IMG/VR virus record: IMGVR_UViG_3300035034_001062
Location: 1-50,845 of that record
Length of the DNA stretch: 50,845 nucleotides
Direction: 5' to 3' (one strand)
Source: a virus
The translations under genes and the position numbers were made by a program. Below the pieces are notes generated by a model. The model had not been told where the DNA came from. It saw only the letters and a program-made list of their open reading frames with translations, and made no database searches. Shown one piece after another: positions 1 to 50,845 of the stretch; position 1 is the stretch's first letter; each line of letters begins with the position of its first letter.

Positions 1-1
1 A

Positions 2-100
2 ACTGTTAAGGATAGGTTATTAAACGATAAAAAAGATATAAAGGAAGATTTTATTAAAAATATATCTAAATTAGTTGAACTGAAAAGTTCATTATCTTAA
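2..100 (+). CDS. C-terminal end of an upstream gene (partial)
   Basis: An open frame runs from the window edge to a TAA at 98-100, giving 32 lysine-rich residues ending in LVELKSSLS. The start lies outside the window. The next gene begins four bases later, so they are probably cotranscribed. In T4 the portal gene (gp20) lies upstream of the small prohead genes and the protease, so this could be the end of a portal gene. That rests only on gene order; the visible residues are not diagnostic. Confidence 0.55.
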   Translation, partial: TVKDRLLNDKKDIKEDFIKNISKLVELKSSLS

Positions 101-104
101 AATT

Positions 105-332
105 ATGGGAGAGATTAGTGAAAACGTGAAAAAATTAAAAGAACTAAGAGAAAAGTTGTGTCAGACACAACAAGAAGATAGTTCATATAAAGCTCTTTTA
201 ATAGAGTTAAAATGTATCGTAGATAACGGTAAAGGTGAGATTGATAGTGTTTCTGGAGAAAAAGGTAAAATTAAATGTTACGAAAACATGTGTGTTAGAG
301 TAATGAACTTATTAGGAAATGTAAAACTATAA
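105..332 (+). CDS. Small head-region protein, unknown function
   Basis: This 75-residue protein is charged and mostly helical by composition, with an N-terminal heptad-like stretch (ISENVKKLKELREKL) and three cysteines. The start ATG follows an A/T-rich leader without a Shine-Dalgarno sequence, as throughout the window. It lies four bases after the preceding frame and six before the next gene, upstream of protease, scaffold and capsid genes. T4 encodes the small prohead core proteins gp67 and gp68 at this position, so a prohead role is possible by synteny. I see no sequence similarity that proves it. Confidence 0.7.
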   Translation: MGEISENVKKLKELREKLCQTQQEDSSYKALLIELKCIVDNGKGEIDSVSGEKGKIKCYENMCVRVMNLLGNVKL

Positions 333-338
333 TATAAA

Positions 339-671
339 ATGGCAGATAAAGAAACTTGGGATGATTACAGTAAATTGGTTTTAAAAGAATTAGAACGTTT
401 AAACGATAACTATGTGGATATGCGTAAGGATATGGATAGTCGTTTTACAGAACTAAATCAAAAACTGACTGAAGTTAAAAATTTTGAAACTAAAGTTCAA
501 GAACATGACCTTTGGGTTGATAAGGTAAGTGAAATTTGGAGCCCAACGCAAATGAAGGAAGCTAAAGATGAATTATATAAACAAAAAAATAGATGGGTTG
601 CTGCTATTGCAGTTATTTCATTTGTACAGATTGTTATAGGTATAGCGGTAGCTTTATGGGGTAAATTCTAG
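339..671 (+). CDS. Coiled-coil protein with one C-terminal membrane segment
   Basis: This 110-residue protein has a charged helical N-terminal region (about residues 10-60, heptad-like) and a single hydrophobic segment at about residues 87-107, ending in WGKF. It has no signal peptide, so a cytoplasmic coiled coil anchored by its C-terminus is predicted. The layout resembles XhlA-type haemolysin or holin-accessory proteins, but that similarity is architectural only. A membrane protein is unusual among T4-type prohead genes. It starts six bases after the preceding stop and is probably in the same transcript. Confidence 0.75.
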   Translation: MADKETWDDYSKLVLKELERLNDNYVDMRKDMDSRFTELNQKLTEVKNFETKVQEHDLWVDKVSEIWSPTQMKEAKDELYKQKNRWVAAIAVISFVQIVIGIAVALWGKF

Positions 672-676
672 GGGTA

Positions 677-707
677 TTGACTATGCCAGGTATTTTTATT
701 ATATTTG
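677..707 (+). promoter_or_regulatory. Bacteroidota-type housekeeping promoter
   Basis: TTG at 677-679 is followed after exactly 20 bases by TATATTTG at 700-707, matching the -33/-7 consensus of the Bacteroidota primary sigma factor (TTG, then TAnnTTTG). It lies in the 46-base gap before the gene at 718. A start point 5-8 bases downstream would leave a leader of only a few bases, so that transcript could be nearly leaderless. Confidence 0.6.
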
Positions 708-717
708 TAATAAAAAT

Positions 718-1161
718 ATGAAAACTGGTAAAGAAATTAAAACTAATAAACACAAGAATTACAATATTATATTTGGTAGTGTAAATAATAAGAAACCTAA
801 AGCGATATATATTAATGTATCAGCATGGGTTGAACCTAGTGAGGATAATGGGTTTAATTACAATCATTCAATTAGGGACTTAAATAAAAAGATACGACAA
901 TCATTATTCGGGTATATAAATTCAGATTATGAGATTATGTTTAAGAACGATAAAACGATAGTTGATTTAGATATACGTGAGTCTGGAATAAAACTAGGTA
1001 AAAGAAGTTTTATGAATTGTGAAATAACTTTATTTCTAGAAAGTGAAATTCCATTAACATCTGAAGTAATGCTCGATAGGTTAGTTTTAATTTCAGATAC
1101 TTTAATAAAGACAGTATTTGATAGTAATAAAACATTTAATTTTCATAAGAAAAAAAAATAA
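718..1161 (+). CDS. Unknown protein between the small head genes and the prohead protease
   Basis: This 147-residue protein has alternating strand and helix character and lysine-rich ends (start MKTGKEIKTNKHK, end FHKKKK). There is no signal peptide, membrane segment or recognisable motif. It is the last gene before a strong terminator (1184-1210). It has its own host-type promoter at 677-707, so it may be expressed earlier than the neighbouring head genes. T4 gp68 (141 residues) holds a similar place before the protease, but sequence similarity is not evident. Function unknown. Confidence 0.75.
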   Translation: MKTGKEIKTNKHKNYNIIFGSVNNKKPKAIYINVSAWVEPSEDNGFNYNHSIRDLNKKIRQSLFGYINSDYEIMFKNDKTIVDLDIRESGIKLGKRSFMNCEITLFLESEIPLTSEVMLDRLVLISDTLIKTVFDSNKTFNFHKKKK

Positions 1162-1183
1162 AAAATAAATAATACAAATTAAT

Positions 1184-1210
1184 AAAGGCCCGTTTGGGCC
1201 TTTTTTATTT
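1184..1210 (+). terminator. Rho-independent terminator
   Basis: A perfect 8-base stem (AAAGGCCC / GGGCCTTT) with a GTTT loop is followed directly by a T-rich run. It lies 22 bases after the gene ending at 1161 and just before the late-type box of the protease gene, separating the two transcription units. Confidence 0.9.
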
Positions 1211-1218
1211 TACGCATA

Positions 1219-1234
1219 TATTTATAGCTATAAT
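1219..1234 (+). promoter_or_regulatory. Late-type promoter box before the prohead protease
   Basis: TATTTATA at 1219-1226, followed by GCTATAAT, lies 16 bases before the ATG at 1243. It is a variant of the TATTTATAATAAA box before many genes here and lies directly downstream of a terminator, as expected for the start of a new unit. The second half differs from the consensus. Confidence 0.5.
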
Positions 1235-1242
1235 CATATAAT

Positions 1243-1956
1243 ATGGATAAAGATATAAAAATATTAAAGCGTGGAGAAAGTGGTTACGGCTACTTGATAG
1301 AACATGATGCTGGTTACATCTCTCCAGATGAGCCAAGAAATTTACCTTTCATAAACGAGATGAAAAAACTTGAAAGTGGTAAGTTGGTTATAGCAGAACC
1401 ATTATTGGTGTATGTGGTATTACAGAAGTTTGGAATACTTAATCGAAATGGACGTATATATCCAGAGGCTGTTCTTAGGAACCAAGATAGACTTTATCAA
1501 GAGGCTATTATAGAGCGTAGAGCAGTAGGTGAGTTAGACCACCCAGAATCTTCTATTATCGCTGGTGATAGGATTTCACATAATATTGTTGAAACGTGGT
1601 GGGAAGGTCACACACTTATGGGTAAGATGGAAGTTATAATGAGTCCAGGTTTTGTTAACCTAGGGATTATATCTTGTAAAGGTGATGACGTTGCCAACTT
1701 ATTAAGAAATAGAATAAAGATTGGTGTATCATCAAGAGGTGTTGGTTCACTTCAAGAAGGTAAAGATGGTCAGCAGATAGTTCAAGATGATTTTGAGATA
1801 ATTTGTTGGGATGTAGTTACCGCACCATCTACACCAGATGCTTGGATTGGTAGAAACCATGAAGACTTAAAACCTTACGTAGAGAACGTAAACATAAAAA
1901 AACCATTACTTAATGAAAATCTTTTAGACGATTTAGATAAATTTTTATCTGATTAA
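1243..1956 (+). CDS. 21: Prohead maturation protease (T4 gp21-like)
   Basis: This 237-residue protein carries the family motifs in order: NGRIYP (69-74), GELDHP with the probable catalytic His100, GVSSRGVGS with the probable catalytic serine at 163 or 164, and DVVTAPSTPDA (190-200). In T4 this serine protease is packaged in the prohead, cleaves scaffold and capsid proteins after [LI]xE sites, then degrades itself. Its length is close to T4 gp21 (about 212). An IAE sequence at 50-52 could be a self-cleavage site. Scaffold and capsid genes follow directly, matching T4 order. A late-type box lies 16 bases before the ATG and a terminator separates it from upstream genes. Confidence 0.93.
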   Translation: MDKDIKILKRGESGYGYLIEHDAGYISPDEPRNLPFINEMKKLESGKLVIAEPLLVYVVLQKFGILNRNGRIYPEAVLRNQDRLYQEAIIERRAVGELDHPESSIIAGDRISHNIVETWWEGHTLMGKMEVIMSPGFVNLGIISCKGDDVANLLRNRIKIGVSSRGVGSLQEGKDGQQIVQDDFEIICWDVVTAPSTPDAWIGRNHEDLKPYVENVNIKKPLLNENLLDDLDKFLSD

Positions 1957-2009
1957 GTTTTTATTTTACATTTTTTTACATAAAAAATGAATTTTATGGA
2001 AATAATATA

Positions 2010-2018
2010 TATTTATTA
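2010..2018 (+). promoter_or_regulatory. Possible late-type box before the scaffold gene
   Basis: TATTTATTA occurs in the 123-base gap between protease and scaffold genes, 62 bases before the scaffold ATG. It fits the first half of the late-type consensus, but the second half (CCAAA) and the distance are atypical, so this is a weak call. Confidence 0.25.
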
Positions 2019-2079
2019 CCAAATGGGGTCAGACCTTAATATTTTATCTAATAAAATAAATTAACAATTTAAAAATAAA

Positions 2080-3324
2080 ATGGCAGAAAAGAAATCAATA
2101 ATCGAAGAAGCAATGTTGGATATTAAAAATATTCAAAATGCTCTTAATGCTAACACAAAAGAAATACTTCGTAGCGTTGCTAAAGAAGAAATTGATAGTG
2201 TTGTAAAAGAATCTCTTTCAAGAATGGAAGAAGTTTATGAGGAAGAAGAATTAGAGGATGACACTCTTGATATTGAAGGTACTGAAGAAGTAGCTGATGA
2301 TATCACGTTAGGTGGTGACTCTGAAGAATTAGAAGGTGGACTAGATAACATGGGTGACTCTGAAGAAGTGGCTGCTGAACCAGAAATGGGAATGGAACCA
2401 GAATTAGGAATGGACGTTGATGCGTTAGATGGAGAGGACATGGATATGACGGGAGCATCTGATGATGACGTAATCGCAATTTATAAAAAAATGAGTGGTG
2501 AAGACGAAATCGAAGTTGTTGGTGATGAGCTTCATTTAAATGTTCAAGAGCCAGGTGAGTATATCGTAAAGTTAGATGCATTAGAAGGTGAAGAAGAAGA
2601 AGTGGATATGGATTCTAGTATAGGAGACTTAGACATAGAAGATGAAGCTGGAGATGATGTAGAATATGATATTGAAATGGATGATGATTCTGAAGAAGCT
2701 GAAGGTGGTTTACCAACTGTAGGTGGTGAAGAAGAATCTGAAGAAGAAGGTGGAGACATTGAAGGTGTTGAGTCTGAAGAAGGTGAAGAAGATGAAGAAT
2801 TAGATGAAACTAGATATGTTGGTGGAAGAGTGGCGAAAGTTGCAACATCACATACTAATGCTAAACTTCAAAAAGAAGCTTTATCAAAATCAAAAAAATT
2901 AGTTTCTGAAACAGCTAAGAAGTATAATACTTTATTAAAAGAAGCTACTAAGCTAAAAAGTGAAAACGAACAATTCAGAGGTGCATTAAAAGAATTTAGA
3001 ACTAAGTTAATTGAAACTGTAGTTTGGAATACTAATCTTGCAAGTGTTACTAGTTTGTTCACAGAACATTCTACTACAAAAACTGAAAAAGGAAGTATAT
3101 TAAAAAGATTTGATGATGTAACAAGCATTAAAGAATCAAAAAAATTAGCTAAAACTATTGAAGGTGAATTGGAATCAAGAAAACCAATTTCTGAAGCAGT
3201 TGAGAGCAAAATTATTAAGGAAGCAACAACAAGTGTATCAAAAAAGTTAAATGAAAGTAACGCTTATGCTGACACATCTACAAAAAGAATCATGGATTTG
3301 ATTAATAGAGTAGAAAAAAGATAA
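2080..3324 (+). CDS. 22: Prohead core scaffold protein (T4 gp22-like)
   Basis: This 414-residue protein has three parts. A helical N-terminus (about 1-60) is followed by a very acidic, low-complexity centre (about 50-245, runs of E and D with G, S and M), then a lysine-rich helical C-terminal half with many [LI]xE tripeptides. Such a composition, and the place between protease and major capsid protein, fit the T4-like scaffold that forms the prohead core and is cut to peptides by gp21. T4 gp22 is about 270 residues; the extra length lies in the acidic centre. Identification rests on composition and synteny. The start has the A-rich leader AAAATAAAATGG and no Shine-Dalgarno. Confidence 0.82.
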   Translation: MAEKKSIIEEAMLDIKNIQNALNANTKEILRSVAKEEIDSVVKESLSRMEEVYEEEELEDDTLDIEGTEEVADDITLGGDSEELEGGLDNMGDSEEVAAEPEMGMEPELGMDVDALDGEDMDMTGASDDDVIAIYKKMSGEDEIEVVGDELHLNVQEPGEYIVKLDALEGEEEEVDMDSSIGDLDIEDEAGDDVEYDIEMDDDSEEAEGGLPTVGGEEESEEEGGDIEGVESEEGEEDEELDETRYVGGRVAKVATSHTNAKLQKEALSKSKKLVSETAKKYNTLLKEATKLKSENEQFRGALKEFRTKLIETVVWNTNLASVTSLFTEHSTTKTEKGSILKRFDDVTSIKESKKLAKTIEGELESRKPISEAVESKIIKEATTSVSKKLNESNAYADTSTKRIMDLINRVEKR

Positions 3325-3365
3325 TAAAAATAACCTATAACAAAAATAAAAACAAAAAACAAATT

Positions 3366-5201
3366 ATGTCACATTTATTAACATCTGGACAAGTTGGGAA
3401 CATCGGATTAAACCACATGAAGGCTATCCGTTTAGAAACTCAATCAAAATGGGATTCATTAGGATTCTTAGAAGGTCTTAAAGGTCACGTTAAAGAAAAT
3501 ATCGCTCAATTATATGAAAACCAAGCGTCTACATTATTAACTGAGTCTACATCAAGTAATTCTTCTGGTTCTTTCGAGACAGTTGTATTCCCTATTGTAC
3601 GTAGAGTATTCTCTAAATTATTAGCTAATGATATCGTATCAGTACAAGCTATGAATATGCCAATTGGTAAATTATTCTATTTCGTACCACAAACATCTAG
3701 TCGTGTTGACCAAAATGGTGTTGCTGGAAACAATTATTCATCTAATGCTGCATCTGATGTATACGGAACAACATTCTCAGCACATACTGGTATGGCTGCT
3801 GAAGGTATTCCTTCATGTGTATTACCAGCTGATGGAACATGTGTAGTTACACCATTCTTAGCAAAAAATCTTTATGATTTATTTTATAATGATGGTTTAT
3901 TTGATAACTCTAAAGGTACTTTAACTATTCGTACTCACGCTGGTCCACAAACATTGTCTATGGATTCAAACGGTGCTTACACTATTAGTGCTCCAGCTTC
4001 AACTTTAGCTACGTCTACTGATGGTTCTGTAAGAAGTATTATTTTAGCTATCTCTGGATTTTCTCCAAATAACTCAAACAAAGCAATCATGACTGGTGCT
4101 GATGGGAACCAAATGGATACTGAGTCTTTCTTAGCTTCATTACACGTTGTACCTTCTGCTGGAATTAATGACCAAGATAATAACGTTATTATCGCTGCTA
4201 ACAAGGAAATTCCTTTTAGATTAGTAACACAACAATACGGTAAAGGTATCGTAGATTATTCTTCATTGACTGATTCTACTGGTAACTTATATATTGAATT
4301 AGATTTACGTCACCCAGTTGGTGTAACTGCTACGGGAGCTGCTAACGCTGGAACGTCTACATACGATGGTTATGTTGGTGCATCTGCTACTACAGTATCT
4401 GCATTTACATTCACTGCTGCATGGGGTGAATACGCATCATTAGAACTAGAAACTGAAATGGGAGAAGTATCTTTCACATTGGATGAAGTTGTTGTTGCTG
4501 TTGAAGAAAGAAAATTAAGAGCTACATGGTCTCCAGAGTTAGCACAAGATGTTTCTGCATTCCATAACATCGATGCTGAAGCTGAATTAACAGCTATGTT
4601 GTCTGAACAAGTTGCTGCTGAAATCGATAGAGAAATCTTAAGAGATATCCGTAAAGCTGCTGCATGGCAATTACGTTGGGATTATAATGGATGGAGAAAA
4701 GCTTCGACTTCTGCAAGTCCTTATACTCAAAAAGAGTGGAACCAAACTTTAATTACTAAATTAAATCAAGTTTCTGCACAAATACATAAATCAACTCTTA
4801 GAGGTGGTGCTAACTTCATCGTTGTATCTTCTGAAATCTCAGCTATCTTTGATGATTTAGAATACTTCCACGTAAGTGATGCTAACCCAGAGCAAGATTC
4901 ATACAACATGGGTATTGAAAGAATTGGTTCTTTAAGTGGACGTTACCAAGTGTACCGTGACCCTTACGCTCCAGCTTACTCAGTAATCATTGGACATAAA
5001 GGTAAATCATTGTTAGATACTGGGTACATTTATGCACCATACGTACCTTTACAATTGACACCAACAATGTATAACCCATTCAATTTCGCACCAGTGAAAG
5101 GAATCATGACTCGTTACGCTAAGAAAGTAGTGAACAATAGATTCTACGGTCACGTGAGAGTTGATGGAGTTCAAACATTTAACATCAATGAATTAAGATA
5201 A
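3366..5201 (+). CDS. 23: Major capsid protein (T4 gp23-like)
   Basis: This 611-residue protein has the layout of T4 gp23 (521 residues). It has a helical N-terminal propeptide with a protease site at LTE (residues 58-60), a serine-rich linker, a variable central region, and a conserved C-terminal half with RDIRKAAAWQLRWDYNGW near 420 and GRYQVYRDPYAP near 530. It would form the hexameric shell and be cut by the gp21-like protease. Codon use favours C-ending codons (TTC, ATC, CGT) more than neighbours, as expected for the most abundant virion protein. The leader is extremely A-rich, and a terminator follows 23 bases after the stop. Confidence 0.93.
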   Translation: MSHLLTSGQVGNIGLNHMKAIRLETQSKWDSLGFLEGLKGHVKENIAQLYENQASTLLTESTSSNSSGSFETVVFPIVRRVFSKLLANDIVSVQAMNMPIGKLFYFVPQTSSRVDQNGVAGNNYSSNAASDVYGTTFSAHTGMAAEGIPSCVLPADGTCVVTPFLAKNLYDLFYNDGLFDNSKGTLTIRTHAGPQTLSMDSNGAYTISAPASTLATSTDGSVRSIILAISGFSPNNSNKAIMTGADGNQMDTESFLASLHVVPSAGINDQDNNVIIAANKEIPFRLVTQQYGKGIVDYSSLTDSTGNLYIELDLRHPVGVTATGAANAGTSTYDGYVGASATTVSAFTFTAAWGEYASLELETEMGEVSFTLDEVVVAVEERKLRATWSPELAQDVSAFHNIDAEAELTAMLSEQVAAEIDREILRDIRKAAAWQLRWDYNGWRKASTSASPYTQKEWNQTLITKLNQVSAQIHKSTLRGGANFIVVSSEISAIFDDLEYFHVSDANPEQDSYNMGIERIGSLSGRYQVYRDPYAPAYSVIIGHKGKSLLDTGYIYAPYVPLQLTPTMYNPFNFAPVKGIMTRYAKKVVNNRFYGHVRVDGVQTFNINELR

Positions 5202-5223
5202 TATAATTTCTTATATAAACATT

Positions 5224-5256
5224 AAAAGTCTAATCGAAAGGTTAGACTTTTTTTGT
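5224..5256 (+). terminator. Rho-independent terminator after the capsid gene
   Basis: A 10-base stem (AAAAGTCTAA / TTAGACTTTT), extended by TC/GG wobble pairs and closed by a GAAA tetraloop, ends in a run of T. It lies 23 bases after the capsid stop codon and would end the head transcript. Confidence 0.9.
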
Positions 5257-5283
5257 GTTATATACTTTTATTAATACAAACTA

Positions 5284-5319
5284 AAAAATCCGAAGATATA
5301 ATACCTTCGAATTTTTATG
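5284..5319 (-). terminator. Rho-independent terminator for the minus-strand tail module
   Basis: On the minus strand AAATTCGAAG pairs with CTTCGGATTT (one G-T pair) around a short loop, followed by T-rich sequence. It lies about 20 bases after the stop of the zinc-ribbon gene. With the preceding plus-strand terminator it separates two convergent units. Confidence 0.8.
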
Positions 5320-5338
5320 TTAACTCCTTTATTTTTAT

Positions 5339-6121
5339 TTAAGCTTTTGTACCACAGCTGGAACAGAACTTATCTCCTTTACCTAACTTACTACCACAAA
5401 ATGTGCAGTATACTTTTACTTTAATATCATCTACAGTATTTATTTTTTGTGATACTGGTAACATTTTACATTCAATAGTATGGAATGGTGAAAATTCAAA
5501 ATCCATGACTACACTTTTTATTTTTTGTTCTGATGTAGAACCTTGTTCAACTTTACCAGTTTCTATTTTATTATTTAAATTTACATTTAAACTTTTTTCA
5601 GTGTTAGAACCTATCGGAGTTGTAAGATTAGCATCGTACATACTACCAGATATAAATCTACTAGTTGTAGTATTATTAAATGAATTATAATTACCACTAT
5701 TATCTGATGGACTTACATAAGTATTACCAAAATCATGAAGTGAGAGAGTCATTAGTGTTGTTTCTCTAAAAAATTCAACCTTAAAATCTCCGTTATTTTT
5801 AATAGCTTTTTTAACTTCTTCAGAGTTTGATACTTCATATGTATCGAATAAGAATTTTTTAGCTACATCAATATATCGTTCTAGGAAAATTCTTTCACCT
5901 TGTCTTATAATTAATCCACCTTGAGATATAGCCTTATCGTTAAGGTATATCTTAGCCATTATAACGTCTTGTGTTGGGTTGAATAGTTCTATCTGGAACT
6001 CTTGCCCCTTTTGTAGATAATACGTTGGCATATCGCCCGTATTCTTATATAATTTTACTCTACTTTTGTTTACAGCAATGTTTGCTGATGGTACTGGTAC
6101 CAAATTGTTTTCTTTAATCAT
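5339..6121 (-). CDS. Phage protein with C-terminal zinc ribbon, probably virion-associated
   Basis: This 260-residue protein has an N-terminal beta-rich domain (about 10-125) and a serine/asparagine-rich middle (about 135-205). It ends in a zinc ribbon with cysteines at 239, 242, 253 and 256 (CxxC, ten residues, CxxC). The first domain contains GQEFQIELFNP, a GERIFLERYIDV stretch and KKFLFDTYEV; I recognise this as a domain found in many phages without a known function. The gene is last in the minus-strand tail module and is followed by a terminator. Its upstream gap (6122-6271) holds palindromes and a late-like TATATTTATA. A nucleic acid- or protein-binding role of the ribbon is possible but not shown. 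Confidence 0.8.
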   Translation of the reverse strand: MIKENNLVPVPSANIAVNKSRVKLYKNTGDMPTYYLQKGQEFQIELFNPTQDVIMAKIYLNDKAISQGGLIIRQGERIFLERYIDVAKKFLFDTYEVSNSEEVKKAIKNNGDFKVEFFRETTLMTLSLHDFGNTYVSPSDNSGNYNSFNNTTTSRFISGSMYDANLTTPIGSNTEKSLNVNLNNKIETGKVEQGSTSEQKIKSVVMDFEFSPFHTIECKMLPVSQKINTVDDIKVKVYCTFCGSKLGKGDKFCSSCGTKA

Positions 6122-6164
6122 ATTTTAACTTTTTAATATTTGTTATTATCGTACTAATACCTTT

Positions 6165-6180
6165 GTTGTTTTAAAACAAC
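6165..6180. repeat. Perfect 16-base palindrome in an intergenic gap
   Basis: GTTGTTTTAAAACAAC is a perfect inverted repeat 44 bases upstream of the zinc-ribbon gene start. The rest of the 150-base gap (6122-6271) contains AT-rich sequence, a TATATTTATA on the minus strand near 6231-6240, and no reading frame. The palindrome could be an operator or a small hairpin. Confidence 0.5.
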
Positions 6181-6271
6181 TCTAAACCGTTTTAATGGTC
6201 GGGACTAATACTGTGGAGTTAACACATGTATAAATATAGTGACTTTTAATAAAATGTCAAATTTTTAATTT

Positions 6272-7672
6272 TTATTGACCATTTCTTAATTCTACTTGAT
6301 TAATGATTTCGAACGCTAATGTATTTTTTAGTGTTGTTACTTCTAAGTTTGATGTAACTAAAATATCTAAATGATATATGTTAGGAATCAAACTTTCAGT
6401 ATCTAGTAAAAAATAATAATTATTATTACTAATTTCAATTGGTTGAAAATCTATAACAGTTAATTCTGAAGTTCCTTCTAAAACATAAATTCTATACTTA
6501 ATATCACTTATATTTTGAGTTTGCTCTACAGTATATGGTATTCTAGCTGATACTAAAACTTTACGAATATCACCTCTTTTAATTTTTTCTTTATTTTGAA
6601 TACCAGTTACATTTACTGCTACTTTTTTAGGTAAAGAACCACTATCACCGATATTATAATAATCCATTGAATCTACCATAACGAAAGATAAATCAATATT
6701 CGGTCTAGATACACCATTAATAGTTATACCAGTCCATGTATCGCTATACATAGTACAAGAATTTGTTGGTGATGTAGGAACGTTTATATCTATCGAATAA
6801 ACACCTTTTGTTATGTGATTGACATCTGAGGTTGTATAAGCACTAAATAGTGTGTCAGACTCATCAAATACGTTAACTGAAGGTAATGAATCCAAATTGG
6901 TTGGAGAACCACCTACGTTTACATAAAGATAAAGTTTATTGGCCTTGTCTAAGTAAAAGTTATTTCTATCATCTGTAATATGGTTATCATAAACAGTTTC
7001 AATAAAAGGTTCATAAAATGTTTGAGTATTGTTTGTAAAGAACCCAACGTATCTTAATTGAGCAGTACTTAAAAGTTCAAATGAACGAGGAAATGCAATA
7101 CCTAAACCATGATTAGTATCACCAGTAAGTACACCGTTTACATAATCACTAATATCCATTTCTATATTTTCATTACCTTTATCAAAATGTTGTGTTGTTA
7201 CAGTAATACCAGAAGGTGAACCAGAATAAACTCCAGTACCACCACTCCATGAAATACCAGTTTGTGGACTGGCCCAGTTAGATGACAACGTTGAATATGC
7301 TATATTACCAGAAATAGGCACTTCAAAATCATATCCAACACCATTGTCCCATGGTTGTTGAATCTTAAAAAGCATAAGGTCGAAAGAAGATGTTCTATCT
7401 TTTGAACCCATCATAGTATTTAACAAATCTTTATCAAAACTACCAGTATTTGTCATCCTTAAAGTGTGTTTAAGTTTAGATAAATCTGTATATGTATTTC
7501 CAGTATATAATGCCTTTAATCTAGCCTCATCAAAATGAAATAAGAATCTACTGTATTGTTCTAATCCAATAGCACCACCATAAAATAATTCAGTAACTGG
7601 GTTTAATCCAGTATTTACAGTTGAATTACTTACAATTGTATTGTTCTTGTCAAAATATGTACGTATTACCAT
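6272..7672 (-). CDS. Virion structural protein, probably baseplate or fibre-associated
   Basis: This 466-residue, beta-rich protein is low in cysteine. Its N-terminal half (about 20-230) has features of DNRLRE-like or other stalk-type beta domains: RFLFHFDE, a long strand pair and SYVNG-like turns. The second half (about 235-460) resembles stacked Ig-like strands. There is no signal peptide or enzyme motif. It follows a gp5-like hub gene in a module with a late-type box 9 bases before its start, so it is almost surely a late virion protein. Which part of the tail it belongs to cannot be read from sequence. The family label is a weak guess. Confidence 0.7.
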   Translation of the reverse strand: MVIRTYFDKNNTIVSNSTVNTGLNPVTELFYGGAIGLEQYSRFLFHFDEARLKALYTGNTYTDLSKLKHTLRMTNTGSFDKDLLNTMMGSKDRTSSFDLMLFKIQQPWDNGVGYDFEVPISGNIAYSTLSSNWASPQTGISWSGGTGVYSGSPSGITVTTQHFDKGNENIEMDISDYVNGVLTGDTNHGLGIAFPRSFELLSTAQLRYVGFFTNNTQTFYEPFIETVYDNHITDDRNNFYLDKANKLYLYVNVGGSPTNLDSLPSVNVFDESDTLFSAYTTSDVNHITKGVYSIDINVPTSPTNSCTMYSDTWTGITINGVSRPNIDLSFVMVDSMDYYNIGDSGSLPKKVAVNVTGIQNKEKIKRGDIRKVLVSARIPYTVEQTQNISDIKYRIYVLEGTSELTVIDFQPIEISNNNYYFLLDTESLIPNIYHLDILVTSNLEVTTLKNTLAFEIINQVELRNGQ

Positions 7673-7680
7673 GGTTTGTT

Positions 7681-7693
7681 TTATTAATAAATA
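7681..7693 (-). promoter_or_regulatory. Late-type promoter box
   Basis: On the minus strand TATTTATTAATAA, preceded by GTGA, ends 9 bases before the ATG at 7672. It matches the window-wide late box with one changed position. Confidence 0.6.
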
Positions 7694-7703
7694 TCACGAA
7701 ACC

Positions 7704-8693
7704 TTAATTAATTCGAATGTTTTTAGATAACATTTTATTTTCTAAGTCTTCAGCATTTGCTTTTAAATTAGCTATTGATTTAATATTACCAGAAGAGGTT
7801 AAATCTGTAGATGGATTACCACTACCATTGTGAACATGACTAAGTATCGCATTCTTAAGTAATTTTAAATAATCTAACAATATATCACCAAAAGGTAACT
7901 GATGTGCATCATTAAGAATATTTAGCATTTCTTCATCAGTAATTAATTGTTCTTGGTCAGTTAGATTAAATCTTGGTGAACCTTCTTTATGTGTTAATAA
8001 ATTAATTTTATTAGACACAATATTTGTTACCGTACCAGTTTCTTTAGTTTCAACATCTTTTGGTGAAATTATAACGTTGTTTTTAATTTGTATAAAACCT
8101 TGAGTTTTTGAATTAAATTCTATTTTGAATTTATTCTTGTCTGATGTTTCAAATTTACCAGCTCTTATTACTATCTCATTATCCTTTTGTGTTATATCTG
8201 TATTAAATCTACCTTGTATCGATATATCCTCTGGGTTAGGAAAAACACCAATTAATTCTGATAAAATAGTTTTACTAATTTTTTCACCAGTAACTGCTTG
8301 GTCACCATCTTGTTGTCCAAAGGTAAATGGTCTTAAAGGAGAAACAAAACCAGCATCTTTATTTAATAATTGTAGTTGTGATGTTAGTGGTCCGATATAT
8401 AACCTATCTGAATGTTTCTTTTTATTGCTTTGTATGAAAAGCCAAACAGTTTCACCTTTTTTAGGTATTGCTGATATGTGTTTCGGCATAAGTGGATGAC
8501 ACCAAGCTAAATCTTCTATAGATATTCCATCATCACCACCGACACTTTTAGCACCTTTAATTCTAACTTTGATTCTACCCATACCAAATTCATCGGCAAT
8601 AGATTCTACTATACCATGAACTAGAAATTTAAAATTATCTTGTTTATACGTATCAGCTATTTTACCTAACTTATTTGTTCCGTTATTACTCAC
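7704..8693 (-). CDS. 5: Baseplate hub/spike protein with gp5-type OB fold
   Basis: This 329-residue protein has an N-terminal OB-fold domain (about 23-105) with the gp5/VgrG-type pattern: HGIVESIADEFGMGRIKVRI, then AWCHPLMP, IPKKGETVWLF and YIGPLTSQ. A region of alternating strands (about 165-235) may form the start of a beta-helix or spike, followed by a helical C-terminus. T4 gp5 carries a lysozyme domain after the OB fold; none is visible here, so cell-wall hydrolysis must be done by another protein. The start is GTG, chosen because it begins before the OB fold. It overlaps the stop of the preceding 63-residue gene by eight bases. Confidence 0.82.
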   Translation of the reverse strand: MSNNGTNKLGKIADTYKQDNFKFLVHGIVESIADEFGMGRIKVRIKGAKSVGGDDGISIEDLAWCHPLMPKHISAIPKKGETVWLFIQSNKKKHSDRLYIGPLTSQLQLLNKDAGFVSPLRPFTFGQQDGDQAVTGEKISKTILSELIGVFPNPEDISIQGRFNTDITQKDNEIVIRAGKFETSDKNKFKIEFNSKTQGFIQIKNNVIISPKDVETKETGTVTNIVSNKINLLTHKEGSPRFNLTDQEQLITDEEMLNILNDAHQLPFGDILLDYLKLLKNAILSHVHNGSGNPSTDLTSSGNIKSIANLKANAEDLENKMLSKNIRIN

Positions 8694-8877
8694 CTTTTAA
8701 TCTTTTTACCAATATTTTATTTGCATCGTCAAATTTCTTCTCAATTTCAATCAAACGGTCATAATCTTTTAACATATTAATTTTAACTGATTCGTGGTCA
8801 GCTTCCAATTGTTTAATATCAAATAAAATTTCATTATTTGACTTACCCTCTAACTCTTTTTTATATTCTTTACTCAT
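8686..8877 (-). CDS. Small coiled-coil protein, unknown
   Basis: This 63-residue, highly charged protein is predicted to be almost entirely helical (SNNEILFDIKQLEADHESVK, then KKFDDANKILVKRL). Its stop codon overlaps the GTG start of the gp5-like gene, suggesting translational coupling. It lies 11 bases after the stop of the preceding gene. The place inside a baseplate module makes a small baseplate or chaperone role plausible. Function unknown. Confidence 0.7.
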   Translation of the reverse strand: MSKEYKKELEGKSNNEILFDIKQLEADHESVKINMLKDYDRLIEIEKKFDDANKILVKRLKGE

Positions 8878-8888
8878 ATTAAAACTTT

Positions 8889-9299
8889 TTATCTTATTAT
8901 TCCATCACCAATACCCATTGAGGTTGTGGCACCTTGTGATAATACTGGTACACCAAGATTACCCACACCTACTGTAGATACTCCAACACCAGGTGGTATT
9001 ACAACATTAACAACTGCCTCATTTAGTAAGGCATTTACAATTTCCTCAACTCTAATTAGTTCCATTATTTGTTCAACATTTGGACCATCAGCAAACACAT
9101 CACCTACTTGCCTACCAGACTCCGATTGTCTTGATATTATTCTAGCAGCAATTGCTTGTGCTGAGAGACCAGTTCTTAGTTTAGCACCAACAATTATAAG
9201 TGGTGGTGGAAGTGGTGCTACTGGTGCTTCTGGAATAGAAAACGCAGATAATACCATTTTTAAAACACAAGAAATTGACGATAGATTAAGTTCACTCAT
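8889..9299 (-). CDS. Small glycine/proline-rich baseplate-region protein
   Basis: This 136-residue protein starts with a hydrophobic helix, has a proline-rich segment (about 24-36), a helical centre (AQAIAARIISRQSESG near 48-63) and a glycine/valine-rich C-terminus (about 100-136). The start ATG overlaps the preceding stop by one base (TAATG), so translation is probably coupled. It sits immediately upstream of the gp5-like unit, suggesting a baseplate component. The plus-strand frame across it is a shadow. I do not recognise the family. Confidence 0.7.
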   Translation of the reverse strand: MSELNLSSISCVLKMVLSAFSIPEAPVAPLPPPLIIVGAKLRTGLSAQAIAARIISRQSESGRQVGDVFADGPNVEQIMELIRVEEIVNALLNEAVVNVVIPPGVGVSTVGVGNLGVPVLSQGATTSMGIGDGIIR

Positions 9300-10714
9300 T
9301 ATGTTAAACCTTTTATTGTTCTAATAACTTCTTGAGATACACCAACTAGTGATAATATCTGAGTTAATTTATTTTTATTTTTTTCAATATTCTTTTTAAT
9401 TTGTGATTCAGCTACTAATTTAGCAACTTCCTTCATAACAATAGATAATAATATTTTAACAATCATAGTTGTTATTTTTTTCATCATTCTATTAAATAGA
9501 ACTTTATTCTTTCTAATGAAATCAACCCCATCGGTATATTCAGCCGTTGGACCGTTAATTATTTTATAATTAACTAAGAATATAATAACAACTTTTGGTG
9601 ATAATATAACACCTATTATAGCTCTAAGTAGGTTATTTATAATCATCTGAATAAAGTTAAGTTTAACAGTATCTTTATCGTTATCACCTACCTTGTCGGC
9701 ACTTTCACTAGCCATTCTATCTAGATTACTTGATAGGACTTGAGATTTACTCTCTGTGGTTGTTACATTTTGAATTTCTGTTGTAAATTCATTTAATGTG
9801 TCAGAAGGTATCGAACTATCAACCTCTACCGATGTTTTAATTTTTATAATTCCTCTTTGTCTTTCATTTGAACGTTTTTCAATTGTGGATATCTCAGCAT
9901 TGCTAAATTCAAAATAACTATCATCAACACTATCATTAGCGTTGTCTTCAACCATTTTATCGATAACCGTATTAAGTTTTTCTTCAGAATCCAATTGTTT
10001 CCTAGATTTAGAAAGTTTGAATGATATTGAACCGAATATGATATCTATAATTTTACTAACGATATTTTCAGTATTAAATAGTTTTAATGAGTTAATGAAA
10101 TCATTATTTAAATCATTAAGAGTTTTTGAATCGTAACTTGAATTGGCTTTTATAGTGATTGTATTATTTGGTATCGTACCAACACCAATAGAATTGAATG
10201 TAATATCAAATATATCATTCCACGTACTCGTAACACCATCATTTTGTATTAGACCGTATAAAAAAGTATTAAAATCGGTTGAATTTGTTAATGGTGAAGT
10301 TATGTCATTATATAACAATTTACCACCAACAGAATTTGGGTCAACTTTTAATAAAGATAAAAAATCTATTTTTTTAACTTCAATAATAATACCAGAACCA
10401 TTTGTTTTAATAAATGGAGGTAGGCTAGGGTCTATACCACAACTAACAATACTTTTTAACTCTAATTTTAACGCTGATTTAATCTCTTTCTCTATATTCC
10501 CTAAAGCATGTATTAATATACTAACTAGAGTTTTAACCAAAGCAACATAACCTATTAAAGATTTAATTAAATCAGTTAAAAAGGTTATGCTATTAGTTTT
10601 ATTATTCATTGATGGGAATGAAGAATTTAATTTTAACTTAGGCATACCTTCAGTTAAAGTTCTAGCTGCTGCTACATTCCCAAAAATTTTCTTCTTTTGG
10701 TCTAAAATAGACAT
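9299..10714 (-). CDS. Large baseplate/tail-region protein with hydrophobic helices
   Basis: This 471-residue protein has an N-terminal hydrophobic helical stretch (about 45-75), a strand-rich middle (about 95-215), a charged centre (about 225-345) and two more hydrophobic helical segments (about 350-385 and 405-435). The hydrophobic segments could be membrane-active, as in tape-measure or injected proteins, but it is too short for a usual tape measure. It lies between a 129-residue gene and the small baseplate-region gene, with which it overlaps by one base. It is probably virion-associated by context; the family is not recognised. Confidence 0.75.
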   Translation of the reverse strand: MSILDQKKKIFGNVAAARTLTEGMPKLKLNSSFPSMNNKTNSITFLTDLIKSLIGYVALVKTLVSILIHALGNIEKEIKSALKLELKSIVSCGIDPSLPPFIKTNGSGIIIEVKKIDFLSLLKVDPNSVGGKLLYNDITSPLTNSTDFNTFLYGLIQNDGVTSTWNDIFDITFNSIGVGTIPNNTITIKANSSYDSKTLNDLNNDFINSLKLFNTENIVSKIIDIIFGSISFKLSKSRKQLDSEEKLNTVIDKMVEDNANDSVDDSYFEFSNAEISTIEKRSNERQRGIIKIKTSVEVDSSIPSDTLNEFTTEIQNVTTTESKSQVLSSNLDRMASESADKVGDNDKDTVKLNFIQMIINNLLRAIIGVILSPKVVIIFLVNYKIINGPTAEYTDGVDFIRKNKVLFNRMMKKITTMIVKILLSIVMKEVAKLVAESQIKKNIEKNKNKLTQILSLVGVSQEVIRTIKGLT

Positions 10715-10725
10715 ATGACTTTGTT

Positions 10726-11115
10726 TTATTCTTCTTTTTCGTTATTTGAGTCAGTTTCATTCTTTTTAATCATTTCTCTGATTGTTTTGAAATCATCAAA
10801 AGAGGCCGAACCTTGACTTCGCTCATTAACTGTTGTTTCAACATCACCACGATTTTTAATAATATCGCTTTGTAGTTTGGCAAGTTCCAATTTAATTCTA
10901 ATCGCTGAATCTTTAACTTTTAATAGATTACCTTTTTCTTTAGCAATCTTAGTTATATCATCAACATCCGTTGGTGTTGCACTTGAAGTCACTTCGTTGA
11001 TGGTCTTCTGAGCATCATTGATTTGTAAACAAGCATCATTATAAGTTTCTTGCATAAGACCTTGTAATGATTCCGAATTGTTTACTTTTACATCTTGTTT
11101 CTTTTTTCTTGGCAT
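10726..11115 (-). CDS. Small helical protein, unknown, first gene of the tail module
   Basis: This 129-residue protein has a basic start (MPRKKKQDVK), a long helical centre (about 15-90, with KIAKEKGNLLKVKDSAIRIK) and an acidic end. It could be a small DNA- or protein-binding factor: small terminase subunits and the T4 late co-activator gp33 are similar in size, but I see no motif for either. It begins the minus-strand tail module with a near-consensus late box 9 bases before the ATG, and lies 41 bases downstream of the late sigma gene. Confidence 0.7.
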   Translation of the reverse strand: MPRKKKQDVKVNNSESLQGLMQETYNDACLQINDAQKTINEVTSSATPTDVDDITKIAKEKGNLLKVKDSAIRIKLELAKLQSDIIKNRGDVETTVNERSQGSASFDDFKTIREMIKKNETDSNNEKEE

Positions 11116-11123
11116 ATCGATTG

Positions 11124-11137
11124 TTTTACTATAAATA
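11124..11137 (-). promoter_or_regulatory. Late-type promoter box (AAGG variant)
   Basis: On the minus strand TATTTATAGTAAAA, preceded by CAAGG, ends 8 bases before the ATG at 11115. It is one of the best matches to the extended consensus AAGG-TATTTATAnTAAAA and would drive the tail/baseplate module to 5339. Confidence 0.65.
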
Positions 11138-11155
11138 CCTTGAATTAAGGTTTTT

Positions 11156-12112
11156 CTATAAATCCTTTAATTTTAATAAATCATAAAGACCTTTAAAACG
11201 TTTCATTGCAACCCTAATATCTTTGGTTGATAAATTTGTGTAGTTTCTAATGGTTTCTAAAACTGAATTCTTATTATATTTTGACCCACCACTCATAGAT
11301 TCAAAAGCAGTTTCCCAATTTTCTAGAATCTCAAGTAAAACGTAACCTATTTTTCGTTCATTTTCATTAAGTTTCTTTTTAGGTGGTAAATCATCATCAT
11401 CTAACTCATCTTTAATACCATCTAATAGCTTTTTAATAAAGTCTTCCATAGTAGCATAATAATTATCAATATGATACGTTAAGTCTTCTCTTCCTTGAAT
11501 ATTAGAAGCTACATCTTCATAAGATGCTGTTTGTTTCATATATTTATCATCCTTTATTAGTAACCCTAAAATATAATTTTTAGATATTGTCCCAAAGTAT
11601 GAGTAAGCTTTTTTATTTCTACCAGGCTCAAATTTATGAGCCTTTGTCATCAAAAATGAGTAGGTATCTGTATGTAACTCTTCAAAAGTAAAACCTTTTC
11701 TATATAACTTATATTTTCTAATTATCGATTCAATCATTTTAGAGATTGGAGCATTTAACCATTTGGTAAATATTAAATCTCTATTGATGGTGTCAATAAC
11801 GATTACCGTAGCACCAGACACAGTTTCGTCTGGTGTTATAGTAACACAATTTTCTTCATAATCTTTAATATCTAAAGTTACATCTATCTCAAGTAGTTTA
11901 CTATCAGTACTGTATGCATTTAAATTTGGTGTAATGTATGATGCATCAATACTAATTTCTTTACCTAAGTTGTGATTTATTTTTAAGGGTTTATCCTTAA
12001 CTAAATCAATTATATGTATTTCTCTAAATTCTAAAAATTTAACAACGGCAGCTTCTTCATCTGGACCAAAATACATGTCGTTTTTTCTTTTTCGTCCTCG
12101 TTTAGCCACCAT
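11156..12112 (-). CDS. 55: Late-transcription sigma factor, T4 gp55-like, with an apparent inserted domain
   Basis: This 318-residue protein has features of phage late sigma factors related to sigma-70 region 2. These include an early DEEAAVVKFLEF segment (18-29), RDLIFTKWL and a KMIESIIRKYKLY helix (111-137), EELHTDTYSFLMTKAHKFEPG, and KKAYSYFGTISKNYILGLL (168-186), followed by KDDKYMKQTASYED. T4 gp55 is about 185 residues and directs host RNA polymerase to TATAAATA late promoters. About 75 residues (33-109) appear inserted between the first two segments. They look like a tail-fibre beta domain (LKINHNLGKEISID, then VTITPDETVSGATVIVID). The gene abuts a glycosyltransferase upstream without spacer. 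The sigma assignment is by pattern only; the C-terminal quarter is not typical. Confidence 0.68.
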   Translation of the reverse strand: MVAKRGRKRKNDMYFGPDEEAAVVKFLEFREIHIIDLVKDKPLKINHNLGKEISIDASYITPNLNAYSTDSKLLEIDVTLDIKDYEENCVTITPDETVSGATVIVIDTINRDLIFTKWLNAPISKMIESIIRKYKLYRKGFTFEELHTDTYSFLMTKAHKFEPGRNKKAYSYFGTISKNYILGLLIKDDKYMKQTASYEDVASNIQGREDLTYHIDNYYATMEDFIKKLLDGIKDELDDDDLPPKKKLNENERKIGYVLLEILENWETAFESMSGGSKYNKNSVLETIRNYTNLSTKDIRVAMKRFKGLYDLLKLKDL

Positions 12113-12910
12113 TTATGCACTTAGTGTGTCATATGTTATCCCTCTATCTTTTGTGTGGTAATATTCTTTTTTAGCTTGTGCTAACCACCATCTTGCCTCA
12201 ACTGGGTCAATCTGTTCTTTATATGAAGAGAATAAAGACCCTTCACGAAGGTTTAAATGTTTATATCCAAAACGAGGTATAATCATTACTCTAACATCTT
12301 TGAATGTCATACGTAATAAGAATTCGTAATTGAACATTAATTTAATCCCAGCTTTAATACCACCTAGACTTTCAAAAACTTCTTTTTTAATAACCATTCC
12401 GTCAATATTAAAGTTTTGATAAGCTAATAATGCATTTAAATCTAAAATACCTAACTCATCTGAAAAGCTTTGTGCCCATACAGCTTCATTGCTAAATCCA
12501 ATAAATTGTCCAGCAGCATCAACATCTACGATTATTGGTAAAAATAAATCAACATTTTGATGTGCTTCTCTATATTTAACAGCATTTTTAAACCAAACAC
12601 TAGCGTATTCATCATCTAATTCCAATACTGAAAACCATTCAGTTTTAGCAACACTAACACCATAATTAATCTGTGATGCAAAATCTGTAAGTCCATCATT
12701 TTCAGCAATAACTACAGATTCTTTATAATCACCATATTCTAAAGTTTTTAAGTATGTAACTACATCACTTCCTTTAGGTGCAACAATTACCAATTCATCT
12801 GGTCTTACTGTTTGAGCGATAACACTTTCAATAGCGTTATCTAAATATTTTTTAGTCTCATCATTCAATTCATGAACTGGTAAAATTACCGATATATTTG
12901 TCTTTTCCAT
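12113..12910 (-). CDS. Glycosyltransferase, family 2 type
   Basis: This 265-residue GT-A enzyme starts with the family 2 signature ISVILPVHELNDETKKYLDN and AIESVIAQTVRPDELVIV. An acidic metal-site equivalent follows (LELDDEY near 117-123), then a later acceptor-side helix region (NYEFLLRMTF). It would transfer a sugar from a nucleotide donor in the cytoplasm; substrate unknown. It lies between another glycosyltransferase (12-base gap) and the late sigma gene, whose start abuts its stop. Its start is ATG with a short AT leader. The fold is clear; specificity is not. Confidence 0.85.
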   Translation of the reverse strand: MEKTNISVILPVHELNDETKKYLDNAIESVIAQTVRPDELVIVAPKGSDVVTYLKTLEYGDYKESVVIAENDGLTDFASQINYGVSVAKTEWFSVLELDDEYASVWFKNAVKYREAHQNVDLFLPIIVDVDAAGQFIGFSNEAVWAQSFSDELGILDLNALLAYQNFNIDGMVIKKEVFESLGGIKAGIKLMFNYEFLLRMTFKDVRVMIIPRFGYKHLNLREGSLFSSYKEQIDPVEARWWLAQAKKEYYHTKDRGITYDTLSA

Positions 12911-12922
12911 ATTTTCTATTTT

Positions 12923-14071
12923 TTATTGAGCGTTAGTTGTTTCTGTTAAAGATTCTTCTAAACGTTCTAATGTTATTTTTAATTCGTTAATTCTATTTTC
13001 TTGAATATTAGTATAAACTGATGTTAAAACTGTTTTTTGGTTTTCTTCAGTATACTTACCAGCACTTTCTTTCATAGAAGTTAATAAATCTTCTGGTAAA
13101 GAATCTTCGAACCATACTTTTAAATATGTTGCGATTAATTCTGGTATATTTAATGTTGTGTTTGTCCAAACACCATTGTTTTTAACAGTTGAATTACCAG
13201 CTTCATCTTTTGATTCCATCCATTCTGGTACCATATTAGGAATTTTACCGATAATTGGTGTATTACATTCCATAGCTTCTAGTGGGAAGGTACCAAAACC
13301 AGCTTGGTCATCAATCCAAACAGCTAAACAAGACTTACCTAATTCAGTAGCGAATTCTTTTCTTGGTAAACCTCTTAATTCTCTAAAAGTAACCCACTTG
13401 TAAATTGGGTATTGTAAACAGAAAGATTTTGCAATTTTAGCAGCATCACCTGGGTTCCTAGTAACAATAGAAATGACTGGAACTTTAGGTTTCTCACTTT
13501 CTACAAAATAAGAAGGTATAGATACTGGAACTACGTGAGTATTAATAGAAGGGAATAATGATTTAACATAATCCGCTTGTTTATTACTAGTTGTAATTAC
13601 ATCATTGAATCCATAATCAACATTCCAACGTTTACCAAGATTTAATAATTCTAGTAAATAATCGTAGTTTTGTGAAAAAACTATTTTCTTACAAGGAAAA
13701 CCTTTAACTTGGTCCATTATGTTTGAGAAAATCTCTGGAATAATAATAAAGTCAGATGGTCCAACTTTTAATTGTTGACTCTCAATTGACATGTGTGGTA
13801 ATGCGGAATATTCAGCACCTAACCAATCTGAAAGACCTTGACCATCTTGGTCAATTTCAAATTTATAATCATTTTTCTCATGAAGAATAACAGCTTTAAA
13901 ACCTAATTCATTTAATGTTTTAACATGCTCATATATATTTGCAATACCAGCACTTGGGTTACCTTTCGTATCCAATGTAAAAAAATACATTGTAAAATCT
14001 TTTTTATCTAATTTATCGATAGTAGATTTTACTTCATTAATTTGTTCTTGAATTTTTGTTTTATCTTCCAT
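12923..14071 (-). CDS. Glycosyltransferase, GT-B fold (GT4-like)
   Basis: This 382-residue protein has an N-terminal Rossmann-like half beginning FTLDTKGNPSAGIANIYEHV. The nucleotide-sugar-binding half has ISIVTRNPGDAAKIAK (about 197-212) and the typical donor-site loop GFGTFPLEAMECNTPIIGK (about 262-280). It ends in a charged coiled coil (about 345-380), possibly for oligomerisation. It is first in a two-glycosyltransferase unit followed by the late sigma gene, behind a pentamer-repeat A-rich leader. Donor and acceptor are unknown. The fold assignment is firm from the second-half motif. Confidence 0.8.
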   Translation of the reverse strand: MEDKTKIQEQINEVKSTIDKLDKKDFTMYFFTLDTKGNPSAGIANIYEHVKTLNELGFKAVILHEKNDYKFEIDQDGQGLSDWLGAEYSALPHMSIESQQLKVGPSDFIIIPEIFSNIMDQVKGFPCKKIVFSQNYDYLLELLNLGKRWNVDYGFNDVITTSNKQADYVKSLFPSINTHVVPVSIPSYFVESEKPKVPVISIVTRNPGDAAKIAKSFCLQYPIYKWVTFRELRGLPRKEFATELGKSCLAVWIDDQAGFGTFPLEAMECNTPIIGKIPNMVPEWMESKDEAGNSTVKNNGVWTNTTLNIPELIATYLKVWFEDSLPEDLLTSMKESAGKYTEENQKTVLTSVYTNIQENRINELKITLERLEESLTETTNAQ

Positions 14072-14095
14072 TTTTATATTTATTTAATTTTTATT

Positions 14096-14115
14096 ATTTT
14101 ATTTTATTTTATTTT
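14096..14115. repeat. Pentamer repeat (ATTTT)4 in a gene leader
   Basis: Four exact copies of ATTTT lie in the 49-base gap upstream of the GT-B gene; on the coding strand this reads as TAAAA repeats in the leader. A similar (TAAAA) run occurs at 38416-38430. Such runs can change length by slippage. Confidence 0.7.
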
Positions 14116-14120
14116 AAGTA

Positions 14121-14486
14121 TTAATCTTCTTCTACTTCTTTTAATATACCGTATTTTATTAATGAGTTAAATGCTATTTTAAATGGTAAGGATGTTTTCT
14201 CTAATGCTCTATCTAAACCCAGTGAATCATCTTCAGTTTCGTTATTACCATCCATTACTACATCTAACATTAATCTTATGACATCATATTTAGCAACATC
14301 CATGTCTAAACCTCTTTCTCTAGTAACTTCAATTATCTCAGTACCAGTTTTTTTACCACTTTCATCTAGCGTTGTTTTTATTTCCTTATCAGTAATTAAA
14401 TCAGTTGCGTTAATGCCTAATTGTTTAATTGTTTCTCCAATTGCATTTATATCTATATAATAAATATTTCCACCAAATTCTATCAT
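14121..14486 (-). CDS. Unknown protein, conserved-looking, 121 residues
   Basis: The protein starts MIEFGGNIYYIDINAIGETI, is rich in acidic and hydrophobic residues, and ends in a helical region (FKIAFNSLIKYGILKEVEED). It has no membrane segment or recognised motif. The start codon lies one base after the preceding HAD-like gene stop, so the two are probably coupled. The opposite-strand frame is a shadow. Function unknown. Confidence 0.72.
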   Translation of the reverse strand: MIEFGGNIYYIDINAIGETIKQLGINATDLITDKEIKTTLDESGKKTGTEIIEVTRERGLDMDVAKYDVIRLMLDVVMDGNNETEDDSLGLDRALEKTSLPFKIAFNSLIKYGILKEVEED

Positions 14487-14487
14487 T

Positions 14488-15093
14488 TTAATTTATTTCT
14501 TCGTAAGTTGTTATTTTAGTATTTAAGATTTTATTTCTTAAATCTTCATCATTTATAAAATCTAATATTGATTCTATCTCATAGTCAGCAGATACGTCTT
14601 TATTATAAGATGCTTTTACTTTCACACTTATTTTACCGTCTGGTTTACATTCTAAAGCTTTTGGGTTAGCACTGATTAAAACATCAATATCGTTCCATTT
14701 TTGGTCATATTTACTAACAAATTTAATATTGTCAGCTCTACAACCAGTTTTAGATAAGAAGAATAGTGTTGATGGGATACTTTTTTCAATCTCAAGACTA
14801 GTAAGAATAATTTCATGTTCTTCATCGTCTTTAATATTACTTAAAAAGTTATTAAAATGGTTCATTAAACCATCTGACATCTGGTCGGCATGACCAAAGA
14901 TTTCTAGAGGTGCTTCTAAATATAGAAACGAATTAAATTTGTTGATGTCATCAAATTTAAAGAATTCGATTAAATTATAGTTAGTTACATCTTTTTCAGT
15001 TATATCGATATCATCGACATACTTTTCATATGTGTAGGCTAACTGACTAATAAAATCTCTTAATACCTCATTTATACAAATTCCAATTTTCAT
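14488..15093 (-). CDS. HAD-like protein with missing catalytic aspartates
   Basis: This 201-residue protein has the beginning and end expected of phage 5'-nucleotidase/HAD-type proteins. It starts MKIGICINEVLRDF where active members read G(I/V)DxDxV. Later it has IPSTLFFLSKTGC, DVLISANPKALECKPDGKIS and a KASYNKD stretch. The nucleophile and acid positions are Cys6 and Asn8 instead of two aspartates, so phosphatase activity is unlikely. A binding or regulatory role is inferred. It lies between PhoH and the 121-residue gene. The HAD relation is by pattern and moderately sure; the missing aspartates are seen directly. Confidence 0.62.
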   Translation of the reverse strand: MKIGICINEVLRDFISQLAYTYEKYVDDIDITEKDVTNYNLIEFFKFDDINKFNSFLYLEAPLEIFGHADQMSDGLMNHFNNFLSNIKDDEEHEIILTSLEIEKSIPSTLFFLSKTGCRADNIKFVSKYDQKWNDIDVLISANPKALECKPDGKISVKVKASYNKDVSADYEIESILDFINDEDLRNKILNTKITTYEEIN

Positions 15094-15133
15094 AAATTAA
15101 ATTTAAGAACTTAATTGGTATAAGTAAAGTGAA

Positions 15134-15982
15134 TTAATGTTTTTTACCTCTAAATAAACCTAAAAATGAAAATTTTTCATCTTTTGATTCAGTGATTACT
15201 TCTTTTTTAATTTTATGTAATATTTTTTTATCTTCATTTTCCTCTTCATATTTATCAAATACATCTTCAATAACTTTAATTATTGGATGTCTAACAATAT
15301 CAGATTTATTAAATTCTATAACACCAATTTGTTTTAGTCCAACAAATTTTTCAACTAAAAATTTTAAAGCACTATCATATTTGTTTTTAGAATCAATTTG
15401 TTTAACGTCACCTAAAAATACCATTTTAGAATTTTCACCTAAACGAGTAAGTATAGTTCTAATATTACCTATAGTGATGTTTTGTGTCTCATCTATAATA
15501 ACTATAGCATTATCAATATTAACACCTCTAAGGTAAGCTATTGGCATAATTTCTATAAAATTTTCAGCTTTAAGTTTAGTAAATAATTCTTTACCTAGTA
15601 TTTTTTCAAAGTTTCCAGTAAATGAATACATAAATGGTTCCATTTTTTCTTCCATAGTACCTTTTAAGAAACCTATTTCTTCAGATTTTAAAGTTGTTAC
15701 GGATTTAACTAAAACAATCTTTTTAATCTTATCATTATTTTTTAAATCATGAAGTGCTTGTAAACAAGATATATATGTTTTACCAGTACCAGCTGGTCCA
15801 GTACATATAGTTAAATCATTTGTTTTGATTGAATTCGTTAGATTTTTTTGAGTTGCGTTTTTATATTTAATCTCAAGTTTAATTTGTGATAATAATGAAC
15901 TACCTTTTTGAAATGTAACTTCGTCTTCAGACATTATTTCATTTTTATTAGCTTTAGTTTTTCTCGTTGTCTTCTTTTGCAT
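15134..15982 (-). CDS. phoH: PhoH-like ATPase
   Basis: This 282-residue protein has Walker A GPAGTGKT (62-69), the PhoH stretch KIVLVKSVTTLKSEEIGFLK with KMEPF, Walker B IVIIDETQN, and FLGDVKQID (sensor region). This is the standard order for PhoH-type P-loop ATPases, common in T4-like and marine phages. Their role in infection is unsettled; RNA-helicase-like activity has been reported for PhoH-family proteins. The basic N-terminus (about 1-15) and lysine-rich C-terminus extend a core of normal size. A perfect late-type box lies 20 bases before its start, indicating late or continuing expression. No PIN domain is fused. Confidence 0.92.
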   Translation of the reverse strand: MQKKTTRKTKANKNEIMSEDEVTFQKGSSLLSQIKLEIKYKNATQKNLTNSIKTNDLTICTGPAGTGKTYISCLQALHDLKNNDKIKKIVLVKSVTTLKSEEIGFLKGTMEEKMEPFMYSFTGNFEKILGKELFTKLKAENFIEIMPIAYLRGVNIDNAIVIIDETQNITIGNIRTILTRLGENSKMVFLGDVKQIDSKNKYDSALKFLVEKFVGLKQIGVIEFNKSDIVRHPIIKVIEDVFDKYEEENEDKKILHKIKKEVITESKDEKFSFLGLFRGKKH

Positions 15983-16002
15983 ATATATAACTTTAATGTA
16001 AC

Positions 16003-16015
16003 TTTATTATAAATA
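16003..16015 (-). promoter_or_regulatory. Late-type promoter box, perfect consensus
   Basis: On the minus strand TATTTATAATAAA, preceded by AAGA, ends 20 bases before the ATG of phoH (15982). It is identical over 13 bases to the boxes at 32532, 32561, 37000 and 45556. Confidence 0.7.
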
Positions 16016-16046
16016 TCTTAATGTTTTAATAAAACATTTTTAAAAT

Positions 16047-16442
16047 TTATTTTTCCTTTATTATATCTTTGAATTTATCATAATCTAATATGTAATCATC
16101 TATATCATACACAGTTGAACACACTACTAAAATTTCAGAATTATTAGATAAAAATTCTTGTGAATCCCAAACCATTTCTGGAACCATTATTGCTTCATGT
16201 TTAACTAATTTAATTATTTCTTTACTATCTATATAGTCTAGTATAACATTTACAGCACCATTGATACATATTATAAATTGTCTAGTTTTATAATGTGCAT
16301 GATTACCACGAATTGAATTTATTGGAACGTTATTGACTACAAATAATCTTTTGGGTTCGAAACCTATATTACTAAACTCTAGTGGTAATAGTGAACCTCT
16401 ATCGTCTTCGAATGATTTAATATTTATTACTTTCGATTTCAT
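16047..16442 (-). CDS. Cupin sugar 3,4-ketoisomerase (FdtA/WxcM type)
   Basis: This single-domain cupin has the FdtA family signature RGNHAHYK (45-52, His48 and His50 in the active site), preceded by FEDDRGSLLPLE and followed by QFIICINGAVNVILD and the late cupin strand EILVVCSTVYD. These enzymes move the keto group of a nucleotide-4-keto-6-deoxyhexose from C4 to C3. I chose the ATG at 16442 (131 residues). The upstream ATG at 16481 adds 13 residues absent from the family and overlaps the aminotransferase gene more. With the next two genes upstream it forms a dehydratase-aminotransferase-isomerase set. Confidence 0.85.
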   Translation of the reverse strand: MKSKVINIKSFEDDRGSLLPLEFSNIGFEPKRLFVVNNVPINSIRGNHAHYKTRQFIICINGAVNVILDYIDSKEIIKLVKHEAIMVPEMVWDSQEFLSNNSEILVVCSTVYDIDDYILDYDKFKDIIKEK

Positions 16443-17355
16443 TATACATATGTATTTGTTTAATAATATGTGATATTTCATTAATAGTCAATCCTTCATT
16501 AAAAGGAATTGATACTGTGGTTAAACTTTTAACTTCCGTTAATGGACAATTACTTCCATCAATCTTATATACATCATGTAAATGTGTTGCATCATAATGT
16601 ACACCACAACTAATACCCACATCTTTCATTTTACTTATAAATAAGGGTCTATCTTTAACATCTATTCTGTATAGATGATTACTAGTATTATCTAAATTAA
16701 ATGCTTCATTATAATAATTTCTAACTATTTTTAATGACGATAATTTATCTTTATACTTTGAAAAGTTTCTTAATGCTATATCAGCTTGCATACTATTCAT
16801 ATACATTTTATATCCAGCAAATTTTATTGTCCTTTCCCAGTTGTTATTGGAATAAGTCATACCATTTAATGCTAATTCTTTTAGTTTATTAATTTTTTCT
16901 AAATCATTTGAAACTATCATACCACCGTCACAACTTCCAACTGGTTTTGTTGGGTAAAAACTAAAAACCATTAAATCACCATCATTACATTCATTTATAA
17001 ATTGGTTATGTTCTAGTTTTTGTGCTGAATCGATGATTTTATAATCACCAAAGTCATGTAAGATATAAGAATCCCCAACCCAATCAACATCATCTCTAAA
17101 AATATATTTATTTCCAGATGTTAAAATAGCATTAGGGACCACTGGTGGTATCATACTTGGAATAGTTACTGTAATGTCTTTATCTAATAACGCTAAAAAA
17201 ATAGCACTAGTGGCACTATTAAATGTCACAGCGTATTTAGCACCCACATAATTGGCTATGGTATTTTCTAAATCAACAACTACATCACCATGTAATAGGT
17301 TTGTATGATTTGAAGTATCAATTATGTGTGACGGTATATGGAATAAGTTAATCAT
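16417..17355 (-). CDS. DegT/DnrJ/EryC1-type sugar aminotransferase
   Basis: This 312-residue PLP enzyme has NSATSA (46-51, phosphate binding), IIDSAQ (107-112, cofactor-ring aspartate Asp109), and FYPTKPVGSCDGG (133-145) with the Schiff-base lysine Lys137, then a conserved NYYNEAF segment. It would transfer an amino group to a keto-sugar nucleotide. It is shorter than typical members (about 370), mainly in the N-terminal part and the acceptor region. It overlaps the ketoisomerase gene by 26 bases and the dehydratase gene by 8. With a cupin 3,4-ketoisomerase next door, a 3-amino sugar product is the simplest reading. Confidence 0.9.
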   Translation of the reverse strand: MINLFHIPSHIIDTSNHTNLLHGDVVVDLENTIANYVGAKYAVTFNSATSAIFLALLDKDITVTIPSMIPPVVPNAILTSGNKYIFRDDVDWVGDSYILHDFGDYKIIDSAQKLEHNQFINECNDGDLMVFSFYPTKPVGSCDGGMIVSNDLEKINKLKELALNGMTYSNNNWERTIKFAGYKMYMNSMQADIALRNFSKYKDKLSSLKIVRNYYNEAFNLDNTSNHLYRIDVKDRPLFISKMKDVGISCGVHYDATHLHDVYKIDGSNCPLTEVKSLTTVSIPFNEGLTINEISHIIKQIHMYNEIESNKY

Positions 17356-18304
17356 TTTTGTTAATTTTACTAATTAGATTATCTATAACGTTATACACAT
17401 TATTTTTAGGTAACCACTTTAATTTTCTACCTAAAGTATCGTTAGATAATTTACTAATCTTTATGTCATTAGGTCTCTTAAGGTTATCATTAATTATTAA
17501 ATGTTCTTTATAATTTAACTCATATTTATTAAACACATAATCAACAAATTCTTCTAAACTTATTGACATACCAGTTGATATTATCATATCTTCTGGTTTT
17601 TCTTGTTGTAACATTAGGTGCATACCTTTTACATATTCTTCTGCACAGCCCCAATCTCGCATAATACTAATATCTCCTAATTCTAATATTTGTTCTAATC
17701 CCTTACTGATATTTTTAGCACTATTAACTATTTTCATAGTAACAAACCTTTTATTTCTTAGAAAGGATTCGTGATTACTTAAAATACCCGAACAAGTATA
17801 TATCCCGTATGTGTCTCTATAATTTGATGTTAACCAGTATGCTGATGTTTTTGCAACAGCATAAGGTGAAATTGGGTTAAATGGTGAATGTTCGTTTAAT
17901 ACAATGTCAGACCCACCATAACATTCAGAAGAACTAGGGTTAAATATTTTACAATTAAAGTCTAAATATTTTACAGATTCTAAAATATTTAAACAACCAT
18001 TAACTATACTTTCAAATGTTTCAAACGGTTGTAAATAAGAATAACCTACGGAGGTTTGACCAGCTAAATTATATATCTCATCTGGTTTTACCATACTAAT
18101 TACTTTAAGTACACTTCTAAAATCATTAAGTACCATGGTATATATTTTAACATCACTAAAAACACCCAATTGTTTTAAACCATTAAAATTAGTTATTTCG
18201 TGGTCTCTAGATGTACCGTATACCTCGTAACCATTATCTAATAGGTGTTTTGATAATAATGAACCATCTTGACCCGATATACCTATTATTAATGCTCTCT
18301 TCAT
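17348..18304 (-). CDS. gmd: GDP-mannose 4,6-dehydratase-like SDR
   Basis: This 318-residue extended SDR has the NAD(P) motif GISGQDG (8-14), the substrate signature NPSSSECYG (122-130), the catalytic Tyr148-xxx-Lys152 in SPYAVAK, and GILSNHESFLRNKRFVTMKI (173-192), a hallmark of GDP-mannose 4,6-dehydratase. It would make GDP-4-keto-6-deoxymannose from GDP-mannose. The length is slightly below typical (about 345-370). It overlaps the aminotransferase gene by 8 bases and its start overlaps the preceding glycosyltransferase stop by one base. Assignment to GDP-mannose rather than dTDP-glucose rests on the FVT and SNHE motif. Confidence 0.88.
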   Translation of the reverse strand: MKRALIIGISGQDGSLLSKHLLDNGYEVYGTSRDHEITNFNGLKQLGVFSDVKIYTMVLNDFRSVLKVISMVKPDEIYNLAGQTSVGYSYLQPFETFESIVNGCLNILESVKYLDFNCKIFNPSSSECYGGSDIVLNEHSPFNPISPYAVAKTSAYWLTSNYRDTYGIYTCSGILSNHESFLRNKRFVTMKIVNSAKNISKGLEQILELGDISIMRDWGCAEEYVKGMHLMLQQEKPEDMIISTGMSISLEEFVDYVFNKYELNYKEHLIINDNLKRPNDIKISKLSNDTLGRKLKWLPKNNVYNVIDNLISKINKND

Positions 18305-19236
18305 TATATTATAAATTTATCTTTTAATTTTAATTTCATTTTATTCTGCAATAAATTAAATTTACTACCTTCTTCTATATTATCATTTTTGTGTGATGAG
18401 TTATGCCAATGCCAAGAAAATGCGTTTTCGAATAATGAATCACTATATTCGTTTTTAATAAACCAACCACTTTCTGTTTTGGTACCAATACCAGCCGAAT
18501 CATATATTTTATTTTCACCATCCCAAATGGTATTCATTTGCCATTCAGTATTAAAAAATGTAGATGGGAATACAGTAAATCGTCTTATACGATATACCTT
18601 TGCCAATAGAACATGGTCTAAAACCGTGCTATCTGGAACTATTTTGGTTTTAACCATTTCCTCTAAACATAGTTTAGCGTGTTCACTTTCTTTTTTTAAA
18701 TTCATTATTGCCGCACATGGTCCAAAATTATAAAAATCAGTTTCTGAACCCCACATATAGGCCCATTCTTGGTCTAAAATAGGTTTAAAATTTCTTAATA
18801 AAACCATGTCCATATCTAACCAAATACCACCATAGTTGTGTGTAACTAAGAATCTTAATATACCACTTTTCATGTAGTGTTTGGTATCGTTGGCGTTTTC
18901 TAACTCTCCATTACCTTCAAGGATAGTACCTTTAGATTCATCATTAAAGTTATAAACTCGCATATCAATCAAATGTTTATAAGGTTTGATTAAATCAGTA
19001 TCTGTTATATCATAATCAGACCATAAAATCAATCTAGTTTTTTCTAAATCTTGAGTCGCTAAATAAGATTCTATACATAATAACTCTTTTTCTGTTTTTA
19101 TTTCAGAATAAACATGAAAATAAGTTATTTCTTTAGGGTATTCATGTTTCGTATCATCTATATTAGATAAAAACTCCAATCCTTTTTTATAATCTTGGAA
19201 TAATTCTAAATTATTCTCAATTGTAATATCTATCAT
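18304..19236 (-). CDS. Glycosyltransferase with DXD motif (GT32-like)
   Basis: This 310-residue protein has features of GT32/TcdA-like capsular glycosyltransferases: TRLILWSDYDI, a MKSGILRFLVTHNYGGIWLD stretch leading into the DMD metal site, VLLRNF, and a later HWHNSSHK near the end. Such GT-A enzymes usually transfer hexoses to glycans or proteins. The gene stop overlaps the dehydratase start by one base, so donor synthesis and transfer are directly linked here. Upstream is a 70-base AT-rich gap with a hairpin and a late-like box. Donor specificity cannot be told. Confidence 0.83.
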   Translation of the reverse strand: MIDITIENNLELFQDYKKGLEFLSNIDDTKHEYPKEITYFHVYSEIKTEKELLCIESYLATQDLEKTRLILWSDYDITDTDLIKPYKHLIDMRVYNFNDESKGTILEGNGELENANDTKHYMKSGILRFLVTHNYGGIWLDMDMVLLRNFKPILDQEWAYMWGSETDFYNFGPCAAIMNLKKESEHAKLCLEEMVKTKIVPDSTVLDHVLLAKVYRIRRFTVFPSTFFNTEWQMNTIWDGENKIYDSAGIGTKTESGWFIKNEYSDSLFENAFSWHWHNSSHKNDNIEEGSKFNLLQNKMKLKLKDKFII

Positions 19237-19272
19237 TTTAATTTATTATTATATTATTATTATTTACTAATA

Positions 19273-19301
19273 TACCTTAAATATTATTAATAATAAAGGT
19301 T
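19273..19301. repeat. Inverted repeat next to a late-like box
   Basis: In the gap before the GT32-like gene an ACCTT / AAGGT pair encloses the palindrome ATTATTAATAAT. On the minus strand it runs into AAGGTATATTAGTAAA, which resembles the AAGG-type late box for the gene starting at 19236. It may be a weak terminator or part of the promoter. Confidence 0.35.
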
Positions 19302-19306
19302 AATTA

Positions 19307-20077
19307 TTATTTAAGTTCAATATAACATATCCAAGTATAATCTTTTTTTTCTTCGAAAAATAAAGAATATTTATCTTCATCTTTAATTGAAAGTAATGGT
19401 TCTGGTGTAGGGTATTCATCGTCCCATTTATCACCCCATCTAGTTATATCACCTTTAAAAAGTGGTGGCATTTCTTGATAAATTGAAACGTTATTGTTAA
19501 AGTAATCTAAATCACCATCATTTTTATCATACCATGTTTTAGAACCAGCATTATCAATAACATATTTACAATTAGCAAGTATTTTTTTTGGTGTATAACA
19601 ATCACCTTGTTGATAAGGGTAGTTATCTTCAGTCATAATTTTTTTAAAACCAAGACTATGAGCATGTTTTAATCTTTCAAAGAAATTTTGGTGGTCATCG
19701 AAGAAAATCATAGTATCATCTTTAGGAAGATGTGACCAATCAGTTTTTAGAAAGTCTTCAGTTTGATAAGTTGAATTTGGACTAGTATAAACTCTAAATC
19801 TAGGTTCTGGGTCAATGGAAATTATTTTAGTATTTGGACTAGCTTTCTCAAAAAACCAAGTACCTAGACCTTTCCATACACCACTTTCAATTAAATATTT
19901 TGGTTTAAGTTGTCTAACAACAAACCAAGCTGGAAACATATGGGGAGATTTCATTCCACCATTATTATCTGTGATTGGTCTTGATTCATATAGAATTTTA
20001 AATTCCTCAATTGCAAGGTTTAATTCATCTCTACTCCATTTTTCTAAAAATTCTACACTCTTTTGTTCTTTTTCCAT
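19307..20077 (-). CDS. Methyltransferase-like protein (TylF/CmcI-type fold), possible
   Basis: This 256-residue protein has a Rossmann-type centre: PKYLIESGVWKGLGTWFFEK (about 59-78, glycine loop), KIISIDPEPRF (acidic end of strand 2), DDTMIFFDDHQNFFERLKHA (strand 4 with acidic motif), then GFKKIMTEDNY. This order fits class I SAM-dependent methyltransferases of the TylF/CmcI type, but the glycine loop is atypical. The tryptophan-rich C-terminus (about 185-256) is not recognised. It lies two bases after the second methyltransferase gene within the sugar cluster, so sugar or lipid modification is plausible. Confidence 0.6.
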   Translation of the reverse strand: MEKEQKSVEFLEKWSRDELNLAIEEFKILYESRPITDNNGGMKSPHMFPAWFVVRQLKPKYLIESGVWKGLGTWFFEKASPNTKIISIDPEPRFRVYTSPNSTYQTEDFLKTDWSHLPKDDTMIFFDDHQNFFERLKHAHSLGFKKIMTEDNYPYQQGDCYTPKKILANCKYVIDNAGSKTWYDKNDGDLDYFNNNVSIYQEMPPLFKGDITRWGDKWDDEYPTPEPLLSIKDEDKYSLFFEEKKDYTWICYIELK

Positions 20078-20079
20078 AA

Positions 20080-20679
20080 TTATTTTTTATTTAAATAAAA
20101 GTTATTTTCAATATTCGAAATATGATAACCATATTTCTCACATAAATTTAAAAAGTTTTGTTTATTATGATAATAAGCATATGTAGTTATTTCATCATAT
20201 GCTACATAAGTTTCATAATAACTTTTCTTCTCAGTTATTTTCATCCTAGCAATCAACACACTTTTTGGTGAGATGGATAAGATATGTTCTAACGCTTCAT
20301 CACCATTCGGTAATACATCTAATAAAGCACCTAAATGCAATAAATCAAAATCAGATATATACTCTTTAGTTAGTGATTTATAATCCATTACATCAAAGTT
20401 TTTATCACCCCACGTTTTTTTAGCTAATATAATAGCGTTATCAGAATAATCAAGTCCAAAATATTTCATATCTTTAAAATTATAACGACATAATTCAAAT
20501 ATTGCACCGCAACCACAACCAATATCTAAGATACTGTTTGGTTTGTTTGTGTTCAATAATTTAATAAATGATATCCAATGTGGTGGATATTTATCAATTG
20601 ATGATAATTCTAATAAATTTAACGCTAACTGTTTTGTAAAAACATTACTATTTTTCCAAGATTCATTTACATTGCTCAT
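20080..20679 (-). CDS. Class I SAM-dependent methyltransferase
   Basis: This 199-residue protein has motif I ILDIGCGCGAIFELC (about 50-64), motif II KYFGLDYSDNAIILAKK (acidic Asp binding the ribose), FDVMDY, and FDLLHLGALLDVLPNGDEAL (motif IV/post-I). It resembles small methyltransferases that modify sugars or small molecules. It overlaps the upstream glycosyltransferase gene by 17 bases and is two bases from the next methyltransferase-like gene. A likely role is to methylate a sugar made or transferred by the cluster; the substrate is not visible. Confidence 0.85.
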   Translation of the reverse strand: MSNVNESWKNSNVFTKQLALNLLELSSIDKYPPHWISFIKLLNTNKPNSILDIGCGCGAIFELCRYNFKDMKYFGLDYSDNAIILAKKTWGDKNFDVMDYKSLTKEYISDFDLLHLGALLDVLPNGDEALEHILSISPKSVLIARMKITEKKSYYETYVAYDEITTYAYYHNKQNFLNLCEKYGYHISNIENNFYLNKK

Positions 20680-21478
20680 ATACCATATTTATTAATACTT
20701 TCGCCCCACCTTGAAAGTGGAGAGAATTAAATTTTATTTCTTTTTGTAATCTGTTATTATAAACATATGCTAAACCATTTCGTATTTTATAGTTTTTATG
20801 ACCATTAATAAAATCAAACCCTTGGTCTGGAACATTTATGTTGTGGTCATATGTTGAATCGTTAATAATTTGCATCATCTCACCTACTTTACCAGGACCA
20901 CCACCACAATCAGAACAATAATGGAAAAATTCTAATAATGTCATATCACAAACACCACCACCTAAACCACAATCTTGTCTAACGTGAAAATGTGATGCTA
21001 TTTTCTTAAAATTGTAGGAATTTTTATCCTTATATGTATTCATTATTAACTTACATAGATTTCTTATTCCTTCTAATGTAATAAAAGAGGCAATCGCTGC
21101 TGTTCTATGTAATAGTGTCATATCATACTGATTAAATTTTATCCATTCTTCATTAACATCAACAAATAACATTACATCAGAATCTGTATAAAAAATTACA
21201 TCTAAAGAGTTTTTCTCCATATAATTTTTTAATATAAACCATCGTTGATAGCAGAATATCTCATAATCAACTGGTGTTGTATTTAAATGAACATAATTTT
21301 CTCTAAACTCATCACATTCGTTAAAATTATCACTAATTGATTCAAATTTAAACGTTGATGACTCTACTGGTGGTTTAGTATCACCAATAAGAATAACTTC
21401 ATTATTTTTATTTGCTTGTTTTAATGTACATCCTAAATAATCTTGATATCCTTTGTGTATAAAAACTACTGGTATCAT
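20663..21478 (-). CDS. Glycosyltransferase-like protein, GT-A fold
   Basis: This 271-residue protein has an N-terminal nucleotide-binding region (VVFIHKGYQDYLGCTLKQA, then NEVILIGDT) and a metal motif DSD in DVIFYTDSDVMLF (about 93-105). It has a cysteine- and glycine-rich loop near 178-196 (CSDCGGGPGKVG) and ends with a FHFQGG-like motif. The layout fits GT-A transferases of phage and capsule clusters. It overlaps both neighbours (4 and 17 bases), showing tight coupling. Substrate unknown. Confidence 0.75.
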   Translation of the reverse strand: MIPVVFIHKGYQDYLGCTLKQANKNNEVILIGDTKPPVESSTFKFESISDNFNECDEFRENYVHLNTTPVDYEIFCYQRWFILKNYMEKNSLDVIFYTDSDVMLFVDVNEEWIKFNQYDMTLLHRTAAIASFITLEGIRNLCKLIMNTYKDKNSYNFKKIASHFHVRQDCGLGGGVCDMTLLEFFHYCSDCGGGPGKVGEMMQIINDSTYDHNINVPDQGFDFINGHKNYKIRNGLAYVYNNRLQKEIKFNSLHFQGGAKVLINMVYEQCK

Positions 21479-22401
21479 ATTAAAGTTTTATAAATTTTTT
21501 CTTGAACACCTTTTAATGTAAACATTAATCTAGCATTTCTTATATTTGTTAACATTTCCTCTTGATTTACAGAATTAAGAAGTGTTATAATAAATTCACC
21601 ATCAGATGCTTTATCTTCTGGTATTCTAATAATTATTTTACTATAATCTATATCATTTTCGTATGGTAATATAACATTATCAGCAAATAATACTGGTATT
21701 GTATTAAGATGAAATGCTTCAAAAAATCTGTAAGAAGATAGACCTAAACCTTTAGGGCACAAGGTAAATAATGATGAACTAAGTGTTTTTCTATATTCAC
21801 TAAATTCTATTTTTTCTGATATTAAAATATTTGAATTGTCACCAAGAGATGTTTTTAAATTACGTCTAATATTATTATTGAATGCACAAACTAAATTAGC
21901 TAGATATTTTTTATTTTCATTTAATGGTCTATCATCTATCGTCCAGAATGGTAGTAATATATATCTATCATGTTTTTTATCTGTATTGAAATTTAACACA
22001 TATAAGTTTTCATATTCATCAATGAAGTTAAACACATTACTAGCATTAGTATCATGATTCCAAGTTACGATTACTTTATTATTTATATATTTTTTACAAT
22101 AATAATCACATACCATTTTAATATTTTCTCTTTGACCCCAGAATTCTAACAGTTCTAAGTAAAATCCAACAACAACTATTGTATCTGAATCTATATCATC
22201 TACTATATCAAATAAATCGAAGTTTTTATTTTCAGTATCATTACTTCTAACGTTTTCACAGAAAATATCAAAATTATCTAATATATCTTGTCTACCACCA
22301 TTTAAGTATTCTGATATATGAGCATCATTTGCTGTTATTTTAACATCATTAAATACTTGTTTATAATTTATTATATGTGTTTTAAGTTTATTTTTAACCA
22401 T
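21475..22401 (-). CDS. Exostosin-like glycosyltransferase (GT47-type)
   Basis: This 308-residue protein has the exostosin pattern in its C-terminal half: SLFTLCPKGLGLSSYRFFEA, then FHLNTIPVLFADNVILPYEN and IIIRIPED. The N-terminal half has the expected first Rossmann-like region (IVVVGFYLELLEFW, TWNHDTNASN). GT47-type enzymes in bacterial and phage clusters transfer sugars to polysaccharides. It overlaps the next gene by 4 bases and is one base from the previous one. No membrane anchor is present, so it acts in the cytoplasm. Substrate unknown. Confidence 0.8.
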   Translation of the reverse strand: MVKNKLKTHIINYKQVFNDVKITANDAHISEYLNGGRQDILDNFDIFCENVRSNDTENKNFDLFDIVDDIDSDTIVVVGFYLELLEFWGQRENIKMVCDYYCKKYINNKVIVTWNHDTNASNVFNFIDEYENLYVLNFNTDKKHDRYILLPFWTIDDRPLNENKKYLANLVCAFNNNIRRNLKTSLGDNSNILISEKIEFSEYRKTLSSSLFTLCPKGLGLSSYRFFEAFHLNTIPVLFADNVILPYENDIDYSKIIIRIPEDKASDGEFIITLLNSVNQEEMLTNIRNARLMFTLKGVQEKIYKTLI

Positions 22402-22402
22402 A

Positions 22403-23278
22403 TTATAAATATTTAGTTAGTTGTGTATTAAAATTATCTTTTAACATATACAAATCACGTTCTATAGATTCTGGATGAACCCATTTAAATGGTGCTGTTC
22501 TACAAGCACCTCGTATATTAGGTTTAAATTCATGAACACCATTCCATTCCTCTTCTATTTTGTCTCTTTCTCCAAGTACCCAAGGTAAATATATTTTATT
22601 AAAATAATCATCAATACAATTTTGTTTAGAGACACTATCTTTATAGTAGTTTACTTTTTTAAAAACTTGGTCTGGGAAAGTGTACGAATAATGATACATT
22701 TGAACACCTAATTTATCCCACAATGAATTACTATCTATGTGTTTTCTAACGATATTAGAACCAGATGGGTATTTTATTGTTGGTGGTCGATGTGTTTCCC
22801 AAGTAGAACCTTTAGTGTATCTAAATATACGTAAAAAATTATCACGATTTAACTCAAAACCAGTTAAATAATCATCAAAACCACCATAGAATGAACAACT
22901 TCTAACACCTACACTAGTAGGTTTCTCATCTTCTAGATATTTTACCATATTTTGAAGGTCGTTAGTTCTATATACTTCATCTGAATCTAGATTCCATATA
23001 TAATCTATATCATCATTTATATTTTCCATATATGCTTTACATTGGTCATCCTTTTCATTGAATTGGCCATGTACTATTTTAATCTTATTTTCTGGGTCTG
23101 GAAATTCATCAAGTATTTTATTTGTATTATCTAATGATGTTGTTCTACCTTGTTTTTGCCAGTATGAAACTGGACCTTCAGCAATTAGTATTTGTTCAGC
23201 AAATGGATATACTTGCTCCAAACATTGTTTAAGGACGTAATCACCTTCAAATACTATCATTCCAAATGCTATTTTCAT
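22403..23278 (-). CDS. Glycosyltransferase, GT-A (family 2-related)
   Basis: This 291-residue protein starts KIAFGMIVFEGDYVLKQCLE, followed by ILIAEGPVSYW, and has a DSD metal site in YIWNLDSDEVYRTNDL (about 95-110). Next come an acceptor-region RSCSFYGGFDDYLTGFELN and a MYHYSYTFPDQV stretch common in this type. It is compact with no transmembrane segment. A 4-base overlap with the upstream gene and a one-base gap downstream place it in the same operon. Donor and acceptor are unknown. Confidence 0.82.
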   Translation of the reverse strand: MKIAFGMIVFEGDYVLKQCLEQVYPFAEQILIAEGPVSYWQKQGRTTSLDNTNKILDEFPDPENKIKIVHGQFNEKDDQCKAYMENINDDIDYIWNLDSDEVYRTNDLQNMVKYLEDEKPTSVGVRSCSFYGGFDDYLTGFELNRDNFLRIFRYTKGSTWETHRPPTIKYPSGSNIVRKHIDSNSLWDKLGVQMYHYSYTFPDQVFKKVNYYKDSVSKQNCIDDYFNKIYLPWVLGERDKIEEEWNGVHEFKPNIRGACRTAPFKWVHPESIERDLYMLKDNFNTQLTKYL

Positions 23279-24135
23279 ATTTTTATTTTTTCTTTAATCT
23301 TAACTAATTCATAATGATATTCATCGTAAATAGCTTTTAATTCTTTATTGTTATTATATTCTGTTAGTGGGGTATAAATATGATGCATCGTTGATGGGAT
23401 ATAAGAATCTCCATTATCAACGAATTGTGAGAAATGAGTAAATACCAATTCTTGTTCTTCACCTTCAAATTTTATTTTATTATTACCTAATAATTCTAAC
23501 GTTTGCCAATGCCATGGGGCTCCATGACCTATATTTTTATCTATATATATTTGTTCTGGTGTACATACTGTTGTGAAATATTCTAAATACTTTTGGTCAC
23601 CACATGTGGCGTATTCTGGGTGTCTTTTATTCAACACTGAATTAGCCCACCAATCACATAATCCTTTACCAATATCTATATCTTTAAAGTGAACTATACC
23701 TACATTATATAACCCTTCTGGTCTAGTTGATGATAAAGGGAATTGTCTATGTCTAAACATACCAATCTCTCTATCACCTATCTCATTTAAAATCATATCA
23801 AAGCTTGTGTGAAGATATATATCTGAATCAATGTATGTAACTTCTTTAATGTCATTTATTAATAATTTACTTAAAAAATATGAAGCTAATGACCAACAAA
23901 AATATTTATATTCATTATCTCTTAAATTTTTAAGTTTTGGGTCATTATTTGTGAATGAATCAACATTATAAATAATTAAAGAATCACATTCATGTTTTTT
24001 AAGTTCAACATATGACTCGTTATCAATACATAGATAATGTAATACTATATCATCAGTGTGTCTAATTAATGATTCATATAGAACTAAACCTTTAGTAAGG
24101 TAATTTATATCCGATACAGTACAAACATGTTTCAT
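23275..24135 (-). CDS. Glycosyltransferase, GT8-like
   Basis: This 286-residue protein starts HVCTVSDINYLTKGLVLYES, a typical GT8-like opening, and has a DSD metal site in VTYIDSDIYLHTSFD (about 98-112). The later YNVGIVHFKD and CGDQKYLEYF stretches (about 142-185) match acceptor and donor loops. Such retaining transferases use UDP-sugars in most known cases. The gene overlaps both neighbours by 4 bases (ATGA type). Specificity is unknown. Confidence 0.85.
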   Translation of the reverse strand: MKHVCTVSDINYLTKGLVLYESLIRHTDDIVLHYLCIDNESYVELKKHECDSLIIYNVDSFTNNDPKLKNLRDNEYKYFCWSLASYFLSKLLINDIKEVTYIDSDIYLHTSFDMILNEIGDREIGMFRHRQFPLSSTRPEGLYNVGIVHFKDIDIGKGLCDWWANSVLNKRHPEYATCGDQKYLEYFTTVCTPEQIYIDKNIGHGAPWHWQTLELLGNNKIKFEGEEQELVFTHFSQFVDNGDSYIPSTMHHIYTPLTEYNNNKELKAIYDEYHYELVKIKEKIKI

Positions 24136-24791
24136 ATACCAAAATTAATAAGTTTTCTATTATTGTAAAGTGTCCTATCGTGGTTCTCATGCTTTGAGTT
24201 AAGTCCATGAATAGTATCTCTGTTTCCATGTCCCCAATCTGGATGTTCATGTTTAATTATTACGTTGTTAATATAAGTTTGTTTTTTCAACATATTGGCA
24301 ACATCCATAAATTCGTTATCGCACCAAACTGAAATATATTCTGGATTATAAATATAGTTAAACCTATCGTAATATTTTTTACCTAAAATTGATAAAGTAT
24401 TTAATTTATTACCTTGGTAACCATCGTTAAACCACAATACACCATCTGTATCTGGATATAATTCTAACATTTTTCCTTTAATGATAGTATCGTAACCTTT
24501 AACTTGTGGAATCATATCATCGGAAGCTAATAATAGTATATCAAAATCAACACCTTCTAAATCTGCATTTACCGCAGCAATTTTTGATTTATTATCGGTG
24601 AAATTTAATGTAACAGTATCATACGCTGAAATAATTTCTTTTATCTCATCATTATTCATTGTTTCATCATCAATATCACAACTAACAATTATTCTAGTAT
24701 TTTTATCATCTAGTTTAGATATATACTTATTTAACACCGTTAAAAATTTATGTGGTCTATTCCTAGTTGGAAATTTAATTACTAAATTCAT
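24132..24791 (-). CDS. Small glycosyltransferase-like protein (family 2 type)
   Basis: This 219-residue protein starts NLVIKFPTRNRPHKFLTVLN, a family 2-like opening, then has RIIVSCDIDDETM and ILLLASDDMIPQVKGYD (metal-site equivalent about 90-100). It lacks the longer C-terminal part of full family 2 enzymes, so it may be a minimal transferase. It overlaps the GT8-like gene by 4 bases and starts 3 bases after the stop of the preceding unknown gene. The fold is likely; activity is not proven. Confidence 0.75.
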   Translation of the reverse strand: MNLVIKFPTRNRPHKFLTVLNKYISKLDDKNTRIIVSCDIDDETMNNDEIKEIISAYDTVTLNFTDNKSKIAAVNADLEGVDFDILLLASDDMIPQVKGYDTIIKGKMLELYPDTDGVLWFNDGYQGNKLNTLSILGKKYYDRFNYIYNPEYISVWCDNEFMDVANMLKKQTYINNVIIKHEHPDWGHGNRDTIHGLNSKHENHDRTLYNNRKLINFGI

Positions 24792-24794
24792 TTA

Positions 24795-25742
24795 TTATTT
24801 TTTTTCTTTATTGTTATATTTTTCATCTAAATTGGTTTGACGAAAACCTTCTATAATATCTAAACCATCAATGATAATGTTAGCGGTGAATTTAATAACA
24901 TAATGACCATTAAACTCAACAATTTTATCAAATTTAATATTTTCATATTGATACTCTAAGAAATCATTAGCACCCATAGTCTTATACGTAACAAAATTAA
25001 CTTTAGAAAATGTTAACATATCTATTTTACTTGGGTCAACAATAGCTTTCTTAACCTCACTAATGAAGAGTCTAGATGTTCTATTGTATTCATCTGGATA
25101 CACACTAACATAAAACTCTAAAAGTCTCTCAGAATCGTTTATTTTACGTATGTTTAATTTTTTAGTATATGTTTCTATTTCAAATTTTGGTATGAAATCT
25201 CTACCAATAATTATTGGTTTCTCAGTTTTATTGGTTGCGAAAAATTCATTTGAACTAATTTCACCATGACTAACAACATCTTCACCTTCTTCATTTTGTT
25301 TTTTATCTACTTCATCAAATATACTAATATATTCATTATCCATAGCACCATTACCACTAGTTACAATTTCAGAATTATCTAAAACTATCTCTAAAGGATA
25401 TGAATCTTCATTATCAACCTTAACTTTAGATAGTCCAGCTTTTTTTGTTCTTTTAATTGTTTTAACTATTGGCATATTGTTTTCATCATATCCAGTAATT
25501 TCCGAAGACATACTCTCAGTTTCTCTAAGTACTTTATAAGTTCTCCAACGCATATCTAAAACTTCTTGAGTGATTTCACCTTGTTTTAAAGAGTCAGCTA
25601 AAGTGCCTTGATTATTTCGTTTAACTTTAATTGTTACTGCTTGAGTGGAATCACCTAATTGTGAAAGTGAATTTTTTTCAACACTAGCCATTGCTAGTGA
25701 AATTATTGCCATTTTTTTATTTAACCAACTTTTTAAACTCAT
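24795..25742 (-). CDS. Unknown phage protein, 315 residues, possibly virion-associated
   Basis: The protein begins MSLKSWLNKKMAIISLAMAS, an amphipathic or hydrophobic helical start, then has a charged low-complexity centre (about 85-165) and a beta-rich C-terminal domain (about 170-300, with FIPKFEIETYTKKLNIR and GHYVIKFTANIIIDG). No enzyme motif is seen. The start resembles that of uncharacterised proteins of large phages in my recollection, but I cannot name a family. It lies within the sugar cluster, overlapping the fused glycosyltransferase stop by one base, yet does not look like a sugar enzyme. Confidence 0.7.
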   Translation of the reverse strand: MSLKSWLNKKMAIISLAMASVEKNSLSQLGDSTQAVTIKVKRNNQGTLADSLKQGEITQEVLDMRWRTYKVLRETESMSSEITGYDENNMPIVKTIKRTKKAGLSKVKVDNEDSYPLEIVLDNSEIVTSGNGAMDNEYISIFDEVDKKQNEEGEDVVSHGEISSNEFFATNKTEKPIIIGRDFIPKFEIETYTKKLNIRKINDSERLLEFYVSVYPDEYNRTSRLFISEVKKAIVDPSKIDMLTFSKVNFVTYKTMGANDFLEYQYENIKFDKIVEFNGHYVIKFTANIIIDGLDIIEGFRQTNLDEKYNNKEKK

Positions 25743-27409
25743 TACTCAATTATTAATTTATATTGTTCTATTATTTCTTTAACGATATTACCACTTTTAA
25801 ATTTATCAATATCTAAAGGTATTTCATGTAAATCTTTAGATAAAATATTACCATAAGAATCTACATCATAAATCCAACCTTGTTTACCACACATCCATCC
25901 TTCGATAGTTGTTCTACCTAGTAATATACCAGCAGTCTCATCACATTGTTGAATATACTTTTCAACATTTGGTGTTGGTTCGTGATATTTAACATGGTCT
26001 TGACCTTCAATCATTTCATCTAAATAAGTTTCATTTTTCTTACCAACAATCCATAATTCATTACCTTCTTTTTTAGTAACGGTTATTAGTTCTTGAATCG
26101 TTTGTTTTCTTAGGTAATCTATAGTACCTACAAATAATATACGTTTACCACCTTTTCTAGGTGGTGTAATAACTGGTTTAAATTTTTCAGCATCTATTGG
26201 ATTATAAATAACTGAAACATCATCTGATTCCACACCGAATTTGTTGACAATGTATTCCTTAATTTCTGGACGTATTGCTATATATTTCTTTATTTGTGTT
26301 GATAAGACTGGTTCTTCTAGACTAATAACTTCAGAATGTATAGAAGAAATCATTGGTGTATCTGGGAACATCCTTAAAAGATGGTCGGTAACTGGTTTAT
26401 GATTCACATGTATTACATCGAAATCTGTATTATCTATTTTATAAAGTGAACCTTCTTGAGTAACTACTGGACCTTGAGGAGTATTTATGCTAGTCTTACC
26501 ATCACCTAACTTATAACTAGGTGGTTCTTGTAGTGAATACATTTTAACACCTAATTTATGTGCAGCTGATAGTAATGGTTCGCCAATATTTGAGCATATA
26601 CTAACATTACAATTATCTTTAATTAATTGTTTAGCTAATTCGAATACGTATAGTTCAGAACCAGTATAATTAGCGAAACTTAAACATCCAATAAGTACAT
26701 TTAATTTTTCACCTTTACGTAATTCTCTTTTTATAGATACTGGTAATTTATCTTTAAATGTTTCAGCAAATTGAACTCTATTGATTTCCCACTGTTCATT
26801 TGTCATACCGATAGATTGATGATTGATTCTAATGGAGGTGATAACACCTATTTTAACATCCTTAATATAGTTTTCAAAACAAAATGTTACATCATAGAAA
26901 TGAAAACCTTTAACATCTTTATTGAACTCAGTTTTAATTTTAGTTTTATCAACAGCAAAGAAAAGTCCATCAACAACCACGGTTTCCTCAACAGATTGAC
27001 CTAAATCATCTGAATAAGAAGATAACCAAGTTTTACCTTCGTGTGTATGAGCAACACGCCCATACATTTTCTTAGGTTTTGACCACCACTGACCAGTTTC
27101 AGCCATATATTTAGTACCAGCAACACCTAAGATACCATATTGAGGATTCTTCTCAAATGTTTTAAGTAATTTCTTACCCCATTGTTTAGTTTCAACAGTT
27201 AGGTCATGATGTAAAAAAACTACAATATCGTGTTTAGCCTCAGATAACCCTTTATTATATATTTCAGTTAACGAAAATTCACCATTATTTTCATACCCTA
27301 AAAATTCTATTTTATTATATAGACCAGAAGTTTTTTTTATATGTTCTTCATATGTTTTCAAATCGTATTGTGATGAACAAACAACACTTATACCTCTTAC
27401 TGTAACCAT
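25742..27409 (-). CDS. Two-domain glycosyltransferase (GT2-like + GT4-like fusion)
   Basis: This 555-residue protein has two transferase modules. Residues 1-230 form a GT-A-like domain with HDIVVFLHHDLTVE and VVVDGLFFAVDKTKI. Residues 235-555 form a GT-B domain with FANYTGSELYVFELAKQL, a helix-rich linker, ILFVGTIDYLRKQTIQELI and the donor-loop TTIEGWMCGKQGWIYDVD. The second domain lacks the usual EAxAxGxP signature; GWMCGKQG stands in its place. Two domains in one chain could build a repeating disaccharide. It is 8 bases from the dUTPase gene and overlaps the next gene by one base. Confidence 0.82.
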   Translation of the reverse strand: MVTVRGISVVCSSQYDLKTYEEHIKKTSGLYNKIEFLGYENNGEFSLTEIYNKGLSEAKHDIVVFLHHDLTVETKQWGKKLLKTFEKNPQYGILGVAGTKYMAETGQWWSKPKKMYGRVAHTHEGKTWLSSYSDDLGQSVEETVVVDGLFFAVDKTKIKTEFNKDVKGFHFYDVTFCFENYIKDVKIGVITSIRINHQSIGMTNEQWEINRVQFAETFKDKLPVSIKRELRKGEKLNVLIGCLSFANYTGSELYVFELAKQLIKDNCNVSICSNIGEPLLSAAHKLGVKMYSLQEPPSYKLGDGKTSINTPQGPVVTQEGSLYKIDNTDFDVIHVNHKPVTDHLLRMFPDTPMISSIHSEVISLEEPVLSTQIKKYIAIRPEIKEYIVNKFGVESDDVSVIYNPIDAEKFKPVITPPRKGGKRILFVGTIDYLRKQTIQELITVTKKEGNELWIVGKKNETYLDEMIEGQDHVKYHEPTPNVEKYIQQCDETAGILLGRTTIEGWMCGKQGWIYDVDSYGNILSKDLHEIPLDIDKFKSGNIVKEIIEQYKLIIE

Positions 27410-27417
27410 ATCTTAAT

Positions 27418-27993
27418 TTATTTAATACCAGTAGACCCGAAACCACCAGAACCACGTTCTGTATTTTCATCTATAGTATCTACTTTATTTAATATTACAT
27501 GGTTATTAGCTATAACCGAACTTATAACAGCTTGGGCTATTCTATCACCATTTTTTATTCTGAAATTACCATCACTATGATTTATTAAAATAACTTTAAT
27601 CTCACCACGGTAATCTGCATCAATTGTTCCAGGTGAATTAAGTACTGCAACACCATTTTTGGCAGCTAAACCACTTCTAGACCTAATTTGTATCTCATTA
27701 TTCATTGGTATCTCAAAATATAAACCAGTAGGGATTATACTCCATTTTCCAGATTCTATAATTACATCCTCTTCTAAATTTGCTCTTAAATCAAAACCAG
27801 ATGAACCATTGGTTGCATACTTTGGGTCTTCATTTTTGGACTCATTTTTAAAATTAAACTTAAATTTAAATTGGTCTGGATTAACAACAAAAGTCGATTG
27901 TTGGAATTCCTTATCAAAATCTTCTTGTGTATAGTCGTTATTAATATCGGCAACATCAAAGATTCTATCTTTCATTTTATCAACTATACTCAT
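27418..27993 (-). CDS. dut: dUTPase (trimeric type)
   Basis: This 191-residue protein has all five motifs: GSSGFDLRA (63-71), RSRSGLA, GTIDADYRGEI with the catalytic Asp, GDRIAQ and the C-terminal RGSGGFGSTG. It hydrolyses dUTP to dUMP and diphosphate, protecting DNA from uracil and feeding dTMP synthesis. Typical dUTPases start motif 1 near residue 25-35; here a 40-residue acidic N-terminal extension precedes it. The start overlaps the HD-like gene stop by one base, so translation is coupled. The promoter at 28588-28618 would serve both genes. Confidence 0.95.
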   Translation of the reverse strand: MSIVDKMKDRIFDVADINNDYTQEDFDKEFQQSTFVVNPDQFKFKFNFKNESKNEDPKYATNGSSGFDLRANLEEDVIIESGKWSIIPTGLYFEIPMNNEIQIRSRSGLAAKNGVAVLNSPGTIDADYRGEIKVILINHSDGNFRIKNGDRIAQAVISSVIANNHVILNKVDTIDENTERGSGGFGSTGIK

Positions 27994-28556
27994 TATTTCT
28001 TAATTTTTTCGTGTTTAACAGCAAATACGATAGCACTTTTCAACAAATCACCAATAGTTGAGTTGTGGTAAGTGGCCATTTTATCATCTGTTTTATCAAA
28101 ATTTAAAATTGCAGTAAATTCTTCTTCAGTAATTTTAACACCATTAGATAATGCATAATACACACTTCTTTCACCTACTCTCATAGAAGAAATATCAGTA
28201 TTAAATTCATACATTTTACCTTGGTTTTTTCTATGCCATTCAGAAAGACAAGGTGTGTAAAGATTAGCTTTACCGATTTGGTGTAAAAGACAAACTTTAA
28301 GTAATGAAGTTTGGTCAACTTGTTCTTCTTCTGGTAATGCGTTATTAAATTTAACAGCATAAGAACCAACTCTTAGAAGATGGTCGATTAGACCACCATC
28401 AAATGCGTTGTGTAAGTCTGTCATTGTTGAGGCTGGTGCCGTAATAAATGGTTCACCTAAGAATGTTATTAATTCTTCGGTCATAAAGCCTAATTTATTT
28501 GCAGTATCAAAATACTTTTTTGAGTTAGATACTATTTTTTCTTTTTCTAAAGACAT
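27993..28556 (-). CDS. HD-domain-like protein with HQ in place of HD
   Basis: This 187-residue helical protein has the outline of an HD phosphohydrolase. GGLIDHLLRVGSYAV (His59) holds the first metal histidine, and LLKVCLLHQIGKANLY has His92-Gln93 where the signature is HD. The later TDISSMRVGERSVYYAL and HNSTIGDLLKSA follow the same order as HD proteins. Loss of the paired aspartate would change or remove metal catalysis, though I recall HQIGK in related phage proteins. It overlaps the dUTPase start by one base, suggesting a nucleotide-metabolism role. An exact host-type promoter lies 32 bases upstream. Confidence 0.72.
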   Translation of the reverse strand: MSLEKEKIVSNSKKYFDTANKLGFMTEELITFLGEPFITAPASTMTDLHNAFDGGLIDHLLRVGSYAVKFNNALPEEEQVDQTSLLKVCLLHQIGKANLYTPCLSEWHRKNQGKMYEFNTDISSMRVGERSVYYALSNGVKITEEEFTAILNFDKTDDKMATYHNSTIGDLLKSAIVFAVKHEKIKK

Positions 28557-28587
28557 GATATTATAGTTTATAATCTTGTTATTTATA

Positions 28588-28618
28588 CAAATATACTAAC
28601 TATAAACTATAAAATCAA
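28588..28618 (-). promoter_or_regulatory. Bacteroidota-type housekeeping promoter
   Basis: On the minus strand TTG (28616-28618), 20 bases, then TATATTTG (28588-28595): an exact match to the -33/-7 consensus with standard spacing. It would start transcription near 28581, about 25 bases before the HD-like gene, and could drive dUTPase and the downstream sugar cluster. Confidence 0.75.
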
Positions 28619-28631
28619 CCTTTTAATAACA

Positions 28632-29900
28632 TTAAAGCGTGTTTTTTTCTAAAACTTCTACTTTAGTTTCTTTCTCTACAATTAAATCTAAATACAATTT
28701 TCGTCTTTCTTCAGTAACTTTATCCATAGAATACGTATCTTTGATTGTTTCGTGAAGATTATCTTGTAATGTTTTAACAACATCTGGATTTTGAATTAAT
28801 TTTTTAATAGCAGTGTACCAATCTTTTTTATTTTTATTTGAATCGATAAGAATTCCATTAGCAGATAAATCGAAACCACCACCATATTGAATAGCATTTT
28901 TAATATCAATTTGGTATGGACCAGAATCTTGAGCAATAATAGCTTTATGGTGAAAACCAGCTTCAATTACTTTTAATTGTGATTTAACTTTGTTGAAGAT
29001 ATTACCTTCAATCGGTGCTAAAGAGATATCAAACAAATTATAGTTTGTAGCATATGATGATATTGGTTTTGTCCAAACACGTCTATAAGCTTCATTAGCA
29101 ATATCTTTATATTCTTCATTAGGTGAAAATCTCATTAAAAAATCTTTATATTCTGGACTTACAGTTTTGTAATCATCTGTAAATATCTTTTCGTATTGAA
29201 ACCAAACACTCTCGGTTGGTTTAATCGCTCTAGATATCTGTTCACCAGTTGCCTTATTAATGTCAGTATGTGAACCTCTAATATCAAAACCACATAAAAC
29301 AAATTGTACTTTATCCAATAAACCGTCAAGTCTTAATCTACTAACAACGCCATTTAATATTTTTAAATCATGTAAATGTGAAGAACCACCTAACCATCCA
29401 ATACGGACTCTATCTGAAGGTTCTAAATTAGGTATATATTGTTTTTCTTTTGGGTCTATTGCATTTGCAAGAACAAAAACGTTCTTATTAAATTTAGCAA
29501 TTTCTTCAGCAAAAATAGATGTAGTTGTTGTAACGTTTTGAGCTATCTTAATATTATTTAATATCATTTTATCGATACCAGCTTCTTTAATTAAATGATA
29601 TGCTGGATGATGTTCGCCTGGTGCCCAATAATCATCTAAATCCATAATAGAAACAATACCTAAACGGTTAAGTTTATCAATAACTACTTGCATGTTATCA
29701 TAATGACCTAGAGTTCTGTGGTAATGAACAATATCATATTGTTTTAACCATTCTTCATTATCTAAATTTGGTTCATGGTCTATATCAACGTGGAATTCGT
29801 TAGGGTAGTTAGCCTCTAATGCTAAATGTGGACTTGTTGAACGGAAATAACCTACTCCAGTTCTATCACTAGGAACGACTAATACTTTTAATTTTCTCAT
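28632..29900 (-). CDS. Glycosyltransferase, GT-B fold
   Basis: This 422-residue protein has an N-terminal LKVLVVPSDRTGVGYFRSTS and IVHYHRTLGHYDN. A conserved SIMDLDDYWAPGEHHPAYH stretch (about 83-101) follows, then RIGWLGGSSHLHDLKIL in the donor half and FNKVKSQLKVIEAGFHHKAI as the donor-loop equivalent (about 312-331). This arrangement is common in GT-B transferases of large phages. It lies between the HD-like gene (75-base gap containing that gene's promoter) and a terminator, with its own late-like box. Substrate unknown. Confidence 0.8.
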   Translation of the reverse strand: MRKLKVLVVPSDRTGVGYFRSTSPHLALEANYPNEFHVDIDHEPNLDNEEWLKQYDIVHYHRTLGHYDNMQVVIDKLNRLGIVSIMDLDDYWAPGEHHPAYHLIKEAGIDKMILNNIKIAQNVTTTTSIFAEEIAKFNKNVFVLANAIDPKEKQYIPNLEPSDRVRIGWLGGSSHLHDLKILNGVVSRLRLDGLLDKVQFVLCGFDIRGSHTDINKATGEQISRAIKPTESVWFQYEKIFTDDYKTVSPEYKDFLMRFSPNEEYKDIANEAYRRVWTKPISSYATNYNLFDISLAPIEGNIFNKVKSQLKVIEAGFHHKAIIAQDSGPYQIDIKNAIQYGGGFDLSANGILIDSNKNKKDWYTAIKKLIQNPDVVKTLQDNLHETIKDTYSMDKVTEERRKLYLDLIVEKETKVEVLEKNTL

Positions 29901-29918
29901 ATATTTTGTTTTAAAAAC

Positions 29919-29929
29919 TTTTATTAATA
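29919..29929 (-). promoter_or_regulatory. Late-type promoter box (AAGG variant)
   Basis: On the minus strand TATTAATAAAA, directly preceded by TTAAGG, lies 18 bases before the ATG at 29900. It shares the AAGGTATT start and AATAAAA end with the boxes at 7681 and 11124 but is two bases shorter. Confidence 0.5.
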
Positions 29930-29962
29930 CCTTAAATATATTACATAAAAAACATTAGTAAA

Positions 29963-29996
29963 TAAAAAAAGGTCAATTAAGACCTTTTATTTTTAT
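29963..29996 (-). terminator. Rho-independent terminator
   Basis: An 8-base stem (AAAAGGTC / GACCTTTT) around a 6-base AATTAA loop, with T-rich sequence on both sides, lies 17 bases after the stop of the gene at 30013-30591. It would end minus-strand transcription coming from 32522. Confidence 0.85.
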
Positions 29997-30012
29997 TTTA
30001 ATTTTTAATTGT

Positions 30013-30591
30013 TTATTTTGTTTTTGTTTTGGTATTTAATTTACCTTCTTTAATTAAAACATTAATGGTTTTTTTAATCGCTGTTTCAGTGATTCTTTTT
30101 TCATAACCATCTTTAAAATATTGACCAATACCTTCTTTAATCATTTCTTGTAATTCTTTTTTACTAACTGTAATCATTTCAGAATTAGATTCTCTACGAC
30201 TTTCTCTTAATGGAGCAGATTTAGGTTTATCAACTAAATCAGATACATCATCAAGAGTGAAATTAGATGGTGGACCTTGTAACATAGGTATAGGACTTTT
30301 CATCATAGCTTCTTTAATTGCTTGAGGTAATTTTGAATTCATTACTTGTTCGTCAGTATACATTTTTGGTTCCATAGATGGAGTCACTTGTGGTTTCTCA
30401 TCGTAATTTGGTTCCCTTTCATCTCTCTCATCATAAGATGGTGACTTACTATAGTTATCAGAATAATCTTCACTTAGTTGTCTAGATGAGGTTTGTTTTG
30501 GTTCTTCACCACTTATTTTATTCATTACAGCTTTTGACTTTGCAAGAATTCCTTTAAGTGATTCTAAATTAACTGGAGCTGGTTGTGTCAT
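30013..30591 (-). CDS. Unknown, disordered middle, possible virion protein
   Basis: This 192-residue protein has a short N-terminal helix (LKGILAKSKAVMNKISG), a charged proline/serine-rich disordered region (about 30-90), LPQAIKEAMMKSPIPML, and a C-terminal helical domain (about 140-190) with ELQEMIKEGIGQYF. This pattern is frequent in small structural or assembly proteins of large phages, but no family is recognised. Its start overlaps the WYL-like gene stop by one base. A strong terminator follows. Confidence 0.72.
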   Translation of the reverse strand: MTQPAPVNLESLKGILAKSKAVMNKISGEEPKQTSSRQLSEDYSDNYSKSPSYDERDEREPNYDEKPQVTPSMEPKMYTDEQVMNSKLPQAIKEAMMKSPIPMLQGPPSNFTLDDVSDLVDKPKSAPLRESRRESNSEMITVSKKELQEMIKEGIGQYFKDGYEKRITETAIKKTINVLIKEGKLNTKTKTK

Positions 30592-31115
30592 TATAATTCG
30601 TTATTTATTTCTTCATTATCAATTGGTTCTTCACCAACATCATTTGCTTGAGGTTGTTTGTTATCAAAACTAACTCTAGCTTTTATATTTTTAAAAGTAT
30701 TAACTTTTTGACCTTTTATAAAATTACCTTTCATATCACCATTTGGATTATAAGAATCAATAGATGCATCATAATCTGAGACTGGTTTTGACCACCTCAT
30801 TTTTGTTGGTATGAAATTAACAATCCTATCCAATCTAAATATCTTCCACTCACCGTAGTTTTTACCAGTTCTAGACCCACCATTTATTTGGTAAGCCCTA
30901 ACAGCATTAAAACCATTTTCTAACACACCAAAAACATATATTTGAATATACCTTTTACTTGGAGTATTTTCACCTTCGTCCAAATATTCAATATTAACAT
31001 TAACTTTTTGGTTAATAATATCGATTATTTGACTTTCAGCAACGTCTTCAGTTAATAGAAGTTTCTTATCGGACTCTTCTAATATAACTTGTTGATATGT
31101 ATTGTAAAGTTTCAT
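30591..31115 (-). CDS. WYL-like domain protein, possible
   Basis: This 174-residue protein has a compact central domain (about 30-115): VNIEYLDEGE, YIQIYVFGVL, NAVRAYQINGGSRTG, and WKIFRLDRIVNFIPTKMRW. This order of strands, with RAYQ and WKIFRLDRI, resembles WYL-like domains in phage proteins. Classical WYL domains are ligand-sensing modules in transcription regulators; here no DNA-binding domain is present. The flanking genes are virion-type, so it may be structural. It lies 9 bases from the next upstream gene. Moderate to weak confidence in the family. Confidence 0.6.
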   Translation of the reverse strand: MKLYNTYQQVILEESDKKLLLTEDVAESQIIDIINQKVNVNIEYLDEGENTPSKRYIQIYVFGVLENGFNAVRAYQINGGSRTGKNYGEWKIFRLDRIVNFIPTKMRWSKPVSDYDASIDSYNPNGDMKGNFIKGQKVNTFKNIKARVSFDNKQPQANDVGEEPIDNEEINNEL

Positions 31116-31124
31116 TTATTATTT

Positions 31125-31583
31125 TTATATAATTACTTGTCCTATATTAGCAGAAGTATTAGGATGTACATAATCAGAACCAGCTATTGGTGTTGGTCCG
31201 TATCCCCATAAACCAGCATTTAGAGTAACTTGTGGGTCACGTCCAGAACCAGGCACAGATGCTACACCATTAATATCCTCAGTATTACCACCATTATAAT
31301 TAGTAATTGCAGCGTACACACCATTTGACACACCATCTCCAGTTCCTCTACCATTAAAAGGTGAAAGTGAATCGGCCATTGCATTTGTGCTTGTAACACC
31401 GTATGCATCATTTACGTTACCAGTTATTTGTGGGTTTTTATAAGGTCCTTGGAAATTATATTTTGCTGTTCCAATTTTAGTTTGTTGGATAATAGATAAT
31501 CTTCCAGAGTTAGGGTATAATGTATTACCATTTATTGCATAAAATTCTAGTGGTGACTGAGCACCGTTATAAGGAATTGGCAT
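31125..31583 (-). CDS. Glycine/asparagine-rich small virion-type protein
   Basis: This 152-residue protein is rich in G, N, T, S and P with few charges, no cysteine and no helix-forming stretches (AMADSLSPFNGRGTGDGVSN is typical). This composition fits surface or adhesion proteins of phage tails and heads. It lies 3 bases after the preceding gene stop, in a five-gene unit starting at 32522 with a perfect late box. No family recognised. Confidence 0.68.
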   Translation of the reverse strand: MPIPYNGAQSPLEFYAINGNTLYPNSGRLSIIQQTKIGTAKYNFQGPYKNPQITGNVNDAYGVTSTNAMADSLSPFNGRGTGDGVSNGVYAAITNYNGGNTEDINGVASVPGSGRDPQVTLNAGLWGYGPTPIAGSDYVHPNTSANIGQVII

Positions 31584-31586
31584 AAT

Positions 31587-32033
31587 TTATAGTTTTTGTT
31601 TTTTATCGTTATTCATGTATTCTATTAAATATCTAATATCTGATATTTCTCTATTAATATTTTCAGACATAGACTGTTTATTTGACATAATCTTATTTTT
31701 ATTACTACCATCGTGGTCACTTTTTTTATCTAATCTAGGTGTACCACCAACAGATGTAGGGTCTTTTTCATCTCTAAATTGACTATTTGGGTCAGTAACA
31801 GATTTTATTTTCCTACTTAACTCATCTTTTGTTCTTTCTTGTTTAACAGCATTTGAAAGTTCAGTAAATCTTTCTTGACCACCTCTTTCATTAAATTCAC
31901 CACAATCATTATTTTCCTCACATTTTTGTTTAGATTTAGATACTCTAGATAATTCCATAGCATAAGCTTGATGAGATTTATTATCAATATCAGATTGTGT
32001 TGTTATTTTATTTTTAGCTATATTTTTATTCAT
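31587..32033 (-). CDS. Charged small protein, unknown
   Basis: This 148-residue, strongly charged and probably largely disordered protein has a helical middle with two cysteines (KSKQKCEENNDCGEFNERGG) and a C-terminal helix (REISDIRYLIEYMNN). No motif is recognised. It starts directly after the stop of the 162-residue gene (no spacer) and lies 3 bases from the next gene, so the whole group is cotranscribed. Function unknown. Confidence 0.65.
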   Translation of the reverse strand: MNKNIAKNKITTQSDIDNKSHQAYAMELSRVSKSKQKCEENNDCGEFNERGGQERFTELSNAVKQERTKDELSRKIKSVTDPNSQFRDEKDPTSVGGTPRLDKKSDHDGSNKNKIMSNKQSMSENINREISDIRYLIEYMNNDKKQKL

Positions 32034-32522
32034 TTAAATATTTTTTGTTTGTTCTTCTTTATCATCTAAAGATGTTCTTAAAGTTTCAATATCAGTTTTA
32101 GATAGTTGTAGTTTTTTGATTAATTCCTTAAGTCTTTTTGCTGGGTCTTCAGATTTATTTATAACATCAAACACATCACTTTTTTTAACTAAGTCATCAA
32201 TCTTCTCTTCAACACTTCTTTTTGTGATAATTTTATTCTTAATTTTATTATCATCTTCGTAAACACCATTATTAACTGATATACCACCAGTTCTAGAACC
32301 ACCAAAAGAATAAACAGCAAACCATGGAATATTTTGTCTATATCGACCAAATACTCTATCGGTAGTTGTTGAAGCACCTTTTTCATAGTCTGAATCATCA
32401 TTGTAAGGTTTATCTACTGGACCAGTTTCTATTTCACTATTACTAGTAACGTTTCTTTGATTACCACTACTAGTGATGTCACCTCCGACTAATTCATCTA
32501 ATTGTTTTTTATTTATTTTCAT
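32034..32522 (-). CDS. Unknown protein, first gene of a small late unit
   Basis: This 162-residue protein has a disordered N-terminal third, a short strand-rich segment (about 60-85, with VFGRYRQNIPWFAVYSFGGS), and a helical C-terminus (about 100-160, with RLKELIKKLQLSKTDIETLR). No family recognised. Its start is 9 bases from a perfect late box that forms a divergent pair with the box of the fibre gene at 32585. It is therefore likely a virion or assembly protein. Confidence 0.68.
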   Translation of the reverse strand: MKINKKQLDELVGGDITSSGNQRNVTSNSEIETGPVDKPYNDDSDYEKGASTTTDRVFGRYRQNIPWFAVYSFGGSRTGGISVNNGVYEDDNKIKNKIITKRSVEEKIDDLVKKSDVFDVINKSEDPAKRLKELIKKLQLSKTDIETLRTSLDDKEEQTKNI

Positions 32523-32531
32523 AAATTGTGT

Positions 32532-32544
32532 TTTATTATAAATA
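32532..32544 (-). promoter_or_regulatory. Late-type promoter box, left arm of divergent pair
   Basis: On the minus strand TATTTATAATAAA, ending 9 bases before the ATG at 32522. It is identical to the box on the other strand at 32561. Confidence 0.75.
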
Positions 32545-32560
32545 TAATGGAATTGTAGAA

Positions 32561-32574
32561 TATTTATAATAAAA
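32561..32574 (+). promoter_or_regulatory. Late-type promoter box, right arm of divergent pair
   Basis: TATTTATAATAAAA, ending 10 bases before the ATG of the fibre gene at 32585. Only 16 bases separate it from the box on the opposite strand at 32532-32544. Confidence 0.75.
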
Positions 32575-32584
32575 CCTATAAATT

Positions 32585-35263
32585 ATGGCTTTTAAGACAA
32601 AATTAGACTATTCAAGCAATAGACAAATAAAACAATATCCAGAAACTGTTACAGTTTTATCTGGTGCAACATCATTTGGTGTTGTTTTTAGTGCATTAAC
32701 AACGGGTCCAGATTTAACTACTACTGCCGTTACGGAAAACTATACATTAATAGCTAGTACTTTTTCTGGTAATAGTGCAACAACTGTATATGACTGGTAT
32801 GATGATAGAATGGAGTTAGGTGCTTCTGGATTATCAGCGATAACACCTTCAACATCTGCATCAACACAATCAACAACAGAATTTACTGGTTCATCATCAA
32901 CAATAATTGATGGTAATATGGTTAATTTAACATATAGTGGTGTTAGTTTTGACTTAGGATTGGTTAGTATGGTTGATTTAGGTAGTGGTACTTATAGTGG
33001 TACCGTATCTACGAGTAATTTAGATATTTTAACTGCTTCAACGTTAGATTTTACTGGTAGAACAATATGGAATGACGTTTATGGAATAACTAGAACTAAA
33101 AGGCTTATAATAACTGATACACCAGTTAGTGGTTATGTATGGACATGTATTGATTCTGAAGGTATGGGTGAATGGCAATATAACGGTTCATCATCTGGTA
33201 CTACATCTTTTTGGGAAGAAGGTGGTTCTGGTGATACAGCACTTAAGGATAATAAGGGTTTACATACTTTAAGTGGTGTATCGACCAATTCAATTATTGT
33301 TGGTGGTGATGATAATATTTTAGGAAATAGTAGATATACTGCTATATTGGGTGGTTTATCTAATATTTGTAATAATAATCATTACTCGTTATTAAGTGGT
33401 TTGGGAAATGAATTCTCGACTGAGGGTCAATCAAATCTATTGATAGGTGGAAAAGATAATATTATGGGTGTATTAGTTCCAGGTTTTAGTGCACCAGTAC
33501 TATATTCTTCTATTATAGGTGGTAGAGATAATTTTACGAATGATAACGTATTTCATGGGTCTATAATTGGTGGTCAGAGTAATTCAATACTTAAATACAG
33601 TAGAAACTCAGCAATACTTGGTGGTCAAGGAAATACTGTTAATGGTGTTGCTTGGAGAAGTGTGGTCTTGGGTGGACAGAATATAACTGGAACAACACCA
33701 GATACAGTATATGTACCAAATTTAATTATCAATACTGGTGGAACTGTTAGTAAATTAGGTATTAACACTAGTAATCCCCAATATACGATAGATGCTAAGG
33801 CTACAGATAGTAATTTATTTTTTGAAAATAGTGGTTCTGGTGCTAGATTGACATTATCTGGTTCTAGTGATTTACCTATATTTTTAATTTCTACTGGTGT
33901 TGGTGGTGTTGGTACTGGTGTTGGTGGTAGTGTTGGTGTTAGAGCTTGGGATGATACGACTTACTCACCGTATGGTAGTCCAGGTGATATGCATATTTAT
34001 GCTGGTATAAATGCTAATGGTTTAAATCTAATTTCTGCTGATGGTTCTGGTGGTGGTGCTGCCGACTATGTAAGAATATATGCTGGTAGAAGTGCTAATA
34101 TGGGTGGTGATGCTGATTTACATATCGGTGGTACTGGTTCGACTAAGGGTTATCTTGGTTTAAACAATGAAAATCCTCAAAATAGAATCGATGCTAAGGG
34201 CTCTTTTGGTAGATTTCAAACAAAGTTAGATAGTTCAAATGTATCTGCTAGTATTTCTGGTAAAACTACCGATTTTGTTTTCTTAGAAGCTTCAACAGTA
34301 GATACTAGTTTAATAAGGGTTGGTGTTAGGCCAAGTGGTGATACAACTAATGATGCTTATGGTAAGAAGAACGATACGTTTATTTATTCATCAATATCTA
34401 ACAATGGTTTAAATTTAATTTCTGCTGATGGTACTGGTACTGAAGATTATATTAGATTTTATGCTGGTATGAATGCTGATGATGGTACATCTAATTTACA
34501 TATTCATGGTACTGGTTCGACTAAGGGATATGTAGGATTAAATAATGAAGAACCAACTGAAAGACTTGATGTGGGTGGTAATGCTAGGGTTAGGGGTGTT
34601 GGGTCCTCTGCATCTGCTGGTGCATTACATTACACAGCTGATGGTACACTTACAACTAATACTTCAGATGAAAGGTTAAAAATTAATATAACATCATTAA
34701 CTGGTGCTTTGGATAAGGTTAATCAGTTAAGGGGTGTTAGATATAATTGGTTGGAATCTCCAAGCGGTGATACACGTATAGGTTTTATTGCTCAAGAAGT
34801 TGAGAGTATAGTACCAGAATTAACTTTTACTAATAAAAATAGTGAAGAAAAATATATGGGTGTTCATTATGATAATGTTACAGCACTTTTAGTTGAAGCT
34901 GTTAAAGAATTGTCTAGTGGTGTCACAACGAATACCAACACTCATTTGGAGACTCAAACAATATTGGCTGAGGATAATAATATTGATTTAAACTACAATG
35001 GTACAAAAGAATCAGCATTGGGTGGTGGTCTTACAGTATTAAATGCTAAAGGTGAAAATGAATCAGCTGAATTAACAACGGACGAAAACGGTGATTGGGT
35101 GACCAATAACGATTTTAAATCTAAATCATTAACAATTCCTTTGTATACACCAACATCAACTAATGATTCAAATGGTAGTGAGGGTAATATAACGAGAGAT
35201 GAAGATTACATGTATATTAAAACTACAAGTGGTTGGAAAAGAACTAATTTAGAGAACTTCTAA
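32585..35263 (+). CDS. Tail fibre with YadA-like head repeats and S74 chaperone domain
   Basis: This 892-residue, glycine/serine/threonine-rich fibre has four recognisable parts. An N-terminal attachment region is followed by repeats of the IIGGxxN/ILGGxxN type at about 228-375, like YadA-head folds. Two similar beta segments follow, each with DGTGTxxxxxRFYAG-type sequence. A C-terminal intramolecular chaperone (peptidase S74, endosialidase type) begins TSDERLKINI at 693. Ser694 and Asp695 are the expected self-cleavage dyad, and YNWLESPSGDTRIGFIAQEV and PEL follow. S74 domains usually end the chain, but about 110 residues follow here, ending YIKTTSGWKRTNLENF. It starts behind a perfect late box and overlaps the next gene by one base. 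Confidence 0.88.
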   Translation: MAFKTKLDYSSNRQIKQYPETVTVLSGATSFGVVFSALTTGPDLTTTAVTENYTLIASTFSGNSATTVYDWYDDRMELGASGLSAITPSTSASTQSTTEFTGSSSTIIDGNMVNLTYSGVSFDLGLVSMVDLGSGTYSGTVSTSNLDILTASTLDFTGRTIWNDVYGITRTKRLIITDTPVSGYVWTCIDSEGMGEWQYNGSSSGTTSFWEEGGSGDTALKDNKGLHTLSGVSTNSIIVGGDDNILGNSRYTAILGGLSNICNNNHYSLLSGLGNEFSTEGQSNLLIGGKDNIMGVLVPGFSAPVLYSSIIGGRDNFTNDNVFHGSIIGGQSNSILKYSRNSAILGGQGNTVNGVAWRSVVLGGQNITGTTPDTVYVPNLIINTGGTVSKLGINTSNPQYTIDAKATDSNLFFENSGSGARLTLSGSSDLPIFLISTGVGGVGTGVGGSVGVRAWDDTTYSPYGSPGDMHIYAGINANGLNLISADGSGGGAADYVRIYAGRSANMGGDADLHIGGTGSTKGYLGLNNENPQNRIDAKGSFGRFQTKLDSSNVSASISGKTTDFVFLEASTVDTSLIRVGVRPSGDTTNDAYGKKNDTFIYSSISNNGLNLISADGTGTEDYIRFYAGMNADDGTSNLHIHGTGSTKGYVGLNNEEPTERLDVGGNARVRGVGSSASAGALHYTADGTLTTNTSDERLKINITSLTGALDKVNQLRGVRYNWLESPSGDTRIGFIAQEVESIVPELTFTNKNSEEKYMGVHYDNVTALLVEAVKELSSGVTTNTNTHLETQTILAEDNNIDLNYNGTKESALGGGLTVLNAKGENESAELTTDENGDWVTNNDFKSKSLTIPLYTPTSTNDSNGSEGNITRDEDYMYIKTTSGWKRTNLENF

Positions 35264-36987
35264 TGGGAAATATTAAGAATTATAATTATAGTAGAGTAGA
35301 TTTAAAATTATCAAATAACGATTATTGGGACTTCTATTTAGCATTGGATGATGGTGCTGAAACATTATCTTGTACTGGTGTTACATCTGGTGATTGTTTC
35401 GTTACTTTTTATGATTTTAATAATTCAAACATTTATGATAATACACAACCATTTTCAGCTACATCTATTCATAGTTTAGTTAGTTGGAATGGTTCAATTA
35501 ATACTGGTTATACTGGTACAACGATAGGTCTTACTGGTATTGATAATGGGTTATATACTTTTAATAAAACAACTGGTGATACTTCAAATTTAGCATTATT
35601 ATCAGTATTGACTGGTACTACTATGATTATACCATCTGGTGATACTAGATTGATGTTAAATAGGGTAACTGGAACTACTGGAGAATATATTTATCCAATA
35701 GATATAATGACTGGTTCTACTGGTGATTATGCACAATTATGTGGTGGGTTTTATCAAGGATTTTACAAATTAGATGGTGATTCTTATGAAGTGTTACCGA
35801 CTAGGGTTCATCAAGCATGGAGTGCTGAGTTTTGGTTAAATCCTTCAAGTGCTGATTGTATTAGTTATACATCTACAACATTAAATGATACTTACCCAAA
35901 TAATAAAGGAATATTTTTTTATATGGGTACTAGAGCTGAAAATAAGTTTTGGAATACGTTTGATGGTGCGGATAGTGGTTGTACAATAGATTGTACCGTA
36001 CCTTCTGGTTGTACCGATACTTTGAGCCCATGGTGTACATTACCTAAAGAGACTGACGTTATTTTAACTGGTGCTTATGGTGTTGGAATACCATTAAATC
36101 CACCACTTATCAATATTGATTTAATCACAAACCCATTTTTAATTTACGGTAGGGTAGCTTCTGGTACTGGTACTAATACTAGTAATGAAACTGCTAATTC
36201 TTGGGATGGACAACCTAAAGTTGTTGTAACACATTCTCAAGAATTAACAAATACAACCAACCCATTTTTAATTTATGGAAGAGCGGTATCTGGTTCTAGT
36301 TGTGGTGGTTCTAGCACTAATACAAGTAATAAAACTGTTAGAAATTTTACTGGTTTTACTAAAGACCAAGATACTTTGGATTATAATTTAGATATAATTG
36401 ATAATGCATTGGCCTTTAGAATTAAAGATGATGGTAGTATTGGTTATAGACTTTTAACAGTAACTGGTAATTGCTATACAAATACAGCTGGTGAGAGTAA
36501 ATATATTAGTGGTGCTACGATAGAGGAACAATATTCATCAGCAAATACTATATCTCAAGATGAGTGGCAATATGTAGCAGTTAGATTTGTAACGGAATAT
36601 TACGATACTTGTGAATTAAAAAACAGTGAACGTAGAAAAGGTAAATTAATGTTTTACGTAAACGCTAAACTAAAAGCAACATTTTATGATGTAGATGAAT
36701 TAGTTGCTAGGAGACTTAATGATAATCACATGAAACAAATTGGTGTACCATTTAATTTAAGTTTGGGTGGTGGTTCTCAAGGTTTATTAGAAAGTCAAAC
36801 ATTTGATGGTTTGGATTTGGATGATAGAGGTTTACCTATTGAGAAAAACTTTGCTGGGACATTTATTGGTGGTATCTCACAATTCAAATTTAATATTTGT
36901 GATTTAAGTTTTTGTGATATTGAGAATAATTTTAATTCTGATGCTTCAAGATATGGAATTAATATTCCAAATTATAATCACTGTTAA
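35263..36987 (+). CDS. Tail-fibre or adhesin protein with LamG/concanavalin-like domain
   Basis: This 574-residue protein has an N-terminal immunoglobulin-like part (about 1-110) and a large lectin-like domain starting near 185. That domain has the LamG/ConA marks AWSAEFWLNPSS, DEWQYVAVRF (about 428) and KGKLMFYVNAKLKATFYD, closing with FIGGISQFKFNICDLSFC. Inserted loops contain cysteines and two similar copies beginning NPFLIYGR at residues 290 and 333. Such domains bind glycans, so a receptor-binding role is likely. It is coupled to the upstream S74 fibre by a one-base overlap (TAATG). Confidence 0.72.
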   Translation: MGNIKNYNYSRVDLKLSNNDYWDFYLALDDGAETLSCTGVTSGDCFVTFYDFNNSNIYDNTQPFSATSIHSLVSWNGSINTGYTGTTIGLTGIDNGLYTFNKTTGDTSNLALLSVLTGTTMIIPSGDTRLMLNRVTGTTGEYIYPIDIMTGSTGDYAQLCGGFYQGFYKLDGDSYEVLPTRVHQAWSAEFWLNPSSADCISYTSTTLNDTYPNNKGIFFYMGTRAENKFWNTFDGADSGCTIDCTVPSGCTDTLSPWCTLPKETDVILTGAYGVGIPLNPPLINIDLITNPFLIYGRVASGTGTNTSNETANSWDGQPKVVVTHSQELTNTTNPFLIYGRAVSGSSCGGSSTNTSNKTVRNFTGFTKDQDTLDYNLDIIDNALAFRIKDDGSIGYRLLTVTGNCYTNTAGESKYISGATIEEQYSSANTISQDEWQYVAVRFVTEYYDTCELKNSERRKGKLMFYVNAKLKATFYDVDELVARRLNDNHMKQIGVPFNLSLGGGSQGLLESQTFDGLDLDDRGLPIEKNFAGTFIGGISQFKFNICDLSFCDIENNFNSDASRYGINIPNYNHC

Positions 36988-36999
36988 CATAATATGATA

Positions 37000-37012
37000 T
37001 ATTTATAATAAA
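37000..37012 (+). promoter_or_regulatory. Late-type promoter box, perfect consensus
   Basis: TATTTATAATAAA, ending 10 bases before the ATG at 37023. It is identical to the boxes at 16003, 32532, 32561 and 45556. Confidence 0.75.
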
Positions 37013-37022
37013 GAAAAAAAAT

Positions 37023-38414
37023 ATGAATAATTTTTTAAATTTAAGAACTGTTAATAGCCAATATGGTGATGTGACTAAAGGGAGTGTTTTAAGTCAAGCT
37101 GATGTTGATAATAATTTTTTATTTTTAAAGGGTATAAACATATCCACTGCTACAACTGTTGGTACTGATTTAGTTTTAAGTAAGATAAATGGTGAAAATA
37201 TTAATATAGATTTATCAGACTTTAGTGGTTCTTCTACTTCCGAATCTTATTGGATAAGTGGTTCTAGTGGTAATTATTCAGTTAAAACAATAAACGATTC
37301 AAGTATAGATGCTACTGGTAATTATTCTCACGCACAAGGAAATGGAACTACAGCTAGTGGTCAATATTCTCACGCAGAAGGTAATAGTACAGAATCTGGA
37401 GGTGACTCATCCCATGCAGAAGGTATGATTACGTACGCTGGAGGTGAAGCATCACATTCTGAAGGTAATAGTACAGAATCTGGAGGTGAAGCATCACATT
37501 CTGAAGGATATTATACGTCAGCTAGTGGTGATTATTCACATGCAGAAGGTTCTAGTACTTTAGCAAGTGGATTAGCTTCACATGCAGAAGGGTTTAACAC
37601 AGTCGCTAGTGGTCAAACATCTCACGCTGAGGGTAATTTGAGTGTTGCTGGTGGTACTGATAGTCACGCTGAGGGTCAAAATTCAAAAGCTATTGGAAAT
37701 ACATCACACGCTGAAGGTCAAAATTCAATCGCTAGTGGTACAACATCCCACGCTCAAAATAGAGGTAATATAGCATCTGGTAGTTATTCACACGCTGGTG
37801 GGGATGATTCTGAAGCACGTGGTATAACATCATTTATACATTCAACTAATTCGTTAGTTACTGGTGCTAGAAGTGTTGTATTAGGTGGAGAGAATATAAC
37901 TGGTTCAACAGATGATACGGTATATGTACCTAATTTAAATATAGAAACTATTGGTAGTGGTACTAGTGTCACTAATCTAGGTGTTGATTCGTCTGGTAAC
38001 GTTGTTTCTGGTACTACTGGTGGTGGTGGTGGAGGTAACGCTACCGTTGATAACTTTTATTATCAAGTTAGTAATAGTGTTGATACAAGACCAGTGTTCA
38101 CCGATGGAAACGTAACAATTGGATGGGAGGAAACTGGAAATGATTTAGAATTTACAATGGATGTTGCACCACTTGGTTCTGGTGATATGAGGTCGTTATC
38201 TTACAAGGTTGGTGGAAGTACTGAGAATGTATATATTACAACTGTTAGTAATATATATGATTTACACGGAGCTGGTGTTGCTGCTGGTGATAGATTAGAG
38301 GCATTTATAACAGCTGAAAATGATGAAACGTATCCAGCATATAAGATAACTGTCTATAATACTGGTGAAAGTTCATTGGTTTCAATATGGATTGAAAGGA
38401 TTACTAAAAACTAA
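37023..38414 (+). CDS. Tail fibre with twelve SHAEG (YadA-head-like) repeats
   Basis: This 463-residue protein has three parts. An N-terminal attachment region (1-100) precedes twelve 14-residue repeats (101-268) of the form SHAEGxxTxASGxY, the left-handed parallel beta-roll motif of YadA-type trimeric adhesins. These lead into SVVLGGENITG with DTVYVPNLNI, a poly-glycine hinge (near 335-340), and a C-terminal domain of about 120 residues of unknown fold. The protein should be a trimeric fibre shaft with a tip. The VVLGG-NITG module is shared with the S74 fibre upstream. It is driven by its own perfect late box. Confidence 0.85.
   Translation: MNNFLNLRTVNSQYGDVTKGSVLSQADVDNNFLFLKGINISTATTVGTDLVLSKINGENINIDLSDFSGSSTSESYWISGSSGNYSVKTINDSSIDATGNYSHAQGNGTTASGQYSHAEGNSTESGGDSSHAEGMITYAGGEASHSEGNSTESGGEASHSEGYYTSASGDYSHAEGSSTLASGLASHAEGFNTVASGQTSHAEGNLSVAGGTDSHAEGQNSKAIGNTSHAEGQNSIASGTTSHAQNRGNIASGSYSHAGGDDSEARGITSFIHSTNSLVTGARSVVLGGENITGSTDDTVYVPNLNIETIGSGTSVTNLGVDSSGNVVSGTTGGGGGGNATVDNFYYQVSNSVDTRPVFTDGNVTIGWEETGNDLEFTMDVAPLGSGDMRSLSYKVGGSTENVYITTVSNIYDLHGAGVAAGDRLEAFITAENDETYPAYKITVYNTGESSLVSIWIERITKN
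37323..37826 (+). repeat. Twelve 42-bp tandem repeats coding for SHAEG units
   Basis: Each 42-bp unit codes for 14 residues with a conserved TC-A-CA-GC-GAAGG core. Two stretches near 37377 and 37460 are identical over about 29 bases. The repeats keep the reading frame and could expand or contract by recombination, altering fibre length. Confidence 0.85.
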
Positions 38415-38415
38415 A

Positions 38416-38430
38416 TAAAATAAAATAAAA
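38416..38430 (+). repeat. Pentamer repeat (TAAAA)3 in a gene leader
   Basis: Three exact TAAAA units continue into TAAATT directly before the ATG at 38437, forming an A-rich leader like the one upstream of the gene at 14071. Confidence 0.65.
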
Positions 38431-38436
38431 TAAATT

Positions 38437-38739
38437 ATGGCAATTAAAATAACAGATTCAATCCAAACGGATAAAGGTGTAACAACAGACTTATATTTAA
38501 ATATATCATCTGTTAATTACGATAAAAATAATGGAAATATTTTAGTGATAGTTAAGTCTTACTTAAACGAAGCTGCTAGGGTTTCAAATGATAGAGATAT
38601 ATGTAAAACATTCATTATCGATAGAAGTTATTCATTCGATTATAGTATTGAAGAGTTGGTTGATAACGCTTATGTTATTGTGTATGAAAAATTAAACACT
38701 TTATTAATATCTAAAGGTTTAACAACGGTATCAGTTTAA
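38437..38739 (+). CDS. Small structural-type protein, unknown
   Basis: This 100-residue protein starts MAIKITDSIQTDKGVTTDLY and is beta-rich in its first half (ISSVNYDKNNGNILVIVKSY), with a helix near the end (SIEELVDNAYVIVYEKLNTL). The size and layout suit small phage fibre-attachment or baseplate proteins, but I do not recognise a family. It lies between two fibre-type genes with a TAAAA-repeat leader and no clear promoter, so read-through from the 37000 box is likely. Confidence 0.72.
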   Translation: MAIKITDSIQTDKGVTTDLYLNISSVNYDKNNGNILVIVKSYLNEAARVSNDRDICKTFIIDRSYSFDYSIEELVDNAYVIVYEKLNTLLISKGLTTVSV

Positions 38740-38744
38740 TATAA

Positions 38745-38939
38745 AATAAAAAAGAACGAAGAATAATTAGTGATATTAAAACATTTATAGGTTTAGATTT
38801 AAGTGGAGTATCAAGTGGTCAAACAGCTTATTTTAGTGGTGGTGGCACATCATATAGGCCTAGTTCTGCTGGTGATTCAATCACATTTATAACCGATGGT
38901 GGTGGTATATGGCATGAGATTAGTAGAATAGCATACTAA
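38745..38939 (+). pseudogene. Fibre-tip-like frame without a start codon
   Basis: The frame opens after a TAA at 38742 and runs to a TAA at 38937. Its translation includes KTFIGLDLSGVSSGQTAYF and SAGDSITFITDGGGIWHEIS. The second part matches the end of many phage fibre proteins. There is no in-frame ATG, GTG or TTG at its head; only ATA or ATT codons (38763-38768) could start it. It is either a remnant of a fibre gene C-terminus, a piece used in recombination with fibre genes, or a gene with a rare start. It lies in the 266-base gap between two genes. Confidence 0.55.
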
Positions 38940-38952
38940 AATTAAATTATAT

Positions 38953-38975
38953 GGGAGGTATTTTATATACCTTCC
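38953..38975. other. Hairpin in the gap before the gene at 39006
   Basis: GGGAGGTAT and ATACCTTCC can pair with one bulged T around a short AT loop. No T-run follows, so it is not a standard terminator. It lies between the fibre-tip frame and a late box. Confidence 0.35.
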
Positions 38976-38986
38976 AAATAATAACA

Positions 38987-38999
38987 TATTTATATTAAA
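38987..38999 (+). promoter_or_regulatory. Late-type promoter box
   Basis: TATTTATATTAAA, one mismatch to the consensus, ends 6 bases before the ATG at 39006. Confidence 0.6.
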
Positions 39000-39005
39000 A
39001 AGAAA

Positions 39006-39380
39006 ATGGAATTTTTTATTAACAAGAACTCAACATTACCAGTACTTAAACTTGAGTTAATTCAAGATGGTAGGAATGATTTTAACTCATTCTATGATAA
39101 GATTCAGAATGCTAATATATATTTTACTATGACAGATGTTGTTACTGGTATTAAACGAATAGCTAAGAAAAAGGCTACAACACAACAAGTATTACCTAGT
39201 TTAACTTGTAATGATGAGGAATTCTATATTACATTTCAATTTTCCACTAAACAAACTGGACTTAGTGGAAGGTATGTTGGTAATTTTGAGATAGAATTTT
39301 TAGATGGTAGTGGAACACTTATAGTACCAATTAGAGAAGAATTATTTATTAATATACTTGATGGTTCAATAAAAAAATAA
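39006..39380 (+). CDS. Small beta-rich structural protein, possibly baseplate/fibre adaptor
   Basis: This 124-residue protein has an order of strands and turns (LPVLKLELIQDGRND, ANIYFTMTDVVTGI, FYITFQFSTKQTGLSG and YVGNFEIEFLDGSGTLI) that resembles Ig-like N-terminal domains of BppU-type baseplate adaptors. The resemblance is by pattern only. It is the last gene of the fibre region, driven by its own late box, and is followed by the polymerase promoter. No enzyme motif or cysteine pair is present. Confidence 0.7.
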   Translation: MEFFINKNSTLPVLKLELIQDGRNDFNSFYDKIQNANIYFTMTDVVTGIKRIAKKKATTQQVLPSLTCNDEEFYITFQFSTKQTGLSGRYVGNFEIEFLDGSGTLIVPIREELFINILDGSIKK

Positions 39381-39386
39381 TTTATA

Positions 39387-39417
39387 TTGATGGTCTGAAA
39401 TTAAAAAAGTATCTTTG
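39387..39417 (+). promoter_or_regulatory. Bacteroidota-type housekeeping promoter of the DNA polymerase
   Basis: TTG (39387-39389), 20 bases, then TATCTTTG (39410-39417): an exact -33/-7 match. It lies directly after the structural gene and about 85 bases before the polymerase ATG. The -7 element is part of a 22-base palindrome, a candidate repressor site. Confidence 0.75.
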
Positions 39418-39432
39418 TAATATTACAAAGAT
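39411..39432. promoter_or_regulatory. Perfect 22-base palindrome, candidate operator
   Basis: ATCTTTGTAA, then TA, then TTACAAAGAT: ten bases on each side are perfectly symmetric around a TA centre. It covers all but the first base of the -7 element and the predicted start point of the promoter at 39387-39417. A dimeric repressor bound here would block transcription of the polymerase gene. It lacks a T-run, so it is not a terminator. Confidence 0.6.
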
Positions 39433-39502
39433 AAAATAAATTTTCACCTTATTACTTGTTTTATATTTATTCTTGTAGTACATTTGCTTAAAATAATATT
39501 TT

Positions 39503-42500
39503 ATGAGTGATGAAAAAACAAAAGTAGATAGTGCAGTAATTGAGAATTTCTTACAAGGTTCTGACCCTCAAAAGTATATTGTAGCTATTGAAGCTGACTA
39601 TGGTAAACCAGTAGTTACCTTGGTTATAAATGAACCAGATTCAGAAAAAAGATTAGAGGAACATACTTATAAACCATTTTTGTGGTTTAAAGAGGAAGCT
39701 GGTAAATTAATATATGGTGGTAAGAAGTTAAAACGTATGGCTGCCGCCAAACACTATGGTGTTAAGATAAAGAAATTAAGAACTAGTGATGAAACTGGTT
39801 ATTCACCATCACGTTTAGAGAATGGTTTTAAGTTTATAGCAACATGTACTGGTCCTTACAAAAATTTAATTAATTTCTTTAAGGATGGTGGTATTGATAT
39901 ATTTAGTAATAACCCTATTGACCCAGAAGATGACCCAGAGGACAATTTAGCACCTAAACAGAGGTCTTTATTTGTTGCGTTTAGCCCAGTTGAACAATTT
40001 TTAATTCAAACTGGTAAACGATTATTTAGAGGTTTTGACGATTACGATGATTTACATAGATTTCAATTTGACCTTGAGACTGAGGGTTTATATGCTAATA
40101 AAAGTGGTATATTTCAAATCGGAATGCGTGATAATAAAGGTTTTGAAGCAGTAATTGAAACAATCGGTGATGATGGTATATCTAAAAGAGAAAGTGAGAG
40201 AGAGAATATAGAAAAGTTCTTTAAAGTAATAGATGCAGTTCAACCAGATATAATTGCTGGTTATAATTCTGAGAATTTTGATTGGCCTTTTATATTTGAA
40301 CGTGCTTCTAGATTAGGAATGAGAGTTGAGGATTTATCAATTACGTTAAATAGAATCGCTAAAATTAAAAGAAGACCATCTACACTTAAGTTAGGTAGTG
40401 ATACTGAACATTATGACCAAACAAATATGTGGGGTTATAATATTATAGATATTTCTCACGCTGTACGTAGAGCTATGGCCATTAATTCTGATATTAAAGG
40501 TTGGGGTTTGAAATATATCACCCAATATTCAGAGATAGCTAAACCTAATAGAGTTTATGTTCAAGGTGATAAGATAAATACCACATGGGCAGACAAAGTT
40601 AATACGTATGCTTTTAACGACACTGACGGTGATTGGTATATGATAACGGAAGATAAGCCACTTAGAGAGGGTTATGTCGTTAAGAAGGGGGATTATATCG
40701 TTCAGCGTTATCTATGTGATGACCTTTGGGAGACAGAACAGATTGATAACATATTTAATCAAGCTTCATTCCTTATTTCTAAAATGCTACCAACAACATA
40801 TATGCGTAGTTCTACTATGGGTACTGCTGGACAATGGAAATTAATTATGGCTGCATGGTCGTATGAGAATGGTTTAGCAATTCCAGAAGGTCAACGTAAA
40901 AGAGATTTTACTGGTGGTTTATCACGTCTATTGGAGGTTGGTTACGCTAAGAATGTTGTTAAGTTAGATTTTGCGGCATTATATCCAAAGATTCAATTAA
41001 CACATTTAATTTTTCCAGATTTAGATATTACTGGAATGATGGAGGGTACATTAACTTACATTGTTGATACACGAGATGAATTTAAGTTTAAAACTGGTAT
41101 TGAAAAGAAAAAATATAAGAAATTAGAAAAACAATTAAAGGATGGTAGTGATACTATGTCTAAAGAAGAGTTAGAGATAATTCAAGCAGATATTTCTAAG
41201 TATAAAGCATTAGCAAATTTATATGATAAGAAACAATTACCACTTAAAATATTAGCCAATTCATGGTTTGGTTCATATGGAGCTCCATATATATTTAACT
41301 GGGGTGATACCGATTCAGCTGAAGAGACAACTTGTCGTGGTAGACAATATTTAAGACTTATGGTTAGACATTTTACTGAGAAGTATGGTTTTAGACCTCT
41401 TGTGGGTGATTCAGTAACGTATGATACACCAGTATATATTAGATATAAAACAGATGAAAAATATATCGATGTGTTACCTATTTGTGATTTGTTTAATGAG
41501 AAATCAGAATTTTTAGATTCAGAATCACTTAGAGATTTTGAAGAAAAACCATTTGAGGTGTTAACACGTAATGGTTGGAAGGATTTAAAATATGTTTATA
41601 GACATGGAACAGATAAGAATATACATAGAATAACAACCAAAGATAGGTTGTTAAATGTTACTGAAGACCATTCGTTATTTAAAAATGGTGTGGAAGTTAA
41701 ACCATCTGATTTAAAAAGATTTGACGTAATTGATACGTATGAAATTCCGTTAAATAATGTTTCAACGATGTTAACTTTAGATAAAGCTTATTTAATGGGT
41801 TTTTTCTTAGGTGATGGTTCAGCTAATAATTCAGCTAGGTTACAAAAATACGTTTCAAAGAAAACTGGTAAAACAAATATCAATAAGGGTAAAAGAAGTG
41901 ATTGGAGAATTTCAAATTCTAGGTTAGATTTATTAGAAAAATTAAGTGGGATATTAAAAAACGAATTTAACATTAATAACTCAATTAAAGACCATAGAAA
42001 ATCTAGTGGTGTTTATAATTTAATTGTTAATAATTCTATTTTTACAAAAGAGTATTGTGAAAATTTTTATACATCATATAGAGAAAAGAAAATACCGTCT
42101 ATAATTTTAAATTCAAACTATGATATTAAAAAATCATTTATTGAGGGTGTATTTGCTTCAGATGGTTATGGTGATACAATTAAAGATTGCTCGGATATAG
42201 GTATGAAATCTCAAGTAGCTATGGCTGGAATTTCCATGTTATTAAAAGAGTTAGATATTGATTTTAAAATAAAAACTAGGATTGATAAGGAGAATTTTAT
42301 CTCTTTTAACCTTAAGAATAGTAATAGAAATAATTCAAGTTTTACTAATAAAACAAAAAAGAAAACAAATGAAGTTTGGAAAAATGAAATAATTTCTAAT
42401 AAGGATAAAAACAATTACGTTTATGATATTTCAACTGAGGATGGGACTTTTGTTTGTGGTATTAATGGTATTATAGCACATAATACTGATGGTTTTAATT

Positions 42501-44368
42501 TTGCTTTTCCAGATAATGTTGATGAGTTTAAATATGATGCTAAAGGTTCCCATTGGAAGACAGTAGATGATGCTGGTAAACAACTAATTGGTTTGGATGC
42601 GGTACTAGCTGAATTTAATGAAGTTTATATGGTTGGTCGTATGGGGTTAGATATTGATGATATTTGTAGAAGTACTATCAATTTTGCTCGTAAGAATTAT
42701 GCTAACGATATTGATGGTAAAATTAAATTGGTTGGGAATTCGGTTAAATCTAAAAAAATGTCAGTATTTATTGAGGAATTTTTAGGTAAGAGTATTAGGA
42801 TGTTATTAGATGGTGATGGACATTCGTTTATTAACTATTATTATGAGTATGTTGATAAGATTTATAATTATCAGATTCCAGTTGTTAAAATGGCCTCTAA
42901 AGCTAAGGTTAAACTTTCCATTCAAGGTTATAAAGATAAAAGTAAAAAATTAAATAAGGCTGGTAATCCTTTACCTAAACAAGCACACATGGAATTAGCT
43001 ATGAGAACTGAACTAGATATTAATTTAGGTGATACTTTATATTATATAAATACTGGTACTGCTAAGTCTCATGGTGACTTAAAAAGTGTGGATAAGGTTA
43101 AGATAACCAAAAAAGAAAAAGATGTTTATTTTAAAGAGCATGGTAAAAAATTAGTTGTTGATAAAGTAGTTGAATTGAATTGTAAATTAATTGACCCTAA
43201 GATAGTTGAGAAAGATTTTGAAAACTTGAAGGAGATGGATATTTTAAATAAAGCTTTATTAAAATTAGATAAAACCGATTCTACATATCAAGAAATTGAG
43301 AGTAGAATTAAAGAGATAAATGATAATTTATATACTGAAGAGTTTAATGTTTCTCGTTACTTAAACGCTTTCAATAAAAAGATTAAACCACTATTGGTTT
43401 GTTTTAGTGAGGAAGTTAGAGAAAATGTTTTATTAGATATTATTAAATTAAAAGATAAAGTAACTAAGAAAAAAAGTGAGAAATTAAAAGAAAGAACTAT
43501 ATTCACAAAGCAAGAATGTGAATTGGCTTGTGGTTTACCATATAAAGAGTCTGACCAAGATTCTTATGAAGACCTTATGAGAATGGAAGATAAAGAGATT
43601 AGATTCTGGGATTCTGTTGATAAACAACCAAATAATATGGAAGTGGATGAATGGGTTGAGGTCAGAGCTGATTATCATGAGCGTATGCGTTTGGCTGTTA
43701 TTGAAGGTAATGAATTTCATAAAGAGGCTATGGTGGATATAATAAAACATATGGAGTTAGTTGATTTACTTGAAATAGTTAATAATAATAAATTACCAAT
43801 AGATGTTATAAATATTGCTGATGTTGCAGCTGATGATGATGGTGTTTATTTATTCTCTAGGAAATGGGGTGGTGAACTTTGTAGGTATGATGACTTATTT
43901 AAATATAAAAAAGAAGCTAAAGATAGAGATGATTATTATAAATTAGCTAAAAACCATAACAATGATAATCGTTACGAACAATGGTTGGATTATGCTGCTG
44001 AACGTGAGGTAATGACTGGTAAGACTATTACTATGGATTTATTTCCAGTGGAAGAAGTGGACCCTTCAACTATATTACCAATGGGTATCATTAGTTTAGA
44101 TAAAATAAAGGATAATATGACTACATTTAAACTAGTTAAAATAGAAAAGGTTAAAGTTAAAGTTAAAGAGGGTGAAGAAGAAGAAGAAGAAAGTGATGAT
44201 AATGAGGAAGAAGTTTTTATTTCAGATGTGGATGGTAATTTAATTCGTAAAGATGAAATATTAAAATTAGATGACGGTGTAGATGATACGTTTTCTGATG
44301 TACCAGAAGATTATGACCCTAATGAAGAGGGGATTAAATTCGATGAAGATGAAGAGTGGGGGTATTAA
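39503..44368 (+). CDS. 43: DNA polymerase, family B (T4 gp43-like), interrupted by an intein
   Basis: This 1621-residue precursor has 3'-5' exonuclease motifs with Asp190 and Glu192 (FQFDLETEG) and GYNSENFDWPF (Asp260). Polymerase motif A is KLDFAALYPK (Asp489), motif B is KILANSWFGSYG (Lys582, Asn586) and motif C is VGD-TDG, with Asp636 and, after the intein, Asp996. The intein (residues 637-994) must be spliced out for activity. The mature chain is 1263 residues, well above T4 gp43 (898). The extra lies in the region after motif C and an acidic C-terminal tail (from about 1540). It replicates the phage genome. It has a host-type promoter with a palindromic operator candidate and a terminator right after its stop. 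Confidence 0.95.
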   Translation: MSDEKTKVDSAVIENFLQGSDPQKYIVAIEADYGKPVVTLVINEPDSEKRLEEHTYKPFLWFKEEAGKLIYGGKKLKRMAAAKHYGVKIKKLRTSDETGYSPSRLENGFKFIATCTGPYKNLINFFKDGGIDIFSNNPIDPEDDPEDNLAPKQRSLFVAFSPVEQFLIQTGKRLFRGFDDYDDLHRFQFDLETEGLYANKSGIFQIGMRDNKGFEAVIETIGDDGISKRESERENIEKFFKVIDAVQPDIIAGYNSENFDWPFIFERASRLGMRVEDLSITLNRIAKIKRRPSTLKLGSDTEHYDQTNMWGYNIIDISHAVRRAMAINSDIKGWGLKYITQYSEIAKPNRVYVQGDKINTTWADKVNTYAFNDTDGDWYMITEDKPLREGYVVKKGDYIVQRYLCDDLWETEQIDNIFNQASFLISKMLPTTYMRSSTMGTAGQWKLIMAAWSYENGLAIPEGQRKRDFTGGLSRLLEVGYAKNVVKLDFAALYPKIQLTHLIFPDLDITGMMEGTLTYIVDTRDEFKFKTGIEKKKYKKLEKQLKDGSDTMSKEELEIIQADISKYKALANLYDKKQLPLKILANSWFGSYGAPYIFNWGDTDSAEETTCRGRQYLRLMVRHFTEKYGFRPLVGDSVTYDTPVYIRYKTDEKYIDVLPICDLFNEKSEFLDSESLRDFEEKPFEVLTRNGWKDLKYVYRHGTDKNIHRITTKDRLLNVTEDHSLFKNGVEVKPSDLKRFDVIDTYEIPLNNVSTMLTLDKAYLMGFFLGDGSANNSARLQKYVSKKTGKTNINKGKRSDWRISNSRLDLLEKLSGILKNEFNINNSIKDHRKSSGVYNLIVNNSIFTKEYCENFYTSYREKKIPSIILNSNYDIKKSFIEGVFASDGYGDTIKDCSDIGMKSQVAMAGISMLLKELDIDFKIKTRIDKENFISFNLKNSNRNNSSFTNKTKKKTNEVWKNEIISNKDKNNYVYDISTEDGTFVCGINGIIAHNTDGFNFAFPDNVDEFKYDAKGSHWKTVDDAGKQLIGLDAVLAEFNEVYMVGRMGLDIDDICRSTINFARKNYANDIDGKIKLVGNSVKSKKMSVFIEEFLGKSIRMLLDGDGHSFINYYYEYVDKIYNYQIPVVKMASKAKVKLSIQGYKDKSKKLNKAGNPLPKQAHMELAMRTELDINLGDTLYYINTGTAKSHGDLKSVDKVKITKKEKDVYFKEHGKKLVVDKVVELNCKLIDPKIVEKDFENLKEMDILNKALLKLDKTDSTYQEIESRIKEINDNLYTEEFNVSRYLNAFNKKIKPLLVCFSEEVRENVLLDIIKLKDKVTKKKSEKLKERTIFTKQECELACGLPYKESDQDSYEDLMRMEDKEIRFWDSVDKQPNNMEVDEWVEVRADYHERMRLAVIEGNEFHKEAMVDIIKHMELVDLLEIVNNNKLPIDVINIADVAADDDGVYLFSRKWGGELCRYDDLFKYKKEAKDRDDYYKLAKNHNNDNRYEQWLDYAAEREVMTGKTITMDLFPVEEVDPSTILPMGIISLDKIKDNMTTFKLVKIEKVKVKVKEGEEEEEESDDNEEEVFISDVDGNLIRKDEILKLDDGVDDTFSDVPEDYDPNEEGIKFDEDEEWGY
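41411..42484 (+). mobile_element. Intein with LAGLIDADG homing endonuclease in polymerase motif C
   Basis: This 358-residue in-frame insertion splits VGD from TDG in the polymerase active site. It begins with Ser (SVTYDTPVYI, block A) and has the block B histidine in TEDHSLF. Two LAGLIDADG motifs follow (LMGFFLGDGSAN and FIEGVFASDGYG), then block F/G YVYDISTEDGTF and GIIAHN, ending in His-Asn with Thr as the next residue. All residues needed for splicing (Ser1, His, Asn, Thr+1) are present, so it should be active. The site equals that of archaeal PolB inteins in the Y-D-TDG motif. The gene frame is intact across it. Confidence 0.93.
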
Positions 44369-44371
44369 TAA

Positions 44372-44401
44372 AAAAAGGGGCGAAAGCCCCTTTGTTATTT
44401 T
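44372..44401. terminator. Bidirectional terminator
   Basis: An 8-base stem (AAAGGGGC / GCCCCTTT) with a GAAA tetraloop lies between the convergent polymerase gene and the gene at 44400-45548. T-rich runs follow on both strands (the minus-strand run is T7), so it can end both transcripts. Confidence 0.9.
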
Positions 44402-45548
44402 AATAAACCCAAAAACCTAAAGGTCTATGTTTCATTGCAGTATTTAAGTATCCAGCCTCAAGAGCTCCACGTTCAAGTTGTGCTGTAGATGAAAGTCTTA
44501 GTAGTCTAGTATCTAATCTTTCCAATACGGCTCTTTTCTCATCGTTACCTTCAGATATAAGACTTTCATAATCCATTGTTCTTTCAGCCTCTGGTGGTCC
44601 AATTGTTCCTCCAAACTTACCTCTAGTTCTACCTAACGCTTTTTTAGATTCAGCAATAAATAATTGACGAACAAGTGTTTTTGTAGGTTCATTAAAATCA
44701 GCATAATCTAATTTAGATAATGGAACTTGATTTGGCATTTTTATAATATCTGGATTATCAGCTCTACAATCATCTTCATTTTCTGGTGTTGTATCATAGT
44801 AATGGTACCATACTTGACAACCAGTAAGATTTACTGAACTACCAGCACCACCTATTGCACCACCAAAAGACATTTTAGAACCTGGTGTACTTAATAAATG
44901 TAATAATTTAGTTCCATCTGGACCAGCAGTTATTTTATAGACAAGTTCACTTCTAATAATACGATTTTTTAAATTCATATCAGCAGCAGTTAATAATATA
45001 TCGAATGCTGGTGCGATATAGTGACCACCATTTCCACCTCTACCACCAGCACCACCACCACCGCCAGCACCACCTACTTGTGAGAATCCACCACCAAAAC
45101 CAACATCCATTCCACCATAATTGGCTAATAAAGCTTGACTAGTTGCTGGAGGTGTAATCCAAAGTACTTCGTTTACCTCACGACCAGCTGGTAATTGATA
45201 AACTTGTTTACCAGATTCCAATTGAACGAAATCTTTTTTAAGTTCCCAAGGACCATTAGTTTGTAGACCTACTTGTTTTGAGTATGCGTAGGTATATTGT
45301 GTCATAAAATCAAAATTACGAACACTTAAAGCAAAAGCCATATCAATAGAATCCAAATTTTGACCCAATATTGATTGCCATTGATGTTCAACTAACCATT
45401 CTTGAACATATTGAGCATAATCTTCGATAGATATTTCTAGAAGAGTACATAATTGGTCATCGGTTAATTCAATTTGACGTGTAGGAGCACCCATAGAGTG
45501 TCTAAATTGTCTATATAACTTTTCTCTTTCATCTGCACTTACTGACAT
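44400..45548 (-). CDS. Neck or head-completion protein, possibly gp13-like, with glycine-rich loop
   Basis: This 382-residue protein has an N-terminal helical region (1-90, with LTDDQLCTLLEISIEDYAQY) and KDFVQLESGKQVYQLPAGRE. A long glycine-rich stretch at 145-175 (GGAGGGGGAGGRGGNGG) follows. The C-terminal region has NEPTKTLVRQLFIAESKKAL, GRTRGKFGG and ALERLDTRLLRL-like helices. The terminal part resembles what I recall of T4-like neck proteins (gp13 or relatives), but this is a weak match. A late box, perfect consensus, lies 7 bases before its start, so it is a late virion protein. Confidence 0.6.
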   Translation of the reverse strand: MSVSADEREKLYRQFRHSMGAPTRQIELTDDQLCTLLEISIEDYAQYVQEWLVEHQWQSILGQNLDSIDMAFALSVRNFDFMTQYTYAYSKQVGLQTNGPWELKKDFVQLESGKQVYQLPAGREVNEVLWITPPATSQALLANYGGMDVGFGGGFSQVGGAGGGGGAGGRGGNGGHYIAPAFDILLTAADMNLKNRIIRSELVYKITAGPDGTKLLHLLSTPGSKMSFGGAIGGAGSSVNLTGCQVWYHYYDTTPENEDDCRADNPDIIKMPNQVPLSKLDYADFNEPTKTLVRQLFIAESKKALGRTRGKFGGTIGPPEAERTMDYESLISEGNDEKRAVLERLDTRLLRLSSTAQLERGALEAGYLNTAMKHRPLGFWVY

Positions 45549-45555
45549 ATTTCTT

Positions 45556-45568
45556 TTTATTATAAATA
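45556..45568 (-). promoter_or_regulatory. Late-type promoter box, perfect consensus
   Basis: On the minus strand TATTTATAATAAA, ending 7 bases before the ATG at 45548. Identical to the boxes at 16003, 32532, 32561 and 37000. Confidence 0.75.
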
Positions 45569-45581
45569 TAAAGAAAAAGAA

Positions 45582-45836
45582 TTAAATTAAAAACTTCTTT
45601 GTAATCTCTACACCTTCTTTAATTGTCTTAAATGATACGTTAGGAATTAATATCTGTTTTCCTACTAAAATTATCGGAATTTCATCAGAATTTGATATTT
45701 TAATTATATTATCAAAATCTTCTTTATTCTCTGGTAGGTTAATATCTACGTAATTAAATTCTATACCTTCTTCTTTTAAAAGACTCCTTAAATCCTTACA
45801 GTAAGGGCAGTCTTCAAATCCATAAACTTTTATCAT
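45582..45836 (-). CDS. grx: Glutaredoxin
   Basis: This 84-residue protein has the CPYC active site (Cys10 and Cys13) at the end of the first strand (IKVYGFEDCPYC), the cis-proline motif EIPIILVGKQ, and a C-terminal helix. It would reduce disulfides, for example to supply electrons to a ribonucleotide reductase, as T4 NrdC does. Length and layout match small phage glutaredoxins. It lies 10 bases after the helicase gene in the same transcript. No ribonucleotide reductase is in the window. Confidence 0.93.
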   Translation of the reverse strand: MIKVYGFEDCPYCKDLRSLLKEEGIEFNYVDINLPENKEDFDNIIKISNSDEIPIILVGKQILIPNVSFKTIKEGVEITKKFLI

Positions 45837-45846
45837 ATTATTTATA

Positions 45847-47691
45847 TTATTTCATTTCATCTAAGTTATCCATCAATAAGTTAGTTATTTCTTCATCACT
45901 TAATTTTTTTTCACCCATAATGGTTGATATCACATCTTTTTTATTATTTAACATGGCCCACATTTTAGTTGATATGGTATTGTTGAATAATTGATAATAT
46001 ACATTTACATCGTTTTTTTGACCAATACGAAATGCTCTATCTTCGGCTTGTGCATTATTACCTGGTACCCAGTCAAATGAATTAAATACAACAACAGTAG
46101 CTTTTGTTAATGTAATACCAACACCAGCACTTTTTATATTACCAATAAATATTTTTATCTTATCATCATTTTGGAAAGAATCGACAGATTTTTGTTTTTT
46201 ATTCATCGTCATTAATCCGTTGTGTGTAACAGCTAATTTACCAAAGTGATTAGATAAAATATCTAATTCTTCAGTAAAAGAAGTGAATATAATTACTTTA
46301 CGTCCCATTTCTAGGGCATTTTCAACCATTTCTATTGTATACGGTATTGCTTGAATTGCGATGAATTGTCTTAATAAAATAAGTTCAACTAAATCTTTTT
46401 GTAAATTACCAGTTTTCTTACCTTGCTCTTTTCTAGTGATTAAATACTCATCCCATAAATCGTCATACATCTTCCAACCTTTCTTATCCATATTATGATA
46501 CATAGTTGTAACAACTTTATCTGGCATATCGATAGCTTCAGTCTTTAATCGCCTTAATAGTATGTTTTTTGTTTTAGATGCTAGTTCATCTAAATTACTA
46601 GCACCGTTTGTAATCCATATCTGTTTTCTAACACCACTTTTAAGTGTTTTAAAGAACCTTTTACCATCACAATACCTAACAGCATAGTGTTTCCAATTAT
46701 TTGCGATAGGGGACTTAATAATAGATAATAAATTAAAGAAATCCATTGGTCTGTTTGCAACTGGTGTACCAGTAAGTAACCAAGTCTTTTCTATACCATA
46801 TTTAACACATAGTTCTACCATTATTTTACCTCTTTTACTATCACTATTCTTTAAGTTATGTGCTTCATCAATAATACATAGGTCATATTTAGCTTCCACT
46901 AGGTTTCTAGCTAGTATTGGTTGTGGCTCACCCTTTTTTGGTTTTTTATCTGGTGCTAATCCATGAAAATTCTTAAGAATATCAAAATTTATTATAGTAA
47001 ATTTAGCACCACCCCATTTTTGACCATCAATAATAAATGTATCATCACAAAAAACATTTATTTCACGTTCCCAATTTATTTTTGTTGATGAAGGACACAC
47101 AACTAATATATTTTTAGCACCACTTTCTAGTGCGGCTATAATCGCTTGCATAGATTTACCTAAACCCATATCATCTGCTAGTATACACCCATTTCTAGTC
47201 AATAGAAATTTGATACCATCTTTCTGATGTTGATATAAAGTTTTACCATCTAATGCTAATACATCATTATACTTCGAAAAATCAACATCTATATCAATAT
47301 TTTCAAAATATGGGTCATCCGTAACTTGTGTTTTTGGTAACCAGTACATCATAGAATCTTTTTGATTCTGTTTAAGTTTACCGTATACATGATAAGTTTT
47401 TTCTGTTTCAGCCAACACGAACTCAACCAATAATTTTTCTGGTACGAACGATAAATCGCTAGATTTTTTCAATTCTTCACCTAAATATTTGGTAATACCA
47501 ATAACTCTATTAATATATAATGGTTCTTTATCATGATTATCCAAAATGTATTTAGATTGGGTTTCAGTTAGTCCCAATTTTTTATTTTTTAAATATTCAT
47601 TTCTAAGTTTCACTAAGTATGGGTTTATACCTTCATAGTTTCCTAGCAGTGTAATAGCTGAATGCCCCCTCAAATCGTCTAAATTAATCAA
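45847..47691 (-). CDS. SNF2-type DNA helicase/ATPase
   Basis: This 614-residue superfamily 2 protein has motif I DDMGLGKS (173-180), motif Ia NILVVCPSST, motif II DEAH (275-278), motif III LLTGTPVANRPMDFF, motif IV-V VIIFTSFTEE, and motif VI AEDRAFRIGQKNDVNVYY. RAFRIGQ is the SNF2/RapA-type motif VI. It would move on double-stranded DNA, remodelling protein-DNA complexes or promoting repair or recombination. T4 uses UvsW for related tasks, but this protein is SNF2-like. The start is TTG (47689-47691), since no ATG is near the conserved N-terminal region. It is the first of two genes with glutaredoxin. Confidence 0.88.
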   Translation of the reverse strand: MINLDDLRGHSAITLLGNYEGINPYLVKLRNEYLKNKKLGLTETQSKYILDNHDKEPLYINRVIGITKYLGEELKKSSDLSFVPEKLLVEFVLAETEKTYHVYGKLKQNQKDSMMYWLPKTQVTDDPYFENIDIDVDFSKYNDVLALDGKTLYQHQKDGIKFLLTRNGCILADDMGLGKSMQAIIAALESGAKNILVVCPSSTKINWEREINVFCDDTFIIDGQKWGGAKFTIINFDILKNFHGLAPDKKPKKGEPQPILARNLVEAKYDLCIIDEAHNLKNSDSKRGKIMVELCVKYGIEKTWLLTGTPVANRPMDFFNLLSIIKSPIANNWKHYAVRYCDGKRFFKTLKSGVRKQIWITNGASNLDELASKTKNILLRRLKTEAIDMPDKVVTTMYHNMDKKGWKMYDDLWDEYLITRKEQGKKTGNLQKDLVELILLRQFIAIQAIPYTIEMVENALEMGRKVIIFTSFTEELDILSNHFGKLAVTHNGLMTMNKKQKSVDSFQNDDKIKIFIGNIKSAGVGITLTKATVVVFNSFDWVPGNNAQAEDRAFRIGQKNDVNVYYQLFNNTISTKMWAMLNNKKDVISTIMGEKKLSDEEITNLLMDNLDEMK

Positions 47692-47696
47692 AATCG

Positions 47697-47707
47697 TTTT
47701 ATTTATA
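47697..47707 (-). promoter_or_regulatory. T4-type TATAAATA box before the helicase
   Basis: On the minus strand TATAAATAAAA, only 5 bases before the TTG start at 47691. It holds the exact T4 late core TATAAATA. Its closeness to the start is unusual, so it may be chance in AT-rich sequence. Confidence 0.4.
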
Positions 47708-47783
47708 TTACTTTATTATTACTAAATATAATAAAAACTTTAATAAAAATCAATACTTTGTTACAGATTAACCAAAAGATAAA

Positions 47784-47798
47784 TATTTATAAATAAAA
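47784..47798 (+). promoter_or_regulatory. Late-type promoter box containing TATAAATA
   Basis: TATTTATAAATAAAA, ending 2 bases before the ATG at 47801. It contains the exact T4 late core TATAAATA at 47788-47795 and equals the box at 50576. Confidence 0.65.
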
Positions 47799-47800
47799 CG

Positions 47801-48319
47801 ATGGGAAAGAAGATAACACCTATAACTAGAATTAATAAATTTTTCTCCGAAGAGGACTTCAATTTAGAGGTTGAAATGGGTAGAGAAGCGATTGAAGGAG
47901 ATGGAAATTTCACGATAATTTTATATCGTGTAAATAGAGAAATGTCTGAAGCTGATAATGTGTACGGAGAAGCATCTAAGGATGGTATTAGATACTTCCC
48001 ACCAGTTGAGTTGAAGGTTATTCCGATACTGGAGGAAGCTATCAATGCTGCATATAATCCAAATGGTTCATTAAGATTTTTACAAGATGGTAATTTAAAT
48101 TTTGGTATATATGAGGCACAACTAGTTGAGTTAGAGACTAATATTAGTTATGGTGATTATATTGGTTATCCAGTAACTGAGACTGAGATACGTTATTTTA
48201 GTGTTACTAATGATGGTGTTAAGAATTATGATAACAAACATACTATTATGGGATATAAGGGTGCATTTAGAAGTGTAGCTTGTGCTGCTGTTGATGCTAG
48301 TGAATTCCGTGGAGTTTAA
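47801..48319 (+). CDS. Head-tail connector or tail-completion-type protein
   Basis: This 172-residue protein has a beta-rich plan with FFSEEDFNLEVEMGREAIEG, LRFLQDGNLNFGIYEAQLVE, an ISYGDYIGYPVTETEIRYF segment and HTIMGYKGAFRSVAC. I recall similar sequences beside neck genes in T4-like phages, but I cannot name the T4 equivalent; gp14 is larger. It starts right behind a late box with a minimal leader and lies 15 bases before the next gene, so the two are expressed together. Confidence 0.68.
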   Translation: MGKKITPITRINKFFSEEDFNLEVEMGREAIEGDGNFTIILYRVNREMSEADNVYGEASKDGIRYFPPVELKVIPILEEAINAAYNPNGSLRFLQDGNLNFGIYEAQLVELETNISYGDYIGYPVTETEIRYFSVTNDGVKNYDNKHTIMGYKGAFRSVACAAVDASEFRGV

Positions 48320-48334
48320 AAATAGATAAAAATT

Positions 48335-49393
48335 ATGGCAGTACCAAAAGGTTGGAGAAGTAATATAAATATAGTAAATCAAAGAGTTGGACCAGAAAGA
48401 AGATTAGAAATTCAAGATGGTATTACTGATAATGGGACCTTTTTACCTAAAGGGATTCTAGAAGAGGATATGGACCAAGGTTTCATGGAATTTTTAAAGG
48501 ATGATGAAAGAGTAAAATTAACTATAGATGGTGATGTGGTTCCAGTTATTTTCTTAACTATACAAAGATGGACAGAATTTTCTAAAACATGGCAATTTTC
48601 AGATAAATATAAGGATATTGATTTACCTTTTATAACTGTTGTTAGGAAACCAGATATTCAACAAGGTCAAAATCAAGCTGGATTATGGAATATACCAGGT
48701 GATAGAACATATACTTTCGTAAAAGTTACAACATGGGATGGTGTAAGAAGTGGTGTTGATTTATATAAAATTCCACAACCAACATCTGTTGATTTAAAGT
48801 ATGAGGTAAGATTATTTACTAATAAAATGAAAGATTTAAATCGATTTAATAGGAAAATTCAAAGAGCTTTCCAATCTAGACAATGTTATATAAATATAAA
48901 TGGACACCCAATACCTCTACATATTGATAATATTGGTGATGAAAGTAATATTGATGATTTTGAAAATAGAAGATTCTATGTTCAGATGTTTGATATTAAA
49001 ATGTTAGGTTATATACTAGATGAAGAAGATTTTGAAGTGGTACCTACATCGAATAGAAGTGTTATAGCATTGGAAGTTGAACAAGATAGAGTTTTTGAGG
49101 ATATAATATTCGAACCGTTGGTTAGAGGTAATGTTGTTAACTTAAGTTTTATCTTTAAACCTCAATCAGAACCACAATTTTCATTTACAGCACAATATGA
49201 TATGAATATAACACAATTATTAGATGTTTTAGACATTACTAGGATAATTATTAGTATAAACGGTGTTGGTGTATTTGATGGAACTATTTTAGTTTCACCT
49301 ATCATGGTAAATGCTAACGATATCGTTACTATTAGAGTATATAAAAACTTCCTATCACTTGGGTCGTTTAAATTAATTGGAACTACATCATAA
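48335..49393 (+). CDS. Virion protein, probably head-tail connector or tail
   Basis: This 352-residue protein has a conserved-looking core at about 130-215 (VDLKYEVRLFTNKMKDLNRF, NRKIQRAFQSRQCYININGH, PIPLHIDN) and a beta-rich C-terminal domain of about 100 residues (PQFSFTAQYDMNITQ, DIVTIRVYKNF). These fit neck or tail-completion proteins of T4-like phages. No family name is certain. It is coupled to the next fibre gene by a one-base overlap (TAATG), and both follow the late box at 47784. Confidence 0.68.
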   Translation: MAVPKGWRSNINIVNQRVGPERRLEIQDGITDNGTFLPKGILEEDMDQGFMEFLKDDERVKLTIDGDVVPVIFLTIQRWTEFSKTWQFSDKYKDIDLPFITVVRKPDIQQGQNQAGLWNIPGDRTYTFVKVTTWDGVRSGVDLYKIPQPTSVDLKYEVRLFTNKMKDLNRFNRKIQRAFQSRQCYININGHPIPLHIDNIGDESNIDDFENRRFYVQMFDIKMLGYILDEEDFEVVPTSNRSVIALEVEQDRVFEDIIFEPLVRGNVVNLSFIFKPQSEPQFSFTAQYDMNITQLLDVLDITRIIISINGVGVFDGTILVSPIMVNANDIVTIRVYKNFLSLGSFKLIGTTS

Positions 49394-50568
49394 TGAGTAA
49401 TTGGTCAGACATAAATCAAACATTCGTAATTGAACCTTTATCTATCACTGGTGGTTCACCAACTGTTAGTGCTTGTACATCTTTATTTACGAATAATATT
49501 ATTTCTTGTAGTGGAGACACACAAATATTTTTACGAACTGGAGTTATAACATTTGACGGTAATTTATATACTGATAATCAAATTTCAGCATCAACTATTA
49601 ATGCTTCAACGTATTATAGTGGTGGTACAAATATAATTGATATTATTAATTATAATAATATAACTGGTGGAACATTTGATAATATTTCAGATACTTTGAC
49701 ATTATTTAAGGATAATGGTAATCAAGTAAATGTAACTGGATTAACAGATTATTATACTACTGGTTCAACACTTATTGGTACTACAGCTTATTTCGATAGA
49801 AACGATAGTTTATCAGCATATACATTAAATCTAGATTTATTTAGTGCTGATACATACGTAACTGGTGTTACATTTAGTAATAATCAATTAGTTATTGTTA
49901 GAAATGATGGTTCAAATTTGAATACGTTTATTAATACATTTACTGGTTTAACTGTAAATGGTACATTATCATCTTCTAGTATTAGTGCTACAACGATAAC
50001 ATCACTTGAATTTATTGGTGATGGTAGTAATTTAACTGGTATACCTTATGTAACTGGTGGAACTTATTCTAACGGTGATGCTTTATTTATAAACAGTACT
50101 GGTGGGACGTTTAATGTAACTGGTTTTACTGATTATTTTATAACGGGTGGGACATTTAATAAAAATAATAAAGTTTTAACTTTAAATAGAAATGATAATC
50201 AAGGTGTTGATATTACTCTTCCGTCTAGAATTTTAATTCCAACAACTGCTCAAACTGTTTCAAATGAAACATTAATAATTGATACTATTTCTGGTTTCAC
50301 TGATGATTCAAATAGTTTTATTGTATCATATGTTAACGCATATAAAGATAATACTGATTTTGGATTTTGGAAAAGAACGTTAGCTATAAATAATGTAAGT
50401 GGTGTTGTAACTGTTATTGGTGAGAATTCTGATTTTGATAGGGTATCAAGTGGTATAACATCTAATTCTGTTGTTTATTCAGCTAATAGTGGTAATGTAT
50501 CGATAATAATAAGTGGTGAAACATCAAAAAATTATAATTGGTCTTCAAATTGGGAGATTATAAAATAA
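49393..50568 (+). CDS. Tail-fibre-type protein
   Basis: This 391-residue protein is rich in T, S, N and G, with repeated blocks of the form FDNISDTLTLFKDNGNQVNV, VTGVTFSNNQLVIVRNDGSN and GTFNKNNKVLTLNRNDNQG, each a short beta unit with an asparagine turn. The design fits a trimeric fibre shaft. A C-terminal domain of about 110 residues (from TAQTVSNETLIIDTISGFTD) ends in NYNWSSNWEIIK. No chaperone domain is visible. It begins one base before the preceding stop and is followed by a late box. Confidence 0.78.
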   Translation: MSNWSDINQTFVIEPLSITGGSPTVSACTSLFTNNIISCSGDTQIFLRTGVITFDGNLYTDNQISASTINASTYYSGGTNIIDIINYNNITGGTFDNISDTLTLFKDNGNQVNVTGLTDYYTTGSTLIGTTAYFDRNDSLSAYTLNLDLFSADTYVTGVTFSNNQLVIVRNDGSNLNTFINTFTGLTVNGTLSSSSISATTITSLEFIGDGSNLTGIPYVTGGTYSNGDALFINSTGGTFNVTGFTDYFITGGTFNKNNKVLTLNRNDNQGVDITLPSRILIPTTAQTVSNETLIIDTISGFTDDSNSFIVSYVNAYKDNTDFGFWKRTLAINNVSGVVTVIGENSDFDRVSSGITSNSVVYSANSGNVSIIISGETSKNYNWSSNWEIIK

Positions 50569-50575
50569 AAAATGA

Positions 50576-50590
50576 TATTTATAAATAAAA
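50576..50590 (+). promoter_or_regulatory. Late-type promoter box containing TATAAATA
   Basis: TATTTATAAATAAAA, ending 9 bases before the ATG at 50600. Identical to the box at 47784 and containing the T4 late core. Confidence 0.65.
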
Positions 50591-50599
50591 TTAAAAGTA

Positions 50600-50845
50600 A
50601 TGGCAAATAATATTAGGTCAATATCGGTAGGGGTAATCCTTATACAGACTGGTAATGGTGTTCCGACACATATTGCTAGTAAAGGTTCTATTTTTATAGA
50701 TTTAAATGTACCAACGCAATACATAAATAAAAATGGTGGTGGTGAATGGTTCGTTAATACAACTAGTGGTTTAAATTTAACTCAAGACCAATATAGTGCT
50801 ATAACTGGTTCAACATCACCTAGTTCAAGTAATGTATTTGTAACT
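50600..50845 (+). CDS. Fibre-type protein, N-terminal part (runs off the window)
   Basis: The frame opens at ATG 50600 and continues to the window edge (82 codons). It starts MANNIRSISVGVILIQTGNG, followed by THIASKGSIFIDLNVPTQYI, GGEWFVNTTSG and SAITGSTSPSSSN. This looks like a fibre or surface protein of the type used at phage tips. It has its own late box. The end is outside the window, so size and function cannot be judged. Confidence 0.75.
   Translation, partial: MANNIRSISVGVILIQTGNGVPTHIASKGSIFIDLNVPTQYINKNGGGEWFVNTTSGLNLTQDQYSAITGSTSPSSSNVFVT

Follow-up and report, generated by a model that had tools for sequence, protein, structure and literature searches.

The window analysed here, a 50,845-nucleotide stretch of viral DNA (positions 1–50,845 of IMG/VR virus record IMGVR_UViG_3300035034_001062), encodes a gp55-like phage sigma factor, a protein that directs the RNA polymerase of the host to its start sites, whose gene (11156–12112, minus strand; an ORF with an ATG start, 318 aa) is interrupted by an insert of 76 residues. 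The insertion is confirmed by comparison with related phages, and structure prediction together with structural alignment supports a location between sigma regions 1.2 and 2.1, i.e. at the position of the nonconserved region (NCR) of sigma70. We take the insert to be most likely an outward-facing accessory module acting on RNA polymerase or on a partner, a reading to which we give about an even chance; the main rival is that it is a tolerated passenger.

Identity of the sigma factor

That the protein is a gp55-like phage sigma, as the earlier note had read it, is borne out by Pfam Sigma70_r2, PHROG 234 and structural matches, and the profile check that the note had suggested found that the whole protein matches sigma families and not a non-sigma family. 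Sigma70_r2, with its cut-off at 24 bits, matches the window protein below that value (19.1 bits) and L006, a relative without the insert, barely above it (24.1 bits). Of 46 members of the sigma family, 27 match the late sigma profile PHROG 234 with E values no higher than 1, the best being 2.9e-5; the window protein does not match it. In structural alignments the model of the window sigma matches sigma70, sigmaS, sigmaE and WhiG. Residues 1–28 (12029–12112, minus strand) form a basic N-terminus plus a predicted helix (17–28) that AlphaFold2 and structural alignment place with sigma region 1.2, and residues 105–318 (11159–11800, minus strand) comprise sigma region 2 (about 108–190) and a helical C-terminal part, as indicated by Pfam, AlphaFold2 and structural alignment.

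The T4-type late sigma gp55 (PHROG 234) and the window's family are both sigma region 2 proteins from large tailed phages, but T4 gp55 is shorter, at 185 aa, and lacks an insert of this kind, whereas the window's family has about 240 aa and a longer C-terminal part. The distance to T4 gp55 is too great for the two to be compared clearly as a pair (hhalign of the family alignment against T4 gp55 alone: 72 columns, probability 1.5%). A C-terminal motif that binds the sliding clamp is a feature of T4 gp55 (PMC7892883); the suggestion that the insert itself contacts the sliding clamp or DNA found no support in this analysis.

An in-frame insertion in orthologous genes

Scanning viral contigs with the window sigma gave 66 related loci. 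The 318-residue version occurs on five contigs including the window (the others being L002, L003, L004 and L005), and these hold only three distinct insert-bearing sequences: the L004 protein is identical to that of the window, those of L002 and L003 are identical to each other and 92% identical to it, and that of L005 is 59% identical. Nearly all insert-free relatives are about 240–243 aa long, and in the two short ones, L064 (231 aa) and L067 (only 113 aa), the N-terminus is uninterrupted. Where the insert-free loci read FLE-STDETE-RNLIF (FLESTDETERNLIF), the carriers read FLE, then the 76 residues, then NRDLIF. The spacing from YFG to KMIESII is accordingly 35 residues in 63 of 63 distinct insert-free sequences and 111 in 3 of 3 distinct carriers, with nothing between. 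The net length of 76 aa corresponds to 228 bases, a multiple of three, and to residues 29–104 (11801–12028, minus strand). The L005 insert has the same size and place despite the 59% protein identity, and contigs from four further metagenome accessions also contain the insert, which for practical purposes excludes a misassembly. The proposal of a true insertion thus stands, given the empty site in relatives, with the boundaries moved a few residues upstream from the 33–109 first given; in the alignment with sigma genes of related phages the region is absent from most homologues, contrary to the note's refuting case of full-length homologues that all contain it as an integral part of a known domain. 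The base composition of the insert is not distinct from its surroundings, and Rfam gave no credible match within it.

The carriers and the insert-free loci have the same neighbours. Across 25 loci the order is PhoH, two small genes, two glycosyltransferase-type genes, sigma and five following genes, collinear as far as the contigs reach, and because this order is kept with and without the insert we regard the sigmas as one orthologous gene. More distant relatives lack the insert as well: the sigmas of Flavobacterium phage immuto and Microcystis phage Mel-JY01 align with hhalign probabilities of 99 and 98 and leave the insert columns unmatched, and the sigma matches in 80 immuto-like loci are of insert-free length. 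The insert is therefore a derived gain, not an ancestral part lost elsewhere. Around the sigma gene some local variation was seen, with a gap after it of about 250 bases in L002 (5957–6209) versus about 40 in the window. Elsewhere in the window there is a long run of sugar genes (16417–27409, minus strand; a DegT aminotransferase, a GDP-mannose dehydratase and several glycosyltransferase-like ORFs, assigned partly by reading) and a family B DNA polymerase gene (39503–44368, plus strand) with an intein, carrying splicing and LAGLIDADG domains, at residues of about 695–994.

A single origin of the insert is compatible with the data, not proven. The first core tree found, computed with the insert left out, does not join the carriers, which lie on long branches; constraining them to one group gives a tree of slightly higher likelihood, which the AU test does not reject (p 0.61). 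Shared rare residues were rejected as evidence for a common origin, as the carriers share 5 and unrelated long-branch rows share 4. The window and the records of 28 relatives were searched for a further copy or a donor of the insert, and bacterial genomes for a donor, and none was found.

Selection on the insert

The insert is under purifying selection as a protein, less strictly than the core. Between the window and L002 it shows 14 nonsynonymous and 15 synonymous changes (14/29), giving a dN/dS of 0.21 and a binomial P of 2.5e-4 against the neutral expectation; between the window and L005 dN/dS is 0.28 (P 0.006), with synonymous sites near saturation (dS about 1.9). The corresponding values for the sigma core are 0.10 and 0.14. 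Selection at the amino-acid level argues against removal or skipping of the 228 bases at the level of RNA or translation, by a small intron or a bypass that would leave the mature sigma without the insert. The empty site is exact and in-frame, as such an element would leave it, but the length is a multiple of three and no Rfam element was detected, and we consider this explanation very improbable.

The same comparisons bear on the possibility that recombination placed a promiscuous phage domain in a permissive surface loop, where it was kept only because its folding does no harm, without a role in transcription. In its favour, dN is higher in the insert than in the core (0.079 versus 0.029 for L002, 0.52 versus 0.25 for L005), the insert is rare, its carriers have long branches in the core tree, and its net charge is not conserved, being −7 in the window and −4 and +2 in the other two distinct sequences. 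Set against this, length and place have been kept in two lineages between which synonymous sites are saturated, and 228 useless bases would be expected to decay or vanish rather than to remain under purifying selection. We regard a tolerated passenger as a serious possibility that falls clearly short of even. With these charges and an identity of 38% between the inserts of the window and L005, no conserved contact surface is evident from the sequences, which argues against a finely tuned surface and keeps the passenger reading close behind that of an accessory module.

Predicted structure and place within the sigma factor

The full protein was modelled with AlphaFold2 from a 46-sequence alignment (mean pLDDT 71.8, pTM 0.44). 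In agreement with the expectation of a separate beta unit, the model has helix 17–28, strands within 30–107, helix 108–133 and then the remainder of sigma region 2; most strands of the insert have a pLDDT of about 65–77, and residues 58–76 are under 50. Folded alone, the insert reached a pLDDT of 45, i.e. low confidence, and VIA-align with this insert-only model gave a best Z of 4.2, with all rows under Z 5 and fibre and tailspike domains among them. Foldseek with the full model returned nothing with E below 0.001 against PDB and BFVD; some BFVD rows of about 75–86 columns may correspond to the insert domain, the output giving no indication of the aligned part.

VIA-align placed residues 12–188 of the model on 108–446 of the E. 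coli sigma70 chain 7mki_L (98 aligned residues, 3.1 A), a range that spans the NCR at residues 128–372 (PMC7822876), and residues 11–189 on 71–167 of P. aeruginosa sigmaS 7f0r_F, which is a continuous stretch of sigmaS. From the aligned ranges we infer that helix 12–28 pairs with region 1.2 and residues 108–188 with regions 2.1–2.4, skipping both the insert and the NCR. Prediction and alignment together thus support a beta unit whose ends adjoin the two flanking sigma helices and which occupies the place of the sigma70 NCR.

Some primary sigmas carry an insert between regions 1.2 and 2.1, varying in length and composition and involved in core contact and promoter escape. The NCR of sigma70 and of some other group 1 sigmas shares its position with the insert described here and differs from it in other respects, being 245 residues long in E. 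coli as against 76 residues of predicted beta strands, and without sequence relation; the phage sigma would appear to have gained its insert independently. The E. coli NCR is mainly helical. It is described in the literature as contacting beta' and affecting promoter escape, and it is because the module occupies this place that we propose an accessory-surface role for it.

Likeness to phage fibre domains

The insert had been likened to the HNLG-type beta domains found at the ends of phage fibres. It reads IHIIDLVKDKPLKINHNLGKEISI...YEENCVTITPDETVSGATVIVI in the window, where a short strand leads into the HNLG motif as PLKINHNLGK; the L005 counterpart is PITIKHNLGK. HNLG-type domains were recovered from fibres and other phage proteins, e.g. 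TPVTITHNLNTEDVIVQLKDSTGKL...YTNNSVDIQVSNTDTYKVII in L128. With the HNLG or HNLN terminal domains of fibre and other virion proteins (L128, L138, L131; PHROGs 30556, 34633, 16122 and 2647) the insert shares an early IxHNLG, an NxVxI strand further on and an end resembling SGxVxV; it differs in lying inside a transcription factor, in its longer middle and in having no PHROG or Pfam match.

An HNLG HMM scored the three inserts above all 900 shuffles, and a profile–profile comparison of the insert with HNLG domains gave a probability of 63% (P 7e-5, 51 columns) and a score of 28.1, versus a maximum of 17.6 among 300 column shuffles. Masking the HNL motif lowers the score to 13.8, a value reached or exceeded in 5 of 200 shuffles, so that the likeness rests mostly on the motif. 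The fibre-like character is therefore suggestive: the motif and the profile match above all 300 shuffles speak for it, and the match becomes weak under masking. The profile search for fibre domains did not bear it out, as the insert alone is unmatched in Pfam and PHROGs; in tblastn against phage records the window insert had no match and the L005 insert only chance-level ones. Sequence matches in PDB to CpcN and to a designed SH3-like binder had low domain scores and were judged to be chance. Overall, the sequence features make kinship with HNLG-type phage domains plausible and, in our estimation, rather probable.

The PHROGs matched by generic HNLG consensus probes (typed, not taken from a record) carry the annotations head, tail and unknown, and one is named HNH endonuclease, which makes this a promiscuous domain that apparently also occurs outside virions. 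PHROG 24148, annotated as HNH endonuclease, has an HNLG-like C-terminal part and may be a precedent for such a module outside virion proteins. The occurrence of HNLG-like domains in that family counts against a further explanation, in which the beta module, much as its fibre relatives attach to virion parts, would tie the sigma to the virion or an intermediate of its assembly, so that the sigma is either packaged and delivered or sequestered. The insert does resemble virion domains and the sigma gene adjoins baseplate genes, but the insert-free gene does so too, and we think a virion tether unlikely.

A possible donor pool is represented by the fibre relative L138 (L138:1–1695), which is 47% identical to the window fibre (37023–38414, plus strand) over 267 alignment columns of repeats and neck. 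The window fibre has YadA-head-like repeats and a GSxTSVTNLG neck in common with L138; the latter ends in an HNLN domain and the window fibre does not. Judging from the shared repeats and neck and the differing ends, fibre tips seem to be swapped in this phage group. A second, large fibre-like protein of the window (32585–35263, plus strand) has a Peptidase_S74 (endosialidase-type) chaperone domain at residues 694–746 followed by about 145 residues, and hence not in terminal position.

A candidate late promoter common to both forms

Close upstream of many gene starts in the window lies an oriented AT-rich motif, TATTTATANTAAA, with 7 exact cases versus 0.25 expected (e.g. upstream of 37023+, 32585+, 45548−, 15982− and 11115−); in 213 kb of insert-free relatives it occurs 22 times versus 1.0 expected. 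By its sequence and placement it is a candidate late promoter of this phage group, and presumably the one used by the window sigma. Of other promoter types tried, the T4 late motif TATAAATA shows no more than mild enrichment and a Bacteroidetes-type promoter shows none. The gene next to sigma (10726–11115) is preceded by a candidate late promoter, GTATTTATAGTAAAAC (11123–11138, minus strand), common to insert-free relatives, and upstream of its orthologues the window and several of these relatives have GGTATTTATAGTAAAAC.

Since carriers and insert-free relatives have the same candidate motif, the insert has probably left promoter recognition as it was, provided that the motif is indeed the sigma's promoter. 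This weighs against the idea that the insert alters promoter choice through DNA contact or a changed region 2, which its position next to region 2 might suggest; the window insert is also acidic, and we see little likelihood in this idea. An unchanged motif is equally what a passenger would leave.

Proposed role of the insert

In the accessory-module reading, one in-frame beta module of 76 residues, probably of the HNLG type known from the ends of fibre and other virion proteins, would have been inserted in the loop between the 1.2-like helix and the first helix of region 2, as the comparison of carriers with empty sites supports. Its first and last strands are predicted to run directly from and to the flanking sigma helices, so that it would fold outward and leave the part that reads the −10 element undisturbed. 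The sigma, still strongly selected, would probably keep the same AT-rich late promoters, and the module would likely serve as an accessory contact surface, either for RNA polymerase close to the beta' clamp or for a partner from phage or host, through which promoter opening or escape may be tuned.

More broadly, a phage late sigma may have acquired, independently, a regulatory module resembling the NCR, its source being a beta domain of the virion type captured between regions 1.2 and 2.1, a real possibility to which we would give a little less than even; no report of an insert of this kind in a phage sigma was found in the open-access literature. A compact phage sigma carries an unrelated-looking module at the place of the NCR, and close relatives without it share the gene, its neighbours and its candidate promoters. 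This natural pair would make the effect of an NCR-type insert on initiation testable by a clean comparison and, if the kinship with HNLG domains is confirmed, the reach of phage fibre domains would extend into the transcription machinery.
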